From the NCBI GenBank assembly GCA_947632205.1, contig CANROK010000004.1, positions 1 to 44,785 on the forward strand: a stretch of 44,785 bases of DNA. Reading direction: 5' to 3'. The notes beneath the pieces were generated by a model that made no database searches, had not been told where the DNA came from, and saw only the letters and a list, made by a program, of their open reading frames with translations. Within the stretch, counting starts at the first letter, position 1; each line of letters opens with the position of its first letter. A program made the position numbers and the translations under genes. The stretch is from an uncultured Bacilli bacterium (GTDB taxonomy: Bacteria; Bacillota_I; Bacilli_A; RF39; UBA660). This document shows positions 1 to 44,785 of this stretch, one piece after another.

Positions 1-2
1 AT

Positions 3-158
3 TGCAAAACAATAGAAGAATGTAATACTGATTGCGAATCTAAATGTGATCAATATAAGCCATATTATAGACCAGTATTTTATTTAAATAATAAAATTAT
101 TTTAAATAAAGGAACAGGAACAAAAGATAATCCATATATTCTAGATATAGAAAGATAA
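3..158 (+). CDS. C-terminal end of a Cys-rich surface protein (5' end outside window)
   Basis: The frame is open from the window edge and ends at a TAA at 156-158. The visible 51 residues carry four cysteines near the start and then RPVFYLNNKI followed by GTGTKDNPYIL. That pattern (a PVxYL strand followed by a G-rich turn and NPY-I/V-L) recalls the C-terminal ends of many secreted or pilin-like Firmicutes proteins, from memory. The same frame continues after the stop into a glycine-rich domain, so this may be one protein broken by a nonsense mutation, or a protein that naturally ends here. The function is unknown; it is probably surface-exposed. Confidence 0.5.
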   Translation, partial: CKTIEECNTDCESKCDQYKPYYRPVFYLNNKIILNKGTGTKDNPYILDIER

Positions 159-1088
159 TATGAATATACAGGAAAACCACAAGAATTTGTAGCTCCAAAA
201 GATGGATATTATCAAATTGAACTATGGGGAGCTAGTGGAGGTATCCATGATGGAGTAATAGAAGGAACAGAGGGAAGAGGTGCCTATACCAAAGGAACAA
301 TTAAATTAAACAAAGGAGAAAAATTATATATTTATGTGGGTGAAAATATAAATCAAAATGGAATGAATTTGGAAACATTTCCATTTAATGGTGGTGGCCC
401 TGGTGAATCCTCTGGAGGTGGAGCAACTGACGTAAGATTGGAAAATGGTACATGGAATGATTTTAATTCGTTAAAATCAAGGATTATGGTCGCTGCCGGT
501 GGAGGTGGTGGAGCATATAAAGAACACATTGATACTTCTAAAAAATATGTCCGTGGAGATGGCGGAACATTGATTGGAATTGATGCTGAATTTTACTTTA
601 ATAATGATAATGGAGGTTATAGTTATAGTGGCCATGGAGCAACTCAAACGAGTGGCGGAGAACCTGGAGAAAGGTTTAATGACAATGATATAGATCCCCA
701 AAAAACACCTGAAATGACTGGTACGTTTGGTATGGGAGGATATGGGATATATCAATCAAAGGAATATGAAGCAGTATATTCTTCATCGGGTGGTGGAGGT
801 GGCTATTATGGTGGTGGTCATTGTAATCATCCTGGCAATTCTTGGACTGGAGGCGGTGGTGGTTCATCCTTTATCTCTGGCTATCCAGGATGTAAGGCAA
901 TTGATGAGAACTCAACTGAAGGTAATATAAGCCATTTAGAAACTTCAGAACATTATAGTGGTAAAGTATTTATTGATACGGTAATGAAAGCTGGAAATGA
1001 AGAAATGCCAACTCATGATGGACTTAGTACTATGACGGGAAATACTGGTAATGGTTTTGCTAAAATAACTTATATAGGTGCTAGTTAA
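159..1088 (+). pseudogene. Glycine-rich surface/adhesion domain, cut off from its N-terminus by an in-frame stop
   Basis: The domain starts right after the TAA at 156-158 with YEYTGKPQEF, then GYYQIELWGASGG, KGEKLYIYVGE and several poly-glycine blocks (AAGGGGGA, SSGGGGGYYGGG, GGGGGSSF). This is the pattern of the ALK/LTK-like glycine-rich domain seen in bacterial surface proteins. No ATG, GTG or TTG lies in frame between the stop and GTG 336. Starting at GTG 336 would delete the first conserved strands, and the nearest purine-rich SD (AAAGGAGA, about 312-319) is too far away. I therefore read it as the 3' part of a gene split by a nonsense codon. It could also be expressed by readthrough, or as a truncated product from GTG 336. 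A terminator follows directly. Confidence 0.55.
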
Positions 1089-1100
1089 TAGCACTTTTTT
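1078..1100 (+). terminator. Rho-independent terminator after the glycine-rich gene
   Basis: A 6-bp stem, GTGCTA/TAGCAC, has a 5-nt loop and is followed by six T. The stop codon lies in the loop. Confidence 0.75.
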
Positions 1101-1124
1101 CTAACATAATAAATCAATAATATC

Positions 1125-1153
1125 TTGATATAGCATTTATTTTTAGGTATAAT
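1125..1153 (+). promoter_or_regulatory. SigA-type promoter of ftsA-ftsZ
   Basis: TTGATA (1125-1130), a 17-bp spacer and a perfect TATAAT (1148-1153). The predicted start of transcription is near 1160, which rules out GTG 1158 as the ftsA start. Confidence 0.7.
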
Positions 1154-1178
1154 TAAAGTGGATAGTAGGAGTGATAAT

Positions 1179-2420
1179 GTGCGAAAAATAATTGCAAGTT
1201 TAGATATTGGCTCATCTCTTATTAAATTAGTAGTAGGAGAAGTTATACGTAATAAAGTCCATATTTTAGCATGTGTTGATACTCCTTCACGTGGAATAAA
1301 AAAGGGATATGTAATTAATGGTGAAAGTGCTACTGAAAGTTTTAAAGAAGTTTTTAACAAATGTGAAAATGTTTTAGGTATACCAGTTAATAAAGTAATT
1401 GTTAGTGTTCCAAGTGCTTATGCTGAATGTTTTTTGAGTAGTGGTACTATTGCAGTTTCTTCCGAAGATAAAGTTATTAAAAATGCTGATGTAATTAAAG
1501 CCATGCAAAAATGTATGTATAAAAAAATACCAGAAAATAGAGAATTAGTTTCTGTTCTTCCAACTAGTTTTAAAGTTAATGATGAAGTAGTAAGTAATCC
1601 AATTAACATGGTATCTGAAAAATTAACAATGAAATCAATTGTAGTTACTGTTCCTAAAAAAAATATTGAAGGAATTAGCTCATGCCTTAAAAATGTTGGG
1701 GTAGAACTTGTTGATATAGTTATATCACCACTTGGTGATTATTATGAACATAAAGATAAAGAATTAAATAAAATGATTGGTGCTGTCGTAAATATTGGTG
1801 AAGATACTACAACTGTATCAATCTTTAATAAAGGAATACTTACTAATTTAGAAGTTATTGATATAGGTGGGGCAAATATTACTAATGATTTATCTTATGT
1901 ATATAAAATAAATAATGAAGATGCTAAGTATACGAAAGAACATTTAGCCCTAGCTCATACAAGGTTAGCTCAACCAAATGAATCATTATCTTTTGTAGAT
2001 AAACATGGAGAAAATGTTAAGATAAATCAATATGATGCATCAGAAATAGTAATGATGCGAATAACAGAGATTATTAATTTAGCAAAAAAACAAATTAATC
2101 TCTTAACAAAAAAGGAAATTAGTTATATAATACTTACAGGAGGAGTTACAGAGAGTGAAGATTTTTCAATTTTAGCAGAAGAATTACTTGGTAATTTAGC
2201 CAATATTGAAAGAATTGAAGAAATTGGAGCTCGCAGTAATAAATATGGTACTGCTATTGGTATGATTAAATACTATAATAGTAGATTAAAACTAAGGAAT
2301 GTAGACTTTTCAATCTTTAGTGAAGAAGAACAAGAGGAGTTATGTGGTAGTGATAAAAAAGTAATGGTATCAGATAATTCATTATTAGGAAAATTATTTG
2401 GTTACTTTTTTGATAATTAA
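1179..2420 (+). CDS. ftsA: Cell division protein FtsA
   Basis: Actin-like ATPase that tethers FtsZ to the membrane and recruits the divisome. The N-terminal phosphate-1 motif is LDIGSSLIKLVVGE, followed by the SHS2/1C region, the phosphate-2 motif (GAVVNIGEDTTTVSIF) and the adenosine motif (YIILTGGVTE). The C-terminus ends in LLGKLFGYFF, a short amphipathic helix of the membrane-targeting kind. An in-frame GTG exists at 1158, but it sits at the predicted transcription start. GTG 1179 has AGGAG just upstream and gives the usual short N-terminus (413 aa). ftsZ follows 12 nt downstream, so the pair is one operon. The upstream dcw genes are not adjacent. Confidence 0.93.
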   Translation: MRKIIASLDIGSSLIKLVVGEVIRNKVHILACVDTPSRGIKKGYVINGESATESFKEVFNKCENVLGIPVNKVIVSVPSAYAECFLSSGTIAVSSEDKVIKNADVIKAMQKCMYKKIPENRELVSVLPTSFKVNDEVVSNPINMVSEKLTMKSIVVTVPKKNIEGISSCLKNVGVELVDIVISPLGDYYEHKDKELNKMIGAVVNIGEDTTTVSIFNKGILTNLEVIDIGGANITNDLSYVYKINNEDAKYTKEHLALAHTRLAQPNESLSFVDKHGENVKINQYDASEIVMMRITEIINLAKKQINLLTKKEISYIILTGGVTESEDFSILAEELLGNLANIERIEEIGARSNKYGTAIGMIKYYNSRLKLRNVDFSIFSEEEQEELCGSDKKVMVSDNSLLGKLFGYFFDN

Positions 2421-2432
2421 GGAGAAGATAAT

Positions 2433-3488
2433 ATGAACGAGTTACAAATGGATCAAATTGCGAAAATTAAAGTCATCGGTGTTGGTGGTGGTGGTTGTAA
2501 TGCAGTTAACAGAATGATTGAAGAAGGCGTTAAAAGCGTTGAATTCTATGTTGTTAATACTGATTTACAAGTGCTTAATGCTTCAAAAGCTACCAATAAA
2601 ATCCAAATAGGTAAAAGTATTACTGGTGGAAGAGGTGCTGGTGCTAATCCGGAAATTGGCAGAGCTGCTGCCCTAGAGAGTAAAGGCGAAATTGAAGAGG
2701 CCTTAAAAGGAGCAGATATGGTATTCGTTGCTTGTGGTATGGGTGGAGGTACTGGTACAGGTGCTGCCCCAATAATTGCAGAAATTGCTCAAGAACTTGG
2801 AGCTCTTACCGTTGGAATAGTTACAAAGCCATTTAGATTTGAAGGTAAAAAAAGAAGTGAAAATGCTTTACTCGGAATTGAAGAGTTAAAAAAACATGTT
2901 GATACTTTAATTGTTATACCAAATGATAAATTAAGAGATATAATTGATAAAACAACAGGATTTGATGATGCCTTTAAAGAAGTAGATAATGTTCTACATA
3001 GAGGTGTTCAATCAATTTCTGATTTAATTGCTGTTACTGGAGTAATAAATCTAGATTTCGCAGATGTTAAAGCTGTAATGGAAAAGAGTGGTACTGCTAT
3101 AATTGGTATAGGTTGCAATGCTGGCGAAAATAGAGCTGTTGAAGCAGCTAGACAAGCTGTTGCTAATAGTTTACTTGAAGCAACTATTGATGGAGCCACT
3201 AATGCTATTGTTAATGTAACTGGTGGTAGTAATTTAACGTTATTTGAAATAGAAGAAGCTATTGAAACTGTTAGAGAAGCTGCTAAAAGTGATATCAATA
3301 TTATTTTCGGAGCTATTAAAAATGATAATTTAACTGATGAAGTTATTGTTACAGTAATTGCTACTGGTTTTGATGAAGGTGAATCTGAAGAATTATATGA
3401 GAATGATGAAATGCCAAAAAGAAGAACTGTTCCAACTGATGAAGATTTAGAAATTCCACCATTCTTTAGAAATAATGATTTATTTTAA
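2433..3488 (+). CDS. ftsZ: Cell division protein FtsZ
   Basis: Tubulin-like GTPase that forms the Z ring at mid-cell. Visible features are the N-terminal [16 protein letters not shown] nucleotide-binding loop, the tubulin signature [12 protein letters not shown] (about residues 103-114), the T7 synergy loop ([11 protein letters not shown]) and the C-terminal conserved tail DLEIPPFFR that binds FtsA. Length is 351 aa; the linker between core and tail is short. The start ATG has the SD AAGGAGA. It is co-transcribed with ftsA and ends at a strong terminator. Confidence 0.98.
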
Positions 3489-3496
3489 TAAATACT

Positions 3497-3527
3497 AAAG
3501 AACGACAAAAAATGCCGTTCTTTTTTT
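3497..3527 (+). terminator. Terminator after ftsZ
   Basis: An 8-bp stem, AAAGAACG/CGTTCTTT, is followed by a run of T, ending the ftsA-ftsZ unit before spoIIGA. Confidence 0.85.
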
Positions 3528-3549
3528 ATATAATAAATTTGGTGATAAA

Positions 3550-4299
3550 ATGAAAATATATATTGATTTATTAATTAGTTTGAATTTTATCTATGATTTG
3601 TTAATATTAATAACTGTCAATCTGACATTAAAAAGAAATAGTCCTTTTAAAAGAATATTTTTGGCTAGTTTATTTGGTTCTCTTTCAACATTAACAATCT
3701 TTCTTAAAATAAACAATTATTTTTTATTGATAATAAATATGATTTTAGGGTTAATTATGTTAATAATTAGTTTTTCATATAAAAATATAAAATATTTTTT
3801 AACTAATTTTGCCTATTTATATATGACATCTGTTATTTTAGCGGGGTTTCTTTATTTTTTAAAAATTCAATTTAATAATTTAGCATATCCAATAAGTTTA
3901 AGTATCGCTCCATTTATTTTATATTTATATATAAAAGAACAGAAGAATTTAAAAAAAATAGTTAATTATTATAAAAAAGTAATAATAACTTTTAAAAATA
4001 ATAAAACTTTAGAATTAAATGGATTCTTAGATACAGGTAATAAATTAAAAGATCCCATAACTAATAAATATATAATTTTAGTTAATAAAAAAAGCATTAA
4101 AGGCATATATAATATAAGAAGTCCAATTTATGTACCAATTAATACTGTTAATAATCATAGTTTACTTCCTTGTATAAGTATTAAAAATATTATTGTAGAT
4201 AATAAAGTTTATAATAATTATTTACTGGGAATATCAAACGATTTTAAGGGTTTTGATAATGTAAATTGTTTACTTAATTATCATTTAGGGGAGGGATAG
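3550..4299 (+). CDS. spoIIGA: Sigma-E processing aspartic peptidase SpoIIGA
   Basis: Membrane protease that removes the pro-sequence of pro-sigma-E in the mother cell when signalled by SpoIIR. The first ~130 residues form about five membrane helices. The C-terminal domain carries GFLDTGNKL, the aspartyl-protease-like D-T-G motif (Asp near residue 161). Length is 249 aa, somewhat shorter than the ~309 aa of Bacillus subtilis. It lies directly upstream of sigE, the usual order of the spoIIG operon. Its last codons contain AGGGGAGGG, which serves as the SD for sigE. Confidence 0.92.
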   Translation: MKIYIDLLISLNFIYDLLILITVNLTLKRNSPFKRIFLASLFGSLSTLTIFLKINNYFLLIINMILGLIMLIISFSYKNIKYFLTNFAYLYMTSVILAGFLYFLKIQFNNLAYPISLSIAPFILYLYIKEQKNLKKIVNYYKKVIITFKNNKTLELNGFLDTGNKLKDPITNKYIILVNKKSIKGIYNIRSPIYVPINTVNNHSLLPCISIKNIIVDNKVYNNYLLGISNDFKGFDNVNCLLNYHLGEG

Positions 4300-4301
4300 A
4301 T

Positions 4302-4991
4302 ATAAATATATTTAAAAAGATAATTGCATTTTTGAAAAACAAGTATAATGATTGTTTCTTTGTGGGTGCTACTGATAAATTACCACCACCTTTATCTAAA
4401 GAAAAAGAATTAGATTATTTAATAAAAGCCAAAAGTGGAGATATTGAAGCTAGGAATATCTTAATTGAACATAATTTAAGATTAGTAGTTTTTTTAGCTA
4501 AAAAATATGAAAATACTGGCTTTGATATTGAAGACTTAGTATCTATTGGTTCAATTGGGTTAATAAAAGGTATAAATACATATAAAATAGATAAAAATAT
4601 TAAACTTGCTACTTATGCTTCAAGGTGTATAGCAAATGAAATATTAATGTTCTTAAGAAAAAATAAAAGAAAAAAAATAGAGGTTAGTTTAGAAGAAACA
4701 TTGAATTTTGATGCTGAAGGTAATGAGTTAAAGTTAGAAGATATTTTAGGAACTGATAATGATATTGTTCCTAAAGAATTTGAACATGTTATGGATAAAG
4801 AAACTTTAACAAAAGAAATAGATATATTAGAACCAAGAGAAAAAGAAATAATGACTTTAAGATATGGACTTAATAATACTAAGGAATATACTCAAAAAGA
4901 AGTGGCAGAAATGCTTGGCATAAGTCAATCTTATATATCGAGAATAGAAAAAAAAGTAGTAAAAAAATTACAAAGTATTATGAAAATTTAA
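4302..4991 (+). CDS. sigE: Sporulation sigma factor SigE (pro-form), probably starting at AUA
   Basis: Early mother-cell sigma factor. Region 2 is clear (HNLRLVVFLAKKYENTG, IEDLVSIGSIGLIKGI, LATYASRCIANEILMFLR), and region 4 includes the helix-turn-helix (EVAEMLGISQSYISRIE). The sequence matches sigma-E well from GATDKLPPPL onwards. A TTG at 4332 is the first common start codon but leaves only 10 residues before the expected cleavage zone and has no SD. Reading back in frame to AUA 4302 gives an amphipathic pro-sequence (IFKKIIAFLKNKYNDCFF) like that of B. subtilis pro-sigma-E, with AGGGGAGGG just upstream. The exact start is inference; the TTG form would be 4332-4991. spoIIGA ends 2 nt before AUA 4302. 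Confidence 0.88.
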   Translation: MNIFKKIIAFLKNKYNDCFFVGATDKLPPPLSKEKELDYLIKAKSGDIEARNILIEHNLRLVVFLAKKYENTGFDIEDLVSIGSIGLIKGINTYKIDKNIKLATYASRCIANEILMFLRKNKRKKIEVSLEETLNFDAEGNELKLEDILGTDNDIVPKEFEHVMDKETLTKEIDILEPREKEIMTLRYGLNNTKEYTQKEVAEMLGISQSYISRIEKKVVKKLQSIMKI

Positions 4992-5020
4992 ATTAGATAG
5001 CCAAATATCTAATTTTTTTT
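4991..5020 (+). terminator. Terminator after sigE
   Basis: A 9-bp perfect stem, AATTAGATA/TATCTAATT, has a 6-nt loop and a T-run. Confidence 0.85.
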
Positions 5021-5063
5021 ATAATAAAAAGGAAAGAATAATAAATCTCTTAAATAAATAAGT

Positions 5064-5101
5064 AGAGAGGGAAAAAGAGAAGTAATTAATAGCCCCTCTC
5101 T
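5064..5101 (+). promoter_or_regulatory. Leader hairpin before the Rpn-like gene
   Basis: AGAGAGGG (5064-5071) can pair with CCCTCTCT (5094-5101) around a 22-nt loop, ending 26 nt before the ATG of the nuclease gene. No T-run follows, so it is not a terminator. A regulatory role is only a guess. Confidence 0.35.
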
Positions 5102-5127
5102 TAGAAAGGAAAGACAAGAAACCCTTA

Positions 5128-6033
5128 ATGAGAAAACAACTAAGAAATAAAAAATTTATTAATTTATCAAATGATGCAATGTTTAAAACAATAATAGCCA
5201 ATCCAAAAGACACAAGATATATGAATAAATTACTAACAGATATATTAGGTTATGAAGTAGAAGTAGTAGAATATTTACAAAATGAGTTACCAATAAATAC
5301 TAAAGATGAAAGGAGAAAAAGAGTAGATGTATTAGTAAAGAGTAAAGAAGAAGAGGTAATATTAATTGAGGTAAATACGAATTATGAAGCAAGTAAAATA
5401 AGAAATTCATTTTATTTATCAAGTGCCATAGTAAGAAATTTAAAAATAAATGAAGAATACGGAAGCTTTGCAAAATGTACGATGTTAATAAATTTAAATT
5501 TTAATCAAGGAAAAAGAATACCAATTAAGAGGGAATATTATTATAGATGTGATGATGATGACATATATACATATCAACAAAAGATAATAAACATTAATGT
5601 AGATAGATGTAAAAGAGAATGGTATGAGAAGAATGTCAAAGGAGAAAAAAATAATATATATATAACATTATTAAATACAGATAAGAAAGAGATAGAAGAA
5701 TTAAGTAAAAAAGATAGTATATTAAAAGAGATAGGAGAAAAAGTGATAAAGATGAATGAAAATGGAATGTTTTTAGATGAATTAACAGATGAACAAGAAG
5801 GGTGGTTAATTCAAGCAGGAATAGATGAAAGTAAAGAAATAGCAAGAAGAGAAGGAAAGAAACTAGGAATTAAAGAAGGAAAAAGAGAAGGAATTAAAGA
5901 AGGAATTAAAAAAATTATAAAAAAATTACTAAACTATATGGAAGTAGAAGAAATACATAGAATAACAAATGTGTCAATTGAAGAAATAGAAGAAATAAAA
6001 AAAGAACAATTAATTCATCATAAAATAAAGTGA
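5128..6033 (+). CDS. Rpn-like PD-(D/E)XK nuclease family protein (PDDEXK_2)
   Basis: Member of the family often annotated as 'PD-(D/E)XK nuclease family transposase', related to recombination-promoting nuclease Rpn. The typical start is present (INLSNDAMFKTIIANPKDT). The catalytic core has RVDVLV (Asp near residue 67), then VILIEVN (Glu 81); the usual E-x-Q/K is E-x-N here. The C-terminal third is charged and contains a G-I-K-E-G-type repeat (about residues 244-266) common in this family. It stands alone between terminators and has no inverted repeats, so it is not an insertion sequence. The SD is weak (AAGGAAAG). Confidence 0.85.
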   Translation: MRKQLRNKKFINLSNDAMFKTIIANPKDTRYMNKLLTDILGYEVEVVEYLQNELPINTKDERRKRVDVLVKSKEEEVILIEVNTNYEASKIRNSFYLSSAIVRNLKINEEYGSFAKCTMLINLNFNQGKRIPIKREYYYRCDDDDIYTYQQKIININVDRCKREWYEKNVKGEKNNIYITLLNTDKKEIEELSKKDSILKEIGEKVIKMNENGMFLDELTDEQEGWLIQAGIDESKEIARREGKKLGIKEGKREGIKEGIKKIIKKLLNYMEVEEIHRITNVSIEEIEEIKKEQLIHHKIK

Positions 6034-6190
6034 AAAGTAAAAAAATTCTAGAAAGTAAAAAAAGATTAATTCAAAAAGTAATAAAAAAAGAAGAAATAAA
6101 AAGTTAAATAAAATTTGATCAGTATAAAATGAGAAAAAAATAACTTCTTTTTTTTTATTATATAGGTTATAATTATCATAGGTGTTATAA

Positions 6191-7246
6191 ATGAAATGGA
6201 TTATTAATGATTATAATATATTAGAAATTTTGTTAGTTACATTTCTAGTTAGTGCAATTTTAGTACCAATTTGTCAAAAAATTGCTCATCATATTGGAGC
6301 AATAGATATACCAAATGAAAGAAAAGTTCATACCAAGCCAATGCCAAGATTAGGTGGACTAGCCATATATATTGCATTCTTAGCTGGTTATATTTTATAT
6401 GGTGAATTAACTACCCAAATGATATCAATTTTAATTGGTTCATTTATAATTTTGCTTATTGGTATTTTTGATGATATTAAGCCAATAAGAGCTAGATATA
6501 AATTCTTAGTTCAAATAATAGCGGCTTTAATTGTTGTTATTTATGGTAGAATGTATTTTAATGAAATTACTTTTTTAGGAATACATCTTCATTTTAATAA
6601 AGTGATTAGTTATATTTTATCAACATTTTTTATTGTAGCTATATCTAATGCTATTAATTTAATTGATGGTTTAGATGGTCTTGCTGGGGGTATTAGTACA
6701 ATTTATTTTTTAACTATTAGTATTATTGCTTTTTTATTACAAAAATTAGGTGGATTAGATATAATATTATCTTTAATAATGTTAGGATCAACTTTGGGAT
6801 TCTTAGTTTGGAATTTTCCACCAGCTAAAATATTTATGGGTGATTCTGGTAGTTTATTTTTGGGCTTTATGATTGCAGTTATTGCCTTAGTTGGTTATAA
6901 AGTAGCAACATTAACTACTTTGATAATACCAATAACTATTTTATCAGTACCAATATTTGATACATTACTTGCCATTTTAAGAAGGTTAATAAAACATAAA
7001 AGTATTGGTTCACCAGATAAAGAACACTTTCATCATCAATTATTAAAATTAAAATTCTCACCAAGAATGAGTATAATTGTTATATATATAATTAATTTAT
7101 TATTTTCAGTAGTATCTATTTCTTATGTAACTCATCATACAAAAATAGCAATGGTTATTTATGTACTTTTAATGATTCTTTTATTATTTATTATTTTAAA
7201 AACCGATATTTTATATACACATAAAAAGAAGGAGAAGAAAAAATGA
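6191..7246 (+). CDS. tagO: Undecaprenyl-phosphate N-acetylglucosaminyl-1-phosphate transferase (TagO/WecA family)
   Basis: Integral membrane enzyme that moves a sugar-1-phosphate (usually GlcNAc) from its UDP form to undecaprenyl phosphate, the first step of wall teichoic acid and other wall polysaccharides. It has about ten membrane helices. Signatures are the cytoplasmic loop around IPNERKVHTKPMPRLGG (residues 40-56), IFDDIKPIRARYKF (Asp 94/95), NLIDGLDGLAGG (Asp 159/162), FMGDSGSLFLGF and the substrate-binding HFHHQLL. Length is 351 aa. galE overlaps its last 4 nt. A weak promoter (TTCTTT, 17 bp, TATAAT at 6168-6173) lies upstream. The exact sugar is not provable from sequence. Confidence 0.9.
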   Translation: MKWIINDYNILEILLVTFLVSAILVPICQKIAHHIGAIDIPNERKVHTKPMPRLGGLAIYIAFLAGYILYGELTTQMISILIGSFIILLIGIFDDIKPIRARYKFLVQIIAALIVVIYGRMYFNEITFLGIHLHFNKVISYILSTFFIVAISNAINLIDGLDGLAGGISTIYFLTISIIAFLLQKLGGLDIILSLIMLGSTLGFLVWNFPPAKIFMGDSGSLFLGFMIAVIALVGYKVATLTTLIIPITILSVPIFDTLLAILRRLIKHKSIGSPDKEHFHHQLLKLKFSPRMSIIVIYIINLLFSVVSISYVTHHTKIAMVIYVLLMILLLFIILKTDILYTHKKKEKKK

Positions 7247-8250
7247 ATATATTTGTAACAGGTTGTACTGGTTATATTGGTAGTCATACTTGTGTTGAAT
7301 TACTTAATGCAGGATATAATGTAATTGGGTTTGATAATTTTAGTAATAGTAAAAGAGAAGTACTTGATAAAATAAAACAAATAACTAACAAAGAAATTAA
7401 ATTTTATGAAGGAGATATGTTAGATGAAAATATCCTTGATAAAATAATGAATGAAAATAATATTGATGTTGTGGTTGATTTTGCAGCTTATAAAGCCGTT
7501 GGTGATAGTGTCATAAAACCAATTAGTTATTACATTAATAATGTTAGTAGTGTTCTAACTTTAATCAAAGTTATGCAAAAGCATAATGTTAAAAAATTAA
7601 TATTTAGTAGTAGTGCAACTGTCTATGGTAAGCAAGATATTATGCCTATTACTGAAGAAATGCCAATTGGTAATACGACAAATCCATATGGTACTAGTAA
7701 ATTATTTGTAGAACATATCTTAAACGATTTAAGTATTGCTGATCCTGAATTTAAAATTATAGTTTTTAGATATTTTAATCCTGTTGGAGCTCATCCATCT
7801 GGCTTAATTGGGGAAGATCCAAATGGTATACCAGCTAATTTAATGCCTTTTATAGCTAAAGTAGCTACTAAAGAATTAGAGTGTTTAAGTGTCTTTGGTG
7901 ATGATTATGATACTTTAGATGGTACTGGTGTAAGAGATTATATTCATATTGTTGATTTGGCTAAAGCTCATCTTAATGGTATTAATAAGTTAAATAGTAT
8001 GGATAAAGGTGGATTACTTGTTTATAATTTAGGTACTGGTAAAGGTTATAGTGTTTTAGAAATGATTAAAACATTTGAAAAAGTAAATAATGTTACAATT
8101 AATTATAAAATAGCCCCAAGAAGAAGTGGCGATATCGATACTTGTTATGCTGATTCAAGTAAAGCCAGTAAAGAACTAGGATGGACAGCTTCATTAAATT
8201 TAGAAGATATGTGCAAAGATGCTTATAATTTTGTTATAAATAATAAGTAA
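7243..8250 (+). CDS. galE: UDP-glucose 4-epimerase
   Basis: Interconverts UDP-glucose and UDP-galactose (possibly also the GlcNAc/GalNAc forms), supplying sugar donors for the wall polysaccharide made by nearby genes. It is an extended SDR: the Rossmann glycine motif TGCTGYIG (residues 6-13), SSSATVYG with the catalytic Ser/Thr, and the YxxxK pair Tyr149/Lys153. The C-terminal domain has RDYIHIVDLA and APRRSGDID, typical of GalE. Length is 335 aa. It overlaps the TagO-like gene by 4 nt and so is translationally coupled to it. Confidence 0.95.
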   Translation: MNIFVTGCTGYIGSHTCVELLNAGYNVIGFDNFSNSKREVLDKIKQITNKEIKFYEGDMLDENILDKIMNENNIDVVVDFAAYKAVGDSVIKPISYYINNVSSVLTLIKVMQKHNVKKLIFSSSATVYGKQDIMPITEEMPIGNTTNPYGTSKLFVEHILNDLSIADPEFKIIVFRYFNPVGAHPSGLIGEDPNGIPANLMPFIAKVATKELECLSVFGDDYDTLDGTGVRDYIHIVDLAKAHLNGINKLNSMDKGGLLVYNLGTGKGYSVLEMIKTFEKVNNVTINYKIAPRRSGDIDTCYADSSKASKELGWTASLNLEDMCKDAYNFVINNK

Positions 8251-8256
8251 AATATG

Positions 8257-8309
8257 AAAGTCCTTCGATTTTTGTGTAAAAACACGTAAAAAGTCCTTTG
8301 ATTTTCGTG
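8257..8309 (+). repeat. Two 20-bp direct repeats before the AAA_14 ATPase gene
   Basis: AAAGTCCTTCGATTTTTGTG (8257-8276) and AAAGTCCTTTGATTTTCGTG (8290-8309) differ at two positions and start 33 bp apart. A small palindrome (GTGT-AAAA-ACAC) lies between them. They fill the gap between galE and the ATPase and hide any SD. Confidence 0.8.
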
Positions 8310-8316
8310 AAAATGA

Positions 8317-9645
8317 TTGCAAATAGACTTAAATAAGAGTATTTATGATGATTTATTAAAATGGAAAAATGAAAAAATAAATATTAAACCATTAATAGTA
8401 TTAGGAGTTCGTCAATGTGGAAAAACATATATAATTGATGAATTTTGTCGTAAAGAATATAAAAACTATAAATATGTAAATTTATTAGAGGATAAAGAAA
8501 TTGTAACATTATATAATTCTAATATGAATTCAACAGAAAAATATAATAGATTAAAAATTCTTTTAAATTTTGATTTTGAAAAAGAAGACTCTATTGTATT
8601 TTTTGACGAAATTCAAGAGTCAGAACAATTGATTTCTGAATTAAAATATTTTTGTGAAAAGCATAACAATGTTAGAATTGTTTGCGCAGGTCCATTGCTA
8701 GGTATAAAATTAAAAAGATTTAATGCCTCTTTTCCTGTTGGCAAGATAAAAATGTTAAATATGTATCCAATGAGTTTTGAAGAATTTTTATATGCTATGG
8801 ATCAATATTTACTTGTTAATTTAATATATGAATGTTTTGAAAAAAATAAAAAAATTGGTAAAGAAGTACATGAAAAGGTTTTAAATTTATATAGAATTTA
8901 TTTGATAACTGGTGGAATGCCTGAAAGTATTAATAATATGGTTAGTATTAATGCTGATTATATAAAATATGATGTCAATATAATAAAAGATATAGTGGAT
9001 TCATATTTTAAAGACATGAATAAATATGTTTTGAATGATAATGAAGCTTTAAAAATTAATAGAGTTTATAATTCATTACCATCACAACTTACTAATATAT
9101 CTAAAAAATTTCAATATTCTAATATACATAAAGACGCTAGAGAAAGAGAATATGCTACTGCAATTGATTGGCTAGAGGTTAATAATATGATTTTAAGATG
9201 TAAGTGTATAAATAATCCAGATATTCCTTTAGAAGGATTTGTTAACGAAGAAACATTTAAATTGTATTTAAGTGATATTGGTATATTGAATAATTTACTT
9301 AAAATAAGATTAGAAGATATTTTAAATGATAATGTCTCATTATATAAAGGTGTAATTGCAGAAAATTATGTGGCAACCGAACTTTTAGTAAATGGATATA
9401 ATTTATATTATTGGAAAAATAATGCCACAGCAGAAATAGATTTTTTAATATATAATAATGATGGTATAATACCTATTGAGGTAAAAGCAAATAATAATAA
9501 TCAATCAAAAAGTTTAAAAATTTATATGCAAAAATATAATCCTAAGTATGGTATAAGAATAAGTACAAAAGAATTTGGATATGATAATAAAAATAAAATA
9601 AAAAGTATACCATTATATGCAACTTTTGCTATAAAAAATAAATAA
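8317..9645 (+). CDS. AAA_14 / DUF4143 family ATPase
   Basis: Belongs to the large accessory family with an N-terminal AAA_14 ATPase and a C-terminal DUF4143 domain. The Walker A motif is GVRQCGKT (residues 30-37) and Walker B is IVFFDEIQ (Asp97, Glu98). The C-terminal part holds AENYVATELL and the nuclease-like AEIDFLI...IPIEVKA pattern (about residues 350-393). The cellular role of the family is unsettled. The first in-frame start is TTG 8317, immediately after an in-frame TGA and without an SD, yet the N-terminus (SIYDDLLKWK) looks complete. It is unrelated to the polysaccharide genes around it and is probably an accessory insertion. A terminator follows. Confidence 0.85.
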   Translation: MQIDLNKSIYDDLLKWKNEKINIKPLIVLGVRQCGKTYIIDEFCRKEYKNYKYVNLLEDKEIVTLYNSNMNSTEKYNRLKILLNFDFEKEDSIVFFDEIQESEQLISELKYFCEKHNNVRIVCAGPLLGIKLKRFNASFPVGKIKMLNMYPMSFEEFLYAMDQYLLVNLIYECFEKNKKIGKEVHEKVLNLYRIYLITGGMPESINNMVSINADYIKYDVNIIKDIVDSYFKDMNKYVLNDNEALKINRVYNSLPSQLTNISKKFQYSNIHKDAREREYATAIDWLEVNNMILRCKCINNPDIPLEGFVNEETFKLYLSDIGILNNLLKIRLEDILNDNVSLYKGVIAENYVATELLVNGYNLYYWKNNATAEIDFLIYNNDGIIPIEVKANNNNQSKSLKIYMQKYNPKYGIRISTKEFGYDNKNKIKSIPLYATFAIKNK

Positions 9646-9657
9646 GTGATTATACTA

Positions 9658-9690
9658 AATATAGTAAATAAAGTGTTTACTATATTTTTA
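9658..9690 (+). terminator. Terminator after the AAA_14 gene
   Basis: An 11-bp perfect stem, AATATAGTAAA/TTTACTATATT, has a 7-nt loop and a T-run. Confidence 0.8.
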
Positions 9691-9696
9691 TTATAT

Positions 9697-9725
9697 TTGT
9701 ATAATTAATATAAATAGTATATAAT
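9697..9725 (+). promoter_or_regulatory. Promoter of the LCP gene
   Basis: TTGTAT (9697-9702), a 17-bp spacer and TATAAT (9720-9725), 17 nt before the ATG. Confidence 0.6.
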
Positions 9726-9742
9726 TAATTTGAGGTAGTTTT

Positions 9743-11188
9743 ATGAAATTGAACAATAAGAAGGTTAAAAAAGCTAAGAGAATATTCTCTATAATAATAG
9801 GTATTCTTTTACTTGTTTCTATATATATCAATACTTATTTAATAATAAAATATAATGTATTACCAACTAAATATTTAATTGTTTATGGGATATTTATTGT
9901 CTTAGTTCCGATAATATTTATATTTTTTACAATTTTTAGAAGACCAAAAAGATTTATAAGGGGAATTCTCACTTTTTTTGAAATATTTTATATCATATTA
10001 TTATTATTAGTGTTTTTTTATTTGAATAAAACATTTAATTTTTTAGATGATTTATCAAGTAATTTTGGCTATGAAACTAAAAATTATTATGTACTTGTAT
10101 CAAGTACATCAAATTATACAAAAGTAGATGAACTTGCTAATAAAAAGTTAGGATATGCTAAAAATGTTGATTTAAGTATTGATAAAGCCATTATGGAACT
10201 TGATAGTAAAATAACTGCTAATCATGAAGAAAAGAATAGTTATAGTGATTTATTTAATTCGCTTCAAAAAGATGAAATTGATGGAGTTTTAATGATTGAT
10301 AGTATTTATAGTTTACTTACTGAAGATGATGAAGAACTAAAATCAAATACTAAAATATTATATGAATTTAGTATAAAAGAAAAAATTAATGAAATTGGTA
10401 AAGATGTTAATGTTACAGAAGAACCATTTAATGTCTATATATCTGGTATAGATTCTTATGGTAAAGTTACTGATAAAGGTCGAAGCGATGTTAATATAGT
10501 TATGAGCATTAACCCAAAAACACATAAGATTTTAATGATCAATATTCCAAGAGATTATTATGTTAATTTAAATGGTATAAATGAGATGGATAAGCTTACT
10601 CATGCCGGAATATATGGTGTTAATGTTAGTGCTAAAACCATTGAAGACATCCTTGATATAGACATAAATTATTATGTTAAAGTTAATTATAATGCTTTAA
10701 TAAAATTAGTTGATGCCCTAGATGGTGTTGATGTTTATTCAGAGTACAATTTTAAAAGTTCAGAATTCTTTTACAAATTTGAAAAAGGATATAATCATGT
10801 TAATGGTAAAATGGCTCTAGATTTTGTTAGAACAAGAAAAGCATTCCAAGATGGTGATAGAGTAAGAGGAGAAAATCAACAAAGAATGATTGAAGCAATT
10901 ATCAAAAAAGCTAATTCACCAAAAATATTAGTTAAATATTCTGATTTATTAGAGGCCTTAGAAGGCACATTTACAACAAATATAAGTACAGAAAAAATTA
11001 TGAATTTAGTTAATATGCAACTTGATAAAATGCCAGATTGGGAAATTAATTCAATAAGTTTAAATGGTAGTGATGGTAGTGAAATAACTTATAGTGTTCC
11101 AAGTATGGAGTTATATGTTATGTATCCAAATGAAGAAACTATAGAAGATGCTAAAATAAAAATTCAAGAATTAATGGGAGAAGTATAA
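9743..11188 (+). CDS. LytR-CpsA-Psr (LCP) family wall polymer ligase
   Basis: LCP proteins transfer lipid-linked teichoic acids or capsular polymers onto peptidoglycan on the outer face of the membrane. Three membrane helices occupy about residues 11-95. An accessory region follows (about 105-220). The LCP catalytic domain begins near residue 227 with FNVYISGIDSYG, then RSDVNIVMSINP and ILMINIPRDYYV (the pyrophosphate-binding Arg and Asp), and later DFVRTRKAFQDGDRVRGENQQ with the conserved arginines. Length is 481 aa. Three N-terminal helices instead of one is a common Bacilli variant. It has its own promoter and terminator at the head of the polysaccharide locus. Confidence 0.93.
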   Translation: MKLNNKKVKKAKRIFSIIIGILLLVSIYINTYLIIKYNVLPTKYLIVYGIFIVLVPIIFIFFTIFRRPKRFIRGILTFFEIFYIILLLLVFFYLNKTFNFLDDLSSNFGYETKNYYVLVSSTSNYTKVDELANKKLGYAKNVDLSIDKAIMELDSKITANHEEKNSYSDLFNSLQKDEIDGVLMIDSIYSLLTEDDEELKSNTKILYEFSIKEKINEIGKDVNVTEEPFNVYISGIDSYGKVTDKGRSDVNIVMSINPKTHKILMINIPRDYYVNLNGINEMDKLTHAGIYGVNVSAKTIEDILDIDINYYVKVNYNALIKLVDALDGVDVYSEYNFKSSEFFYKFEKGYNHVNGKMALDFVRTRKAFQDGDRVRGENQQRMIEAIIKKANSPKILVKYSDLLEALEGTFTTNISTEKIMNLVNMQLDKMPDWEINSISLNGSDGSEITYSVPSMELYVMYPNEETIEDAKIKIQELMGEV

Positions 11189-11191
11189 TAT

Positions 11192-11226
11192 AAAAAGGAA
11201 ATGCTTAAAAAATATTTTCTTTTTTT
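11192..11226 (+). terminator. Terminator after the LCP gene
   Basis: AAAAAGGAAA pairs with TTTTCTTTTT (one G-T pair), followed by T residues. Confidence 0.6.
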
Positions 11227-11237
11227 ATCAAAATAAT

Positions 11238-11266
11238 TAGACATAAGAAAATATGTGTGTTAAAAT
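11238..11266 (+). promoter_or_regulatory. Promoter, copy A of a 34-bp duplicated box
   Basis: TAGACA (11238-11243), a 17-bp spacer and TAAAAT (11261-11266). The 34 bp at 11236-11269 are identical to 13914-13947. Confidence 0.65.
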
Positions 11267-11294
11267 TAAATAATGTTTGGGATGTGAATAATAT

Positions 11295-12974
11295 ATGAAT
11301 AATGTATTAAAAAATAAACTTGCTAAAAATATTATAAAAATGTTGTTAGTTTTTTCCGGAACAATATTAACATTAGTAATAACTTTAGGTGAGTACAAAA
11401 ATATGGCAAAAATAGGTATATTTAACGCATTAGTTTGTTTTTGTTTTATGATATATCTTATCTTTTATAAAAATATTTTAGAATTAATTAAAAAGAAAGA
11501 ATATTTTATGAGTAAATATTTTGATAATTTACTTTGTCTTATTTTTACATTTAATACATCTAAAGTTATAATAAATAATTTTAGATTTAATCCTTCTTTT
11601 TTAACAAATATCATAAATTTATTTATAGATTTTTTAAATATTAATAATGGTATTTTTTATATTTTTATTGTCTTATTATTTATTGCAATTTTGCCTATAA
11701 TTTACTTAATATGGCTATCTTTTATAAAATATTTGCTGCCAATAGCTAGAAGTTTTGTTAAATCTTTTTCTAAAGTAGAAAAAAAGTTTTTTATTTTTTC
11801 AGTTATAATATTTTTTTCTCTTTGTTGTATAATTAACTTTAAAACTAATGTTTTTACAAGACCCATTTATAAAGATTCACCCGATATTATATATTATGAC
11901 GCTTTATATCGTTCTGACTCTGGAGCTTTGATAGCACAAGATTGTTTCCAAAAAATTAATTCACCAGAAAATGATTTAAGACAACCATTATTTGGTTTAT
12001 TTGCTTTTCCATTTGGTCAAATTGCCGATATAGTTGCTCATATTTTTGATTTTACTTCTTATGATGTAATTTATGCTTTTAGCATTTCTATATTGCAAGG
12101 AATTTGTTTAATAATAATTTCGATTTTATTTGAAAGATTATTAAGTTCTAAAAATTCATTATTAGCATTGTTAAGCTATAGTTGTTTATTTTCAACAATA
12201 TTTTTTGCATTTAATATAGAACAATATGTTTTTGGATTATTCTGGTTAATTATTTTTATTTATAATATTGTAAAGAATAAAAAAACGAATAATATATTAT
12301 TTTCAGCTATTTCTGGAACTTTAATTACCAATTCGATTTGTTTACCTTTTGCACTTTTTAACAAGGACTTAAAAAAATTTATTAAAGATTGTTTTAAATA
12401 TGGTATTTTATTTCTAATTCTTATAGTTATATTTGGCCAAACTCATATAGTTTTAGAGAATCTAATTAACTTTGATAGATATGGTACAGATACTTCGTTT
12501 ACTTTTAATAGAGTATTGCAATTTTTAACTTTTGTAAGTGGTTGTTTTCTTTATCCAAATAGTATAACTAATTTTAATACAGAGAATATTCCATATCATT
12601 ATTCTTATGATGTTAATGTATTAAATAAAATTAATTATATTGGCTTTGGAATAATTATATTATTATTAATTTCTTTTATAATAAATAGAAAGAAAAAAAT
12701 TGCTCAAATAAGTTTTGGATGGTTTTTATTTTCTATACTAATATTAGTAATAATTGGCTGGGGAACTAATGAAAACTGTTTATTTTTATATTCACTATAT
12801 TTTGGTTGGGCATATTTTATTTTACTATATTTACTAGGCCAAAATTTTGTAAACAAATTACCTAAAATGAAATATTTTTTCATAATATTAATTTTACTAA
12901 TGATTATAATAAATGTATATGGAATGTATAATATTGTTGGTTTTGGTATCAAATATTATCCATTTAAGTTGTAG
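11295..12974 (+). CDS. Polytopic membrane protein, possible GT-C-fold glycosyltransferase
   Basis: A 559-aa protein with about 12 membrane helices. After four N-terminal helices it has a long extracellular loop (about residues 185-240) with SPDIIYYDALYRSDSGALIAQD and LRQPLFGLFAFPFG, followed by more helices. An acidic loop between early helices followed by a membrane core is the general plan of GT-C enzymes that use polyprenyl-phosphate sugars, but I recognise no specific family. It sits 8 nt upstream of a UbiA-type prenyltransferase that could make such a donor, so the two may work together. Both stand behind the duplicated promoter. The function is inferred from layout only. Confidence 0.6.
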   Translation: MNNVLKNKLAKNIIKMLLVFSGTILTLVITLGEYKNMAKIGIFNALVCFCFMIYLIFYKNILELIKKKEYFMSKYFDNLLCLIFTFNTSKVIINNFRFNPSFLTNIINLFIDFLNINNGIFYIFIVLLFIAILPIIYLIWLSFIKYLLPIARSFVKSFSKVEKKFFIFSVIIFFSLCCIINFKTNVFTRPIYKDSPDIIYYDALYRSDSGALIAQDCFQKINSPENDLRQPLFGLFAFPFGQIADIVAHIFDFTSYDVIYAFSISILQGICLIIISILFERLLSSKNSLLALLSYSCLFSTIFFAFNIEQYVFGLFWLIIFIYNIVKNKKTNNILFSAISGTLITNSICLPFALFNKDLKKFIKDCFKYGILFLILIVIFGQTHIVLENLINFDRYGTDTSFTFNRVLQFLTFVSGCFLYPNSITNFNTENIPYHYSYDVNVLNKINYIGFGIIILLLISFIINRKKKIAQISFGWFLFSILILVIIGWGTNENCLFLYSLYFGWAYFILLYLLGQNFVNKLPKMKYFFIILILLMIIINVYGMYNIVGFGIKYYPFKL

Positions 12975-12982
12975 GAGAATTT

Positions 12983-13837
12983 ATGAAATATTTAAAACTA
13001 ATGCGAGTTAAACATTATATAAAAAATTTTTTGATTTTTTTACCATTAATTTTCAGTAAAAATTTATTTTCATCAAATTTATTATTAAAAACTATTTTTG
13101 CTTTTTTATCGTTTAGTTTTATTTCATCTGTTGTTTATATAATTAATGATATTAAAGATAAAGAAAAAGATAAGTTACACGAAAAAAAGAAAAATAGACC
13201 AATTGCATCAGGACAAGTAAGTATAAAGGAAGCACTGGTATTATCTTTTATCTTATTTATCTTATCGTTATTATTTAATTTTTTAGCTATATACAAAATT
13301 ATTAATATGAATTTATTTTATTTATTATTGTATTTGATAATTAATATAATGTATAGCTTTGGACTTAAAGATGTTCCTTTTTTAGATATAGCTATTTTAG
13401 TATCAGGATTTTTAATTAGAATTTTATATGGTGCTTCAATAATAGACGTTCAAGTATCTTCTTGGTTATATTTAACAATTATGTCTGGAGCTTTTTACCT
13501 AGGATTAGGTAAGAGAAGAAATGAAATTCAAAAAAATGGTCAAAATTCAAGAAAAGTTTTAAATTATTACAATGAAAACTTTCTAGATAAAAATATGTAT
13601 ATGTGTTTAACAATGGCTATTATATTTTATTCTTTGTGGGTTGTAGGTGAAAGTGATAGTGCAAATAATTTATTGCTTTGGACTATTCCTTTAGTTATAT
13701 TAATTTTTATGAAATATAATATGGACATTGAAAGTGATAGTTTTGGCGATCCTGTTGAAGTTGTTTATGGAGATAAAACTATATTAACTCTAATTTCACT
13801 ATATGCTATATTGATCATGATTATAATATATGTTTAA
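12983..13837 (+). CDS. UbiA-family prenyltransferase, similar to decaprenyl-phosphate phosphoribosyltransferase
   Basis: Membrane prenyltransferase with about eight helices. The first Asp-rich motif is INDIKDKEKD (Asn55, Asp56, Asp59) followed by KKKNRPIASG. The second region is DVPFLDIAILVSGFLIRILYGA. The N-terminus (LKLMRVKHYIKNFLIFLPLIFS) and the KKNRPIASG stretch resemble the branch that attaches phosphoribose from PRPP to polyprenyl phosphate, rather than quinone or heme enzymes. Such a product would be a lipid-linked pentofuranose donor for a wall polymer. It follows the GT-C-like gene by 8 nt with SD GTAGGAG. Assignment to the subfamily is moderately sure; the substrate is inference. 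Confidence 0.75.
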   Translation: MKYLKLMRVKHYIKNFLIFLPLIFSKNLFSSNLLLKTIFAFLSFSFISSVVYIINDIKDKEKDKLHEKKKNRPIASGQVSIKEALVLSFILFILSLLFNFLAIYKIINMNLFYLLLYLIINIMYSFGLKDVPFLDIAILVSGFLIRILYGASIIDVQVSSWLYLTIMSGAFYLGLGKRRNEIQKNGQNSRKVLNYYNENFLDKNMYMCLTMAIIFYSLWVVGESDSANNLLLWTIPLVILIFMKYNMDIESDSFGDPVEVVYGDKTILTLISLYAILIMIIIYV

Positions 13838-13915
13838 TTTTTTTTCTGTAGAATTAATTGTATTTTGTAAGTTTGGTTTACTATATGATAACAATTATAA
13901 ATTATTAGACATAAG

Positions 13916-13944
13916 AAAATATGTGTGTTAAAATTAATAAGAAT
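13916..13944 (+). promoter_or_regulatory. Promoter, copy B of the 34-bp duplicated box
   Basis: TAGACA (13916-13921), a 17-bp spacer and TAAAAT (13939-13944), 20 nt before the acyltransferase ATG. Confidence 0.65.
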
Positions 13945-13964
13945 TTTATAAAAAGTGAGGATGT

Positions 13965-15026
13965 ATGAAAGAAAGAAATTATGAAATAGATTTTTGGAAA
14001 TTTATATTTAGTATAGTTATTGTAATTTATCATGCATGGTCTTTGAATAAATTTGGTGAAAGAGTGCTATTTCCATATGGATGCTATATTGTAGATTTTT
14101 TCTTTATAGTATCTAGTTATTTAATGATGGTAAAAATTAATACCAATGAAAATAATGAAGATTTAGGAAGTAGTACTTGGAAATTTATTATTGCCAAATT
14201 AAAGCCAATATTTATATATATAATTTTATCTTTTTTTGTTGGCTGTTTATTTGAATATATATTTTTAAAAAGACCTCTCGTAAGTTTTATGACTAATATT
14301 TTTGAATTATTGCAAATGCAAATGAATGGTGTACTTACTTCAGGACAGATATATGCTAATGTAAATAGAGCTGAATGGTATATTTCTTCAATGTTATTTG
14401 TCTTTTTAATTATATATCCACTAGCTTGTAAATATAAAAAAACTTATAGTAAAATAATTGCTCCAATATTTGTCTTTTTAACTTGTAGTTTTATTATTTA
14501 TAATAATATTGGTATTTATGCACCTTTTGAATTACAATATTTATTTATTAATGGCACTATCAGAGCATTTTTAAGTATGAATATTGGAGTCATTGCATAC
14601 GAAATAGTTGAAATATTAAAAAAGTTTTCTTTTAAAAAATTATCTAAATTAATTTTTACTATAGTTGAAATTGGAATTGTGTATGTTTTATTTCATTTTA
14701 TGGAGTATGGTATAGGTGAACAATCAATATTTTTAATTCAATTTTTAACAGCAATTTTAGTAATAATTATTTTTTCTAAAATTAGCTTTATTAATCATTT
14801 GTTTAAACATTCTATTTGGCAAAAATTAAGTAAATTTGGATTCATAATGTATTTAAATCATATGTATATTAGAAACGTTTTAGCCATTTATAATTTTTCT
14901 TATAATAAAAATTTAATTATTTTAATTTCGACAAGTTTAATTATTTCAATAATTACTTCTTTATTAGCAATTTTTATACAAAAAATTATTCAATCTTCTA
15001 AATTTAAAAAGCTATTTTTAAATTGA
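13965..15026 (+). CDS. Acyltransferase family 3 (membrane O-acyltransferase)
   Basis: Integral membrane enzyme of the Acyl_transf_3 family, which adds acetyl or other acyl groups to extracytoplasmic sugars. The N-terminal signature is RNYEIDFWKFIFSIVIVIYHAW with the conserved His near residue 23, followed by CYIVDFFFIVSSYLMM and about ten helices. The C-terminal region has FGFIMYLNHMYIRNVL. Length is 353 aa, full for the family. It has its own copy of the duplicated promoter and the SD GTGAGG. It probably modifies the polymer made by this locus. A decayed relative lies at 25.1-25.7 kb. Confidence 0.88.
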   Translation: MKERNYEIDFWKFIFSIVIVIYHAWSLNKFGERVLFPYGCYIVDFFFIVSSYLMMVKINTNENNEDLGSSTWKFIIAKLKPIFIYIILSFFVGCLFEYIFLKRPLVSFMTNIFELLQMQMNGVLTSGQIYANVNRAEWYISSMLFVFLIIYPLACKYKKTYSKIIAPIFVFLTCSFIIYNNIGIYAPFELQYLFINGTIRAFLSMNIGVIAYEIVEILKKFSFKKLSKLIFTIVEIGIVYVLFHFMEYGIGEQSIFLIQFLTAILVIIIFSKISFINHLFKHSIWQKLSKFGFIMYLNHMYIRNVLAIYNFSYNKNLIILISTSLIISIITSLLAIFIQKIIQSSKFKKLFLN

Positions 15027-15035
15027 AAAAATTTG

Positions 15036-15065
15036 TTGGAAAAAGTTAGTAATCTATGTTATACT
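15036..15065 (+). promoter_or_regulatory. Promoter before the small membrane protein
   Basis: TTGGAA (15036-15041), an 18-bp spacer and TATACT (15060-15065), with AGAAGGAG and ATG just after. Confidence 0.5.
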
Positions 15066-15086
15066 TTCAAGTAAGAAGGAGTAATT

Positions 15087-15389
15087 ATGAATTTTATTTG
15101 TTTATTTTTTCCAGCATTGATTTTAAATTATATTCTAGATTCAAAAGAAAAATTTAATTTTTTGAACTCTATAATTCATTATGGAATATATAATATTTTA
15201 GTAAATTCAATTATGTTATTTATCATTAATTATATAAAGGAAAATAGTTATTTAATTTTAAATAGTGATGCATTTACGGTAAGCTTTAGTTTAAAATATA
15301 TGTTACTTGCAAGTATTGTGGCATTATTTCTTGGGTTATTTATAAAATATATTAGAAAGAATTTTAATGTAACAATTAAAAAGAAATGA
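15087..15389 (+). CDS. Small membrane protein of the polysaccharide locus
   Basis: A 100-aa protein with three hydrophobic segments (about residues 2-16, 28-50 and 68-88) and a basic C-terminal tail (RKNFNVTIKKK). I do not recognise a family. It has a strong SD (AGAAGGAG), its own promoter and lies 7 nt before the LTA-synthase-like gene, so the two are co-expressed. A role as a partner of that enzyme is only suggested by position. Confidence 0.7.
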   Translation: MNFICLFFPALILNYILDSKEKFNFLNSIIHYGIYNILVNSIMLFIINYIKENSYLILNSDAFTVSFSLKYMLLASIVALFLGLFIKYIRKNFNVTIKKK

Positions 15390-15396
15390 GTAAAAA

Positions 15397-16929
15397 ATGA
15401 AAAAAGTAGTAAGTATTTTAAGTAAATTGTTTGTTTTTTTCTTAATGTTCATTTCTCTTTTAATTATTTTTTCTATAAAATGGGCATTAAATAATTTTGA
15501 CAATTTAAGTATAGATGAGATTATTTTTCATATTTTGGGACCTCTTGAAGGAACTGAAAGTGGTAAAATAATTGGTTTTATAAAATATAGTTTGTTTCCA
15601 AGTTTTGTTATAGCAATTGCCTTTTGGATTATTTTATATTTTCTTTTAAAAATGTTAAAGAATAAAAAATATATTGTAAATGTTAGATTATGGAAAAAGA
15701 AATTTAACTTTTTGTTATCAGGTAATATAATAAATATTTTTATTAAATGTATAACGCCATTATTTCTATTAATTGGTATCTATATAAGTTTAAATACTGT
15801 ACATTTTTGGGAATATTTAAAAGAGCAAAATACTAATTCACTTTTTATTGAAGAAAATTATGTTGATCCAAGAGAAGTAAAATTAACATTTCCAAAGGAA
15901 AAAAGAAATTTAATTTATTTGTTTGTTGAATCTTTAGAAAGTTCTTATTTTTCTACTAAATTAGGTGGTACAATGAAAAATAATTTATTGAAAGAATTAA
16001 CGAATTTAACTAAAGATAATATTAGTTTTTCAAATACAGAAAAATTTGGTGGAGCAAGATCATTAGTTGGTACTACATGGACTAGTGCAGCAATGGTTGC
16101 TCAAACTACTGGACTTCCTACAAAATTAGCTGCAGAACTTACAAATGATTATAGTTTTAATACTTATTTACCTGGTGCCTATTCAATTGGAAATATATTA
16201 GAAAATGCAGGATATAATCAAATGTTAATGCTTGGCTCAAATGCTATCTTTGGTAATCGTCGTATTTTTTTTGAAACACATGGCAATTATCAGATTTATG
16301 ATTTAGGAGTTGCAATCAATAATGGTAAGCTTCCGGAAGGATATTATGTTTGGTGGGGCTTTGAAGATTCTAAATTATTTGAATATGCTAAAGAAGAAAT
16401 CATAAAATTAGCTAGTGAAGATAAACCATTTAATTTTACGTTTTTAACTGCAAATACCCATGCAAATGAGGGATATCTAGAAGAAATTTGTGAAACACCT
16501 TATGAAAACCAATATGATAATGTTATATCTTGTACTAGTAAACAAATTATGGAATTTGTTGATTGGTTTAAAAAGCAAAATTTTTATGAAAATACAACTT
16601 TAGTTATTGTTGGTGATCATTTAAGTATGAATCCTGATTATTTTAAAGATGAAAATTATGAAAGAACAGTATATAATTTATTTATAAATTCAGCAGTTAA
16701 TACAAATGATATATATAATAGACAATTTTCAACTTTAGATTTATTTCCTACGACGCTTGCTTCTTTAGGAGTAGAAATTGAAGGAAATAAATTAGCATTA
16801 GGTACAAATTTATTTAGTGGGGAAGATACTTTAATTGAAAAATATGGATATGAAAAAGTAAATGAAGAATTTAAATTAAAAAGTACTTTTTATAATAATA
16901 AATTTATCTATAATCTAAAGAGTGATTAA
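15397..16929 (+). CDS. LTA synthase-like phosphoglycerol transferase (sulfatase fold)
   Basis: Membrane-anchored enzyme of the alkaline phosphatase/sulfatase superfamily, the group of LtaS and MdoB-type phosphoglycerol transferases that act outside the membrane. Three N-terminal helices (about residues 6-30, 65-90 and 112-134) are followed by the catalytic domain from NLIYLFVESLESSYF (metal-binding Glu). The likely catalytic Thr is in GTTWTSAAMVAQTTGLP (near residue 229). VGDHLSM carries the C-terminal metal-binding Asp-His, and FTFLTANTHANEG a further metal-site His. Length is 510 aa. LtaS itself has five helices, so this is a paralogue that may decorate the polysaccharide with phosphoglycerol. 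A terminator follows. Confidence 0.85.
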   Translation: MKKVVSILSKLFVFFLMFISLLIIFSIKWALNNFDNLSIDEIIFHILGPLEGTESGKIIGFIKYSLFPSFVIAIAFWIILYFLLKMLKNKKYIVNVRLWKKKFNFLLSGNIINIFIKCITPLFLLIGIYISLNTVHFWEYLKEQNTNSLFIEENYVDPREVKLTFPKEKRNLIYLFVESLESSYFSTKLGGTMKNNLLKELTNLTKDNISFSNTEKFGGARSLVGTTWTSAAMVAQTTGLPTKLAAELTNDYSFNTYLPGAYSIGNILENAGYNQMLMLGSNAIFGNRRIFFETHGNYQIYDLGVAINNGKLPEGYYVWWGFEDSKLFEYAKEEIIKLASEDKPFNFTFLTANTHANEGYLEEICETPYENQYDNVISCTSKQIMEFVDWFKKQNFYENTTLVIVGDHLSMNPDYFKDENYERTVYNLFINSAVNTNDIYNRQFSTLDLFPTTLASLGVEIEGNKLALGTNLFSGEDTLIEKYGYEKVNEEFKLKSTFYNNKFIYNLKSD

Positions 16930-16951
16930 TTTTAATTAATCATTCTTTTTA
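16919..16951 (+). terminator. Terminator after the LTA synthase-like gene
   Basis: A 12-bp stem (AGAGTGATTAAT/ATTAATCATTCT, one G-T pair) has a 4-nt loop and T5. Confidence 0.8.
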
Positions 16952-16999
16952 ATTGTGTAAATATATGTTATAATCATCTTAGAAATGTAAGAGGAATAT

Positions 17000-18112
17000 A
17001 TGAAAAGAATTTTATTTGCAGCTAATCTTGAATCATTCTTTATAAAATTTTTAATTCCAGAATTAAAATGGTTTAAGGAAAATGGTTATGAAGTACATAT
17101 TGCTGCTAAAAGTGAAGATATAGATATACCTTATTGTGATAGAAAATACGATGTAGATTTTGCTCGGGATTTAAATATAAAACAAAATATACGATCTTAT
17201 AAGCAATTAAAAGAAATATTTAAAAAGGAACATTATGATATTATCAGTTGTCATACACCATTTGGGGGAGCAATAACTAGATATGCAGCTAAGAAAAGTC
17301 ATTTAAAAGATACAAAAATTGTTTATATGGCTCATGGGTTTCATTTTTATAAAGGAGCACCTCTTTTTAATTGGTTAGTGTTTTACAATGTTGAAAAATA
17401 TTTAGCAAAATATACGGATAATTTAATAACTATTAACTTAGATGATTATGAAATCGCTAAAAAAAAATTTAAAACAAATGTCTATTATGTTAAGGGAGTT
17501 GGATTACCTGAAGAAAAATTTGCTTTTGAAATGACTAAGCAAGATAAAATAAATTTAAGAAAAAGTTTAAATATTAAGGAAAAAGATTTTGTTATGATTT
17601 ATCCAGCTGAATTAAATAAAAATAAAAGGCAAATATGGTTGATTGAAGCAGTACAAGATTTATTAAAGCAAAATAAAAATATGCATATATTACTTCCTGG
17701 AACAGATTCAATGAATGGTGCATGTCAAAAATTAGTAGAAACAAAAGGATTAACTGATCAAATTCATTTTTTAGGATTTAGAGAAGATGTTCCAAAGTTA
17801 TTAAACATATCCAATTTATTATTAACAACATCTAAAAGAGAAGGACTTCCAGTAAATGTTATGGAGGCAATTTATGTAGGTCTTCCTGTAGTTGCAACTT
17901 CCTGTCGTGGAAATCGCGACTTAATAAAAAATAATAAAAATGGTTATATAGTTGATATTGATGATAAAGAAAAGTTTGTAAAAAAAATATTGAAAGTATA
18001 TAAGATGGATAAAAAAGAAATAGAAAAGATAAAACAAGAAGACAAAAATATTATTCAAGATTATTTACTTTCTAATGTTTTAAAAGAAATAATCGATATA
18101 CATTTAAAATAG
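17000..18112 (+). CDS. Glycosyltransferase family 4 (EpsD/CapM-like)
   Basis: Cytoplasmic retaining glycosyltransferase with the GT-B fold. The N-terminal domain starts with RILFAANLESFF and contains IISCHTPFGGAITR and VYMAHGFHFYKGAP. The C-terminal domain carries MIYPAELNKNKRQIWLIEA and TSKREGLPVNVMEAIYVGLPVVAT, the nucleotide-sugar binding E-x7-E region near residue 281. Length is 370 aa. It is the first gene of a run (17.0-25.1 kb) of closely spaced or overlapping genes ending with the flippase, so it likely adds a sugar to the lipid-linked repeat unit. The donor cannot be read. Confidence 0.9.
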   Translation: MKRILFAANLESFFIKFLIPELKWFKENGYEVHIAAKSEDIDIPYCDRKYDVDFARDLNIKQNIRSYKQLKEIFKKEHYDIISCHTPFGGAITRYAAKKSHLKDTKIVYMAHGFHFYKGAPLFNWLVFYNVEKYLAKYTDNLITINLDDYEIAKKKFKTNVYYVKGVGLPEEKFAFEMTKQDKINLRKSLNIKEKDFVMIYPAELNKNKRQIWLIEAVQDLLKQNKNMHILLPGTDSMNGACQKLVETKGLTDQIHFLGFREDVPKLLNISNLLLTTSKREGLPVNVMEAIYVGLPVVATSCRGNRDLIKNNKNGYIVDIDDKEKFVKKILKVYKMDKKEIEKIKQEDKNIIQDYLLSNVLKEIIDIHLK

Positions 18113-18123
18113 AGGTGATAAAA

Positions 18124-20070
18124 TTGCAAAAAAAGGAACCTAGAGTATCTGTAATTATGGCATTATATAATGTAGAAGAATACTTAGAAAAGAGTGTTAA
18201 TAGTATTTTAAATCAAACATATAAAAATATTGAAATAATTATGTGTGACGATTGTTCAAAAGATGGTACTTTAAAATTAGCTAAAAAATTGGCTAAACAA
18301 GATTCTAGAATTAAAGTTTTAGAAAATAAAGAAAATTTAAAATCAGGTAAAACAAGAAATAGATGTATTGAAGAAGCTACAGGTAAATATATAGCTATTC
18401 AAGATGCAGATGATTATTCAGATTTAACAAGAATTGAAAAACAAGTTAAATTTTTAGAAGAAAATAAAGAATATGATTTTGTTAGTAGTGGTATATATCG
18501 TTTTGATGAAAATGGCATATGGGGAGAATATCATTCTTGGAGTGAAAAACCTATAAATAAAGATTTTTTATGGGGACTTCCTTTTGTCCATCCAGCAACA
18601 ATGTTTACCAAAAAATGTTTGGATAAAGTAAACAACTATCGTGTGGCAAAAGAAACAACTAGGACAGAAGATTTTGATTTGTTTTTAAGATTATATATAG
18701 AGGGCTTTAGAGGATATAATTTAGAAGAGTGTTTGTGTTTTTATAATGAAAATATTGATGCATATATGCGTCGTAAATATCGTTATCGTATTGATGAAGC
18801 AAAAATGCGTTTTAAAGCATATAAGAATTTAGGATTAATGCCAAAAGGTATAATATTTGCAATGAAACCTTTAATAGTAGGTTTAATACCTAGAAAATTA
18901 CAATATAAATTAAAAAAGAATAAAAGTAATTTTAATAATGATCCAATAAGAGTATTAGAAGTGATAACTGCTCCAATATTAGGAGGAGTTGAAACTATGT
19001 TAATGAATATTTATCGTAATATTGATCATAGTAAAATACAATTTGATTTTACTAATCATATTAATAAAAAAGGAGATTATGAAGATGAAATTATTTCTTT
19101 AGGCGGAAAGATACATTATATAAAACCAATAAGAGAAATTGGTGTATTAAGATATATTTTACAAATAAAAAAATTAGTAAAACAAAATAATTATAAAATT
19201 GTTCATTCACATATAACAATAAGTAATTGTTTTATTTTGTTAGGCGCATTATTAGGTGGTGCGAAAGTAAGAATATCTCATTCCCATAATACAGCAATAG
19301 ATAAACCTGATACTTTAAAGTATAGATTAGTAACTAAATTTTCTAGAATAATTAATAAATTAGTAGCTAATAAATATTGTGCATGTGGAACGAAAGCCGG
19401 AGAATTTTTGTTTGGGAAAAGACTAATGCAAAAAGGAAAAGTAACAGTAATTAATAATGCTATTGAAATTGATAAATTTAAAAAATATTATGATAAACGG
19501 GACGAAATGATAAAAAAATATGATTTCCCTCATAATAAAATTATTGTTGGCCATATTGGAAGATTTACTGGGCCAATTAAAAATCAAAAATATATATTAA
19601 AAATTGCTTTAAAAATGAAAGAAATGAAAATATTAAATAATTATTATTTTGTTTTAATTGGAGATGGAGAAGATTTTGAAAAATATAAAAAATTTATAAA
19701 TGAAAACAAATTAGATAAAAACATTTTATTATTTGGAACTACTCAAAATATTCCTGAGCTAATGTCAACATTTGATTATTTTATTTTACCATCTTTAAAT
19801 GAAGGGTTACCTGTTGTAGTGGTAGAAAGTCAAGCAATGGGATTAAAAACAATTGTATCTGATAATATAACTAAAGAGATAGATTTAGATTTAGATTTAG
19901 TTGAATTCTTAAGTATTGATGAAAATAATATTGAGAAATGGATAAAAAAATTAAGTAAAAATCAAAAAAAGAAAATAAAATATGATATAATTGAAAAGAC
20001 ATTGGAAGAAAATGGATATAGTGTTAAATCAAGTGTTAATACTTTATATAAATTATATAAAATAGATTGA
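18124..20070 (+). CDS. Two-domain glycosyltransferase: GT2 fused to GT4
   Basis: Residues 1-235 form a GT-A family 2 domain: VSVIMALYNVEEYLEKSV, IIMCDDCSKDGT, and the DxD-type QDADD. Residues ~275 to the end form a GT-B family 4 domain: VLEVITAPILGGVETMLMN, KIVHSHITISNC, VGHIGRFTGPIKNQKYIL and PSLNEGLPVVVVESQAMGL. Two transferases in one chain suggest consecutive sugar additions. An in-frame GTG at 18115 is the longest start, but it lies inside the SD AGAGGTGAT, so TTG 18124 is the better choice (648 aa). It follows the upstream GT4 by 11 nt. Both active sites look intact. Confidence 0.88.
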   Translation: MQKKEPRVSVIMALYNVEEYLEKSVNSILNQTYKNIEIIMCDDCSKDGTLKLAKKLAKQDSRIKVLENKENLKSGKTRNRCIEEATGKYIAIQDADDYSDLTRIEKQVKFLEENKEYDFVSSGIYRFDENGIWGEYHSWSEKPINKDFLWGLPFVHPATMFTKKCLDKVNNYRVAKETTRTEDFDLFLRLYIEGFRGYNLEECLCFYNENIDAYMRRKYRYRIDEAKMRFKAYKNLGLMPKGIIFAMKPLIVGLIPRKLQYKLKKNKSNFNNDPIRVLEVITAPILGGVETMLMNIYRNIDHSKIQFDFTNHINKKGDYEDEIISLGGKIHYIKPIREIGVLRYILQIKKLVKQNNYKIVHSHITISNCFILLGALLGGAKVRISHSHNTAIDKPDTLKYRLVTKFSRIINKLVANKYCACGTKAGEFLFGKRLMQKGKVTVINNAIEIDKFKKYYDKRDEMIKKYDFPHNKIIVGHIGRFTGPIKNQKYILKIALKMKEMKILNNYYFVLIGDGEDFEKYKKFINENKLDKNILLFGTTQNIPELMSTFDYFILPSLNEGLPVVVVESQAMGLKTIVSDNITKEIDLDLDLVEFLSIDENNIEKWIKKLSKNQKKKIKYDIIEKTLEENGYSVKSSVNTLYKLYKID

Positions 20071-20078
20071 GGTAAAAT

Positions 20079-23000
20079 ATGAATAAAATACAAATATTAT
20101 TGAATAAATTGTTAGATATAAAAATTTATAAAATATGTTTTCTTTTAGGTTGTTTTCTTTATACATTTCCAATAACATCTATAATAATGAGTAAACTATT
20201 TAAAATGTTTTTTGTTTGGGCATTTTTAATCGTATTATATGATATATTAAGAAATAAAAAATTAGGATTGCCAAAAGAGGGATATTTATTAATAGTAATG
20301 TTAGCTATTTCTTTCTTTGGGTGTTTTTGGAATTTTAAAAATAATTTGGTTTCTAATATTATAGTAATATGTTATTTATTTATCCAAATAATTTGTATGT
20401 TATTGTATGATAAAAATAATGATATTAAAGAAATTATAAAAGATATAAGTATTGTATCAAAAATTATTGTAATAATAACTTTTGTTTGTGCTGTATTATC
20501 TTTGTTTATATATGTATTTAATATTAAATTATCAATTTATAATGGTTATCAAGAAGTTTTAATTGGAGTATTTGAAGGAAGACTTTGGAGTATTTATGGT
20601 AATCCAAATACTTTAGGAAATTTTTCTCTTTTATCTATTTGGTTTAGTTTTATATTATTAATTATCCCAAAATATTTAAAAACTTGTAGAACTAAAAAAT
20701 CAAAAATAGTAATTTATATTAATATTTTAATACAATATTTATGTGTATTACTTTCTAATTCAAGATCAACAATTTTAGCTGGTTTAATTAGTGCTACAAT
20801 TTTAATTGTTTTTCTATTAACAGGAAAATTTAAAGAACAAAATGATACACCTGTAAAATGCATGAAAAAAAATTCAATAAAAATTGGATTTATCACATTA
20901 GTATGCATTTTAAGTATTATTTTTGGATCTATAATAGTTAGATATAGTATTCCATTTGTAACAGTATCTATAAAAACAGTTACAAATAGTTATATTAATA
21001 CAGGTAATAATAGTTTAACTTCATCTCAAAATAATAATTTATTACAAGAAGAAATTAATAAAGTAAACAGGAAAGACAATAGCAAAGATTTTTCTAATGG
21101 TCGTTTTGAGATATGGCAAGGAGCATTAAGAGTTTGGAAGAATCATCCTATATTTGGAGTAGGATTTAAAAATGTTAATTCAAATATTAATAAATATTTA
21201 TCTGAAGAAACAGTAAAAAACTATCCTAATCTTTCAGAAGATACTCATAATATTTATTTAGAAGTTTTAGTTTCTCATGGCTTAATTGCATTTTTATTAT
21301 TTTTCATCTATTTTATTATTATTATGTTTAAATACCTGGCATTTTTATTAAAATATAAGCAAAATAATATTTATAAATATGAGTTGATTTTATATCATTT
21401 TATTATTTTGACTTCGTTATTAATTATTAATTTATTTGATTCTAATATTTTATATTTCTTTTCAATATTTATAGTCCCTATTTTTTGGATCTCAATTTGT
21501 AATATTGAGAGATTAATTAATATAGTTGGAGAAAATAATAATAAAAAGAATGTATTATTTTTGATTGATAGTTTAGCTGGTGGTGGCGCTGAAAAAGTAT
21601 TAATTGACTTAACAAATAATCTTGATTATAGTAAATATAATATTGAAGTAAAAACAATTTATAATGAAGGAGTATACATAAAACAATTAAATAAAAATAT
21701 TAAATATACTTCGTTTATAAAAAAGCCAAATATTTGGAAAAAAAGGATTGTTAATCGATTAATAAAATATTTACCTAGCAGAGTAATGTATGATTTAATA
21801 ATAATTAAAAGATATGATGTAGAAATAGCATTTTTAGAAACGTTATCTACTAAAGTTATGACTGGTAGCAATAGTAATGCAAATAAAATTGCATGGGTAC
21901 ATACAGATATATTTTATAAACAAAATAATACATTGTTATTTTCTAATAAGAAAAACTTGATAAAAGGATATTTAAAATTTAATAAAGTAGTATTTGTTTC
22001 TAAATATGCCATGGAAAAATTTAGTAAAGAAACTAATATCTATCAAAATGTTCTTACTATTTATAATCCTATTGATAAAAGGAAAATTTTAACCAAATCA
22101 AAAGAAAAATGCGAAATAAAAAAGGATAAAAAAAAGTTTACAATAATTACCATAGGAAGATTAACACCCCAAAAGGGTTATATGTTATTGTGTGAAGTCA
22201 TTAATAAACTTGTTAAAGAGTATAAAAATGTTGAATTATGGATTTTAGGTGAAGGTGAAGAAAGAAAAAAATTAGAGGAATATATTGATAATAATAATTT
22301 ACAACAATATATTAAATTATTTGGCTTTCAAGAAAATCCATATAAGTATTTAGTACAATCTGATTTATTTGTTTCTAGTTCTTATGTTGAAGGATTCAGT
22401 TTAGTTTTGGCTGAAGCAGTAACTTTGGAAATTCCTGTTCTTTCTACGAATACTACTGGTCCAAATAATATTTTAGATCATGGAAAGTATGGAAAAATAG
22501 TAGAATATGATTTTGATGATTTATATAAAGGATTAAAAGAAATTGTTTCTAATCCAAAAGAATTAAAAGAATTAAAAGAAAAAGTTAAATTAAGAAAAGA
22601 TTTTTTAGATTTAGATAGTAAAATAAATGAAGTTGAAAATATTATTGATAATAATGTAAATATAGAAGAAAAAAACTTATTTTGTACAGTTTTTACTCCA
22701 GCATACAATAGAGCTCATTTAATTCCAAGATTATATGAAGCATTAAAAAGGCAAACTAATAAAAATTTTGAATGGGTAGTAGTTGATGATGGAAGTGTTG
22801 ATGGAACTGATAAATTGTTTAAAAAATATTTAAAAGATAAAAATGATTTTAAGATTACTTATTTTAAACAAGAAAATGGTGGCAAACATCGTGCCATTAA
22901 TAAAGGATTGGATTTAGCAAAAGGTAAATTATTTTTTATTGTTGATTCCGATGATTATCTTTTGGATTTTGCTATTGAAAAGTTATATAATTATGAACAA

Positions 23001-23558
23001 AGCATAAAAGATTTAAAATGTTTTGCAGGAGTTTCTGGATTAAGAGGTTATAGTCATGATAAAGCTATAGGAAGTTTTATTAATAAAGATTATATTGATG
23101 CTTATAATAATGAAAGAAAATATTATAATTTACTTGGTGATAAAGCCGAAGCATATTATACCGATATTTTGAAAAATTATAAATTTCCAGAAATAGAAAA
23201 TGAAAGATTTGTTTCTGAGAGTGTTGTTTGGAACAAGATTGCTGCCGACGGATATAAAATAAGATGGTTTAATGAAGTTATATATATTTGTGATTATTTA
23301 GATGATGGTTTAACTAAGCAAGGATTAAAATTATATCAAAATAATATAAATGGATATTTATTATTTATACGTAATTTAAAAAATTATGAACATCCTAATT
23401 TAAAGACTCTTTTAGCAAATTATTATGGCTATTATGATGCAGTTAAAGATAAACTAAGTTTAAAAGAAATAGCAGATAATTTATTAATAAGTACTTTAAC
23501 TTTGAAATTTACAATTATGATAAAAAAGATTAGAGATAAATTTAAGAGGAATGAGTAA
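20079..23558 (+). CDS. Triple fusion: O-antigen ligase/polymerase-like domain + GT4 + GT2
   Basis: A single 1159-aa frame. Residues 1-480 are a Wzy/WaaL-like membrane protein with about 11 helices, including IYGNPNTLGNFSLLSIW, LLSNSRSTILAGLI and the periplasmic-loop signature GRFEIWQGALRVWKNHPIFGVGF followed by DTHNIYLEVLVSHG. Residues ~488-850 are a GT4 (NVLFLIDSLAGGGAEKVLID, TIGRLTPQKGY, SSSYVEGFSLVLAEAV). Residues ~866-1159 are a GT2 (CTVFTPAYNRAHLIPRL, VVDDGSVDGTD, FIVDSDDYLLD). Nothing suggests a frameshift or lost stop: codon use and spacing are uniform. The flippase starts at its stop codon (1-nt overlap). It couples cytoplasmic sugar addition to extracytoplasmic polymerisation or ligation in one polypeptide, which is unusual. 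Confidence 0.85.
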   Translation: MNKIQILLNKLLDIKIYKICFLLGCFLYTFPITSIIMSKLFKMFFVWAFLIVLYDILRNKKLGLPKEGYLLIVMLAISFFGCFWNFKNNLVSNIIVICYLFIQIICMLLYDKNNDIKEIIKDISIVSKIIVIITFVCAVLSLFIYVFNIKLSIYNGYQEVLIGVFEGRLWSIYGNPNTLGNFSLLSIWFSFILLIIPKYLKTCRTKKSKIVIYINILIQYLCVLLSNSRSTILAGLISATILIVFLLTGKFKEQNDTPVKCMKKNSIKIGFITLVCILSIIFGSIIVRYSIPFVTVSIKTVTNSYINTGNNSLTSSQNNNLLQEEINKVNRKDNSKDFSNGRFEIWQGALRVWKNHPIFGVGFKNVNSNINKYLSEETVKNYPNLSEDTHNIYLEVLVSHGLIAFLLFFIYFIIIMFKYLAFLLKYKQNNIYKYELILYHFIILTSLLIINLFDSNILYFFSIFIVPIFWISICNIERLINIVGENNNKKNVLFLIDSLAGGGAEKVLIDLTNNLDYSKYNIEVKTIYNEGVYIKQLNKNIKYTSFIKKPNIWKKRIVNRLIKYLPSRVMYDLIIIKRYDVEIAFLETLSTKVMTGSNSNANKIAWVHTDIFYKQNNTLLFSNKKNLIKGYLKFNKVVFVSKYAMEKFSKETNIYQNVLTIYNPIDKRKILTKSKEKCEIKKDKKKFTIITIGRLTPQKGYMLLCEVINKLVKEYKNVELWILGEGEERKKLEEYIDNNNLQQYIKLFGFQENPYKYLVQSDLFVSSSYVEGFSLVLAEAVTLEIPVLSTNTTGPNNILDHGKYGKIVEYDFDDLYKGLKEIVSNPKELKELKEKVKLRKDFLDLDSKINEVENIIDNNVNIEEKNLFCTVFTPAYNRAHLIPRLYEALKRQTNKNFEWVVVDDGSVDGTDKLFKKYLKDKNDFKITYFKQENGGKHRAINKGLDLAKGKLFFIVDSDDYLLDFAIEKLYNYEQSIKDLKCFAGVSGLRGYSHDKAIGSFINKDYIDAYNNERKYYNLLGDKAEAYYTDILKNYKFPEIENERFVSESVVWNKIAADGYKIRWFNEVIYICDYLDDGLTKQGLKLYQNNINGYLLFIRNLKNYEHPNLKTLLANYYGYYDAVKDKLSLKEIADNLLISTLTLKFTIMIKKIRDKFKRNE

Positions 23559-25102
23559 TGAGAAGAGAAAGAGCTATAAAAAATGTTATAACAGCTTTAA
23601 TTAGTAATATTATTGTTTTATTATTTGGTTTCATCACTCAAAAAATATTTATTATTACTTTGGGTGATGAATACCTAGGTTTAAATTCTTTACTTACAAA
23701 TGTTGTATCAATGCTTGCTATTGTGGAACTTGGTGTTGGTTCAGCGATAATTTATAATTTATATGAACCAATTGCTAAAAAAGATAATAAAACAATTATT
23801 TCTTTATTAACATTTTATAAAAAGACTTATAATTTAGTTGCCTTAGTAATATTTATATTAGGTTTACTATTATTACCATTTTTAAAATATTTTGTTACTA
23901 CAACACTTGATGTAAATATTTACCTTATTTTCATGTTATTTGTGACAGATGTTATATGCTCATATTTGCTTTCATATAAAAGATCTATATTACAAGCTGA
24001 TCAAAAAAGTTATATCATAAATATTGTCCATATATTATATGTAGTAGTATTAAATACATCTTTAATAGGAATATTATTTTTAACTAAAAATTACATTTTA
24101 TATTTAATAATTAAATGTTTATGTCGTTTCTTAGAAAACTTTATCATTGCGGTAGTAGCTAATAAAAAATATCCTTATATTAAAGATAAAGCTAATAAAC
24201 TTGATAAAGAAATATACAAATCAATTATGCAAAAAGTTAAAGGTCTATTTTTTCATAAAATTGGTTCGTTTGTAGTTTTAGGAACAGATAATATTATTAT
24301 TTCTAAATTTTTAGGAAATGTAACTGTTGCTTTTTATTCAAATTATTATTTAATAATTAATGCAGCTAGTACATTACTTTCTCAAATATTTGTTGCTCTT
24401 ACTGCTAGTATAGGTAATTTATTGGTTGAAAAAAATGAAGAAAAATCATATTCTTTATTTAAATATATTATGTTTTTTGATTTTTGGATTTATAGTTTTT
24501 CTGCGATAGGTATCTTTATATGTATGAATTCATTCATATCAATGTGGGTTGGAGCTGAAAGATTACTTCCTATATCTGTATTACTAGTGCTTGTAATAAA
24601 TTATTATATGATGGGAATGCGTTCATCAATAGGTATATATAAAGATGCAGCAGGAATATTTTATGAAGATCGTTTTATTCCAATAATTGAATCAGTTGTT
24701 AATATAATTGCGTCAATTATTTTAGTAAAATATTTTGGCTTACTTGGAGTATTTTTAGGAACTATGTTAAGTTCTTTTGTAGTCGTTTTCTTTGGTCTTC
24801 CATATTTTGTTTATAAAAAAGTATTTAAGAAAAGTATGCTAGATTACTATAGATTATATTTTAAATATGTAATACTCACATTTATTACAGGTGGGTTAAC
24901 ATATTTAATATTTAAGTTAATAATAAAATATTTAGCAATTAGTAATTATTTATTGATATTTATAATAGGATTTATTTTATCTTGCATAATTTCAAATCTT
25001 ATTTATTTAATATTGTTTAATAAAAAGGAAGAATTTAGATATTTCTTTGATATCTTTAAAAACATTTTAAAAAAGATATTTGTAAAAAAGGAGAAAAATT
25101 AA
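23558..25102 (+). CDS. Polysaccharide flippase (Wzx-like, MOP superfamily)
   Basis: Moves the lipid-linked repeat unit across the membrane. The 514-aa protein has about 12-14 helices. The N-terminus (RAIKNVITALISNIIVLLFGFITQKIFIITLGDEYLGLNSL, residues 5-45) is typical of Polysacc_synt / MATE-like exporters, with VELGVGSAIIYNLYEPIA in helix 2-3 and SFVVLGTDNIIISKFLG in the middle. The start overlaps the stop of the polymerase fusion by one base (TAATG), so the two are translationally coupled. It closes the glycosyltransferase run; the next gene is a broken acyltransferase. Confidence 0.92.
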   Translation: MRRERAIKNVITALISNIIVLLFGFITQKIFIITLGDEYLGLNSLLTNVVSMLAIVELGVGSAIIYNLYEPIAKKDNKTIISLLTFYKKTYNLVALVIFILGLLLLPFLKYFVTTTLDVNIYLIFMLFVTDVICSYLLSYKRSILQADQKSYIINIVHILYVVVLNTSLIGILFLTKNYILYLIIKCLCRFLENFIIAVVANKKYPYIKDKANKLDKEIYKSIMQKVKGLFFHKIGSFVVLGTDNIIISKFLGNVTVAFYSNYYLIINAASTLLSQIFVALTASIGNLLVEKNEEKSYSLFKYIMFFDFWIYSFSAIGIFICMNSFISMWVGAERLLPISVLLVLVINYYMMGMRSSIGIYKDAAGIFYEDRFIPIIESVVNIIASIILVKYFGLLGVFLGTMLSSFVVVFFGLPYFVYKKVFKKSMLDYYRLYFKYVILTFITGGLTYLIFKLIIKYLAISNYLLIFIIGFILSCIISNLIYLILFNKKEEFRYFFDIFKNILKKIFVKKEKN

Positions 25103-25105
25103 ATA

Positions 25106-25655
25106 ATGGAAAATAAAAAAGATAGGCAAATATAAAGACAATACTTTTAAAAATAAAAAAGTAGATTTAATACTATTAATCACAACGATTATAATTTTTT
25201 TAAGCTCAACGTTATTCTTTGATTTAGCAGGTCAAAAAATATTGAAATTATCATACTTTTCAATATATTTTTTTAATCGAAACTCTATTGTTATTATTTT
25301 ATTATCTATCGCATTATTTAATTTATTTTTAATTAGAAAAGAAGTTAAATATAAAAAGTTAGTAAAAACAATTTCTTCATGCATTTTTGGGGTTTATTTA
25401 ATTCATGAAAATAATTATTTAAGAAACATTTTATAGTTAAATATTTTTAATACCCCAAATTACGTTAATTCTAATTTTTTAATTATTCATATGTTAATAT
25501 GTGTTTTATTAATTATGGTAGTGTGCATTTTATTTGAATATTTAAGAAAAATCACCATTGAAAAAGTTTACGATAAATATATTTTAAAAAAAATAGATAA
25601 GTTGCAAAATTTATTTGAAAAACATATTGATAAGTTATTAAAAAGAATTGAATAG
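25106..25655 (+). pseudogene. Decayed acyltransferase family 3 gene (C-terminal half)
   Basis: ATG 25106 has a good SD (AAGGAGA) but its frame closes after nine codons. The long frame that resembles Acyl_transf_3 starts in the next frame across the A6 tract at 25115-25120, so a one-base indel there would restore MENKK...IGKYKDNTF. Further on, TAG at 25434-25436 interrupts a helix-rich region (CIFGVYLIHENNYLRNIL | LNIFNTPNYVN); TGG would restore it. The product is also only about 180 aa, where the family needs about 340, so the N-terminal catalytic His region is gone. At least three lesions make function very unlikely. It lies right after the flippase and was probably once a modifying enzyme of this locus. 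Confidence 0.75.
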
Positions 25656-25658
25656 AAA

Positions 25659-25690
25659 AAGAATAAAAATTGAATAATTATTCTTTTTTT
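25659..25690 (+). terminator. Terminator closing the glycosyltransferase operon
   Basis: An 8-bp stem, AAGAATAA/TTATTCTT, is followed by T-rich sequence. Confidence 0.65.
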
Positions 25691-25735
25691 TAATTTAATA
25701 ATAATATATAATATATATTGTATGAGGAGTAATTT

Positions 25736-26773
25736 ATGAAGAAGAAAAAATTAATTATTATTGTTATTGCAATTGTAGTTATTGCATTAGGAGGATTAGG
25801 TATAAGTTTTTTATTAAAAGATAATAAAAACAATTCTCCAAAAGAAAAAGAAGAAAGTAAAGAACCAGCTAAGAAAAGTGTCAAGATTGTTGACTTAAAT
25901 AGTAATAAAAGACCAATTGCTGTTATGATTAATACTCATAATGAAGCATTACCTCAATCAGGATTACAAGATGCTTATATGGTATATGAGTTAATGGTTG
26001 AAGGTGGTATTACAAGAATGATGGCTTTGTATACTCAAGATGCTAATGTTTCAAAAATTGGTTCAATTAGAAGTTCAAGACATAATTATTTAGATTATGC
26101 TATGGAAAATGATGCAATCTATGTTCACTGGGGTGGCTCTTATGTTGCATATGATGATTTAGACAGTTTAAAACTTGATCACATAGATGGTATGGTATAT
26201 GGTAGTAAATATTTTAAAACTGACAGTACTTTAAAAAGATCACTAGAACACACAAGATTTTCAAGTTCAGAATTAATAAAGCAAGCTATTGAAAAATTAA
26301 AATTTAGAACGACAACAGATAAAGGATATTTATTAAATTATACAGCTGATCCAGTTGACTTATCTACGAAAGAAGGAGCAGTAGTTGCCAATAAAGTTGA
26401 TATTAAATATTCAAATTATCGTACTTCTAGTTATGAATATAATAGTGAAGAGGGCGTTTATTATCGTAGTATGAATGGTAAAAAGCATGTTGATTTAGTG
26501 ACAAATGAACAATATCATTTTAAAAATATTATTGCTTATAGTGTTAAATATAATGCTTATGGTACTGATCCTAAATTAAAAGATTTACAAAATATTGGTT
26601 CCGGTGAAGGCGTTTATATAACTAATGGCTATAGTATTCCAATAAAATGGAGCAAAACTAGTAGAAGTGCTAAAACTGTTTATACTTATATGGATGGAAC
26701 TGAAATAGATGTATCTGATGGAAATACATTTATTCAAATTTATCCAACCAGTGGTAGTTTAACAATTAGCTAA
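25736..26773 (+). CDS. DUF3048 domain protein (YerB-like), membrane-anchored
   Basis: The first 27 residues form a basic start and one membrane helix, followed by a charged linker (KEKEESKEPAKK). The outer domain has RPIAVMINTHNEALPQSGLQDA, VYELMVEGGITRMMALY, KIGSIRSSRHNYLDYAMENDA and VHWGGS, the DUF3048 N-terminal domain. The C-terminal domain has ITNGYSIPIKWSKTSR and DGNTFIQIYPTSG. B. subtilis YerB belongs here; the biochemical role is unknown. There is no lipobox Cys, so it is anchored by the helix. SD is GAGGAG. TATAAT at 25707-25712 is the likely -10. A terminator follows. Confidence 0.9.
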   Translation: MKKKKLIIIVIAIVVIALGGLGISFLLKDNKNNSPKEKEESKEPAKKSVKIVDLNSNKRPIAVMINTHNEALPQSGLQDAYMVYELMVEGGITRMMALYTQDANVSKIGSIRSSRHNYLDYAMENDAIYVHWGGSYVAYDDLDSLKLDHIDGMVYGSKYFKTDSTLKRSLEHTRFSSSELIKQAIEKLKFRTTTDKGYLLNYTADPVDLSTKEGAVVANKVDIKYSNYRTSSYEYNSEEGVYYRSMNGKKHVDLVTNEQYHFKNIIAYSVKYNAYGTDPKLKDLQNIGSGEGVYITNGYSIPIKWSKTSRSAKTVYTYMDGTEIDVSDGNTFIQIYPTSGSLTIS

Positions 26774-26797
26774 AAAATGCTATATAAGCATTTTTTT
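26773..26797 (+). terminator. Terminator after the DUF3048 gene
   Basis: A 9-bp stem, AAAAATGCT/AGCATTTTT, has a 5-nt loop and a T-run. Confidence 0.85.
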
Positions 26798-26850
26798 AAT
26801 GATAATTGTAAAAAATAATGATATAAAAAGTTGAGATGATGGTGAATTAA

Positions 26851-28293
26851 ATGAAAGAAAATAAAAAAATTGAAATAGGATTGATAATATTATGTTTGAT
26901 AATTTTAATTCCATTTATTGTAATAGCTATTTATAATAGACCATCAGCAGATGATTATGATTATGCTATTTTAACTCACTCTGCAGTTGTAAATAATGAA
27001 GGAATATTTAATGTGATTAGCGAAGCATGGAAAACGAACGTTCAGTATTATAATAAATGGCAAGGTCTATATTCATCAGCTTTTATTTTAGCTTTGCAAC
27101 CGGGAATTTGGGGTGAAAATTACTATGCTTTTACTACTATAATAATATTATTTATTGTTTTCGTTTGTTTATATTTTTCTTTTAACATTTTAAATAAAAA
27201 ATATTTTAAATATTCAAGGTTTTTTACAGTTATGGTATCTTTGATAGTTTTAGTTATAATTACTAACTGGTTGCCATCAGCCGTTGAAGGATTATATTGG
27301 TATAATGGATCAATGAACTATACTCCATGGATATTTTTAGATTTACTAAATGTTTGTTTATTATTAAATATTGAAAAAAATAGAAAAATAAAAAATATAT
27401 CTTCAATAATTTTAAGTATAGTATTATCATTCTTAATCTCAGGAGCTAATCATGTTACATCTTTTGCAAATATTTTGATTCTACTTTTGTATAGTATTTA
27501 TTTATTATTTAATAAAAAATTTTATTCTTTGCCTTCATTATTTTCAGCAATTATAGGTTTTATTATTATGTATATTGCTCCTGGAACGTCAATACGTCAA
27601 AGTTTTTTTACTAAATCAACTATGGTAAAAACTGTGTTAGCAACTTTAAAACATATAAGAATAGTTATTCCAACTTGGTGTTCATTTATTTGGATATTAA
27701 GTTTATTAATAATTACTCCAATAGCTATTAGTTTTTCAATGAAAAATAAAATAAAAATATCAAGTAAATTTATAATTATTTTATTTTTAGCATTAGCAAT
27801 GGTTTTAAGTGGTATGTTTTGCGTTCCATATTATGCTATGGGTAACTTTGGAGCTCAAAGAGTTACAAATGTTATATGGATAGCTTTTATGCTTTTTAGT
27901 TGGCTTTTATATATAGTTGTTTGGCAATATATAATAAATAAAAAAATAGTTAATGTTAAATTTATTCAAAATAAAATTATCAATAAACTATATATAACAA
28001 GTGGATTAGCTTTAATATTATTATGTATAATTCCGATTGCTGGGGAAGAGTCTAATTCTTTAATTGCAATTAGAGAATTATTAAATGATACAGCATATAA
28101 ATATAGTCAAGAGATTGATGAAAGATTAAAGAAATATTATGATGAAAATTTAAAAGTAGTTGCAGTTTCAGAATTAGAAACTAAATCTAAAATTTTGTTT
28201 TTTGCTGATTTGAATGAAAATCCTAATACTTGGCCAAATACGAGTATAGGTGAATATTATAATAAACAAATTTATTTGATTAAAGATCGTTAA
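26851..28293 (+). CDS. DUF6056-like polytopic membrane protein
   Basis: A 480-aa protein with about 11 membrane helices. After the first helix it has NRPSADDYDYAILTHSAV; an outward acidic 'S/A-D-D-Y' motif in the first loop is the mark of DUF6056 proteins in Firmicutes polysaccharide loci and resembles the catalytic Asp position of GT-C enzymes. Further conserved-looking loops are QYYNKWQGLYSSAF, EGLYWYNGSMNYTPW, SGANHVTS and APGTSIRQ. The C-terminal ~80 residues are outside or soluble. A role in sugar transfer to a wall polymer is inferred. ATG is chosen with GATGGTGA as the SD. Confidence 0.7.
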   Translation: MKENKKIEIGLIILCLIILIPFIVIAIYNRPSADDYDYAILTHSAVVNNEGIFNVISEAWKTNVQYYNKWQGLYSSAFILALQPGIWGENYYAFTTIIILFIVFVCLYFSFNILNKKYFKYSRFFTVMVSLIVLVIITNWLPSAVEGLYWYNGSMNYTPWIFLDLLNVCLLLNIEKNRKIKNISSIILSIVLSFLISGANHVTSFANILILLLYSIYLLFNKKFYSLPSLFSAIIGFIIMYIAPGTSIRQSFFTKSTMVKTVLATLKHIRIVIPTWCSFIWILSLLIITPIAISFSMKNKIKISSKFIIILFLALAMVLSGMFCVPYYAMGNFGAQRVTNVIWIAFMLFSWLLYIVVWQYIINKKIVNVKFIQNKIINKLYITSGLALILLCIIPIAGEESNSLIAIRELLNDTAYKYSQEIDERLKKYYDENLKVVAVSELETKSKILFFADLNENPNTWPNTSIGEYYNKQIYLIKDR

Positions 28294-28341
28294 TTATCAC
28301 AAAAGAATTACTTAGGCATATATATAATATAGAGGTGTTAT

Positions 28342-28581
28342 ATGTTAAGTGATTCTTTTTTTAATAAAGTAGAAAAGAAAACTAAAGTAGATAAAGAAAC
28401 TATTTTAAGTTTAGCAGAAAAATTACAAAAGGGTAATATGAAAGATGAGAAAACATTAAGAGAAGTTATAGATACATTAAGTAAAATGACTGGTAAAAAT
28501 ATTTCTAAAGAACAAAGCGATAAAATAATTGCAAAAGTAGTCGATGGGAATGTACCTAAAAATATCGATAAAATGTTTTAA
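28342..28581 (+). CDS. spoVIF: Stage VI sporulation protein F
   Basis: A 79-aa protein. SDSFFNKVEKKTKVDKETILSLAEKLQ and the C-terminal ISKEQSDKIIAKVVDGNVPKNIDKMF match SpoVIF (YjcC) of Bacilli almost end to end. In B. subtilis it is a mother-cell protein needed for proper spore coat assembly and for GerE-dependent gene expression. Upstream, CATATATATA (about 28317-28326) could serve as a sporulation-type -10, but I cannot assign the sigma factor. SD is AGAGGTG. It stands alone, which fits separate sporulation control. Confidence 0.88.
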   Translation: MLSDSFFNKVEKKTKVDKETILSLAEKLQKGNMKDEKTLREVIDTLSKMTGKNISKEQSDKIIAKVVDGNVPKNIDKMF

Positions 28582-28586
28582 TATTC

Positions 28587-28615
28587 TTGCATAATTAATT
28601 TTTTTGTGATAATAT
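28587..28615 (+). promoter_or_regulatory. Promoter of the acidic membrane protein gene
   Basis: TTGCAT (28587-28592), a 17-bp spacer and TAATAT (28610-28615), about 30 nt before the ATG. Confidence 0.45.
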
Positions 28616-28646
28616 CTATTATAGAATAAAGAGGTGCTTATTAGAT

Positions 28647-29576
28647 ATGGAAGATCTTTTTAATAAATTAATAAATAATGAAAATTTTGGCTTATGGTTA
28701 ATGATTGTAATTATTGGCTTAGTTTTAATCTTTTTAGTAATACTTTTATTGGGTAAAAAAGATAAAAAAGAAAGAGAAATTGAAGAAACAAAGAAAATAT
28801 TACAAATAAATGATGAAAATGCTTTTAAAGAAGAAAATACTAATGTAGCATTAGAAACTCCACAAATACCAAGTGAACAAGTTATTGCAGATAACAAAGT
28901 AGAGTTAAATAGTGAACCTTTAACAAATGATAATGAAGTTATCGCTCCAGTTATTACTAATGATAGTGAAACAACTTCTTTAGACGATTTACTTAAAATT
29001 AATAATGAAGAATCAACAGCACCATTAATGAATAATACTAATAAAGAAAGTGTATATAAATTAGAAAATCCAGTTAATGATGAAAAAGTTGAAAAAGCGC
29101 CAGTTCCAGAAATTAATAGTTTAAATAGTTTGATAAATAATGATTCTAAGAAAGAAGAACCAATATTAAATGATACTGTTACACCATTATTATCTGATAA
29201 TGTTGAAGAATTAAATGTTTTCAACAATGATAATTTTTCATCTTTACCAGAAGTAGAAATTCCTAATATTGAAGATGATTTAAAAGAAGAAGCAAGTAAT
29301 ATACCTGATTTTAATTTAGATAATATTATTGATGATATTACAAGTGAATTAAGTAAACCAACGACAGATGAAGTTAAACCAAAAGAAGTAAATGTTCCAA
29401 CTAAAGATGAATTAGAATTTGAACTTCCAAAATTAAAAGAAGAATATCAAGTTAAAGAAATGCCAAAAAGTGATAATGAAGCTTTGGTCAAAGAAGATAA
29501 AATTGAAGTTCCAAAATTAAATGATTACAATTTAGATAGTATTTCGGGTGAATTTTACAATATAAATGATAAATAG
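28647..29576 (+). CDS. Acidic membrane-anchored protein of unknown function
   Basis: A 309-aa protein. Residues 14-36 form one membrane helix (GLWLMIVIIGLVLIFLVILL), followed by KKDKKEREIEETKK and then about 260 residues rich in Asn, Glu, Asp, Ser and Thr, with recurrent short motifs (e.g. TTSLDDLLKI, INSLNSLINN, DFNLDNIIDDITSEL, NDYNLDSISGEFYNIND). It looks like a short coiled coil followed by a disordered tail facing the cytoplasm or exterior. I recognise no family. The overall plan recalls scaffold or division-site proteins, but that is speculation. It lies between spoVIF and parE with its own promoter and terminator. SD AGAGGTG is 11 nt from the ATG. Confidence 0.8.
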   Translation: MEDLFNKLINNENFGLWLMIVIIGLVLIFLVILLLGKKDKKEREIEETKKILQINDENAFKEENTNVALETPQIPSEQVIADNKVELNSEPLTNDNEVIAPVITNDSETTSLDDLLKINNEESTAPLMNNTNKESVYKLENPVNDEKVEKAPVPEINSLNSLINNDSKKEEPILNDTVTPLLSDNVEELNVFNNDNFSSLPEVEIPNIEDDLKEEASNIPDFNLDNIIDDITSELSKPTTDEVKPKEVNVPTKDELEFELPKLKEEYQVKEMPKSDNEALVKEDKIEVPKLNDYNLDSISGEFYNINDK

Positions 29577-29597
29577 AGGTAACAAATACTTCTTTTT
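29575..29597 (+). terminator. Terminator after the acidic membrane protein
   Basis: A 7-bp stem, AGAGGTA/TACTTCT (one G-T), has a 5-nt loop and then T residues. Confidence 0.55.
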
Positions 29598-29625
29598 ATT
29601 TGCGTCAAAAAGTGTCTAAGTTTAG

Positions 29626-29654
29626 TTGCTTGCTTAAAATTCTTATGATAAAAT
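29626..29654 (+). promoter_or_regulatory. Promoter of parE-parC
   Basis: TTGCTT (29626-29631), a 17-bp spacer and TAAAAT (29649-29654) with an extended TG at 29646-29647, 17 nt before the ATG. Confidence 0.6.
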
Positions 29655-29671
29655 GATTATGGTGAATAGAT

Positions 29672-31582
29672 ATGGCAAAATACGATGAGTCATCAATAAA
29701 AATACTTGAAGGATTAGAAGCAGTTCGAAAAAGACCTGGTATGTATATAGGAAGTACAGATAAAAGGGGACTTCATCATTTAGTATGGGAAATTGTTGAC
29801 AATGGTATCGATGAAATTATAAATGGTTATGGTGACTATATAAAAATAGTATTACATAAAGATGGTAGTATAACGATCCAAGATAATGGACGAGGTGTAC
29901 CAATTGGTATGCATGAAAGTGGTATTTCTACTCCAGAAGTTATTTATACGATCTTACATGCTGGTGGTAAATTTGAAGAAGGAAACTACAAAGTAAGTGG
30001 TGGACTTCATGGTGTTGGTGCATCAGTAGTTAATGCCCTAAGTAGTAAGATGGATGTAGTTATATATAGAGATGGTTTAATATCTAATATTAGATTTACT
30101 GATGGTGGTAAAGTAGAATCACCACTTAAAACAATTGGTAAAACTAATAAAACAGGAACTACAGTTACATTTATGCCAGATTATAATATATTTAAAAATT
30201 GCAATTTTTCTTATACAACTATTTGTGAAAGAATGCAAGAAAGTGCTTTCTTAATTCCTAAAGTTACAATTGAAGTTGTTGATGAAGATAATAATAAAGT
30301 AAATAAATATCATTATGAAGATGGTCTTACTAATTTTATAGAATTTATTAATGAAGATAAAAATACTTTACATAAAGTTTTAAACTTTACGGGTAGTAAA
30401 AATGGTATTGAAGTAAATATTGCTATGCAATATACAGATACTTATAATGAAAATATTATTTCGTTTGTTAATAATGTAAAAACTAGTGATGGTGGTACTC
30501 ATGAAGTTGGTTTTAAAACAGGTATTACTAAGGCCTTTAATGATTATGTTAAAATGAATAATTTATTAAAAGGAAAAGATAATACTTTTGAAGGATCTGA
30601 TGTAAGAGAGGGTTTAAGCGCTGTTATTAATTTAAGAATACCTGAATCTAGTTTACAATTTGAAGGCCAAACGAAAGGTAAATTAGGAACGCCGGAAGCA
30701 AGAAGTATCACTGAAAGTATTACTTATGAAAATATTAAATTTTATTTAGAAGAAAATAAAGAAATTGCTTTAAATATTGTGGAAAAAGCTAGCAAAAGTA
30801 AAGTAGCAAGAGAAGCAGCTAGAAAAGCAAGAGAAGATGCGAGAAATGGTAAAGGTAAAAATAAAATTGAAAAGAACTTATCTCAAAAATTAGCTCCAGC
30901 ATCAACTAAAAATCCGAAAATAAATGAACTTTTCTTAGTAGAAGGTGATTCTGCTGGTGGTTCTGCTAAAAGTGGACGCGATCGTAAATTTCAAGCTATC
31001 TTACCTTTACGAGGTAAAGTTTTAAATGCCGAAAAAACAAGTATAGCTGATATGTTAAAAAATGAAGAAATTAATACCATTATTCATACAATTGGCGCTG
31101 GTATTGGTAGTGATTTTATTGTTGAAGATTCTAATTACGATAAAGTAATTATAATGACTGATGCTGATGTTGATGGTTCTCACATTCAAATTTTATTAAT
31201 AACATTCTTCTATCGTTTTATGCGTCCTTTAATTGAAGCTGGTAAACTTTATATTGCTAAACCACCATTATATAAACTAGATTATGGTAAAAAGCATTTT
31301 TATGCTTATAGTGATGAAGAAAGATTTAAAATTGTTTCTGAAAATCCTGGTAAACCAGATATATCAAGAAATAAGGGCTTAGGTGAAATGAATCCGGATG
31401 AATTATGGGATACTACAATGAATCCTGATACAAGAAGTTTAATAAGAATAAATATTAATGATGTTGCTTTAGCAGAAAAAAGAGTAAATATCTTAATGGG
31501 TGATAAAGTTGAGCCCCGAAAAGAATGGATTGAAGAAAATATTGTCTTTACAATGGAAGATAGTTATAGAGTTGAGGGGTAA
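29672..31582 (+). CDS. parE: DNA topoisomerase IV subunit B
   Basis: ATPase subunit of topoisomerase IV, which unlinks daughter chromosomes. The GHKL ATPase domain has VRKRPGMYIGST, WEIVDNGIDE, IQDNGRGVPIG and HAGGKFEEGNYKVSGGLHGVGASVVNA (residues 90-116). The TOPRIM domain has FLVEGDSAGGSAKSGRDRKFQ and MTDADVDGSHI. The block LSQKLAPASTKNPKINELFL and KNEEINTIIHTIGAGIG is the ParE rather than GyrB form. Length is 636 aa, as expected. parC follows after 3 nt. Within EIVDNGIDE, Gly replaces the usual Ser or Ala. Confidence 0.95.
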   Translation: MAKYDESSIKILEGLEAVRKRPGMYIGSTDKRGLHHLVWEIVDNGIDEIINGYGDYIKIVLHKDGSITIQDNGRGVPIGMHESGISTPEVIYTILHAGGKFEEGNYKVSGGLHGVGASVVNALSSKMDVVIYRDGLISNIRFTDGGKVESPLKTIGKTNKTGTTVTFMPDYNIFKNCNFSYTTICERMQESAFLIPKVTIEVVDEDNNKVNKYHYEDGLTNFIEFINEDKNTLHKVLNFTGSKNGIEVNIAMQYTDTYNENIISFVNNVKTSDGGTHEVGFKTGITKAFNDYVKMNNLLKGKDNTFEGSDVREGLSAVINLRIPESSLQFEGQTKGKLGTPEARSITESITYENIKFYLEENKEIALNIVEKASKSKVAREAARKAREDARNGKGKNKIEKNLSQKLAPASTKNPKINELFLVEGDSAGGSAKSGRDRKFQAILPLRGKVLNAEKTSIADMLKNEEINTIIHTIGAGIGSDFIVEDSNYDKVIIMTDADVDGSHIQILLITFFYRFMRPLIEAGKLYIAKPPLYKLDYGKKHFYAYSDEERFKIVSENPGKPDISRNKGLGEMNPDELWDTTMNPDTRSLIRININDVALAEKRVNILMGDKVEPRKEWIEENIVFTMEDSYRVEG

Positions 31583-31585
31583 TTT

Positions 31586-34075
31586 ATGCAAAATGTAATG
31601 AAAAGAATTGAAGATTATGCTTTAGAAGAAATAATGGGTGAAAGATTTGCATCTTATGCTAAAGAAATCATTCAAGATAGAGCTATACCAGATGTAAGAG
31701 ATGGTCTTAAGCCAGTTCAAAGAAGAATTCTTTATGCCATGTATAAAGCTGGTAATACTTATGATAAAAAATATTTAAAAAGTGCTGCGACAGTTGGTGA
31801 TGTATTAGGTAAGTATCACCCTCATGGTGATTCATCTGTATATGATGCCATGGTTAGAATGAGTCAATGGTGGAAACAAAATGCTATTTTAGTTGATATG
31901 AAAGGTAACAATGGTTCCATGGATGGTGATCCAGCTGCTGCTTATCGTTATACAGAAGCACGACTTTCGAAAATAAGTAATGAACTTTTATGTGATTTAG
32001 ATAAAGAAACGATTGAATGGGCACCAAACTTTGATGATAGATTACTTGAACCAACTGTTTTACCAGCTAAATTTCCTAATTTACTTGTAAATGGAGCCAT
32101 GGGTATAAGTGCTGGCTATGCGACTAATATTCCACCTCATAATTTAGGCGAAATAATTGATGCCACCATTAAAAGAATCGATTCTCCGAATTGTCATTTA
32201 GATTCTATTTTAGAAATAGTAAAAGGACCTGACTTTCCAACTGGTGGTATCGTTTGTGGTAAAGATGGTATTAGAGAGGCCTTTAAAACAGGTAAAGGAA
32301 AAGTCATTGTTAGATCTAAGTACGAAATTGTTAAAGAAAAAGGTAAAGAAAAAATAATTATTACCGAAATACCTTTTGATGTTATTAAACAATTATTAGT
32401 TAGTAAAATTGAGGGCTTAAGAATTGATAAAAAAATTGAAGGCATTGCGGAAGTAAGAGATGAATCAGATCGAGAGGGCTTAAGAATTGTTATCGATTTA
32501 AAAAGTGGTGCTAGTAGTGATTTAATTATCAATTATTTACTAAAAAATACTGATTTACAAATATCATATAGCTATAATATGGTTACTATTGTAAATAGAG
32601 CACCAAAAACACTAGGTATATTAGAAATACTTGATGCCTACATTGCTCACCAAAAAGAAGTAATTATAAGAAGAACTAAATTTGATTTAAGTGTTAAAGA
32701 AAAAAGATTACATATAGTTGAGGGCTTAATTAAATGTTTATCAATATTAGATGAAGTAATAAAAGTTATTAGAGCTAGTAAAAATAAAAGTGATGCCGTT
32801 GATAACTTAGTAAAAGAATTTGCTTTCTCTTTTGAACAAGCTAAAGCAATTGTCGAATTGCAATTATATCGTTTAACAAATACTGACGTTGTAGCACTTG
32901 AAGAAGAAATGGCTGCTTTAAAGAAATTAATCGAAGCATTAATGGCTATTTTAAGTGATGAAGAGGCCTTAAAATATGTTATGAAAAAAGAATTAAAACT
33001 TATCAAAAAAGAATATGCTACCGAAAGAAAAACAGAAATAGTTGATGAAATTGCGGAAATAAAATTAGACATGCAAAGTATGATACCAAAAGAAAATGTT
33101 TGTGTTATTGTTACAAATGAAGGGTATATTAAAAAAGTATCTTCTAAATCATACAGTCAAAGTGATGGTGAAACTTTATTAAAACCAGGTGATTATGTAA
33201 CTAATATTTTTGAAACTACTAGTTTAGATAACTTAATATTATTTACTAATTTAGGAAATTATTTATTTGTACCAGTTCATAAAATTTTTGAAGCTAAATG
33301 GAAAGAACTTGGTAAACATATTAGTAATATTGTTCCTTTACAAGAAAGTGAGAGAGTAATAAATTCCTTTATTTTAGAAAATAATAAAGTATTAACATTG
33401 TTTACGAAAAATGGTGTTGTTAAAAAATTATTAATGGATGATTTAATAGTAACTAGATATAATAAAACAATGACTGCGATTAAATTAAAAGATGATGATG
33501 AACTTGTAAGTGTATCTTATAGTAATACTGATACAATTATAATTACTAATAATGGTTATTATTTAAGATATGCTACTAGTGAAATACCACTTATGGGTCC
33601 AAAAGCTAGTGGTGTAAAAGGTATTAAATTAACTGATGATTATGTCATATATGGAGCAAATTATAGTATTGATGATGAATATATTACCGTATTTACAAAT
33701 AATAATACAAGTAAGAGAATAAAGTTAAGTGAATTAAAAGAATTAACAAGGGCTAAAAAGGGCTCAATGTTAATTAAGAAAAATAAAACAGTTGAATATA
33801 AAATTGTTAATGCTTATATTACAAATGCAAAAGATACTATAATTATTAAAAAAGATAGTGAGATTACTGAAATAAAGAATAGTGAAATACCAATCATGGA
33901 TTTAAATAGTAATGGAAGTAATTTAACTAAAGGTCATGTTGATAAATATGATATTAAATATGAACCATTAAAAATAGTTAATAGTAAAGAAAATAATGAA
34001 AAAGAAGAAGAAGTAAATGATAGTAATAATAAACAAATGTCTTTAGATGATTTTACAAAAGATTTTAAAATATAA
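31586..34075 (+). CDS. parC: DNA topoisomerase IV subunit A
   Basis: DNA breakage-rejoining subunit of topoisomerase IV. It opens with [20 protein letters not shown] and [16 protein letters not shown]. The quinolone-determining region is [20 protein letters not shown] (Ser-Ser then Asp where many have Glu). The catalytic Tyr is Tyr122 in [11 protein letters not shown]. The C-terminal domain (from about 490) has the repeated beta-pinwheel blades ([62 protein letters not shown]). Length is 829 aa. It is in one operon with parE, and its terminator hairpin overlaps the ylbD ribosome site. Confidence 0.95.
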
Positions 34076-34082
34076 TAAAATT

Positions 34083-34118
34083 ACCTAGTATTTCATAATA
34101 TATACTAGGTGATTTTTT
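34083..34118 (+). terminator. Hairpin between parC and ylbD that contains the ylbD Shine-Dalgarno site
   Basis: ACCTAGTAT (34083-34091) pairs perfectly with ATACTAGGT (34102-34110), and six T (34113-34118) run straight into the ylbD ATG. It has terminator form, but the 3' arm includes the AGGTGA used by ylbD. Confidence 0.75.
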
Positions 34119-34478
34119 ATGAGTAAAATAGAGGATTTTAAAGAATTTATAAGAAATAAGCCCGAACTTGTAGAGTATATAAAAAATAAAGAAATGACTA
34201 TGCAATCATTTTATGAAATATATGATGTTTATGGTGATAATGCAGATGCTTGGAAACCATATGAAAGAAGTATCACTAATCCAAGTTCTATTACTCCTTC
34301 CAAAATAACAGATATTATGAAAAATATTAATTTAGATGAAATTCAAAAGCATATTAATACTGCTCAAAAAGCTTTAGGGATGGTTGAAGATTTAACGTCT
34401 AAGGGAACAAATACTATAAATAATGTAGTAAAGGGGCCACTTTCACCAAGGCCATTAAATAAATTCTTTGAGGATTAA
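34119..34478 (+). CDS. ylbD: YlbD-like putative spore coat protein
   Basis: A 119-aa soluble protein. KIEDFKEFIRNKPELVEYIKNKEMTMQSFYEIYDVYG followed by AWKPYE (residues 3-48) matches the YlbD_coat family of Bacilli, whose B. subtilis member is linked to the spore coat. The C-terminus is Pro-rich (KGPLSPRPLNKF). The ATG is fixed by AGGTGA 7 nt upstream, itself inside a hairpin. ylbE follows directly, the same order as in B. subtilis. Confidence 0.82.
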   Translation: MSKIEDFKEFIRNKPELVEYIKNKEMTMQSFYEIYDVYGDNADAWKPYERSITNPSSITPSKITDIMKNINLDEIQKHINTAQKALGMVEDLTSKGTNTINNVVKGPLSPRPLNKFFED

Positions 34479-34479
34479 G

Positions 34480-34701
34480 ATGGAATATTTTTTACAGCAA
34501 AAATTAATGGAAGATAAAAAATTTAAAAAATATTTAGAAGATAATAGTAGTTATATTAAATATTTAAATCGTAATCCTGAAAATTATAAATTATTTATGA
34601 AAGAAATGAAAGAAAAGTATAAAGAAAGAGCAACAGATAAATTAAATGATATGGTGAATACTATTGATATAGTTTCTTCTTTAATTGATACATTTAAATG
34701 A
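34480..34701 (+). CDS. ylbE: YlbE-like protein
   Basis: A 73-aa protein of the YlbE-like family. The family core is visible as KFKKYLEDNSSYIKYLNRNP (a bulky residue, Y, L/S-RNP), followed by a basic helix (KEMKEKYKERA) and a hydrophobic C-terminal helix (MVNTIDIVSSLIDTF). In Bacilli it is found next to ylbD; its role is unknown but the context is sporulation. An in-frame TTG at 34468 overlaps ylbD; ATG 34480, one base after the ylbD stop and behind GAGG, is preferred. Confidence 0.8.
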   Translation: MEYFLQQKLMEDKKFKKYLEDNSSYIKYLNRNPENYKLFMKEMKEKYKERATDKLNDMVNTIDIVSSLIDTFK

Positions 34702-34730
34702 GACGACAAAATAAGACAAAAGATGCCCCC

Positions 34731-34759
34731 TTTACAAGATGCATCTTTTATTATTTAAT
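34731..34759 (+). promoter_or_regulatory. Peptide mRNA promoter, module 1
   Basis: TTTACA (34731-34736), a 17-bp spacer and TTTAAT (34754-34759). The spacing is kept in modules 2 and 3. Confidence 0.65.
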
Positions 34760-34840
34760 AGAGATTTAAGGGCACTATGATTGCGCCGCCAATCTACATT
34801 TCTAGGGGGTTTTGAACTCTTAAGAGAGGCAGGTGGTAAG

Positions 34841-34951
34841 ATGAAGTCAAGAAACCTAATCAGGATTTTGATTATCATTATTTTTGTACTATTGTATATA
34901 ATATATATAATCATACAAAAAGACGCATCCTTAGTAGTAATACAAGGATAA
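34841..34951 (+). CDS. Small hydrophobic peptide, type I toxin-like, module 1 (36 aa)
   Basis: A Met-Lys-Ser-Arg start, a membrane helix of about 19 residues (LIRILIIIIFVLLYIIYII, residues 6-24), then a polar tail with QKDAS and VVIQG. The SD AGGTGG lies 4 nt before the ATG, after a leader of about 75 nt with a conserved AGGGGGTT block. The plan (basic start, one helix, polar end, convergent antisense RNA over the 3' end) is that of type I toxins such as TxpA/BsrG, which damage or depolarise the membrane when overproduced. The sequence itself matches no family I know. Changes among copies are mostly silent or conservative, which supports translation. Confidence 0.75.
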   Translation: MKSRNLIRILIIIIFVLLYIIYIIIQKDASLVVIQG

Positions 34952-34994
34952 CGTCATCAACCAATTACGGTGGCGTAATTCATACGCGTCCCTA
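34917..34994 (-). ncRNA. Antisense RNA, module 1 (putative antitoxin)
   Basis: A - strand promoter TTGTTA (35028-35023), exactly 17 bp, TATAAT (35005-35000) predicts a start near 34993. The RNA has a 5' hairpin (GCGTA-TGAAT-TACGC) and ends at a stem (GACG...ATCCTT paired with AAGGAT...GTC) followed by U5. It overlaps the last ~35 nt of the peptide ORF and its 3' tail. Confidence 0.7.
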
Positions 34995-34999
34995 ATTAA

Positions 35000-35028
35000 A
35001 TTATATAATATTAAATTAAAAATAACAA
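35000..35028 (-). promoter_or_regulatory. Antisense RNA promoter, module 1
   Basis: On the - strand: TTGTTA, 17 bp, perfect TATAAT. Confidence 0.75.
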
Positions 35029-35070
35029 ATACTTTTTAAACAATCGACAAAATAAGACAAAAGATACCTC

Positions 35071-35099
35071 TTTACAATAGATGTCTTTTGCTATTTAAT
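35071..35099 (+). promoter_or_regulatory. Peptide mRNA promoter, module 2
   Basis: TTTACA (35071-35076), 17 bp, TTTAAT (35094-35099). Confidence 0.65.
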
Positions 35100-35177
35100 A
35101 GAAACTTAAGGGCACTATGATTGCGCCGCTAATCTGAACTCAGGGGGTTTAGACTCTTTGGAGAGGCAGGTGGTAAG

Positions 35178-35288
35178 ATGAAATCGAAAAACCTAATCAG
35201 GATTTTGATTATCATTATTTTTGTATTATTGTACTTAATGTATTTAATCATACAAAAAGACGCATCCTCAGTAGTAATACAAGGATAG
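35178..35288 (+). CDS. Small hydrophobic peptide, type I toxin-like, module 2 (36 aa)
   Basis: Same plan as module 1, with Lys at position 4 (R in copy 1), LMYL in the second half of the helix and DASS in the tail. All replacements keep charge or hydrophobicity. SD AGGTGG is 4 nt before the ATG. The stop is TAG instead of TAA. The leader and both promoters are intact, so this copy looks functional. Confidence 0.75.
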   Translation: MKSKNLIRILIIIIFVLLYLMYLIIQKDASSVVIQG

Positions 35289-35330
35289 CGTCATCAAACA
35301 ACAAGGTGGCGTAATTCATACGCGTCCCTA
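35254..35330 (-). ncRNA. Antisense RNA, module 2 (putative antitoxin)
   Basis: Starts near 35329 from the promoter at 35336-35364, has the same 5' hairpin as copy 1 and ends at the GACG...CGTC hairpin with U5 (35258-35254). It covers the end of the peptide ORF. Confidence 0.7.
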
Positions 35331-35335
35331 ATTAA

Positions 35336-35364
35336 ATTATATAATATTAAATTAAAAATAACAA
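35336..35364 (-). promoter_or_regulatory. Antisense RNA promoter, module 2
   Basis: TTGTTA, 17 bp, TATAAT on the - strand, identical to module 1. Confidence 0.75.
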
Positions 35365-35406
35365 ATACTTTTTAAACAATCGACAAAATAAGACAAAAGA
35401 TACCTC

Positions 35407-35435
35407 TTTACAATAGATGTCTTTTATTATTTAAT
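35407..35435 (+). promoter_or_regulatory. Peptide mRNA promoter, module 3
   Basis: TTTACA (35407-35412), 17 bp, TTTAAT (35430-35435). Confidence 0.65.
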
Positions 35436-35514
35436 AGAAACTTAAGGCACTATGATTGCGCCGCCAATCTGAAACTCAGGGGGTTTTGAACTCTTTGGAG
35501 AGGCAGGTGGTAAG

Positions 35515-35625
35515 ATGAAGTCAAGAAACTTAATAAGGATTTTGATTATCATTATTTTTGTATTATTGTATATAATATATTTAATCATACAAAAAGACGC
35601 ATCCTCAGTAGTAATACAAGGATAA
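35515..35625 (+). CDS. Small hydrophobic peptide, type I toxin-like, module 3 (36 aa)
   Basis: The peptide is nearly identical to copy 1 (Leu for Ile at 23, Ser for Leu at 31), while the DNA differs at silent sites (for example CTA to TTA at codon 6 and ATC to ATA at codon 7), a sign of selection on the protein. SD AGGTGG is 4 nt upstream. The region after the stop differs from copies 1 and 2 but keeps the antisense promoter. Confidence 0.75.
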   Translation: MKSRNLIRILIIIIFVLLYIIYLIIQKDASSVVIQG

Positions 35626-35668
35626 CGTCGTTTTAATCCTTAAGACGGCGTAATTCATACGTGTCCCT
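35591..35668 (-). ncRNA. Antisense RNA, module 3 (putative antitoxin)
   Basis: Promoter TTGCTA (35703-35698), 17 bp, TATAAT (35680-35675) on the - strand. The middle of the RNA has diverged from copies 1 and 2, while the terminator hairpin and U5 (35595-35591) remain. The divergence could give specificity for its own module. Confidence 0.65.
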
Positions 35669-35674
35669 AACTAA

Positions 35675-35703
35675 ATTATATAATAAAAGTTTTAAGATAG
35701 CAA
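35675..35703 (-). promoter_or_regulatory. Antisense RNA promoter, module 3
   Basis: TTGCTA, 17 bp, TATAAT on the - strand; the -35 differs by one base from modules 1-2 because the repeat ends here. Confidence 0.7.
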
Positions 35704-35731
35704 CTTTTTAAATAGAAAAAAATTATTCTTT

Positions 35732-36277
35732 TTATTTCTTTGGTATTAAATAATCATTAATACCATATTTTTCTTCTTTAGTATCAAAAAATAAATCTTT
35801 ATGAGGAGTTCTATAAGTTAAAAAGATCATAAATAAATAAACAATAATCATAAAGATAATACTAATTGGTTTTTGATAGTTTATTTCATTTAATTTTTCT
35901 ATAAAGTAACCAATAACATTAACAATAAATATACTTATAAATAAAATAATAAAAGTTACAATCATGTTTTCACCAAAATTATAATAAATAGGTAAGAATA
36001 GAGTTAAATAAATAGGAATACTTATTAATGCTTTAGTAAATATTGTAATTAATAAATTATTGTGAGGAATATGCCATTTTTTTAATAATAAATATTCAAT
36101 TATCCCAAATAAAAGAAAAGTAGTATAAAGCATTTTCATATGTTCCCAAATACTTTCGTTTACCGGAAAAAAGATGGAAGTAAGAAAATTAGGAAAAACA
36201 TCATAACCAAAATGGGTAACAAAACAGAGAAGAAAAGTACCAATACTATTAACAATAATCATTTTCTTTAAATTCAA
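35732..36277 (-). CDS. DUF6512-like membrane protein
   Basis: A 181-aa protein with five predicted membrane helices. The segment FFPVNESIWEHMKMLYTTFLLFGIIEYLLL (about residues 36-66) carries the PVNES-WEH-K motif typical of DUF6512 proteins of Firmicutes. The function is unknown. The start codon is TTG at 36277, supported by GGTGAT 5 nt upstream; the next in-frame ATG is five codons in. It is the only confident - strand protein gene and lies tail-on to the toxin array and head-to-head with the TtcA-like gene. Confidence 0.8.
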   Translation of the reverse strand: MNLKKMIIVNSIGTFLLCFVTHFGYDVFPNFLTSIFFPVNESIWEHMKMLYTTFLLFGIIEYLLLKKWHIPHNNLLITIFTKALISIPIYLTLFLPIYYNFGENMIVTFIILFISIFIVNVIGYFIEKLNEINYQKPISIIFMIIVYLFMIFLTYRTPHKDLFFDTKEEKYGINDYLIPKK

Positions 36278-36309
36278 TTAAATCACCATATTAATAATAT
36301 ACATTATAA

Positions 36310-36338
36310 TTTTCAAAATATACTTCTTGTGATATAAT
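36310..36338 (+). promoter_or_regulatory. Promoter of the TtcA-like gene
   Basis: TTTTCA (36310-36315), 17 bp and TATAAT (36333-36338) with an extended TG just upstream. Confidence 0.55.
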
Positions 36339-36357
36339 TTAATTCGTTGGTGAAGTT

Positions 36358-37191
36358 ATGGAAAGATATCAAGAAATAGAAAGAAGCATAATTAAAAAAC
36401 ATCGTAAAGGTATATGGCGAGAATTTACTAAAGCTATAAAAGATTATGATTTAATTAAAGAAAATGATAATATCATGGTTTGTATAAGTGGTGGTAAAGA
36501 TTCTTTTTTGCTGGCTAAATGTATTCAAGAATTACAAAGACATGGTAAAATTTCTTTTAGTGCTCACTATGTTACAATGAATCCTGGTTATAATAAAGAA
36601 AATTATGATAAAATAGTTGAGAATGCTAAAATATTAAATATTCCGCTTGAAACATTTACAAGCGATATATTTGCTGTAGCTAGTAAAATGAATCCAGAAA
36701 ATCCTTGTTATCTTTGTGCAAGAATGCGAAGAGGCCACTTATATAGTAAAGCCCAAGAACTTGGCTGTAATAAAATTGCTTTAGGTCACCATTTTGATGA
36801 TGTTATTGAAACAACGCTTTTATCCATGTTTTATGGGGCTGAAGTAAAAACAATGATGCCAAAACTTCATAGCGATAATTTTAAAGGGATAGAACTTATA
36901 AGGCCAATGTATTTAATTAAAGAAAGTGATATTATTGCTTGGAAAAATAGTAATAATTTAACATTCATCAATTGCGCTTGTCCCTTAACTAGTAAAAAAC
37001 TAACTTGTGATGCTGAAACAGGTAAAAGAGAAGAAATGAAAAAATTAATAAAAATGCTTAGAAGTGAAAATAAAGGAATAGATAATAATATTTTTACTGC
37101 TCTAAATAATATAAATATGAATTGTATTTTAGGTTATAAAAAAGATGGTAAATATACAAGTTTTTTAGAAAACTATGATGAAGATAAATAA
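36358..37191 (+). CDS. TtcA-like PP-loop ATPase (tRNA thiolation family)
   Basis: An N-type ATP pyrophosphatase with the PP-loop SGGKDSF (from Ser44). NPCYLCARMRRGHLY (near residues 115-129) gives the CxxC pair, LGHHFDDVIETTLLSMFYG the conserved catalytic-face segment, and NCACPLTSKKLTCD further cysteines. Together they fit a 4Fe-4S-dependent tRNA 2-thiocytidine-type enzyme. In Firmicutes this branch is common but its exact tRNA target is less certain. Length is 277 aa. The SUF operon for cluster assembly lies directly downstream. SD is GGTGAAG. Confidence 0.85.
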   Translation: MERYQEIERSIIKKHRKGIWREFTKAIKDYDLIKENDNIMVCISGGKDSFLLAKCIQELQRHGKISFSAHYVTMNPGYNKENYDKIVENAKILNIPLETFTSDIFAVASKMNPENPCYLCARMRRGHLYSKAQELGCNKIALGHHFDDVIETTLLSMFYGAEVKTMMPKLHSDNFKGIELIRPMYLIKESDIIAWKNSNNLTFINCACPLTSKKLTCDAETGKREEMKKLIKMLRSENKGIDNNIFTALNNINMNCILGYKKDGKYTSFLENYDEDK

Positions 37192-37205
37192 TCTTCATTT
37201 TTTTT
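37178..37205 (+). terminator. Terminator after the TtcA-like gene
   Basis: An 8-bp stem, ATGAAGAT/ATCTTCAT, has a 5-nt loop and T7 or longer. Confidence 0.85.
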
Positions 37206-37213
37206 AACATAAA

Positions 37214-37242
37214 TTTACATAATTATTGATAAGTGTTATAAT
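37214..37242 (+). promoter_or_regulatory. Promoter of the SUF operon
   Basis: TTTACA (37214-37219), 17 bp and a perfect TATAAT (37237-37242), 16 nt before the sufC ATG. Confidence 0.7.
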
Positions 37243-37258
37243 TTAGTCGGTGGTTTTT

Positions 37259-38020
37259 ATGTTAACATTCGAAAACTTTAGTTTAAAAGTTAATGATAAA
37301 GAGTTATTTAATAATTTAAATTTAAAAATAAATGATGGAGAAATTCATGTTTTAATGGGCCAAAATGGTGTTGGTAAAAGTAGTATTGCTAAGGCATTAA
37401 TGGGAGATAGTAATTATCAAGTAGAGGGTAAAATTATATATAATAATGAAGATATTACTAATTTAAGTATTTATGAAAGAAGTAAAAGAGGTATTTATTT
37501 ACTTAATCAATCTCCAATGCAAATTGAAGGAGTTACTAATGCTGAAATGTTAAGAGCAGCTCTTTCTAGTGATACTAAAACGCCACTTAATATTTTAAAG
37601 TTTAATAAAGAATTAGAAAGTATATGTGAAAGTTTAGAATTAGATAAAAGTTTTATTCATAGAGAAATAAATGTTGGTTGTTCTGGTGGTGAAAGAAAAA
37701 AAATAGAACTTATGCATATGTGGATGTTAAAACCATCTTTAATAATTCTTGATGAAATAGATTCAGGATTAGATGTTGATGCTATTAAAATAGTTAGTAA
37801 TTCGTTAAAAAAATATTATGAAACATATAAACCAATAATGCTTATTATTACACATTCAGCAACTTTAATTAATAATTTTGATAATTATTTTGTACATTTA
37901 TTAAATAATAAAAAAATAGTTAAATCAGGAGATAAAACTTTAGCCAAAGAAATATTAAGTAAAGGATTTAAAGAATTATCTAATACATTTGCTATAAGTG
38001 AGAATTTGGAAAATGAATAA
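37259..38020 (+). CDS. sufC: Fe-S cluster assembly ATPase SufC
   Basis: ABC-type ATPase that drives the SufB/SufD scaffold. Walker A is MGQNGVGKSS, the Q-loop region LLNQSPMQIEGVT, the signature CSGGERKK and Walker B LIILDEIDSGLDVDA, followed by the switch His in ITHSA. VSNSLK and ILSKGFKEL are as in the family. The longest frame starts at GTG 37250, but that codon lies inside the GGTGG SD, so ATG 37259 is used (253 aa). The next gene overlaps its end by 8 nt. Confidence 0.93.
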   Translation: MLTFENFSLKVNDKELFNNLNLKINDGEIHVLMGQNGVGKSSIAKALMGDSNYQVEGKIIYNNEDITNLSIYERSKRGIYLLNQSPMQIEGVTNAEMLRAALSSDTKTPLNILKFNKELESICESLELDKSFIHREINVGCSGGERKKIELMHMWMLKPSLIILDEIDSGLDVDAIKIVSNSLKKYYETYKPIMLIITHSATLINNFDNYFVHLLNNKKIVKSGDKTLAKEILSKGFKELSNTFAISENLENE

Positions 38021-38663
38021 ATTATTAGTGAGTGATATTATTGATTTAAATAATGATATTTGTGTATTAGAATGTCAAAGTGATAAATTAAAAATAAAGA
38101 GTAATGGTAATTGTACAATATATTTAATAAATCAAAATATAAATAATTTAGATATTTTAGTTAATGATAATAGTAGTATAAAAGTATATATGATTAATAA
38201 AAATGTTAATAATAATATCTTAATTAACATTATTGAAGGTAATAATACTAATGTTGATTTTAGATATACCTATATAAATTATAATGATTATATGTGTACT
38301 ATTAATAATGAAATAAATGGTGATGATAATCATTCTAATATTAATATTAGAAATATTAGTAAGAATGGTTTAAGTAAAAGTATAATAAATGTTTATATTA
38401 AAAATAAAACTAAAAATAATATTGGTTTAGAAGATTTAAAAGGAATAAATGATGGTGGGTTTGTTCATATAGAACCAAATATTATATGTTTAAGTAATGA
38501 AGTAGAAGCTAATCATTTAACTACGATTGGTAGTATCGATAAAGATTCACTTAATTATTTATTAAGTAAAGGTATAGATGAAGAAAATGCTAAAGAGTTA
38601 CTATTAAAGGGCTTTGTTTATAGTAATATGGATGATTATATAAAGAGTATGGAGGTGATTTAA
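38013..38663 (+). CDS. sufD: Short SufB/SufD-like scaffold protein
   Basis: A 216-aa protein, about half the normal SufB/SufD length. The N-terminal half forms short beta repeats rich in Asn and Ile (LKIKSNGNCTIYLINQN, IKVYMINKN), the beta-helix core. The C-terminal half is recognisable: GGFVHIEPNIICLSNEVEANHLTTIGSID, then LNYLLSKGIDEENAKELLLKGF. By alignment from memory, Cys159 sits at the place of E. coli SufB Cys405 and His168 at that of SufD His360, both needed for cluster assembly. No other SufB/SufD gene is in the window. One protein may therefore form a homodimeric scaffold. Choosing sufD over sufB is arbitrary. It overlaps sufC by 8 nt and sufS by 1 nt. Confidence 0.82.
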   Translation: MNKLLVSDIIDLNNDICVLECQSDKLKIKSNGNCTIYLINQNINNLDILVNDNSSIKVYMINKNVNNNILINIIEGNNTNVDFRYTYINYNDYMCTINNEINGDDNHSNINIRNISKNGLSKSIINVYIKNKTKNNIGLEDLKGINDGGFVHIEPNIICLSNEVEANHLTTIGSIDKDSLNYLLSKGIDEENAKELLLKGFVYSNMDDYIKSMEVI

Positions 38664-39859
38664 TGCATAGAGAAGATTTTCCTATGTTAAAGCAAGATAT
38701 TATTTATTTAGATAATGGTGCTACTAGTTTAAAACCAAAATCTGTGATTGCTAAAACTGTGGATTATTATGAGAATTATAGTGCTAATGCTCACAGGGGT
38801 GATTATGATATTTCATATAAAGTTGATTTAGAATATGAAAATACAAGAGATTTAGTTAAAGAATTTATTAATGCTAAAAGAAAAGAAGAAATTGTTTTTA
38901 CAAGTGGAACAACTGATAGTTTAAATTTAATAGTTAATGGATTTTTTAAAAATTATCTTGAACAAGGTGATGAAATAATTTTAACTAAGACAGAACATGC
39001 CTCAAATATTATGCCTTGGTTTAGAATTGCAGGTTTAACTGGTGCTGTTATTAAATATATTCCTTTAGATGATAATCATTTTGTAACTTTAGATAATTTA
39101 AAAAAAGTTGTTACTCCAAATACAAAAGTAATTAGTTTAGCTGAAATTACCAATGTGGTAGGAGATAAAAGACCAATTAAAGAGATAACTAAATTTGCTC
39201 ATGAAAATGATATCTTTGTTGTTGTAGATGGTGCGCAAAGTGTTCCTCATATTAAAGTTGATGTTAGTGATACTGATATTGATTTTCTTGCTTTTTCAGC
39301 TCATAAAATGTTAGGACCAACTGGGGTAGGTGTTATGTATGCTAAATATGAACTTATGCAAAATATTGAACCAGTTAATTTAGGTGGAGGAATGAATGAA
39401 TCATTTGAAAGTCCATCGAAAATGGTTTTAAAAGAAGTGCCAACTAGATTTGAAGCTGGTACTCCCAATATTGCTGGTGTTATTGCCTTTGGTGAATGTA
39501 TTAAATATTTAAATAAAGTTGGAATGGATAAAATAGAAGAATATGAAAAAGAATTAAGAAATTATTTAATTGAAAAATTAATTAATATTCCTCATATTGA
39601 TATTTTAAATATTGAGGCAGATTCAGGAATAGTTGCTTTTAATGTTGATGGTATATTTTCTGAAGATGTAGCTTATTATTTAAATAAATATGGTATTTGT
39701 GTAAGAGCAGGTAACCATTGTGCAAAACTTACTAAAGATATTTTAGGAGTAGCAAATTCCATAAGAGTAAGTTTATATTTTTATAATACTGAATCAGAGA
39801 TTGATAGTTTAGTTGAGTTATTAAAAGATAAAGATAAAATAATTAAAGAAATGTTATAA
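38663..39859 (+). CDS. sufS: Cysteine desulfurase SufS
   Basis: PLP enzyme that takes sulfur from cysteine for Fe-S cluster assembly. The group II signature is clear: YLDNGATSLKPKSV near the start, ANAHRGDYD, EIVFTSGTTDSLN, TEHASNIMPW, VDGAQSVPH, the PLP Lys in FSAHKMLGPTG (about residue 215), FEAGTPNIAG, and the active-site Cys in VRAGNHCAKL (about residue 353). Length is 398 aa. ATG overlaps the previous stop (TAATG). It is followed by two hairpins before sufU. Confidence 0.96.
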   Translation: MHREDFPMLKQDIIYLDNGATSLKPKSVIAKTVDYYENYSANAHRGDYDISYKVDLEYENTRDLVKEFINAKRKEEIVFTSGTTDSLNLIVNGFFKNYLEQGDEIILTKTEHASNIMPWFRIAGLTGAVIKYIPLDDNHFVTLDNLKKVVTPNTKVISLAEITNVVGDKRPIKEITKFAHENDIFVVVDGAQSVPHIKVDVSDTDIDFLAFSAHKMLGPTGVGVMYAKYELMQNIEPVNLGGGMNESFESPSKMVLKEVPTRFEAGTPNIAGVIAFGECIKYLNKVGMDKIEEYEKELRNYLIEKLINIPHIDILNIEADSGIVAFNVDGIFSEDVAYYLNKYGICVRAGNHCAKLTKDILGVANSIRVSLYFYNTESEIDSLVELLKDKDKIIKEML

Positions 39860-39882
39860 AGAAGTAGCGATACTTCTTTTTA
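39859..39882 (+). terminator. Terminator-like hairpin between sufS and sufU
   Basis: An 8-bp stem, AAGAAGTA/TACTTCTT, has a GCGA tetraloop and T5, inside the operon; it could attenuate sufU. Confidence 0.7.
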
Positions 39883-39887
39883 TATTG

Positions 39888-39913
39888 ACTTTAAAGTAGT
39901 TTTGCTTTAAAGT
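39888..39913 (+). promoter_or_regulatory. Inverted repeat before sufU
   Basis: ACTTTAAAG (39888-39896) and CTTTAAAGT (39905-39913) form a perfect 9-bp inverted repeat, 22 nt before the sufU ATG. It could be an operator or an RNA hairpin. Confidence 0.5.
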
Positions 39914-39934
39914 TATTAAGGAAAGCGTGAAATT

Positions 39935-40372
39935 ATGGATAAAGAATTAGGAAGAGAAATAATACTTGAGAATTTTAGCCATCCCATTAATAAAGAAGAA
40001 GTAAATGATTCCAATTATAATAAAGTAAATAGTAGAAATCCCAATTGTATTGATAATTTGGATATTTATATTTTATTTGAAGATAATAAAATAAAAGATA
40101 TTAAATTTATGGGGGAAGCTTGTGCTATATCTACGGCTTCAACTTCAATAATGATTAAAAATTTAATTGGTATGAATATTGCTGATGCTAAAAAATATAT
40201 TAATAATTTTTATCATATGTGTAATGAAGAAGAATATGATGAAGATATACTTAATGAAGGACTAGCTTTTCAAGATATTTATAAACAAAGTAATAGAAAA
40301 AATTGTGCATTACTTCCTTATAAAGGCATTTTAAAAGCTATAGAAGAATACGAGGATAAAAATGATAGATAA
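39935..40372 (+). CDS. sufU: Fe-S assembly sulfur-transfer protein SufU
   Basis: Zinc-dependent partner that accepts sulfur from SufS. The Zn ligands are visible: NPNCID (Cys and Asp two residues on, where many have NPxCGD), MGEACAISTASTSIM (Cys) and RKNCALLPY (Cys). Length is 145 aa. It follows sufS after two hairpins, and its last 11 nt overlap the next gene. No sufB follows, unlike most Firmicutes SUF operons. Confidence 0.92.
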   Translation: MDKELGREIILENFSHPINKEEVNDSNYNKVNSRNPNCIDNLDIYILFEDNKIKDIKFMGEACAISTASTSIMIKNLIGMNIADAKKYINNFYHMCNEEEYDEDILNEGLAFQDIYKQSNRKNCALLPYKGILKAIEEYEDKNDR

Positions 40373-40793
40373 AACAAAATTAATAGTATGTAGTTGTGTT
40401 AGTGCTATCGTTATGTTAGAAACAGCAGTTGGTTTATATAAAAATGATAAAAAAACTAATCATGAAGAAGAATTATGTTTTATAACCAAAATTACAAATA
40501 ATTTAAATCATCAAATGAACGCAATTAAAAATGGTAATTCTGATGTTAAAAAAGTTGAGTATATTAAAGATTATGAAGATATGGAATATTATACTTGTAA
40601 GTATGATGAAAATGGTAATTTAATAAAAGAAGATGTAACGAGAATACCTACTTTAGATGGTTTAAAATTAGATAGCGAAAATATTATAATGGGTATTTTA
40701 AAAGAGAAATATCCAGCTTTAAAAATATATTATATGGATAAAGATATGTTTGTAACAGAAGAAAAAGTATTAAAATTAGAAAAGAAATATTAA
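40362..40793 (+). CDS. Membrane-anchored protein of unknown function
   Basis: A 143-aa protein with one hydrophobic segment at residues 7-25 (LIVCSCVSAIVMLETAVGLY) and a soluble domain containing EYYTCKYDENGNLIKEDVTRIPTLDG and IIMGILKEKYPALKIYYMDKD. No family is recognised. It starts inside the end of sufU (11-nt overlap) behind ACGAGGA, so it is translated with the SUF operon although no link to Fe-S chemistry is visible. The next gene, a repeat protein, has a separate promoter. Confidence 0.75.
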   Translation: MIDKTKLIVCSCVSAIVMLETAVGLYKNDKKTNHEEELCFITKITNNLNHQMNAIKNGNSDVKKVEYIKDYEDMEYYTCKYDENGNLIKEDVTRIPTLDGLKLDSENIIMGILKEKYPALKIYYMDKDMFVTEEKVLKLEKKY

Positions 40794-40813
40794 TTGAATA
40801 TTTTATAGTTAGT

Positions 40814-40852
40814 GTCAACAAAATTGACGAAAATTGACATTTATGCTATAAT
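40814..40852 (+). promoter_or_regulatory. Promoter with overlapping inverted repeat, before the repeat protein
   Basis: TTGACG (40824-40829), 17 bp and TATAAT (40847-40852) with extended TG. An inverted repeat GTCAA-N5-TTGAC (40814-40828) covers the -35, with a third TTGAC at 40834-40838; it looks like an operator. Confidence 0.65.
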
Positions 40853-40886
40853 AATAGCGTTTTCTAAAAGAAGGGGGAAAAATAAA

Positions 40887-41600
40887 ATGCAAGAAAAAGA
40901 TTTAGTAAAAGAAGAATTATTAGAAGTAGAAAAGAAAGAAAAAGAGTCAAGAAATAAGATTCCATATAAACTAATAATATCTATGTTAGCATTTAGTTTA
41001 TTATGGAGTACATTAGCTGTTAGATCATCAGTAGACGAACATTTAGATAAAAAGCAAAAGCAAGAAGAACTTTGGAATATGTATATTAATGCAGCATCTA
41101 AGGTAGTATATACGGAATATGTGGAACCAGAATATAATTTACCAGAAGGATATATTTTGGCTACAGTTGATGATGAATTAGTTGGAGTAAAAAGTGATTT
41201 TATAATAGAGCCATATTGTACAGTACCAAATGGGTATCTTTTAACTAATATTGATGGTAAAAAAGTTGGCATAAAAGGTGATGAAATTATAGAACCAGAT
41301 TATAAATTACCAGATGGATATATTTTGGCTATAGTTAATGATGAAGTAGTTGGTGTAAAGAGTGATTCTATAATAAAACCTTATTATACAGCACCAGAAG
41401 GTTATGTTTTGCAAAGTGTTGGTGGAGGGTTAATTGCAGTAAAGATTGATTCCATAAGGAAACCAGCAGCACCAGAAGGTTATGTTTTACAAAATGTTGG
41501 TGGAGGGTTTATTGCTGTAAAAATCGATTCCATAAGGAAACCAGTAGCGCCAGAAGGATATGTTTTAACAAATGACAACAAATTAGTTAGAATTAAGTAA
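40887..41600 (+). CDS. Membrane protein with six tandem PxGY repeats
   Basis: The ATG at 40887 has a strong SD (GAAGGGGG) and lies downstream of the promoter; a longer frame from 40812 would start before the promoter and is rejected. The product has 237 aa: a charged start (EKDLVKEELLEVEKKEKE), a membrane helix at 29-45, a charged helix, then six repeats beginning at residues 86, 114, 142, 170, 196 and 222. Three are 28 aa (P-x-G-Y-I/L-L...VGVKSD-x-I-I-x-P) and two are 26 aa and nearly identical (PEGYVLQ-V-GGG-IAVKIDSIRKP), with a short last one. The repeats probably form outward beta hairpins. The function is unknown. Confidence 0.8.
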   Translation: MQEKDLVKEELLEVEKKEKESRNKIPYKLIISMLAFSLLWSTLAVRSSVDEHLDKKQKQEELWNMYINAASKVVYTEYVEPEYNLPEGYILATVDDELVGVKSDFIIEPYCTVPNGYLLTNIDGKKVGIKGDEIIEPDYKLPDGYILAIVNDEVVGVKSDSIIKPYYTAPEGYVLQSVGGGLIAVKIDSIRKPAAPEGYVLQNVGGGFIAVKIDSIRKPVAPEGYVLTNDNKLVRIK

Positions 41601-41620
41601 AAAATTAATTGATTAGTTTA

Positions 41621-41646
41621 AAAGATAGAGAAATCTATCTTTTTTT
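41621..41646 (+). terminator. Terminator after the repeat protein
   Basis: A 9-bp stem, AAAGATAGA/TCTATCTTT, has a GAAA tetraloop and a T-run. Confidence 0.85.
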
Positions 41647-41695
41647 AATGGAGTATGTTATAATAAGCAAGTAAAAAGGCGAGGAGTATTAAATT

Positions 41696-43168
41696 ATGAG
41701 AGAATTTAGTGAACAAGAATTAGTAAGAAGAGAAAAATTAAATAGTATAAAAGAATATACTAATCCATATCCTGAAAGATTTGAAAGAAATTATGAATTA
41801 AAAGACGCGATGAATTTACCTGATGAAACTAAAAATGTTAAAGTTGCAGGTCGTATTGTTTCAATGCGTAAAATGGGTAAGATGGCATTCTTAGTTTTAC
41901 AAGATATAGAAGGTAGAATTCAAGTATCAGTAAAACTTGATTTAGTTGGTGAAGATGCCTATGAACATTTTAAGAAAGATTATGATCTAGGTGATTTTAT
42001 GGGTGTTCGTGGAGAAGTATTTACTACTCATACTGGTGAAAAAACAATTAGAGCTGAAGAAATAACATTCTTAGGTAAAGCTTTAAAAGTACTTCCTGAA
42101 AAATTCCATGGTTTAACTGATCAAGAGTTAATATATCGTAATCGTTATGTAGATTTAATTACTAATGAAAAAAGTAGAGAAGTATTCTTACTTAGAAGTA
42201 AATTTATTCAAGAGTTAAGAAAATACTTAAATGATTTAGGATATATTGAAATAGAAACACCAATTTTAAATATGAAAGCTAGTGGTGCAACGGCAAAACC
42301 ATTTATAGCTCATCATAATGCTTTAGATATGGATGTATATTTAAGAATAGCTCCAGAAACTTATTTAAAAAGAGCAGTAGTTGGTGGTTTTACAAAAGTT
42401 TTTGAAATAGCTAGATGTTTTAGAAATGAAGGAATGGATGCCTCTCACTTACAAGATTTTACGATGATTGAAGGATATGGAGCATATTTAAATTATAAAG
42501 ATAATATGATTCTTTTAAGAAATATGTTACAAACTATAATTAAAAATCTTTTTGGTACATTAGAAATTAATGTTGGGGATAAAGTTGTAGATTTATCTGG
42601 AGAATGGCCTAGTGTATCATTTAGAGATTTAATATTAAAATATAGTGATATAGATATTAAAAAATTTGATACTAAAGAAAGTTTACTTGCAGAAATTAAA
42701 AATAAAAATATAGTAATTGAAAGTGAAACACCACTTGAAGATTTAGGATATGGTAATTTAGTTGACCAATTATATAAAAAGGTGGCAAGACCAAATATTG
42801 TTGAACCAATCTTTTTAACAGAACATCCAATTAGTTTATCACCACTTGCTAGAGCTAATGATGATAACAAAGAATTAACTGATAGATTCCAATTAGTTAT
42901 TAATGGTGCTGAAATAATCAATGCTTATTCTGAATTAGTTGATCCACAAGAACAAGAAAAAAGATTACTTGAACAAGCAAGATTAAAAGATAATGGTGAT
43001 GAAGAAGCAATGCCTATGGACTATGACTATATTGAAGCAATGGAATATGGTATGCCACCAATAAGTGGATGGGGTATGGGTATTGATAGGATTATACAAC
43101 TTCTTACAAATAGTGAAAATATTAAAGATGTTGTTATGTTCCCACTTATGAAGCCAGAAAATAAATAA
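41696..43168 (+). CDS. lysS: Lysyl-tRNA synthetase, class II
   Basis: Charges tRNA-Lys. The N-terminal OB-fold anticodon-binding domain covers about residues 55-145 (VKVAGRIVSMRKMGKMAFLVLQD). The catalytic core has FHGLTDQELIYRNRYVDLI, motif 1 (YIEIETPILNMKASGATAKPF), motif 2 (FEIARCFRNEGMDASHLQDFTMIEGY) and motif 3 (GWGMGIDRIIQLLT). Length is 490 aa. TATAAT at 41659-41664 with an extended TG is the likely -10. SD is CGAGGAG. No T-box leader is present. trpS follows 43 nt later. Confidence 0.97.
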   Translation: MREFSEQELVRREKLNSIKEYTNPYPERFERNYELKDAMNLPDETKNVKVAGRIVSMRKMGKMAFLVLQDIEGRIQVSVKLDLVGEDAYEHFKKDYDLGDFMGVRGEVFTTHTGEKTIRAEEITFLGKALKVLPEKFHGLTDQELIYRNRYVDLITNEKSREVFLLRSKFIQELRKYLNDLGYIEIETPILNMKASGATAKPFIAHHNALDMDVYLRIAPETYLKRAVVGGFTKVFEIARCFRNEGMDASHLQDFTMIEGYGAYLNYKDNMILLRNMLQTIIKNLFGTLEINVGDKVVDLSGEWPSVSFRDLILKYSDIDIKKFDTKESLLAEIKNKNIVIESETPLEDLGYGNLVDQLYKKVARPNIVEPIFLTEHPISLSPLARANDDNKELTDRFQLVINGAEIINAYSELVDPQEQEKRLLEQARLKDNGDEEAMPMDYDYIEAMEYGMPPISGWGMGIDRIIQLLTNSENIKDVVMFPLMKPENK

Positions 43169-43211
43169 TAAATATATTTTAGAAAAAAATCTAAAGAAAA
43201 GAGGAGGTTAT

Positions 43212-44210
43212 ATGAAAAGAATATTAACTGGATTAAAACCTACAGGTGATTTAACATTAGGTAATTATATTGGTGCTATAAGACAAATGATTAAATTACA
43301 AGATGAATATGATTCTTTCTTGTTTGTAGCAGATTTACATGCTTTAACTATTCCTCAAGATGTTAAAGAATTAAATGAAAGAATTCGTAAATTTATAGCA
43401 ATGTATATTGCTTGTGGTATTGATCCAAATAAAAATACTATTTATATTCAATCAGAAAATGAATATATACCAGCAATGTCATATTTACTTGAATGTACGA
43501 CTTATTATGGTGAAGCATCAAGAATGATTCAATTTAAAGAAAAAAGTAAACAAAATGCTAATTTTTCAGTAGGACTTTTAACATATCCTGTGTTAATGGC
43601 TGCTGATATATTGTATTGTGATTGTGAATATGTACCAGTTGGAATAGATCAAAAGCAACATGTAGAACTTGCTAGAAATATTGCTGAGAGATTTAATAAT
43701 CGTTATGGTGAAATATTTACTTTACCAGAACCATTATTAAGTAAAACAGGTACTAAAATTTATGATTTAAAAAATCCAACTAAAAAGATGAGTAAATCAG
43801 AAGAAAACCCAGTTGGAGTAATAAGTTTATTTGATGATATAGATACTATTAGAAATAAAATAATGAAAGCTACAACTGATAGTTTAAATAAAGTTCATTA
43901 TGATTTGGAAAATCAACCAGGAATATCTAATCTATTAAATATTGCATCTGAACTTACTGGTAAAGGTATAGATGAAATTGAAGAAGAATTTAAAGATAAA
44001 GGTTATGGAGAATTTAAAAAATTTGTAGCAGATGTTACTACAGAACATATTGCTAAGATTCAATCTCGATATGAAGAAATTATTAATAGTAAAGAATTAG
44101 ATACCATTTTAGACAAGGGAATTGAAAGATCAAGAGAACTTGCCAAAGAAAAATATGAATTAATGAAAATAAAAATGGGTGTAACTAGAAATAATTTAAA
44201 TGATAATTAA
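43212..44210 (+). CDS. trpS: Tryptophanyl-tRNA synthetase
   Basis: Class I synthetase for tRNA-Trp. The HIGH-type signature is GLKPTGDLTLGNYIGAI (TLGN form, usual in Firmicutes), followed by DLHALTIPQ, ECTTYYGEASRMIQFKEK, YPVLMAADILYCDCEYVPVGIDQKQHVELAR and the KMSKS loop in KKMSKSEENP (about residue 195). Length is 332 aa. SD is AGGAGG. There is no T-box in the 43-nt gap from lysS; the two genes are likely co-transcribed. A strong terminator follows. Confidence 0.97.
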   Translation: MKRILTGLKPTGDLTLGNYIGAIRQMIKLQDEYDSFLFVADLHALTIPQDVKELNERIRKFIAMYIACGIDPNKNTIYIQSENEYIPAMSYLLECTTYYGEASRMIQFKEKSKQNANFSVGLLTYPVLMAADILYCDCEYVPVGIDQKQHVELARNIAERFNNRYGEIFTLPEPLLSKTGTKIYDLKNPTKKMSKSEENPVGVISLFDDIDTIRNKIMKATTDSLNKVHYDLENQPGISNLLNIASELTGKGIDEIEEEFKDKGYGEFKKFVADVTTEHIAKIQSRYEEIINSKELDTILDKGIERSRELAKEKYELMKIKMGVTRNNLNDN

Positions 44211-44233
44211 AGCTAACGCAAATTAGCTTTTTT
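44209..44233 (+). terminator. Terminator after trpS
   Basis: An 8-bp stem, AAAGCTAA/TTAGCTTT, has a 6-nt loop and T6; the stop codon overlaps the 5' arm. Confidence 0.85.
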
Positions 44234-44251
44234 ATTGTCTTTTTTGCATGA

Positions 44252-44328
44252 AAAAAAAGACGTGATTTTAATAGTAATACCAGGATAGCGTCAACCAAAC
44301 CATAGGTTACATTATTTCGCGTCTTCCT
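44252..44328 (-). ncRNA. Orphan antisense RNA, remnant module 4
   Basis: A - strand promoter TTGTTT (44364-44359), 18 bp, TATACT (44340-44335) is intact and identical to module 5. The RNA would end at a weakened GACG...CGTC hairpin and U8. The peptide ORF, leader and + promoter are missing: the sequence joins straight to the trpS terminator region. Confidence 0.5.
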
Positions 44329-44334
44329 GTAACT

Positions 44335-44364
44335 AGTATACCATAGTTTAGGGTAGATAAACAA
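44335..44364 (-). promoter_or_regulatory. Antisense promoter, remnant module 4
   Basis: TTGTTT, 18 bp, TATACT on the - strand. Confidence 0.6.
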
Positions 44365-44395
44365 TATGATTTTTAAAATAATTAAATAAAACAAC

Positions 44396-44424
44396 TTTAC
44401 AATAAGTGTAAAGTGTGATTAAAT
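44396..44424 (+). promoter_or_regulatory. Peptide mRNA promoter, module 5
   Basis: TTTACA (44396-44401), 17-18 bp, TTAAAT/TAAATA (about 44419-44424). Confidence 0.5.
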
Positions 44425-44503
44425 AAAGTTTACAGGAAGCTGAATGCGTCGCCTTAAAACCGAAATTCAGGGGGGTTAAACTTTTGAAGGAGGTGACGAG
44501 GTT

Positions 44504-44614
44504 ATGAACTCAAAAACTTTAAATAAGATTTTGATAGTAATAATATTGTTATTGTTATACATCATGATTTTATACATCAAAAAAGACGTACCTTCAGTAG
44601 TAATACCTAGGTAA
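44504..44614 (+). CDS. Small hydrophobic peptide, type I toxin-like, module 5 (36 aa)
   Basis: Divergent member of the same family with the same length: MNSKTLNKIL, a helix of I, L and V through residue 25, then KKDVPSVVIPR. Conserved with modules 1-3 are Ser3, a basic residue at 4 or 8, Leu6, Ile9-Leu10, Tyr19, Lys27-Asp28 and VVI at 32-34. A very strong SD (AAGGAGGTGA, 44487-44496) precedes the ATG, and the leader keeps the CAGGGGGG-TTAAAC block. It shares its plan but little DNA identity with modules 1-3, which supports peptide-level conservation. Confidence 0.75.
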   Translation: MNSKTLNKILIVIILLLLYIMILYIKKDVPSVVIPR

Positions 44615-44654
44615 CGTCATACCATTAATAGGTGGCGTTATTTCACGTCTTCCT
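44579..44654 (-). ncRNA. Antisense RNA, module 5 (putative antitoxin)
   Basis: Starts near 44654 from TTGTTT (44690-44685), 18 bp, TATACT (44666-44661) on the - strand, and ends at the GACGTACCT/AGGTAACGTC hairpin with U6. It covers the last ~36 nt of the ORF. Confidence 0.7.
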
Positions 44655-44660
44655 GTAACT

Positions 44661-44690
44661 AGTATACCATAGTTTAGGGTAGATAAACAA
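44661..44690 (-). promoter_or_regulatory. Antisense RNA promoter, module 5
   Basis: TTGTTT, 18 bp, TATACT on the - strand. Confidence 0.65.
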
Positions 44691-44719
44691 TATGATTTTT
44701 AAAATAATTATTTTTTTAT

Positions 44720-44755
44720 AATACATAGTGACCCCAGGTTATTATGTATTTTTAT
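44720..44755 (+). terminator. Terminator at the end of the second toxin-like region
   Basis: A 14-bp stem (AATACATAGTGACC / GGTTATTATGTATT, two G-T pairs) with a 3-nt loop is followed by T5. It probably ends the module 5 peptide mRNA. Confidence 0.7.
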
Positions 44756-44785
44756 AATAAAATAGTATAATAATCAACTAGAAAA

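Follow-up and report, generated by a model that had tools for sequence, protein, structure and literature searches.

Does a single reading frame at this locus really join a polysaccharide polymerase to two glycosyltransferases, and what would such a joining do? The window, i.e., the whole 44,785-nt stretch of DNA that was analysed, carries an ORF with an ATG start and its own stop codon (20079..23558; all features described here lie on the forward strand) encoding a protein of 1159 aa. An earlier note, made from the sequence alone, had described the product as a Wzy/WaaL-like membrane domain followed by GT4 and GT2 glycosyltransferases and had proposed a domain search and a structure prediction as checks. 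The Pfam search identified, from the N- to the C-terminus and all above cut-off, Wzy_C (PF04932; aa 217-409, 20727..21305; 76.2 bits against a curated cut-off of 31.7), Glycos_transf_1 (aa 675-837; 110 bits) and Glycos_transf_2 (aa 870-972; 92.5 bits). Together with hydropathy and motifs, this agrees with the description. The membrane polymerase domain, with the WaaL/Wzy fold and 12 predicted TM segments, covers 20079..21533 (aa 1-485; Pfam, hydropathy and fold comparison), the GT4 (GT-B) domain 21534..22664 (aa 486-862; Pfam, PDB matches and fold), and the GT2 (GT-A) domain 22665..23555 (aa 863-1159; Pfam, PDB matches and model).

The motif residues of Wzy, GT4 and GT2 were all present, in line with the claim that the three active sites are intact. 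In an alignment of 33 Wzy domains, R342, G360, G362 and G401 were invariant, and H390 and N391 were conserved at 90% or above. Passages of PMC12502699 describe two motifs, GN1 and GN2, as markers of type-B (mostly beta-linking) Wzy polymerases, and most polymerases of this type carry one or both. GN1, RX(11-24)GXG, was found as R342-X17-G360-V-G362, whereas GN2, HNX9GX(2-4)G, was found only as HNX9G at 390-401, its final G being missing in the window, L004 and L005. Thus, the domain resembles the type-B pneumococcal polymerases of that source in these stretches and differs from them in lacking the second G of GN2 and in being fused to glycosyltransferases. Both EX7E glutamates of GT4 (E771 and E779) lie in a two-Rossmann GT-B fold that matches the family profile, and the GT2 part combines its profile with the DDG (903-905) and DXD (DSD, 956-958) motifs of the GT-A type.

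Hydropathy placed 12 hydrophobic segments ahead of aa 475, joined on the cytosolic side by basic loops. By this prediction, a loop of 109 aa (residues 288-396) faces outward, and the N-terminus and everything after aa 475, including both glycosyltransferases, are cytosolic. A 19-aa hydrophobic stretch (770-788) falls within the GT4 fold and was not counted as a TM segment. Linkers of approximately 10-15 residues, short, variable and modelled with low confidence, hang GT4 and GT2 on the cytosolic end of the polymerase domain.

Modelled alone (pLDDT 73.5, pTM 0.77), the membrane domain had the WaaL ligase 7tpg_B as its sole Foldseek match under 0.001 (E 1.2e-6), with a VIA-align Z of 21.6 over 368 aligned residues (rmsd 5.2 A). 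FtsW came next (Z 13.7), and FtsW and RodA structures ranged over Z 10-14. At Z 35-36, the GT4 domain matched HepE, BshA and WlaC; all rows in the VIA-align table of the full-length model are GT4 rows, and we draw no conclusion from the missing GT2 and WaaL rows. The full-length AlphaFold model (pLDDT 73.3, pTM 0.49) showed the GT4 donor half and GT2 over pLDDT 90 in most blocks. The linkers fell under 50, and how the domains sit relative to one another cannot be trusted; with this linker score and pTM, no channel or docking can be read from the model.

Compared with known enzymes, the protein shares with WaaL/Wzy (PF04932) the membrane fold and the Arg/His motif loop, and Und-PP-glycan chemistry is expected; it differs in that its chain also bears two cytosolic glycosyltransferases and in its position beside Wzx, in a locus with an LCP gene. 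The GT4 part has the full GT-B fold of the PglH/PglJ-, HepE- and BshA-type enzymes (Z about 35). PglJ was its best NCBIfam match at 101 bits, too low for orthology by the curated threshold of 500. Unlike these enzymes, it sits on a polymerase chain and has a donor half that occurs in two types. The GT2 part matched GalT1-type (5hea) and chondroitin-synthase (2z87) domains over the catalytic part, with DDG and DSD, and is unlike them in following a polymerase and a GT4 on one chain. The Actinobacillus multienzyme Cps3D (8qoy) also has several capsule enzymes per chain and a similar GT4 part, but it is recorded as a TagF-like capsule polymerase, and the match found here is confined to its GT4-like part.

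The fusion gene overlaps by 1 nt, in a TAATG stop/start (23556..23560), with a gene for a Wzx-type flippase (23558..25102; Polysacc_synt, 44.7 bits by Pfam), which is 90-93% identical in L135-L137. The 1-nt overlap with the flippase gene, pointed out previously, was confirmed, the TAATG being kept in all three of these relatives. Further genes of the locus encode a WecA/TagO-type initiating transferase (PF00953; 6191..7246), a GalE-like NDP-sugar epimerase/dehydratase (7243..8250), an LCP (LytR-CpsA-Psr) glycopolymer ligase (9743..11188), a GT4 glycosyltransferase of 370 aa (17000..18112) and, directly upstream, a GT2-GT4 fusion of 651 aa (18115..20070). Five GT domains are thus spread over three genes (one, two and two, respectively), and the gaps between locus genes are tight (2, 8 and -1 bases). 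The initiating transferase, glycosyltransferases, Wzx and Wzy of a Wzx/Wzy-dependent pathway are found together, and the Pfam scan of 20 proteins of the window named no Wzz/Wzd co-polymerase or Wze kinase. Within the genome, the fusion protein is the sole Wzy_C protein above the cut-off, one further partial match of 19 bits lying in a 199-aa frame. Between the window and the corresponding locus of G002 (L136), the initiating transferase, GalE and AAA genes were 98% identical, LCP and DUF3048 94%, Wzx 92%, and the two GT fusion genes 75%. Searched against plasmids, the locus gave a galE match only.

The architecture had been called uncommon. This holds for the triple, which was found in 4 of 38 genomes of the genus and in none of 82 relatives outside it (the short-peptide-pattern scan of genome contigs reaches close relatives only). 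It does not hold for the principle, since fusions of Wzy to a single glycosyltransferase are found repeatedly in the family and the class. Specifically, a PF04932 search of 291 family genomes gave at least 150 matches, 21 of them, among the matches listed, in frames of at least 675 aa, and all 20 long frames besides that of the window were scanned with Pfam. Thirteen were Wzy-GT4 proteins, and another (L103) had a GT4 match just below the cut-off. The remainder comprised a GT4-Wzy protein in reverse order (L088), a Wzy-GT2 protein with a Wzy_C match of only 20 bits (L102), a Wzy-glycerophosphotransferase (L087), an acyltransferase-Wzy (L099), an initiating-transferase-Wzy in which Bac_transf is joined to Wzy_C (L104), and a Wzy protein whose C-terminal part has no assigned identity (L091). 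Several Wzy_C matches in long frames were under the family cut-off, and many of those matched O-antigen_lig (PF13425) strongly.

The A3 profile searches of 295 and 296 genomes, which scored three candidates per genome and hence undercount, added further Wzy-GT4 proteins from the family (L128-L133, of which L128, L132 and L133 were checked with Pfam) and from two other families of the class (L123, L124 and L125). A PF04932 search of 295 phylum genomes gave, among the matches listed, at least 20 frames of at least 666 aa besides that of the window. Of the ten scanned, L140 and L141 were Wzy-GT4 proteins from a fourth family of the class, L144 joined Wzy to a TupA-type ATP-grasp, L143 had a sub-threshold GT match, and six had no named partner; L143 and these six were left out of the count of fusions to known enzymes. 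Wzy-GT4 therefore occurs in four families of the class, and the partners of Wzy belong to six families (GT4, GT2, glycerophosphotransferase, acyltransferase, initiating transferase and TupA-type ATP-grasp), attached at both ends. No identity was obtained for the last 400-450 aa of L126, L127 or L091, including by a PDB search of L126 and L091. In the 34-row alignment A6, both GT4 glutamates were aligned in all 22 Wzy-GT4 rows, and the GT4 end is less sure because 50-70 residues of the C-terminal tails of GT4 rows fall in the GT2 region. A mixed alignment of 113 rows (A4) was dropped because rows with GT4 only were placed on the GT2 part. No description of a natural Wzy-glycosyltransferase fusion was found in the openly licensed literature (PMC), and the available passages of PMC4594306, PMC12419801 and PMC7310880 describe none. 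The donor-cassette swap described below is new here, and two-part Wzy fusions are recurrent across the class.

The Wzy domain of the window was closest to unfused Wzy proteins (27% identity over about 110 aa) rather than to other fusions, and its fusion therefore appears to be an event separate from theirs. A Wzy-GT4 gene followed by a separate GT2 gene was observed in 6 of the 24 fusion loci examined (L094, L095, L096, L100, L128 and L130, with gaps of -1, -1, -1, 0, +5 and -35 bases, respectively), and loss of the stop codon between two such genes may have given the order of the triple. The GT2 parts of these six loci are far from that of the window, so the loci are analogous, not orthologous. 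The nearest GT2 relatives (48-55%) were in S. oralis, a Clostridium, a Lachnospiraceae genome and two genomes of the class. In L036 and L040, a GT4, an EpsG-type polymerase and a GT2 are encoded as separate genes in that order, and in L038 the gene between GT4 and GT2 encodes a hydrophobic protein without a Pfam match. Such separate GT4/EpsG/GT2 genes occur in clostridia.

That misassembly or a frameshift error created the joined frame is a reading to which we give practically no weight. All four genomes carrying it (G000, G017, G002 and G028) are fragmented, incomplete assemblies, and the G028 copy is missing its first 48 aa, its contig starting at that point. However, the same frame occurs in the same locus at 75-79% identity in three further genomes of the genus, on independent contigs of three other assemblies, which excludes such an error. 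Moreover, dN/dS was 0.08-0.26 in all four segments for pairs sharing a cassette type and, between types, 0.49-0.54 in the GT4 donor half, values well below 1 in all parts, indicating that the triple fusion is under purifying selection. Of the two findings that the earlier note had named as counting against it, relatives with separate genes do exist (L036 and L040), and assembly error is excluded. The chain might instead be cut, or translated in pieces, so that the working enzymes are separate; the short, variable linkers offer places where a protease could act, but the unbroken frame is conserved in four species, and we regard this as very improbable.

A more serious rival, though in our judgement still an unlikely one, is operon compaction without functional meaning, in which a stop codon was lost between overlapping or abutting genes and the parts work independently. 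The packing of the locus fits this explanation, as do the six loci in which Wzy-GT4 precedes a free-standing GT2 gene (in five cases with a gap between -1 and +5), the separate-gene relatives, and GT-GT fusions without Wzy (18115-20070; L042 and L114). Against it stand the joining of Wzy to six partner families at both ends and the retention of the triple in four species under purifying selection. The nature of the membrane domain raises another alternative, since a Wzy_C match with a WaaL fold may mark a polymerase, a ligase or an O-linking transferase: a ligase or O-oligosaccharyltransferase would move the glycan to protein or another lipid. Matches to TfpM and PEP_O_lig_1 were weak and far below cut-off. 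The fusion is the sole above-cut-off Wzy_C protein of the genome, Wzx adjoins it, the locus has its own LCP ligase, and it is otherwise without a polymerase as judged by the Wzy_C search, whose scope does not extend to the unrelated EpsG-like type. A ligase or O-linking role therefore seems improbable, and of the "polymerase/ligase" of the earlier note, the Wzy_C/WaaL-type domain stands and its role is narrowed to polymerase.

Our reading is thus that the membrane domain polymerises a surface polysaccharide and that the two transferases joined to it act on the repeat unit. On balance, the protein is probably a Wzx/Wzy assembly-line enzyme for a wall or capsular polysaccharide of a Gram-positive-type gut bacterium of the Bacilli, in which the building of the repeat unit is tethered to its polymerisation and which carries an exchangeable donor cassette. 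An undecaprenyl-linked repeat unit would be built by the initiating transferase (6191-7246) together with the GT domains encoded in the locus, those of the fusion protein, GT4 and GT2, adding later sugars beside the membrane. The neighbouring Wzx would then flip the unit, the Wzy domain of the same fusion protein would polymerise the flipped units, and LCP would attach the chain to the wall. Tethering would keep the enzymes at one place and in a fixed ratio and would lessen the build-up of lipid-linked intermediates. A link between cytosolic building and outside polymerisation, as previously suggested, is plausible from the topology. Because related GT4, polymerase and GT2 genes are separate in L036 and L040, fusion is not required; the recurrence with several partners suggests that tethering may nevertheless matter.

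Passages of PMC4863624, in which Hong and Reeves set out a feedback model for WaaL and WbaP, propose contact between a Wzy/WaaL-family protein and repeat-unit synthesis. That model is a hypothesis on separate Gram-negative proteins, whereas the contact in the window protein is covalent. In L104, Bac_transf, the family to which WbaP belongs, is even joined to Wzy_C. The passages of PMC4863624, from 2015, state that only the Wzy-Wzz interaction had been confirmed by then, and a Wzy-Wzz complex is reported in passages of PMC10030265. Passages of PMC7589315 give a single positive two-hybrid pair, a terminal transferase with the polymerase. In these sources, contact between repeat-unit synthesis and polymerisation is thus proposed and weakly supported. 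Whether Wzx/Wzy pathways act as one trans-membrane complex is unsettled, and natural covalent Wzy fusions allow a direct test of coupling by splitting one gene. Tentatively, Wzy may in this lineage be the physical hub of a repeat-unit factory, fused several times independently to the six partner families, with construction, flipping and polymerisation of the unit taking place in one membrane-spanning complex and with the GT4 donor half of the triple fusion as a plug-in cassette that switches one sugar and leaves the rest of the polymer undisturbed; we hold this broader view as possible rather than probable.

The four genomes carry two allele types of the donor-binding half of GT4 (22074..22682, about aa 666-868). 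In comparisons of the window with L005/L006, amino acid identity was 92-93% in the N-terminal half of GT4 (GT4N), 52% in the C-terminal half (GT4C) and 88-90% in GT2; compared with L004, it was 76%, 86% and 83-93%, respectively. Maximum chi-squared analysis delimited aa 666-871 with L005 as the third genome (chi2 123, against a maximum of 18.2 in 200 permutations) and aa 666-889 with L006 (chi2 166, against 18.6), and third codon positions alone gave 46 and 61 against a null of 22. Window-L006 dS was 0.26 in GT4N, 0.79 in GT4C and 0.37 in GT2; with dS raised in GT4C, changed selection on the protein alone would not explain the segment. The best reading of these sequence comparisons is that the donor-binding half was exchanged between species as a cassette, leaving the acceptor half, GT2 and polymerase in place. 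The second divergence, in GT4N of L004, argues against a simple single swap, and there may have been more than one exchange. Among the ORFs of the fetched loci, the nearest to a source was only about 37% identical over the whole cassette. According to passages of PMC10937113, the N-terminal half of GT-B enzymes sets the acceptor and the C-terminal half binds the donor and sets donor specificity, and the swap should therefore change one sugar of the polymer. A surface sugar may thus change by exchange of about 200 residues, and the two cassette types form a natural experiment for glycan engineering.

The GT4 part of the upstream GT2-GT4 protein (18115..20070) is also divergent between species, a repeat of the pattern seen in the triple fusion. 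Between the window and two other genomes, its GT2 was 91-94% identical and its GT4 halves 56-71%, the GT4 halves of the two others being 84-88% identical to each other.

The GT2-GT4 fusion protein encoded upstream of the triple (Wzy-GT4-GT2) fusion, at window 18115-20070, is, judging by its sequence, a mosaic too. Between the window and the relatives, its GT2 part shows 91-94% identity and its GT4 halves 56-71%. The AAA_14/DUF4143 ATPase encoded between GalE and LCP (window 8317-9645) belongs to the conserved part of the locus, with 98% identity to its counterpart in L136, a same-genus locus with the same triple fusion.

In L136 the GT4 gene directly follows LCP, in contrast to the window, where a block (window 11295-16929) intervenes. 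This block contains a UbiA protein similar to decaprenyl-phosphate phosphoribosyltransferase (212 bits, under the cut-off of 234), an acyltransferase, a glycerophosphotransferase-like protein of sulfatase fold and a 559-aa protein with no family assignment. Relatives of the UbiA and 559-aa proteins occur in L135, another locus with the triple fusion. The block may add a pentose-type side branch.

Other Wzy fusions were found among the fetched loci. A single 664-aa protein (L104:984-2978) combines Bac_transf, the initiating phosphoglycosyl transferase family, with Wzy_C, and represents a covalent form of the kind of contact proposed in the WaaL-WbaP model (Hong and Reeves, PMC4863624). Another joins Wzy_C to a TupA-like ATP-grasp domain (L144:944-3013). 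Additionally, four Wzy proteins (L126:4946-7636, L127:2044-4629, L138:396-3335 and L139:551-3469) carry long C-terminal extensions (~400-600 residues), which matched no Pfam family.

Outside the polysaccharide locus, a PD-(D/E)XK transposase-family protein (window 5128-6033) separates the sporulation gene spoIIGA from the locus. A 250-aa protein that matches the ALK/LTK glycine-rich domain (window 336-1088; 114.8 bits, cut-off 24.5) is encoded just upstream of ftsA and ftsZ.
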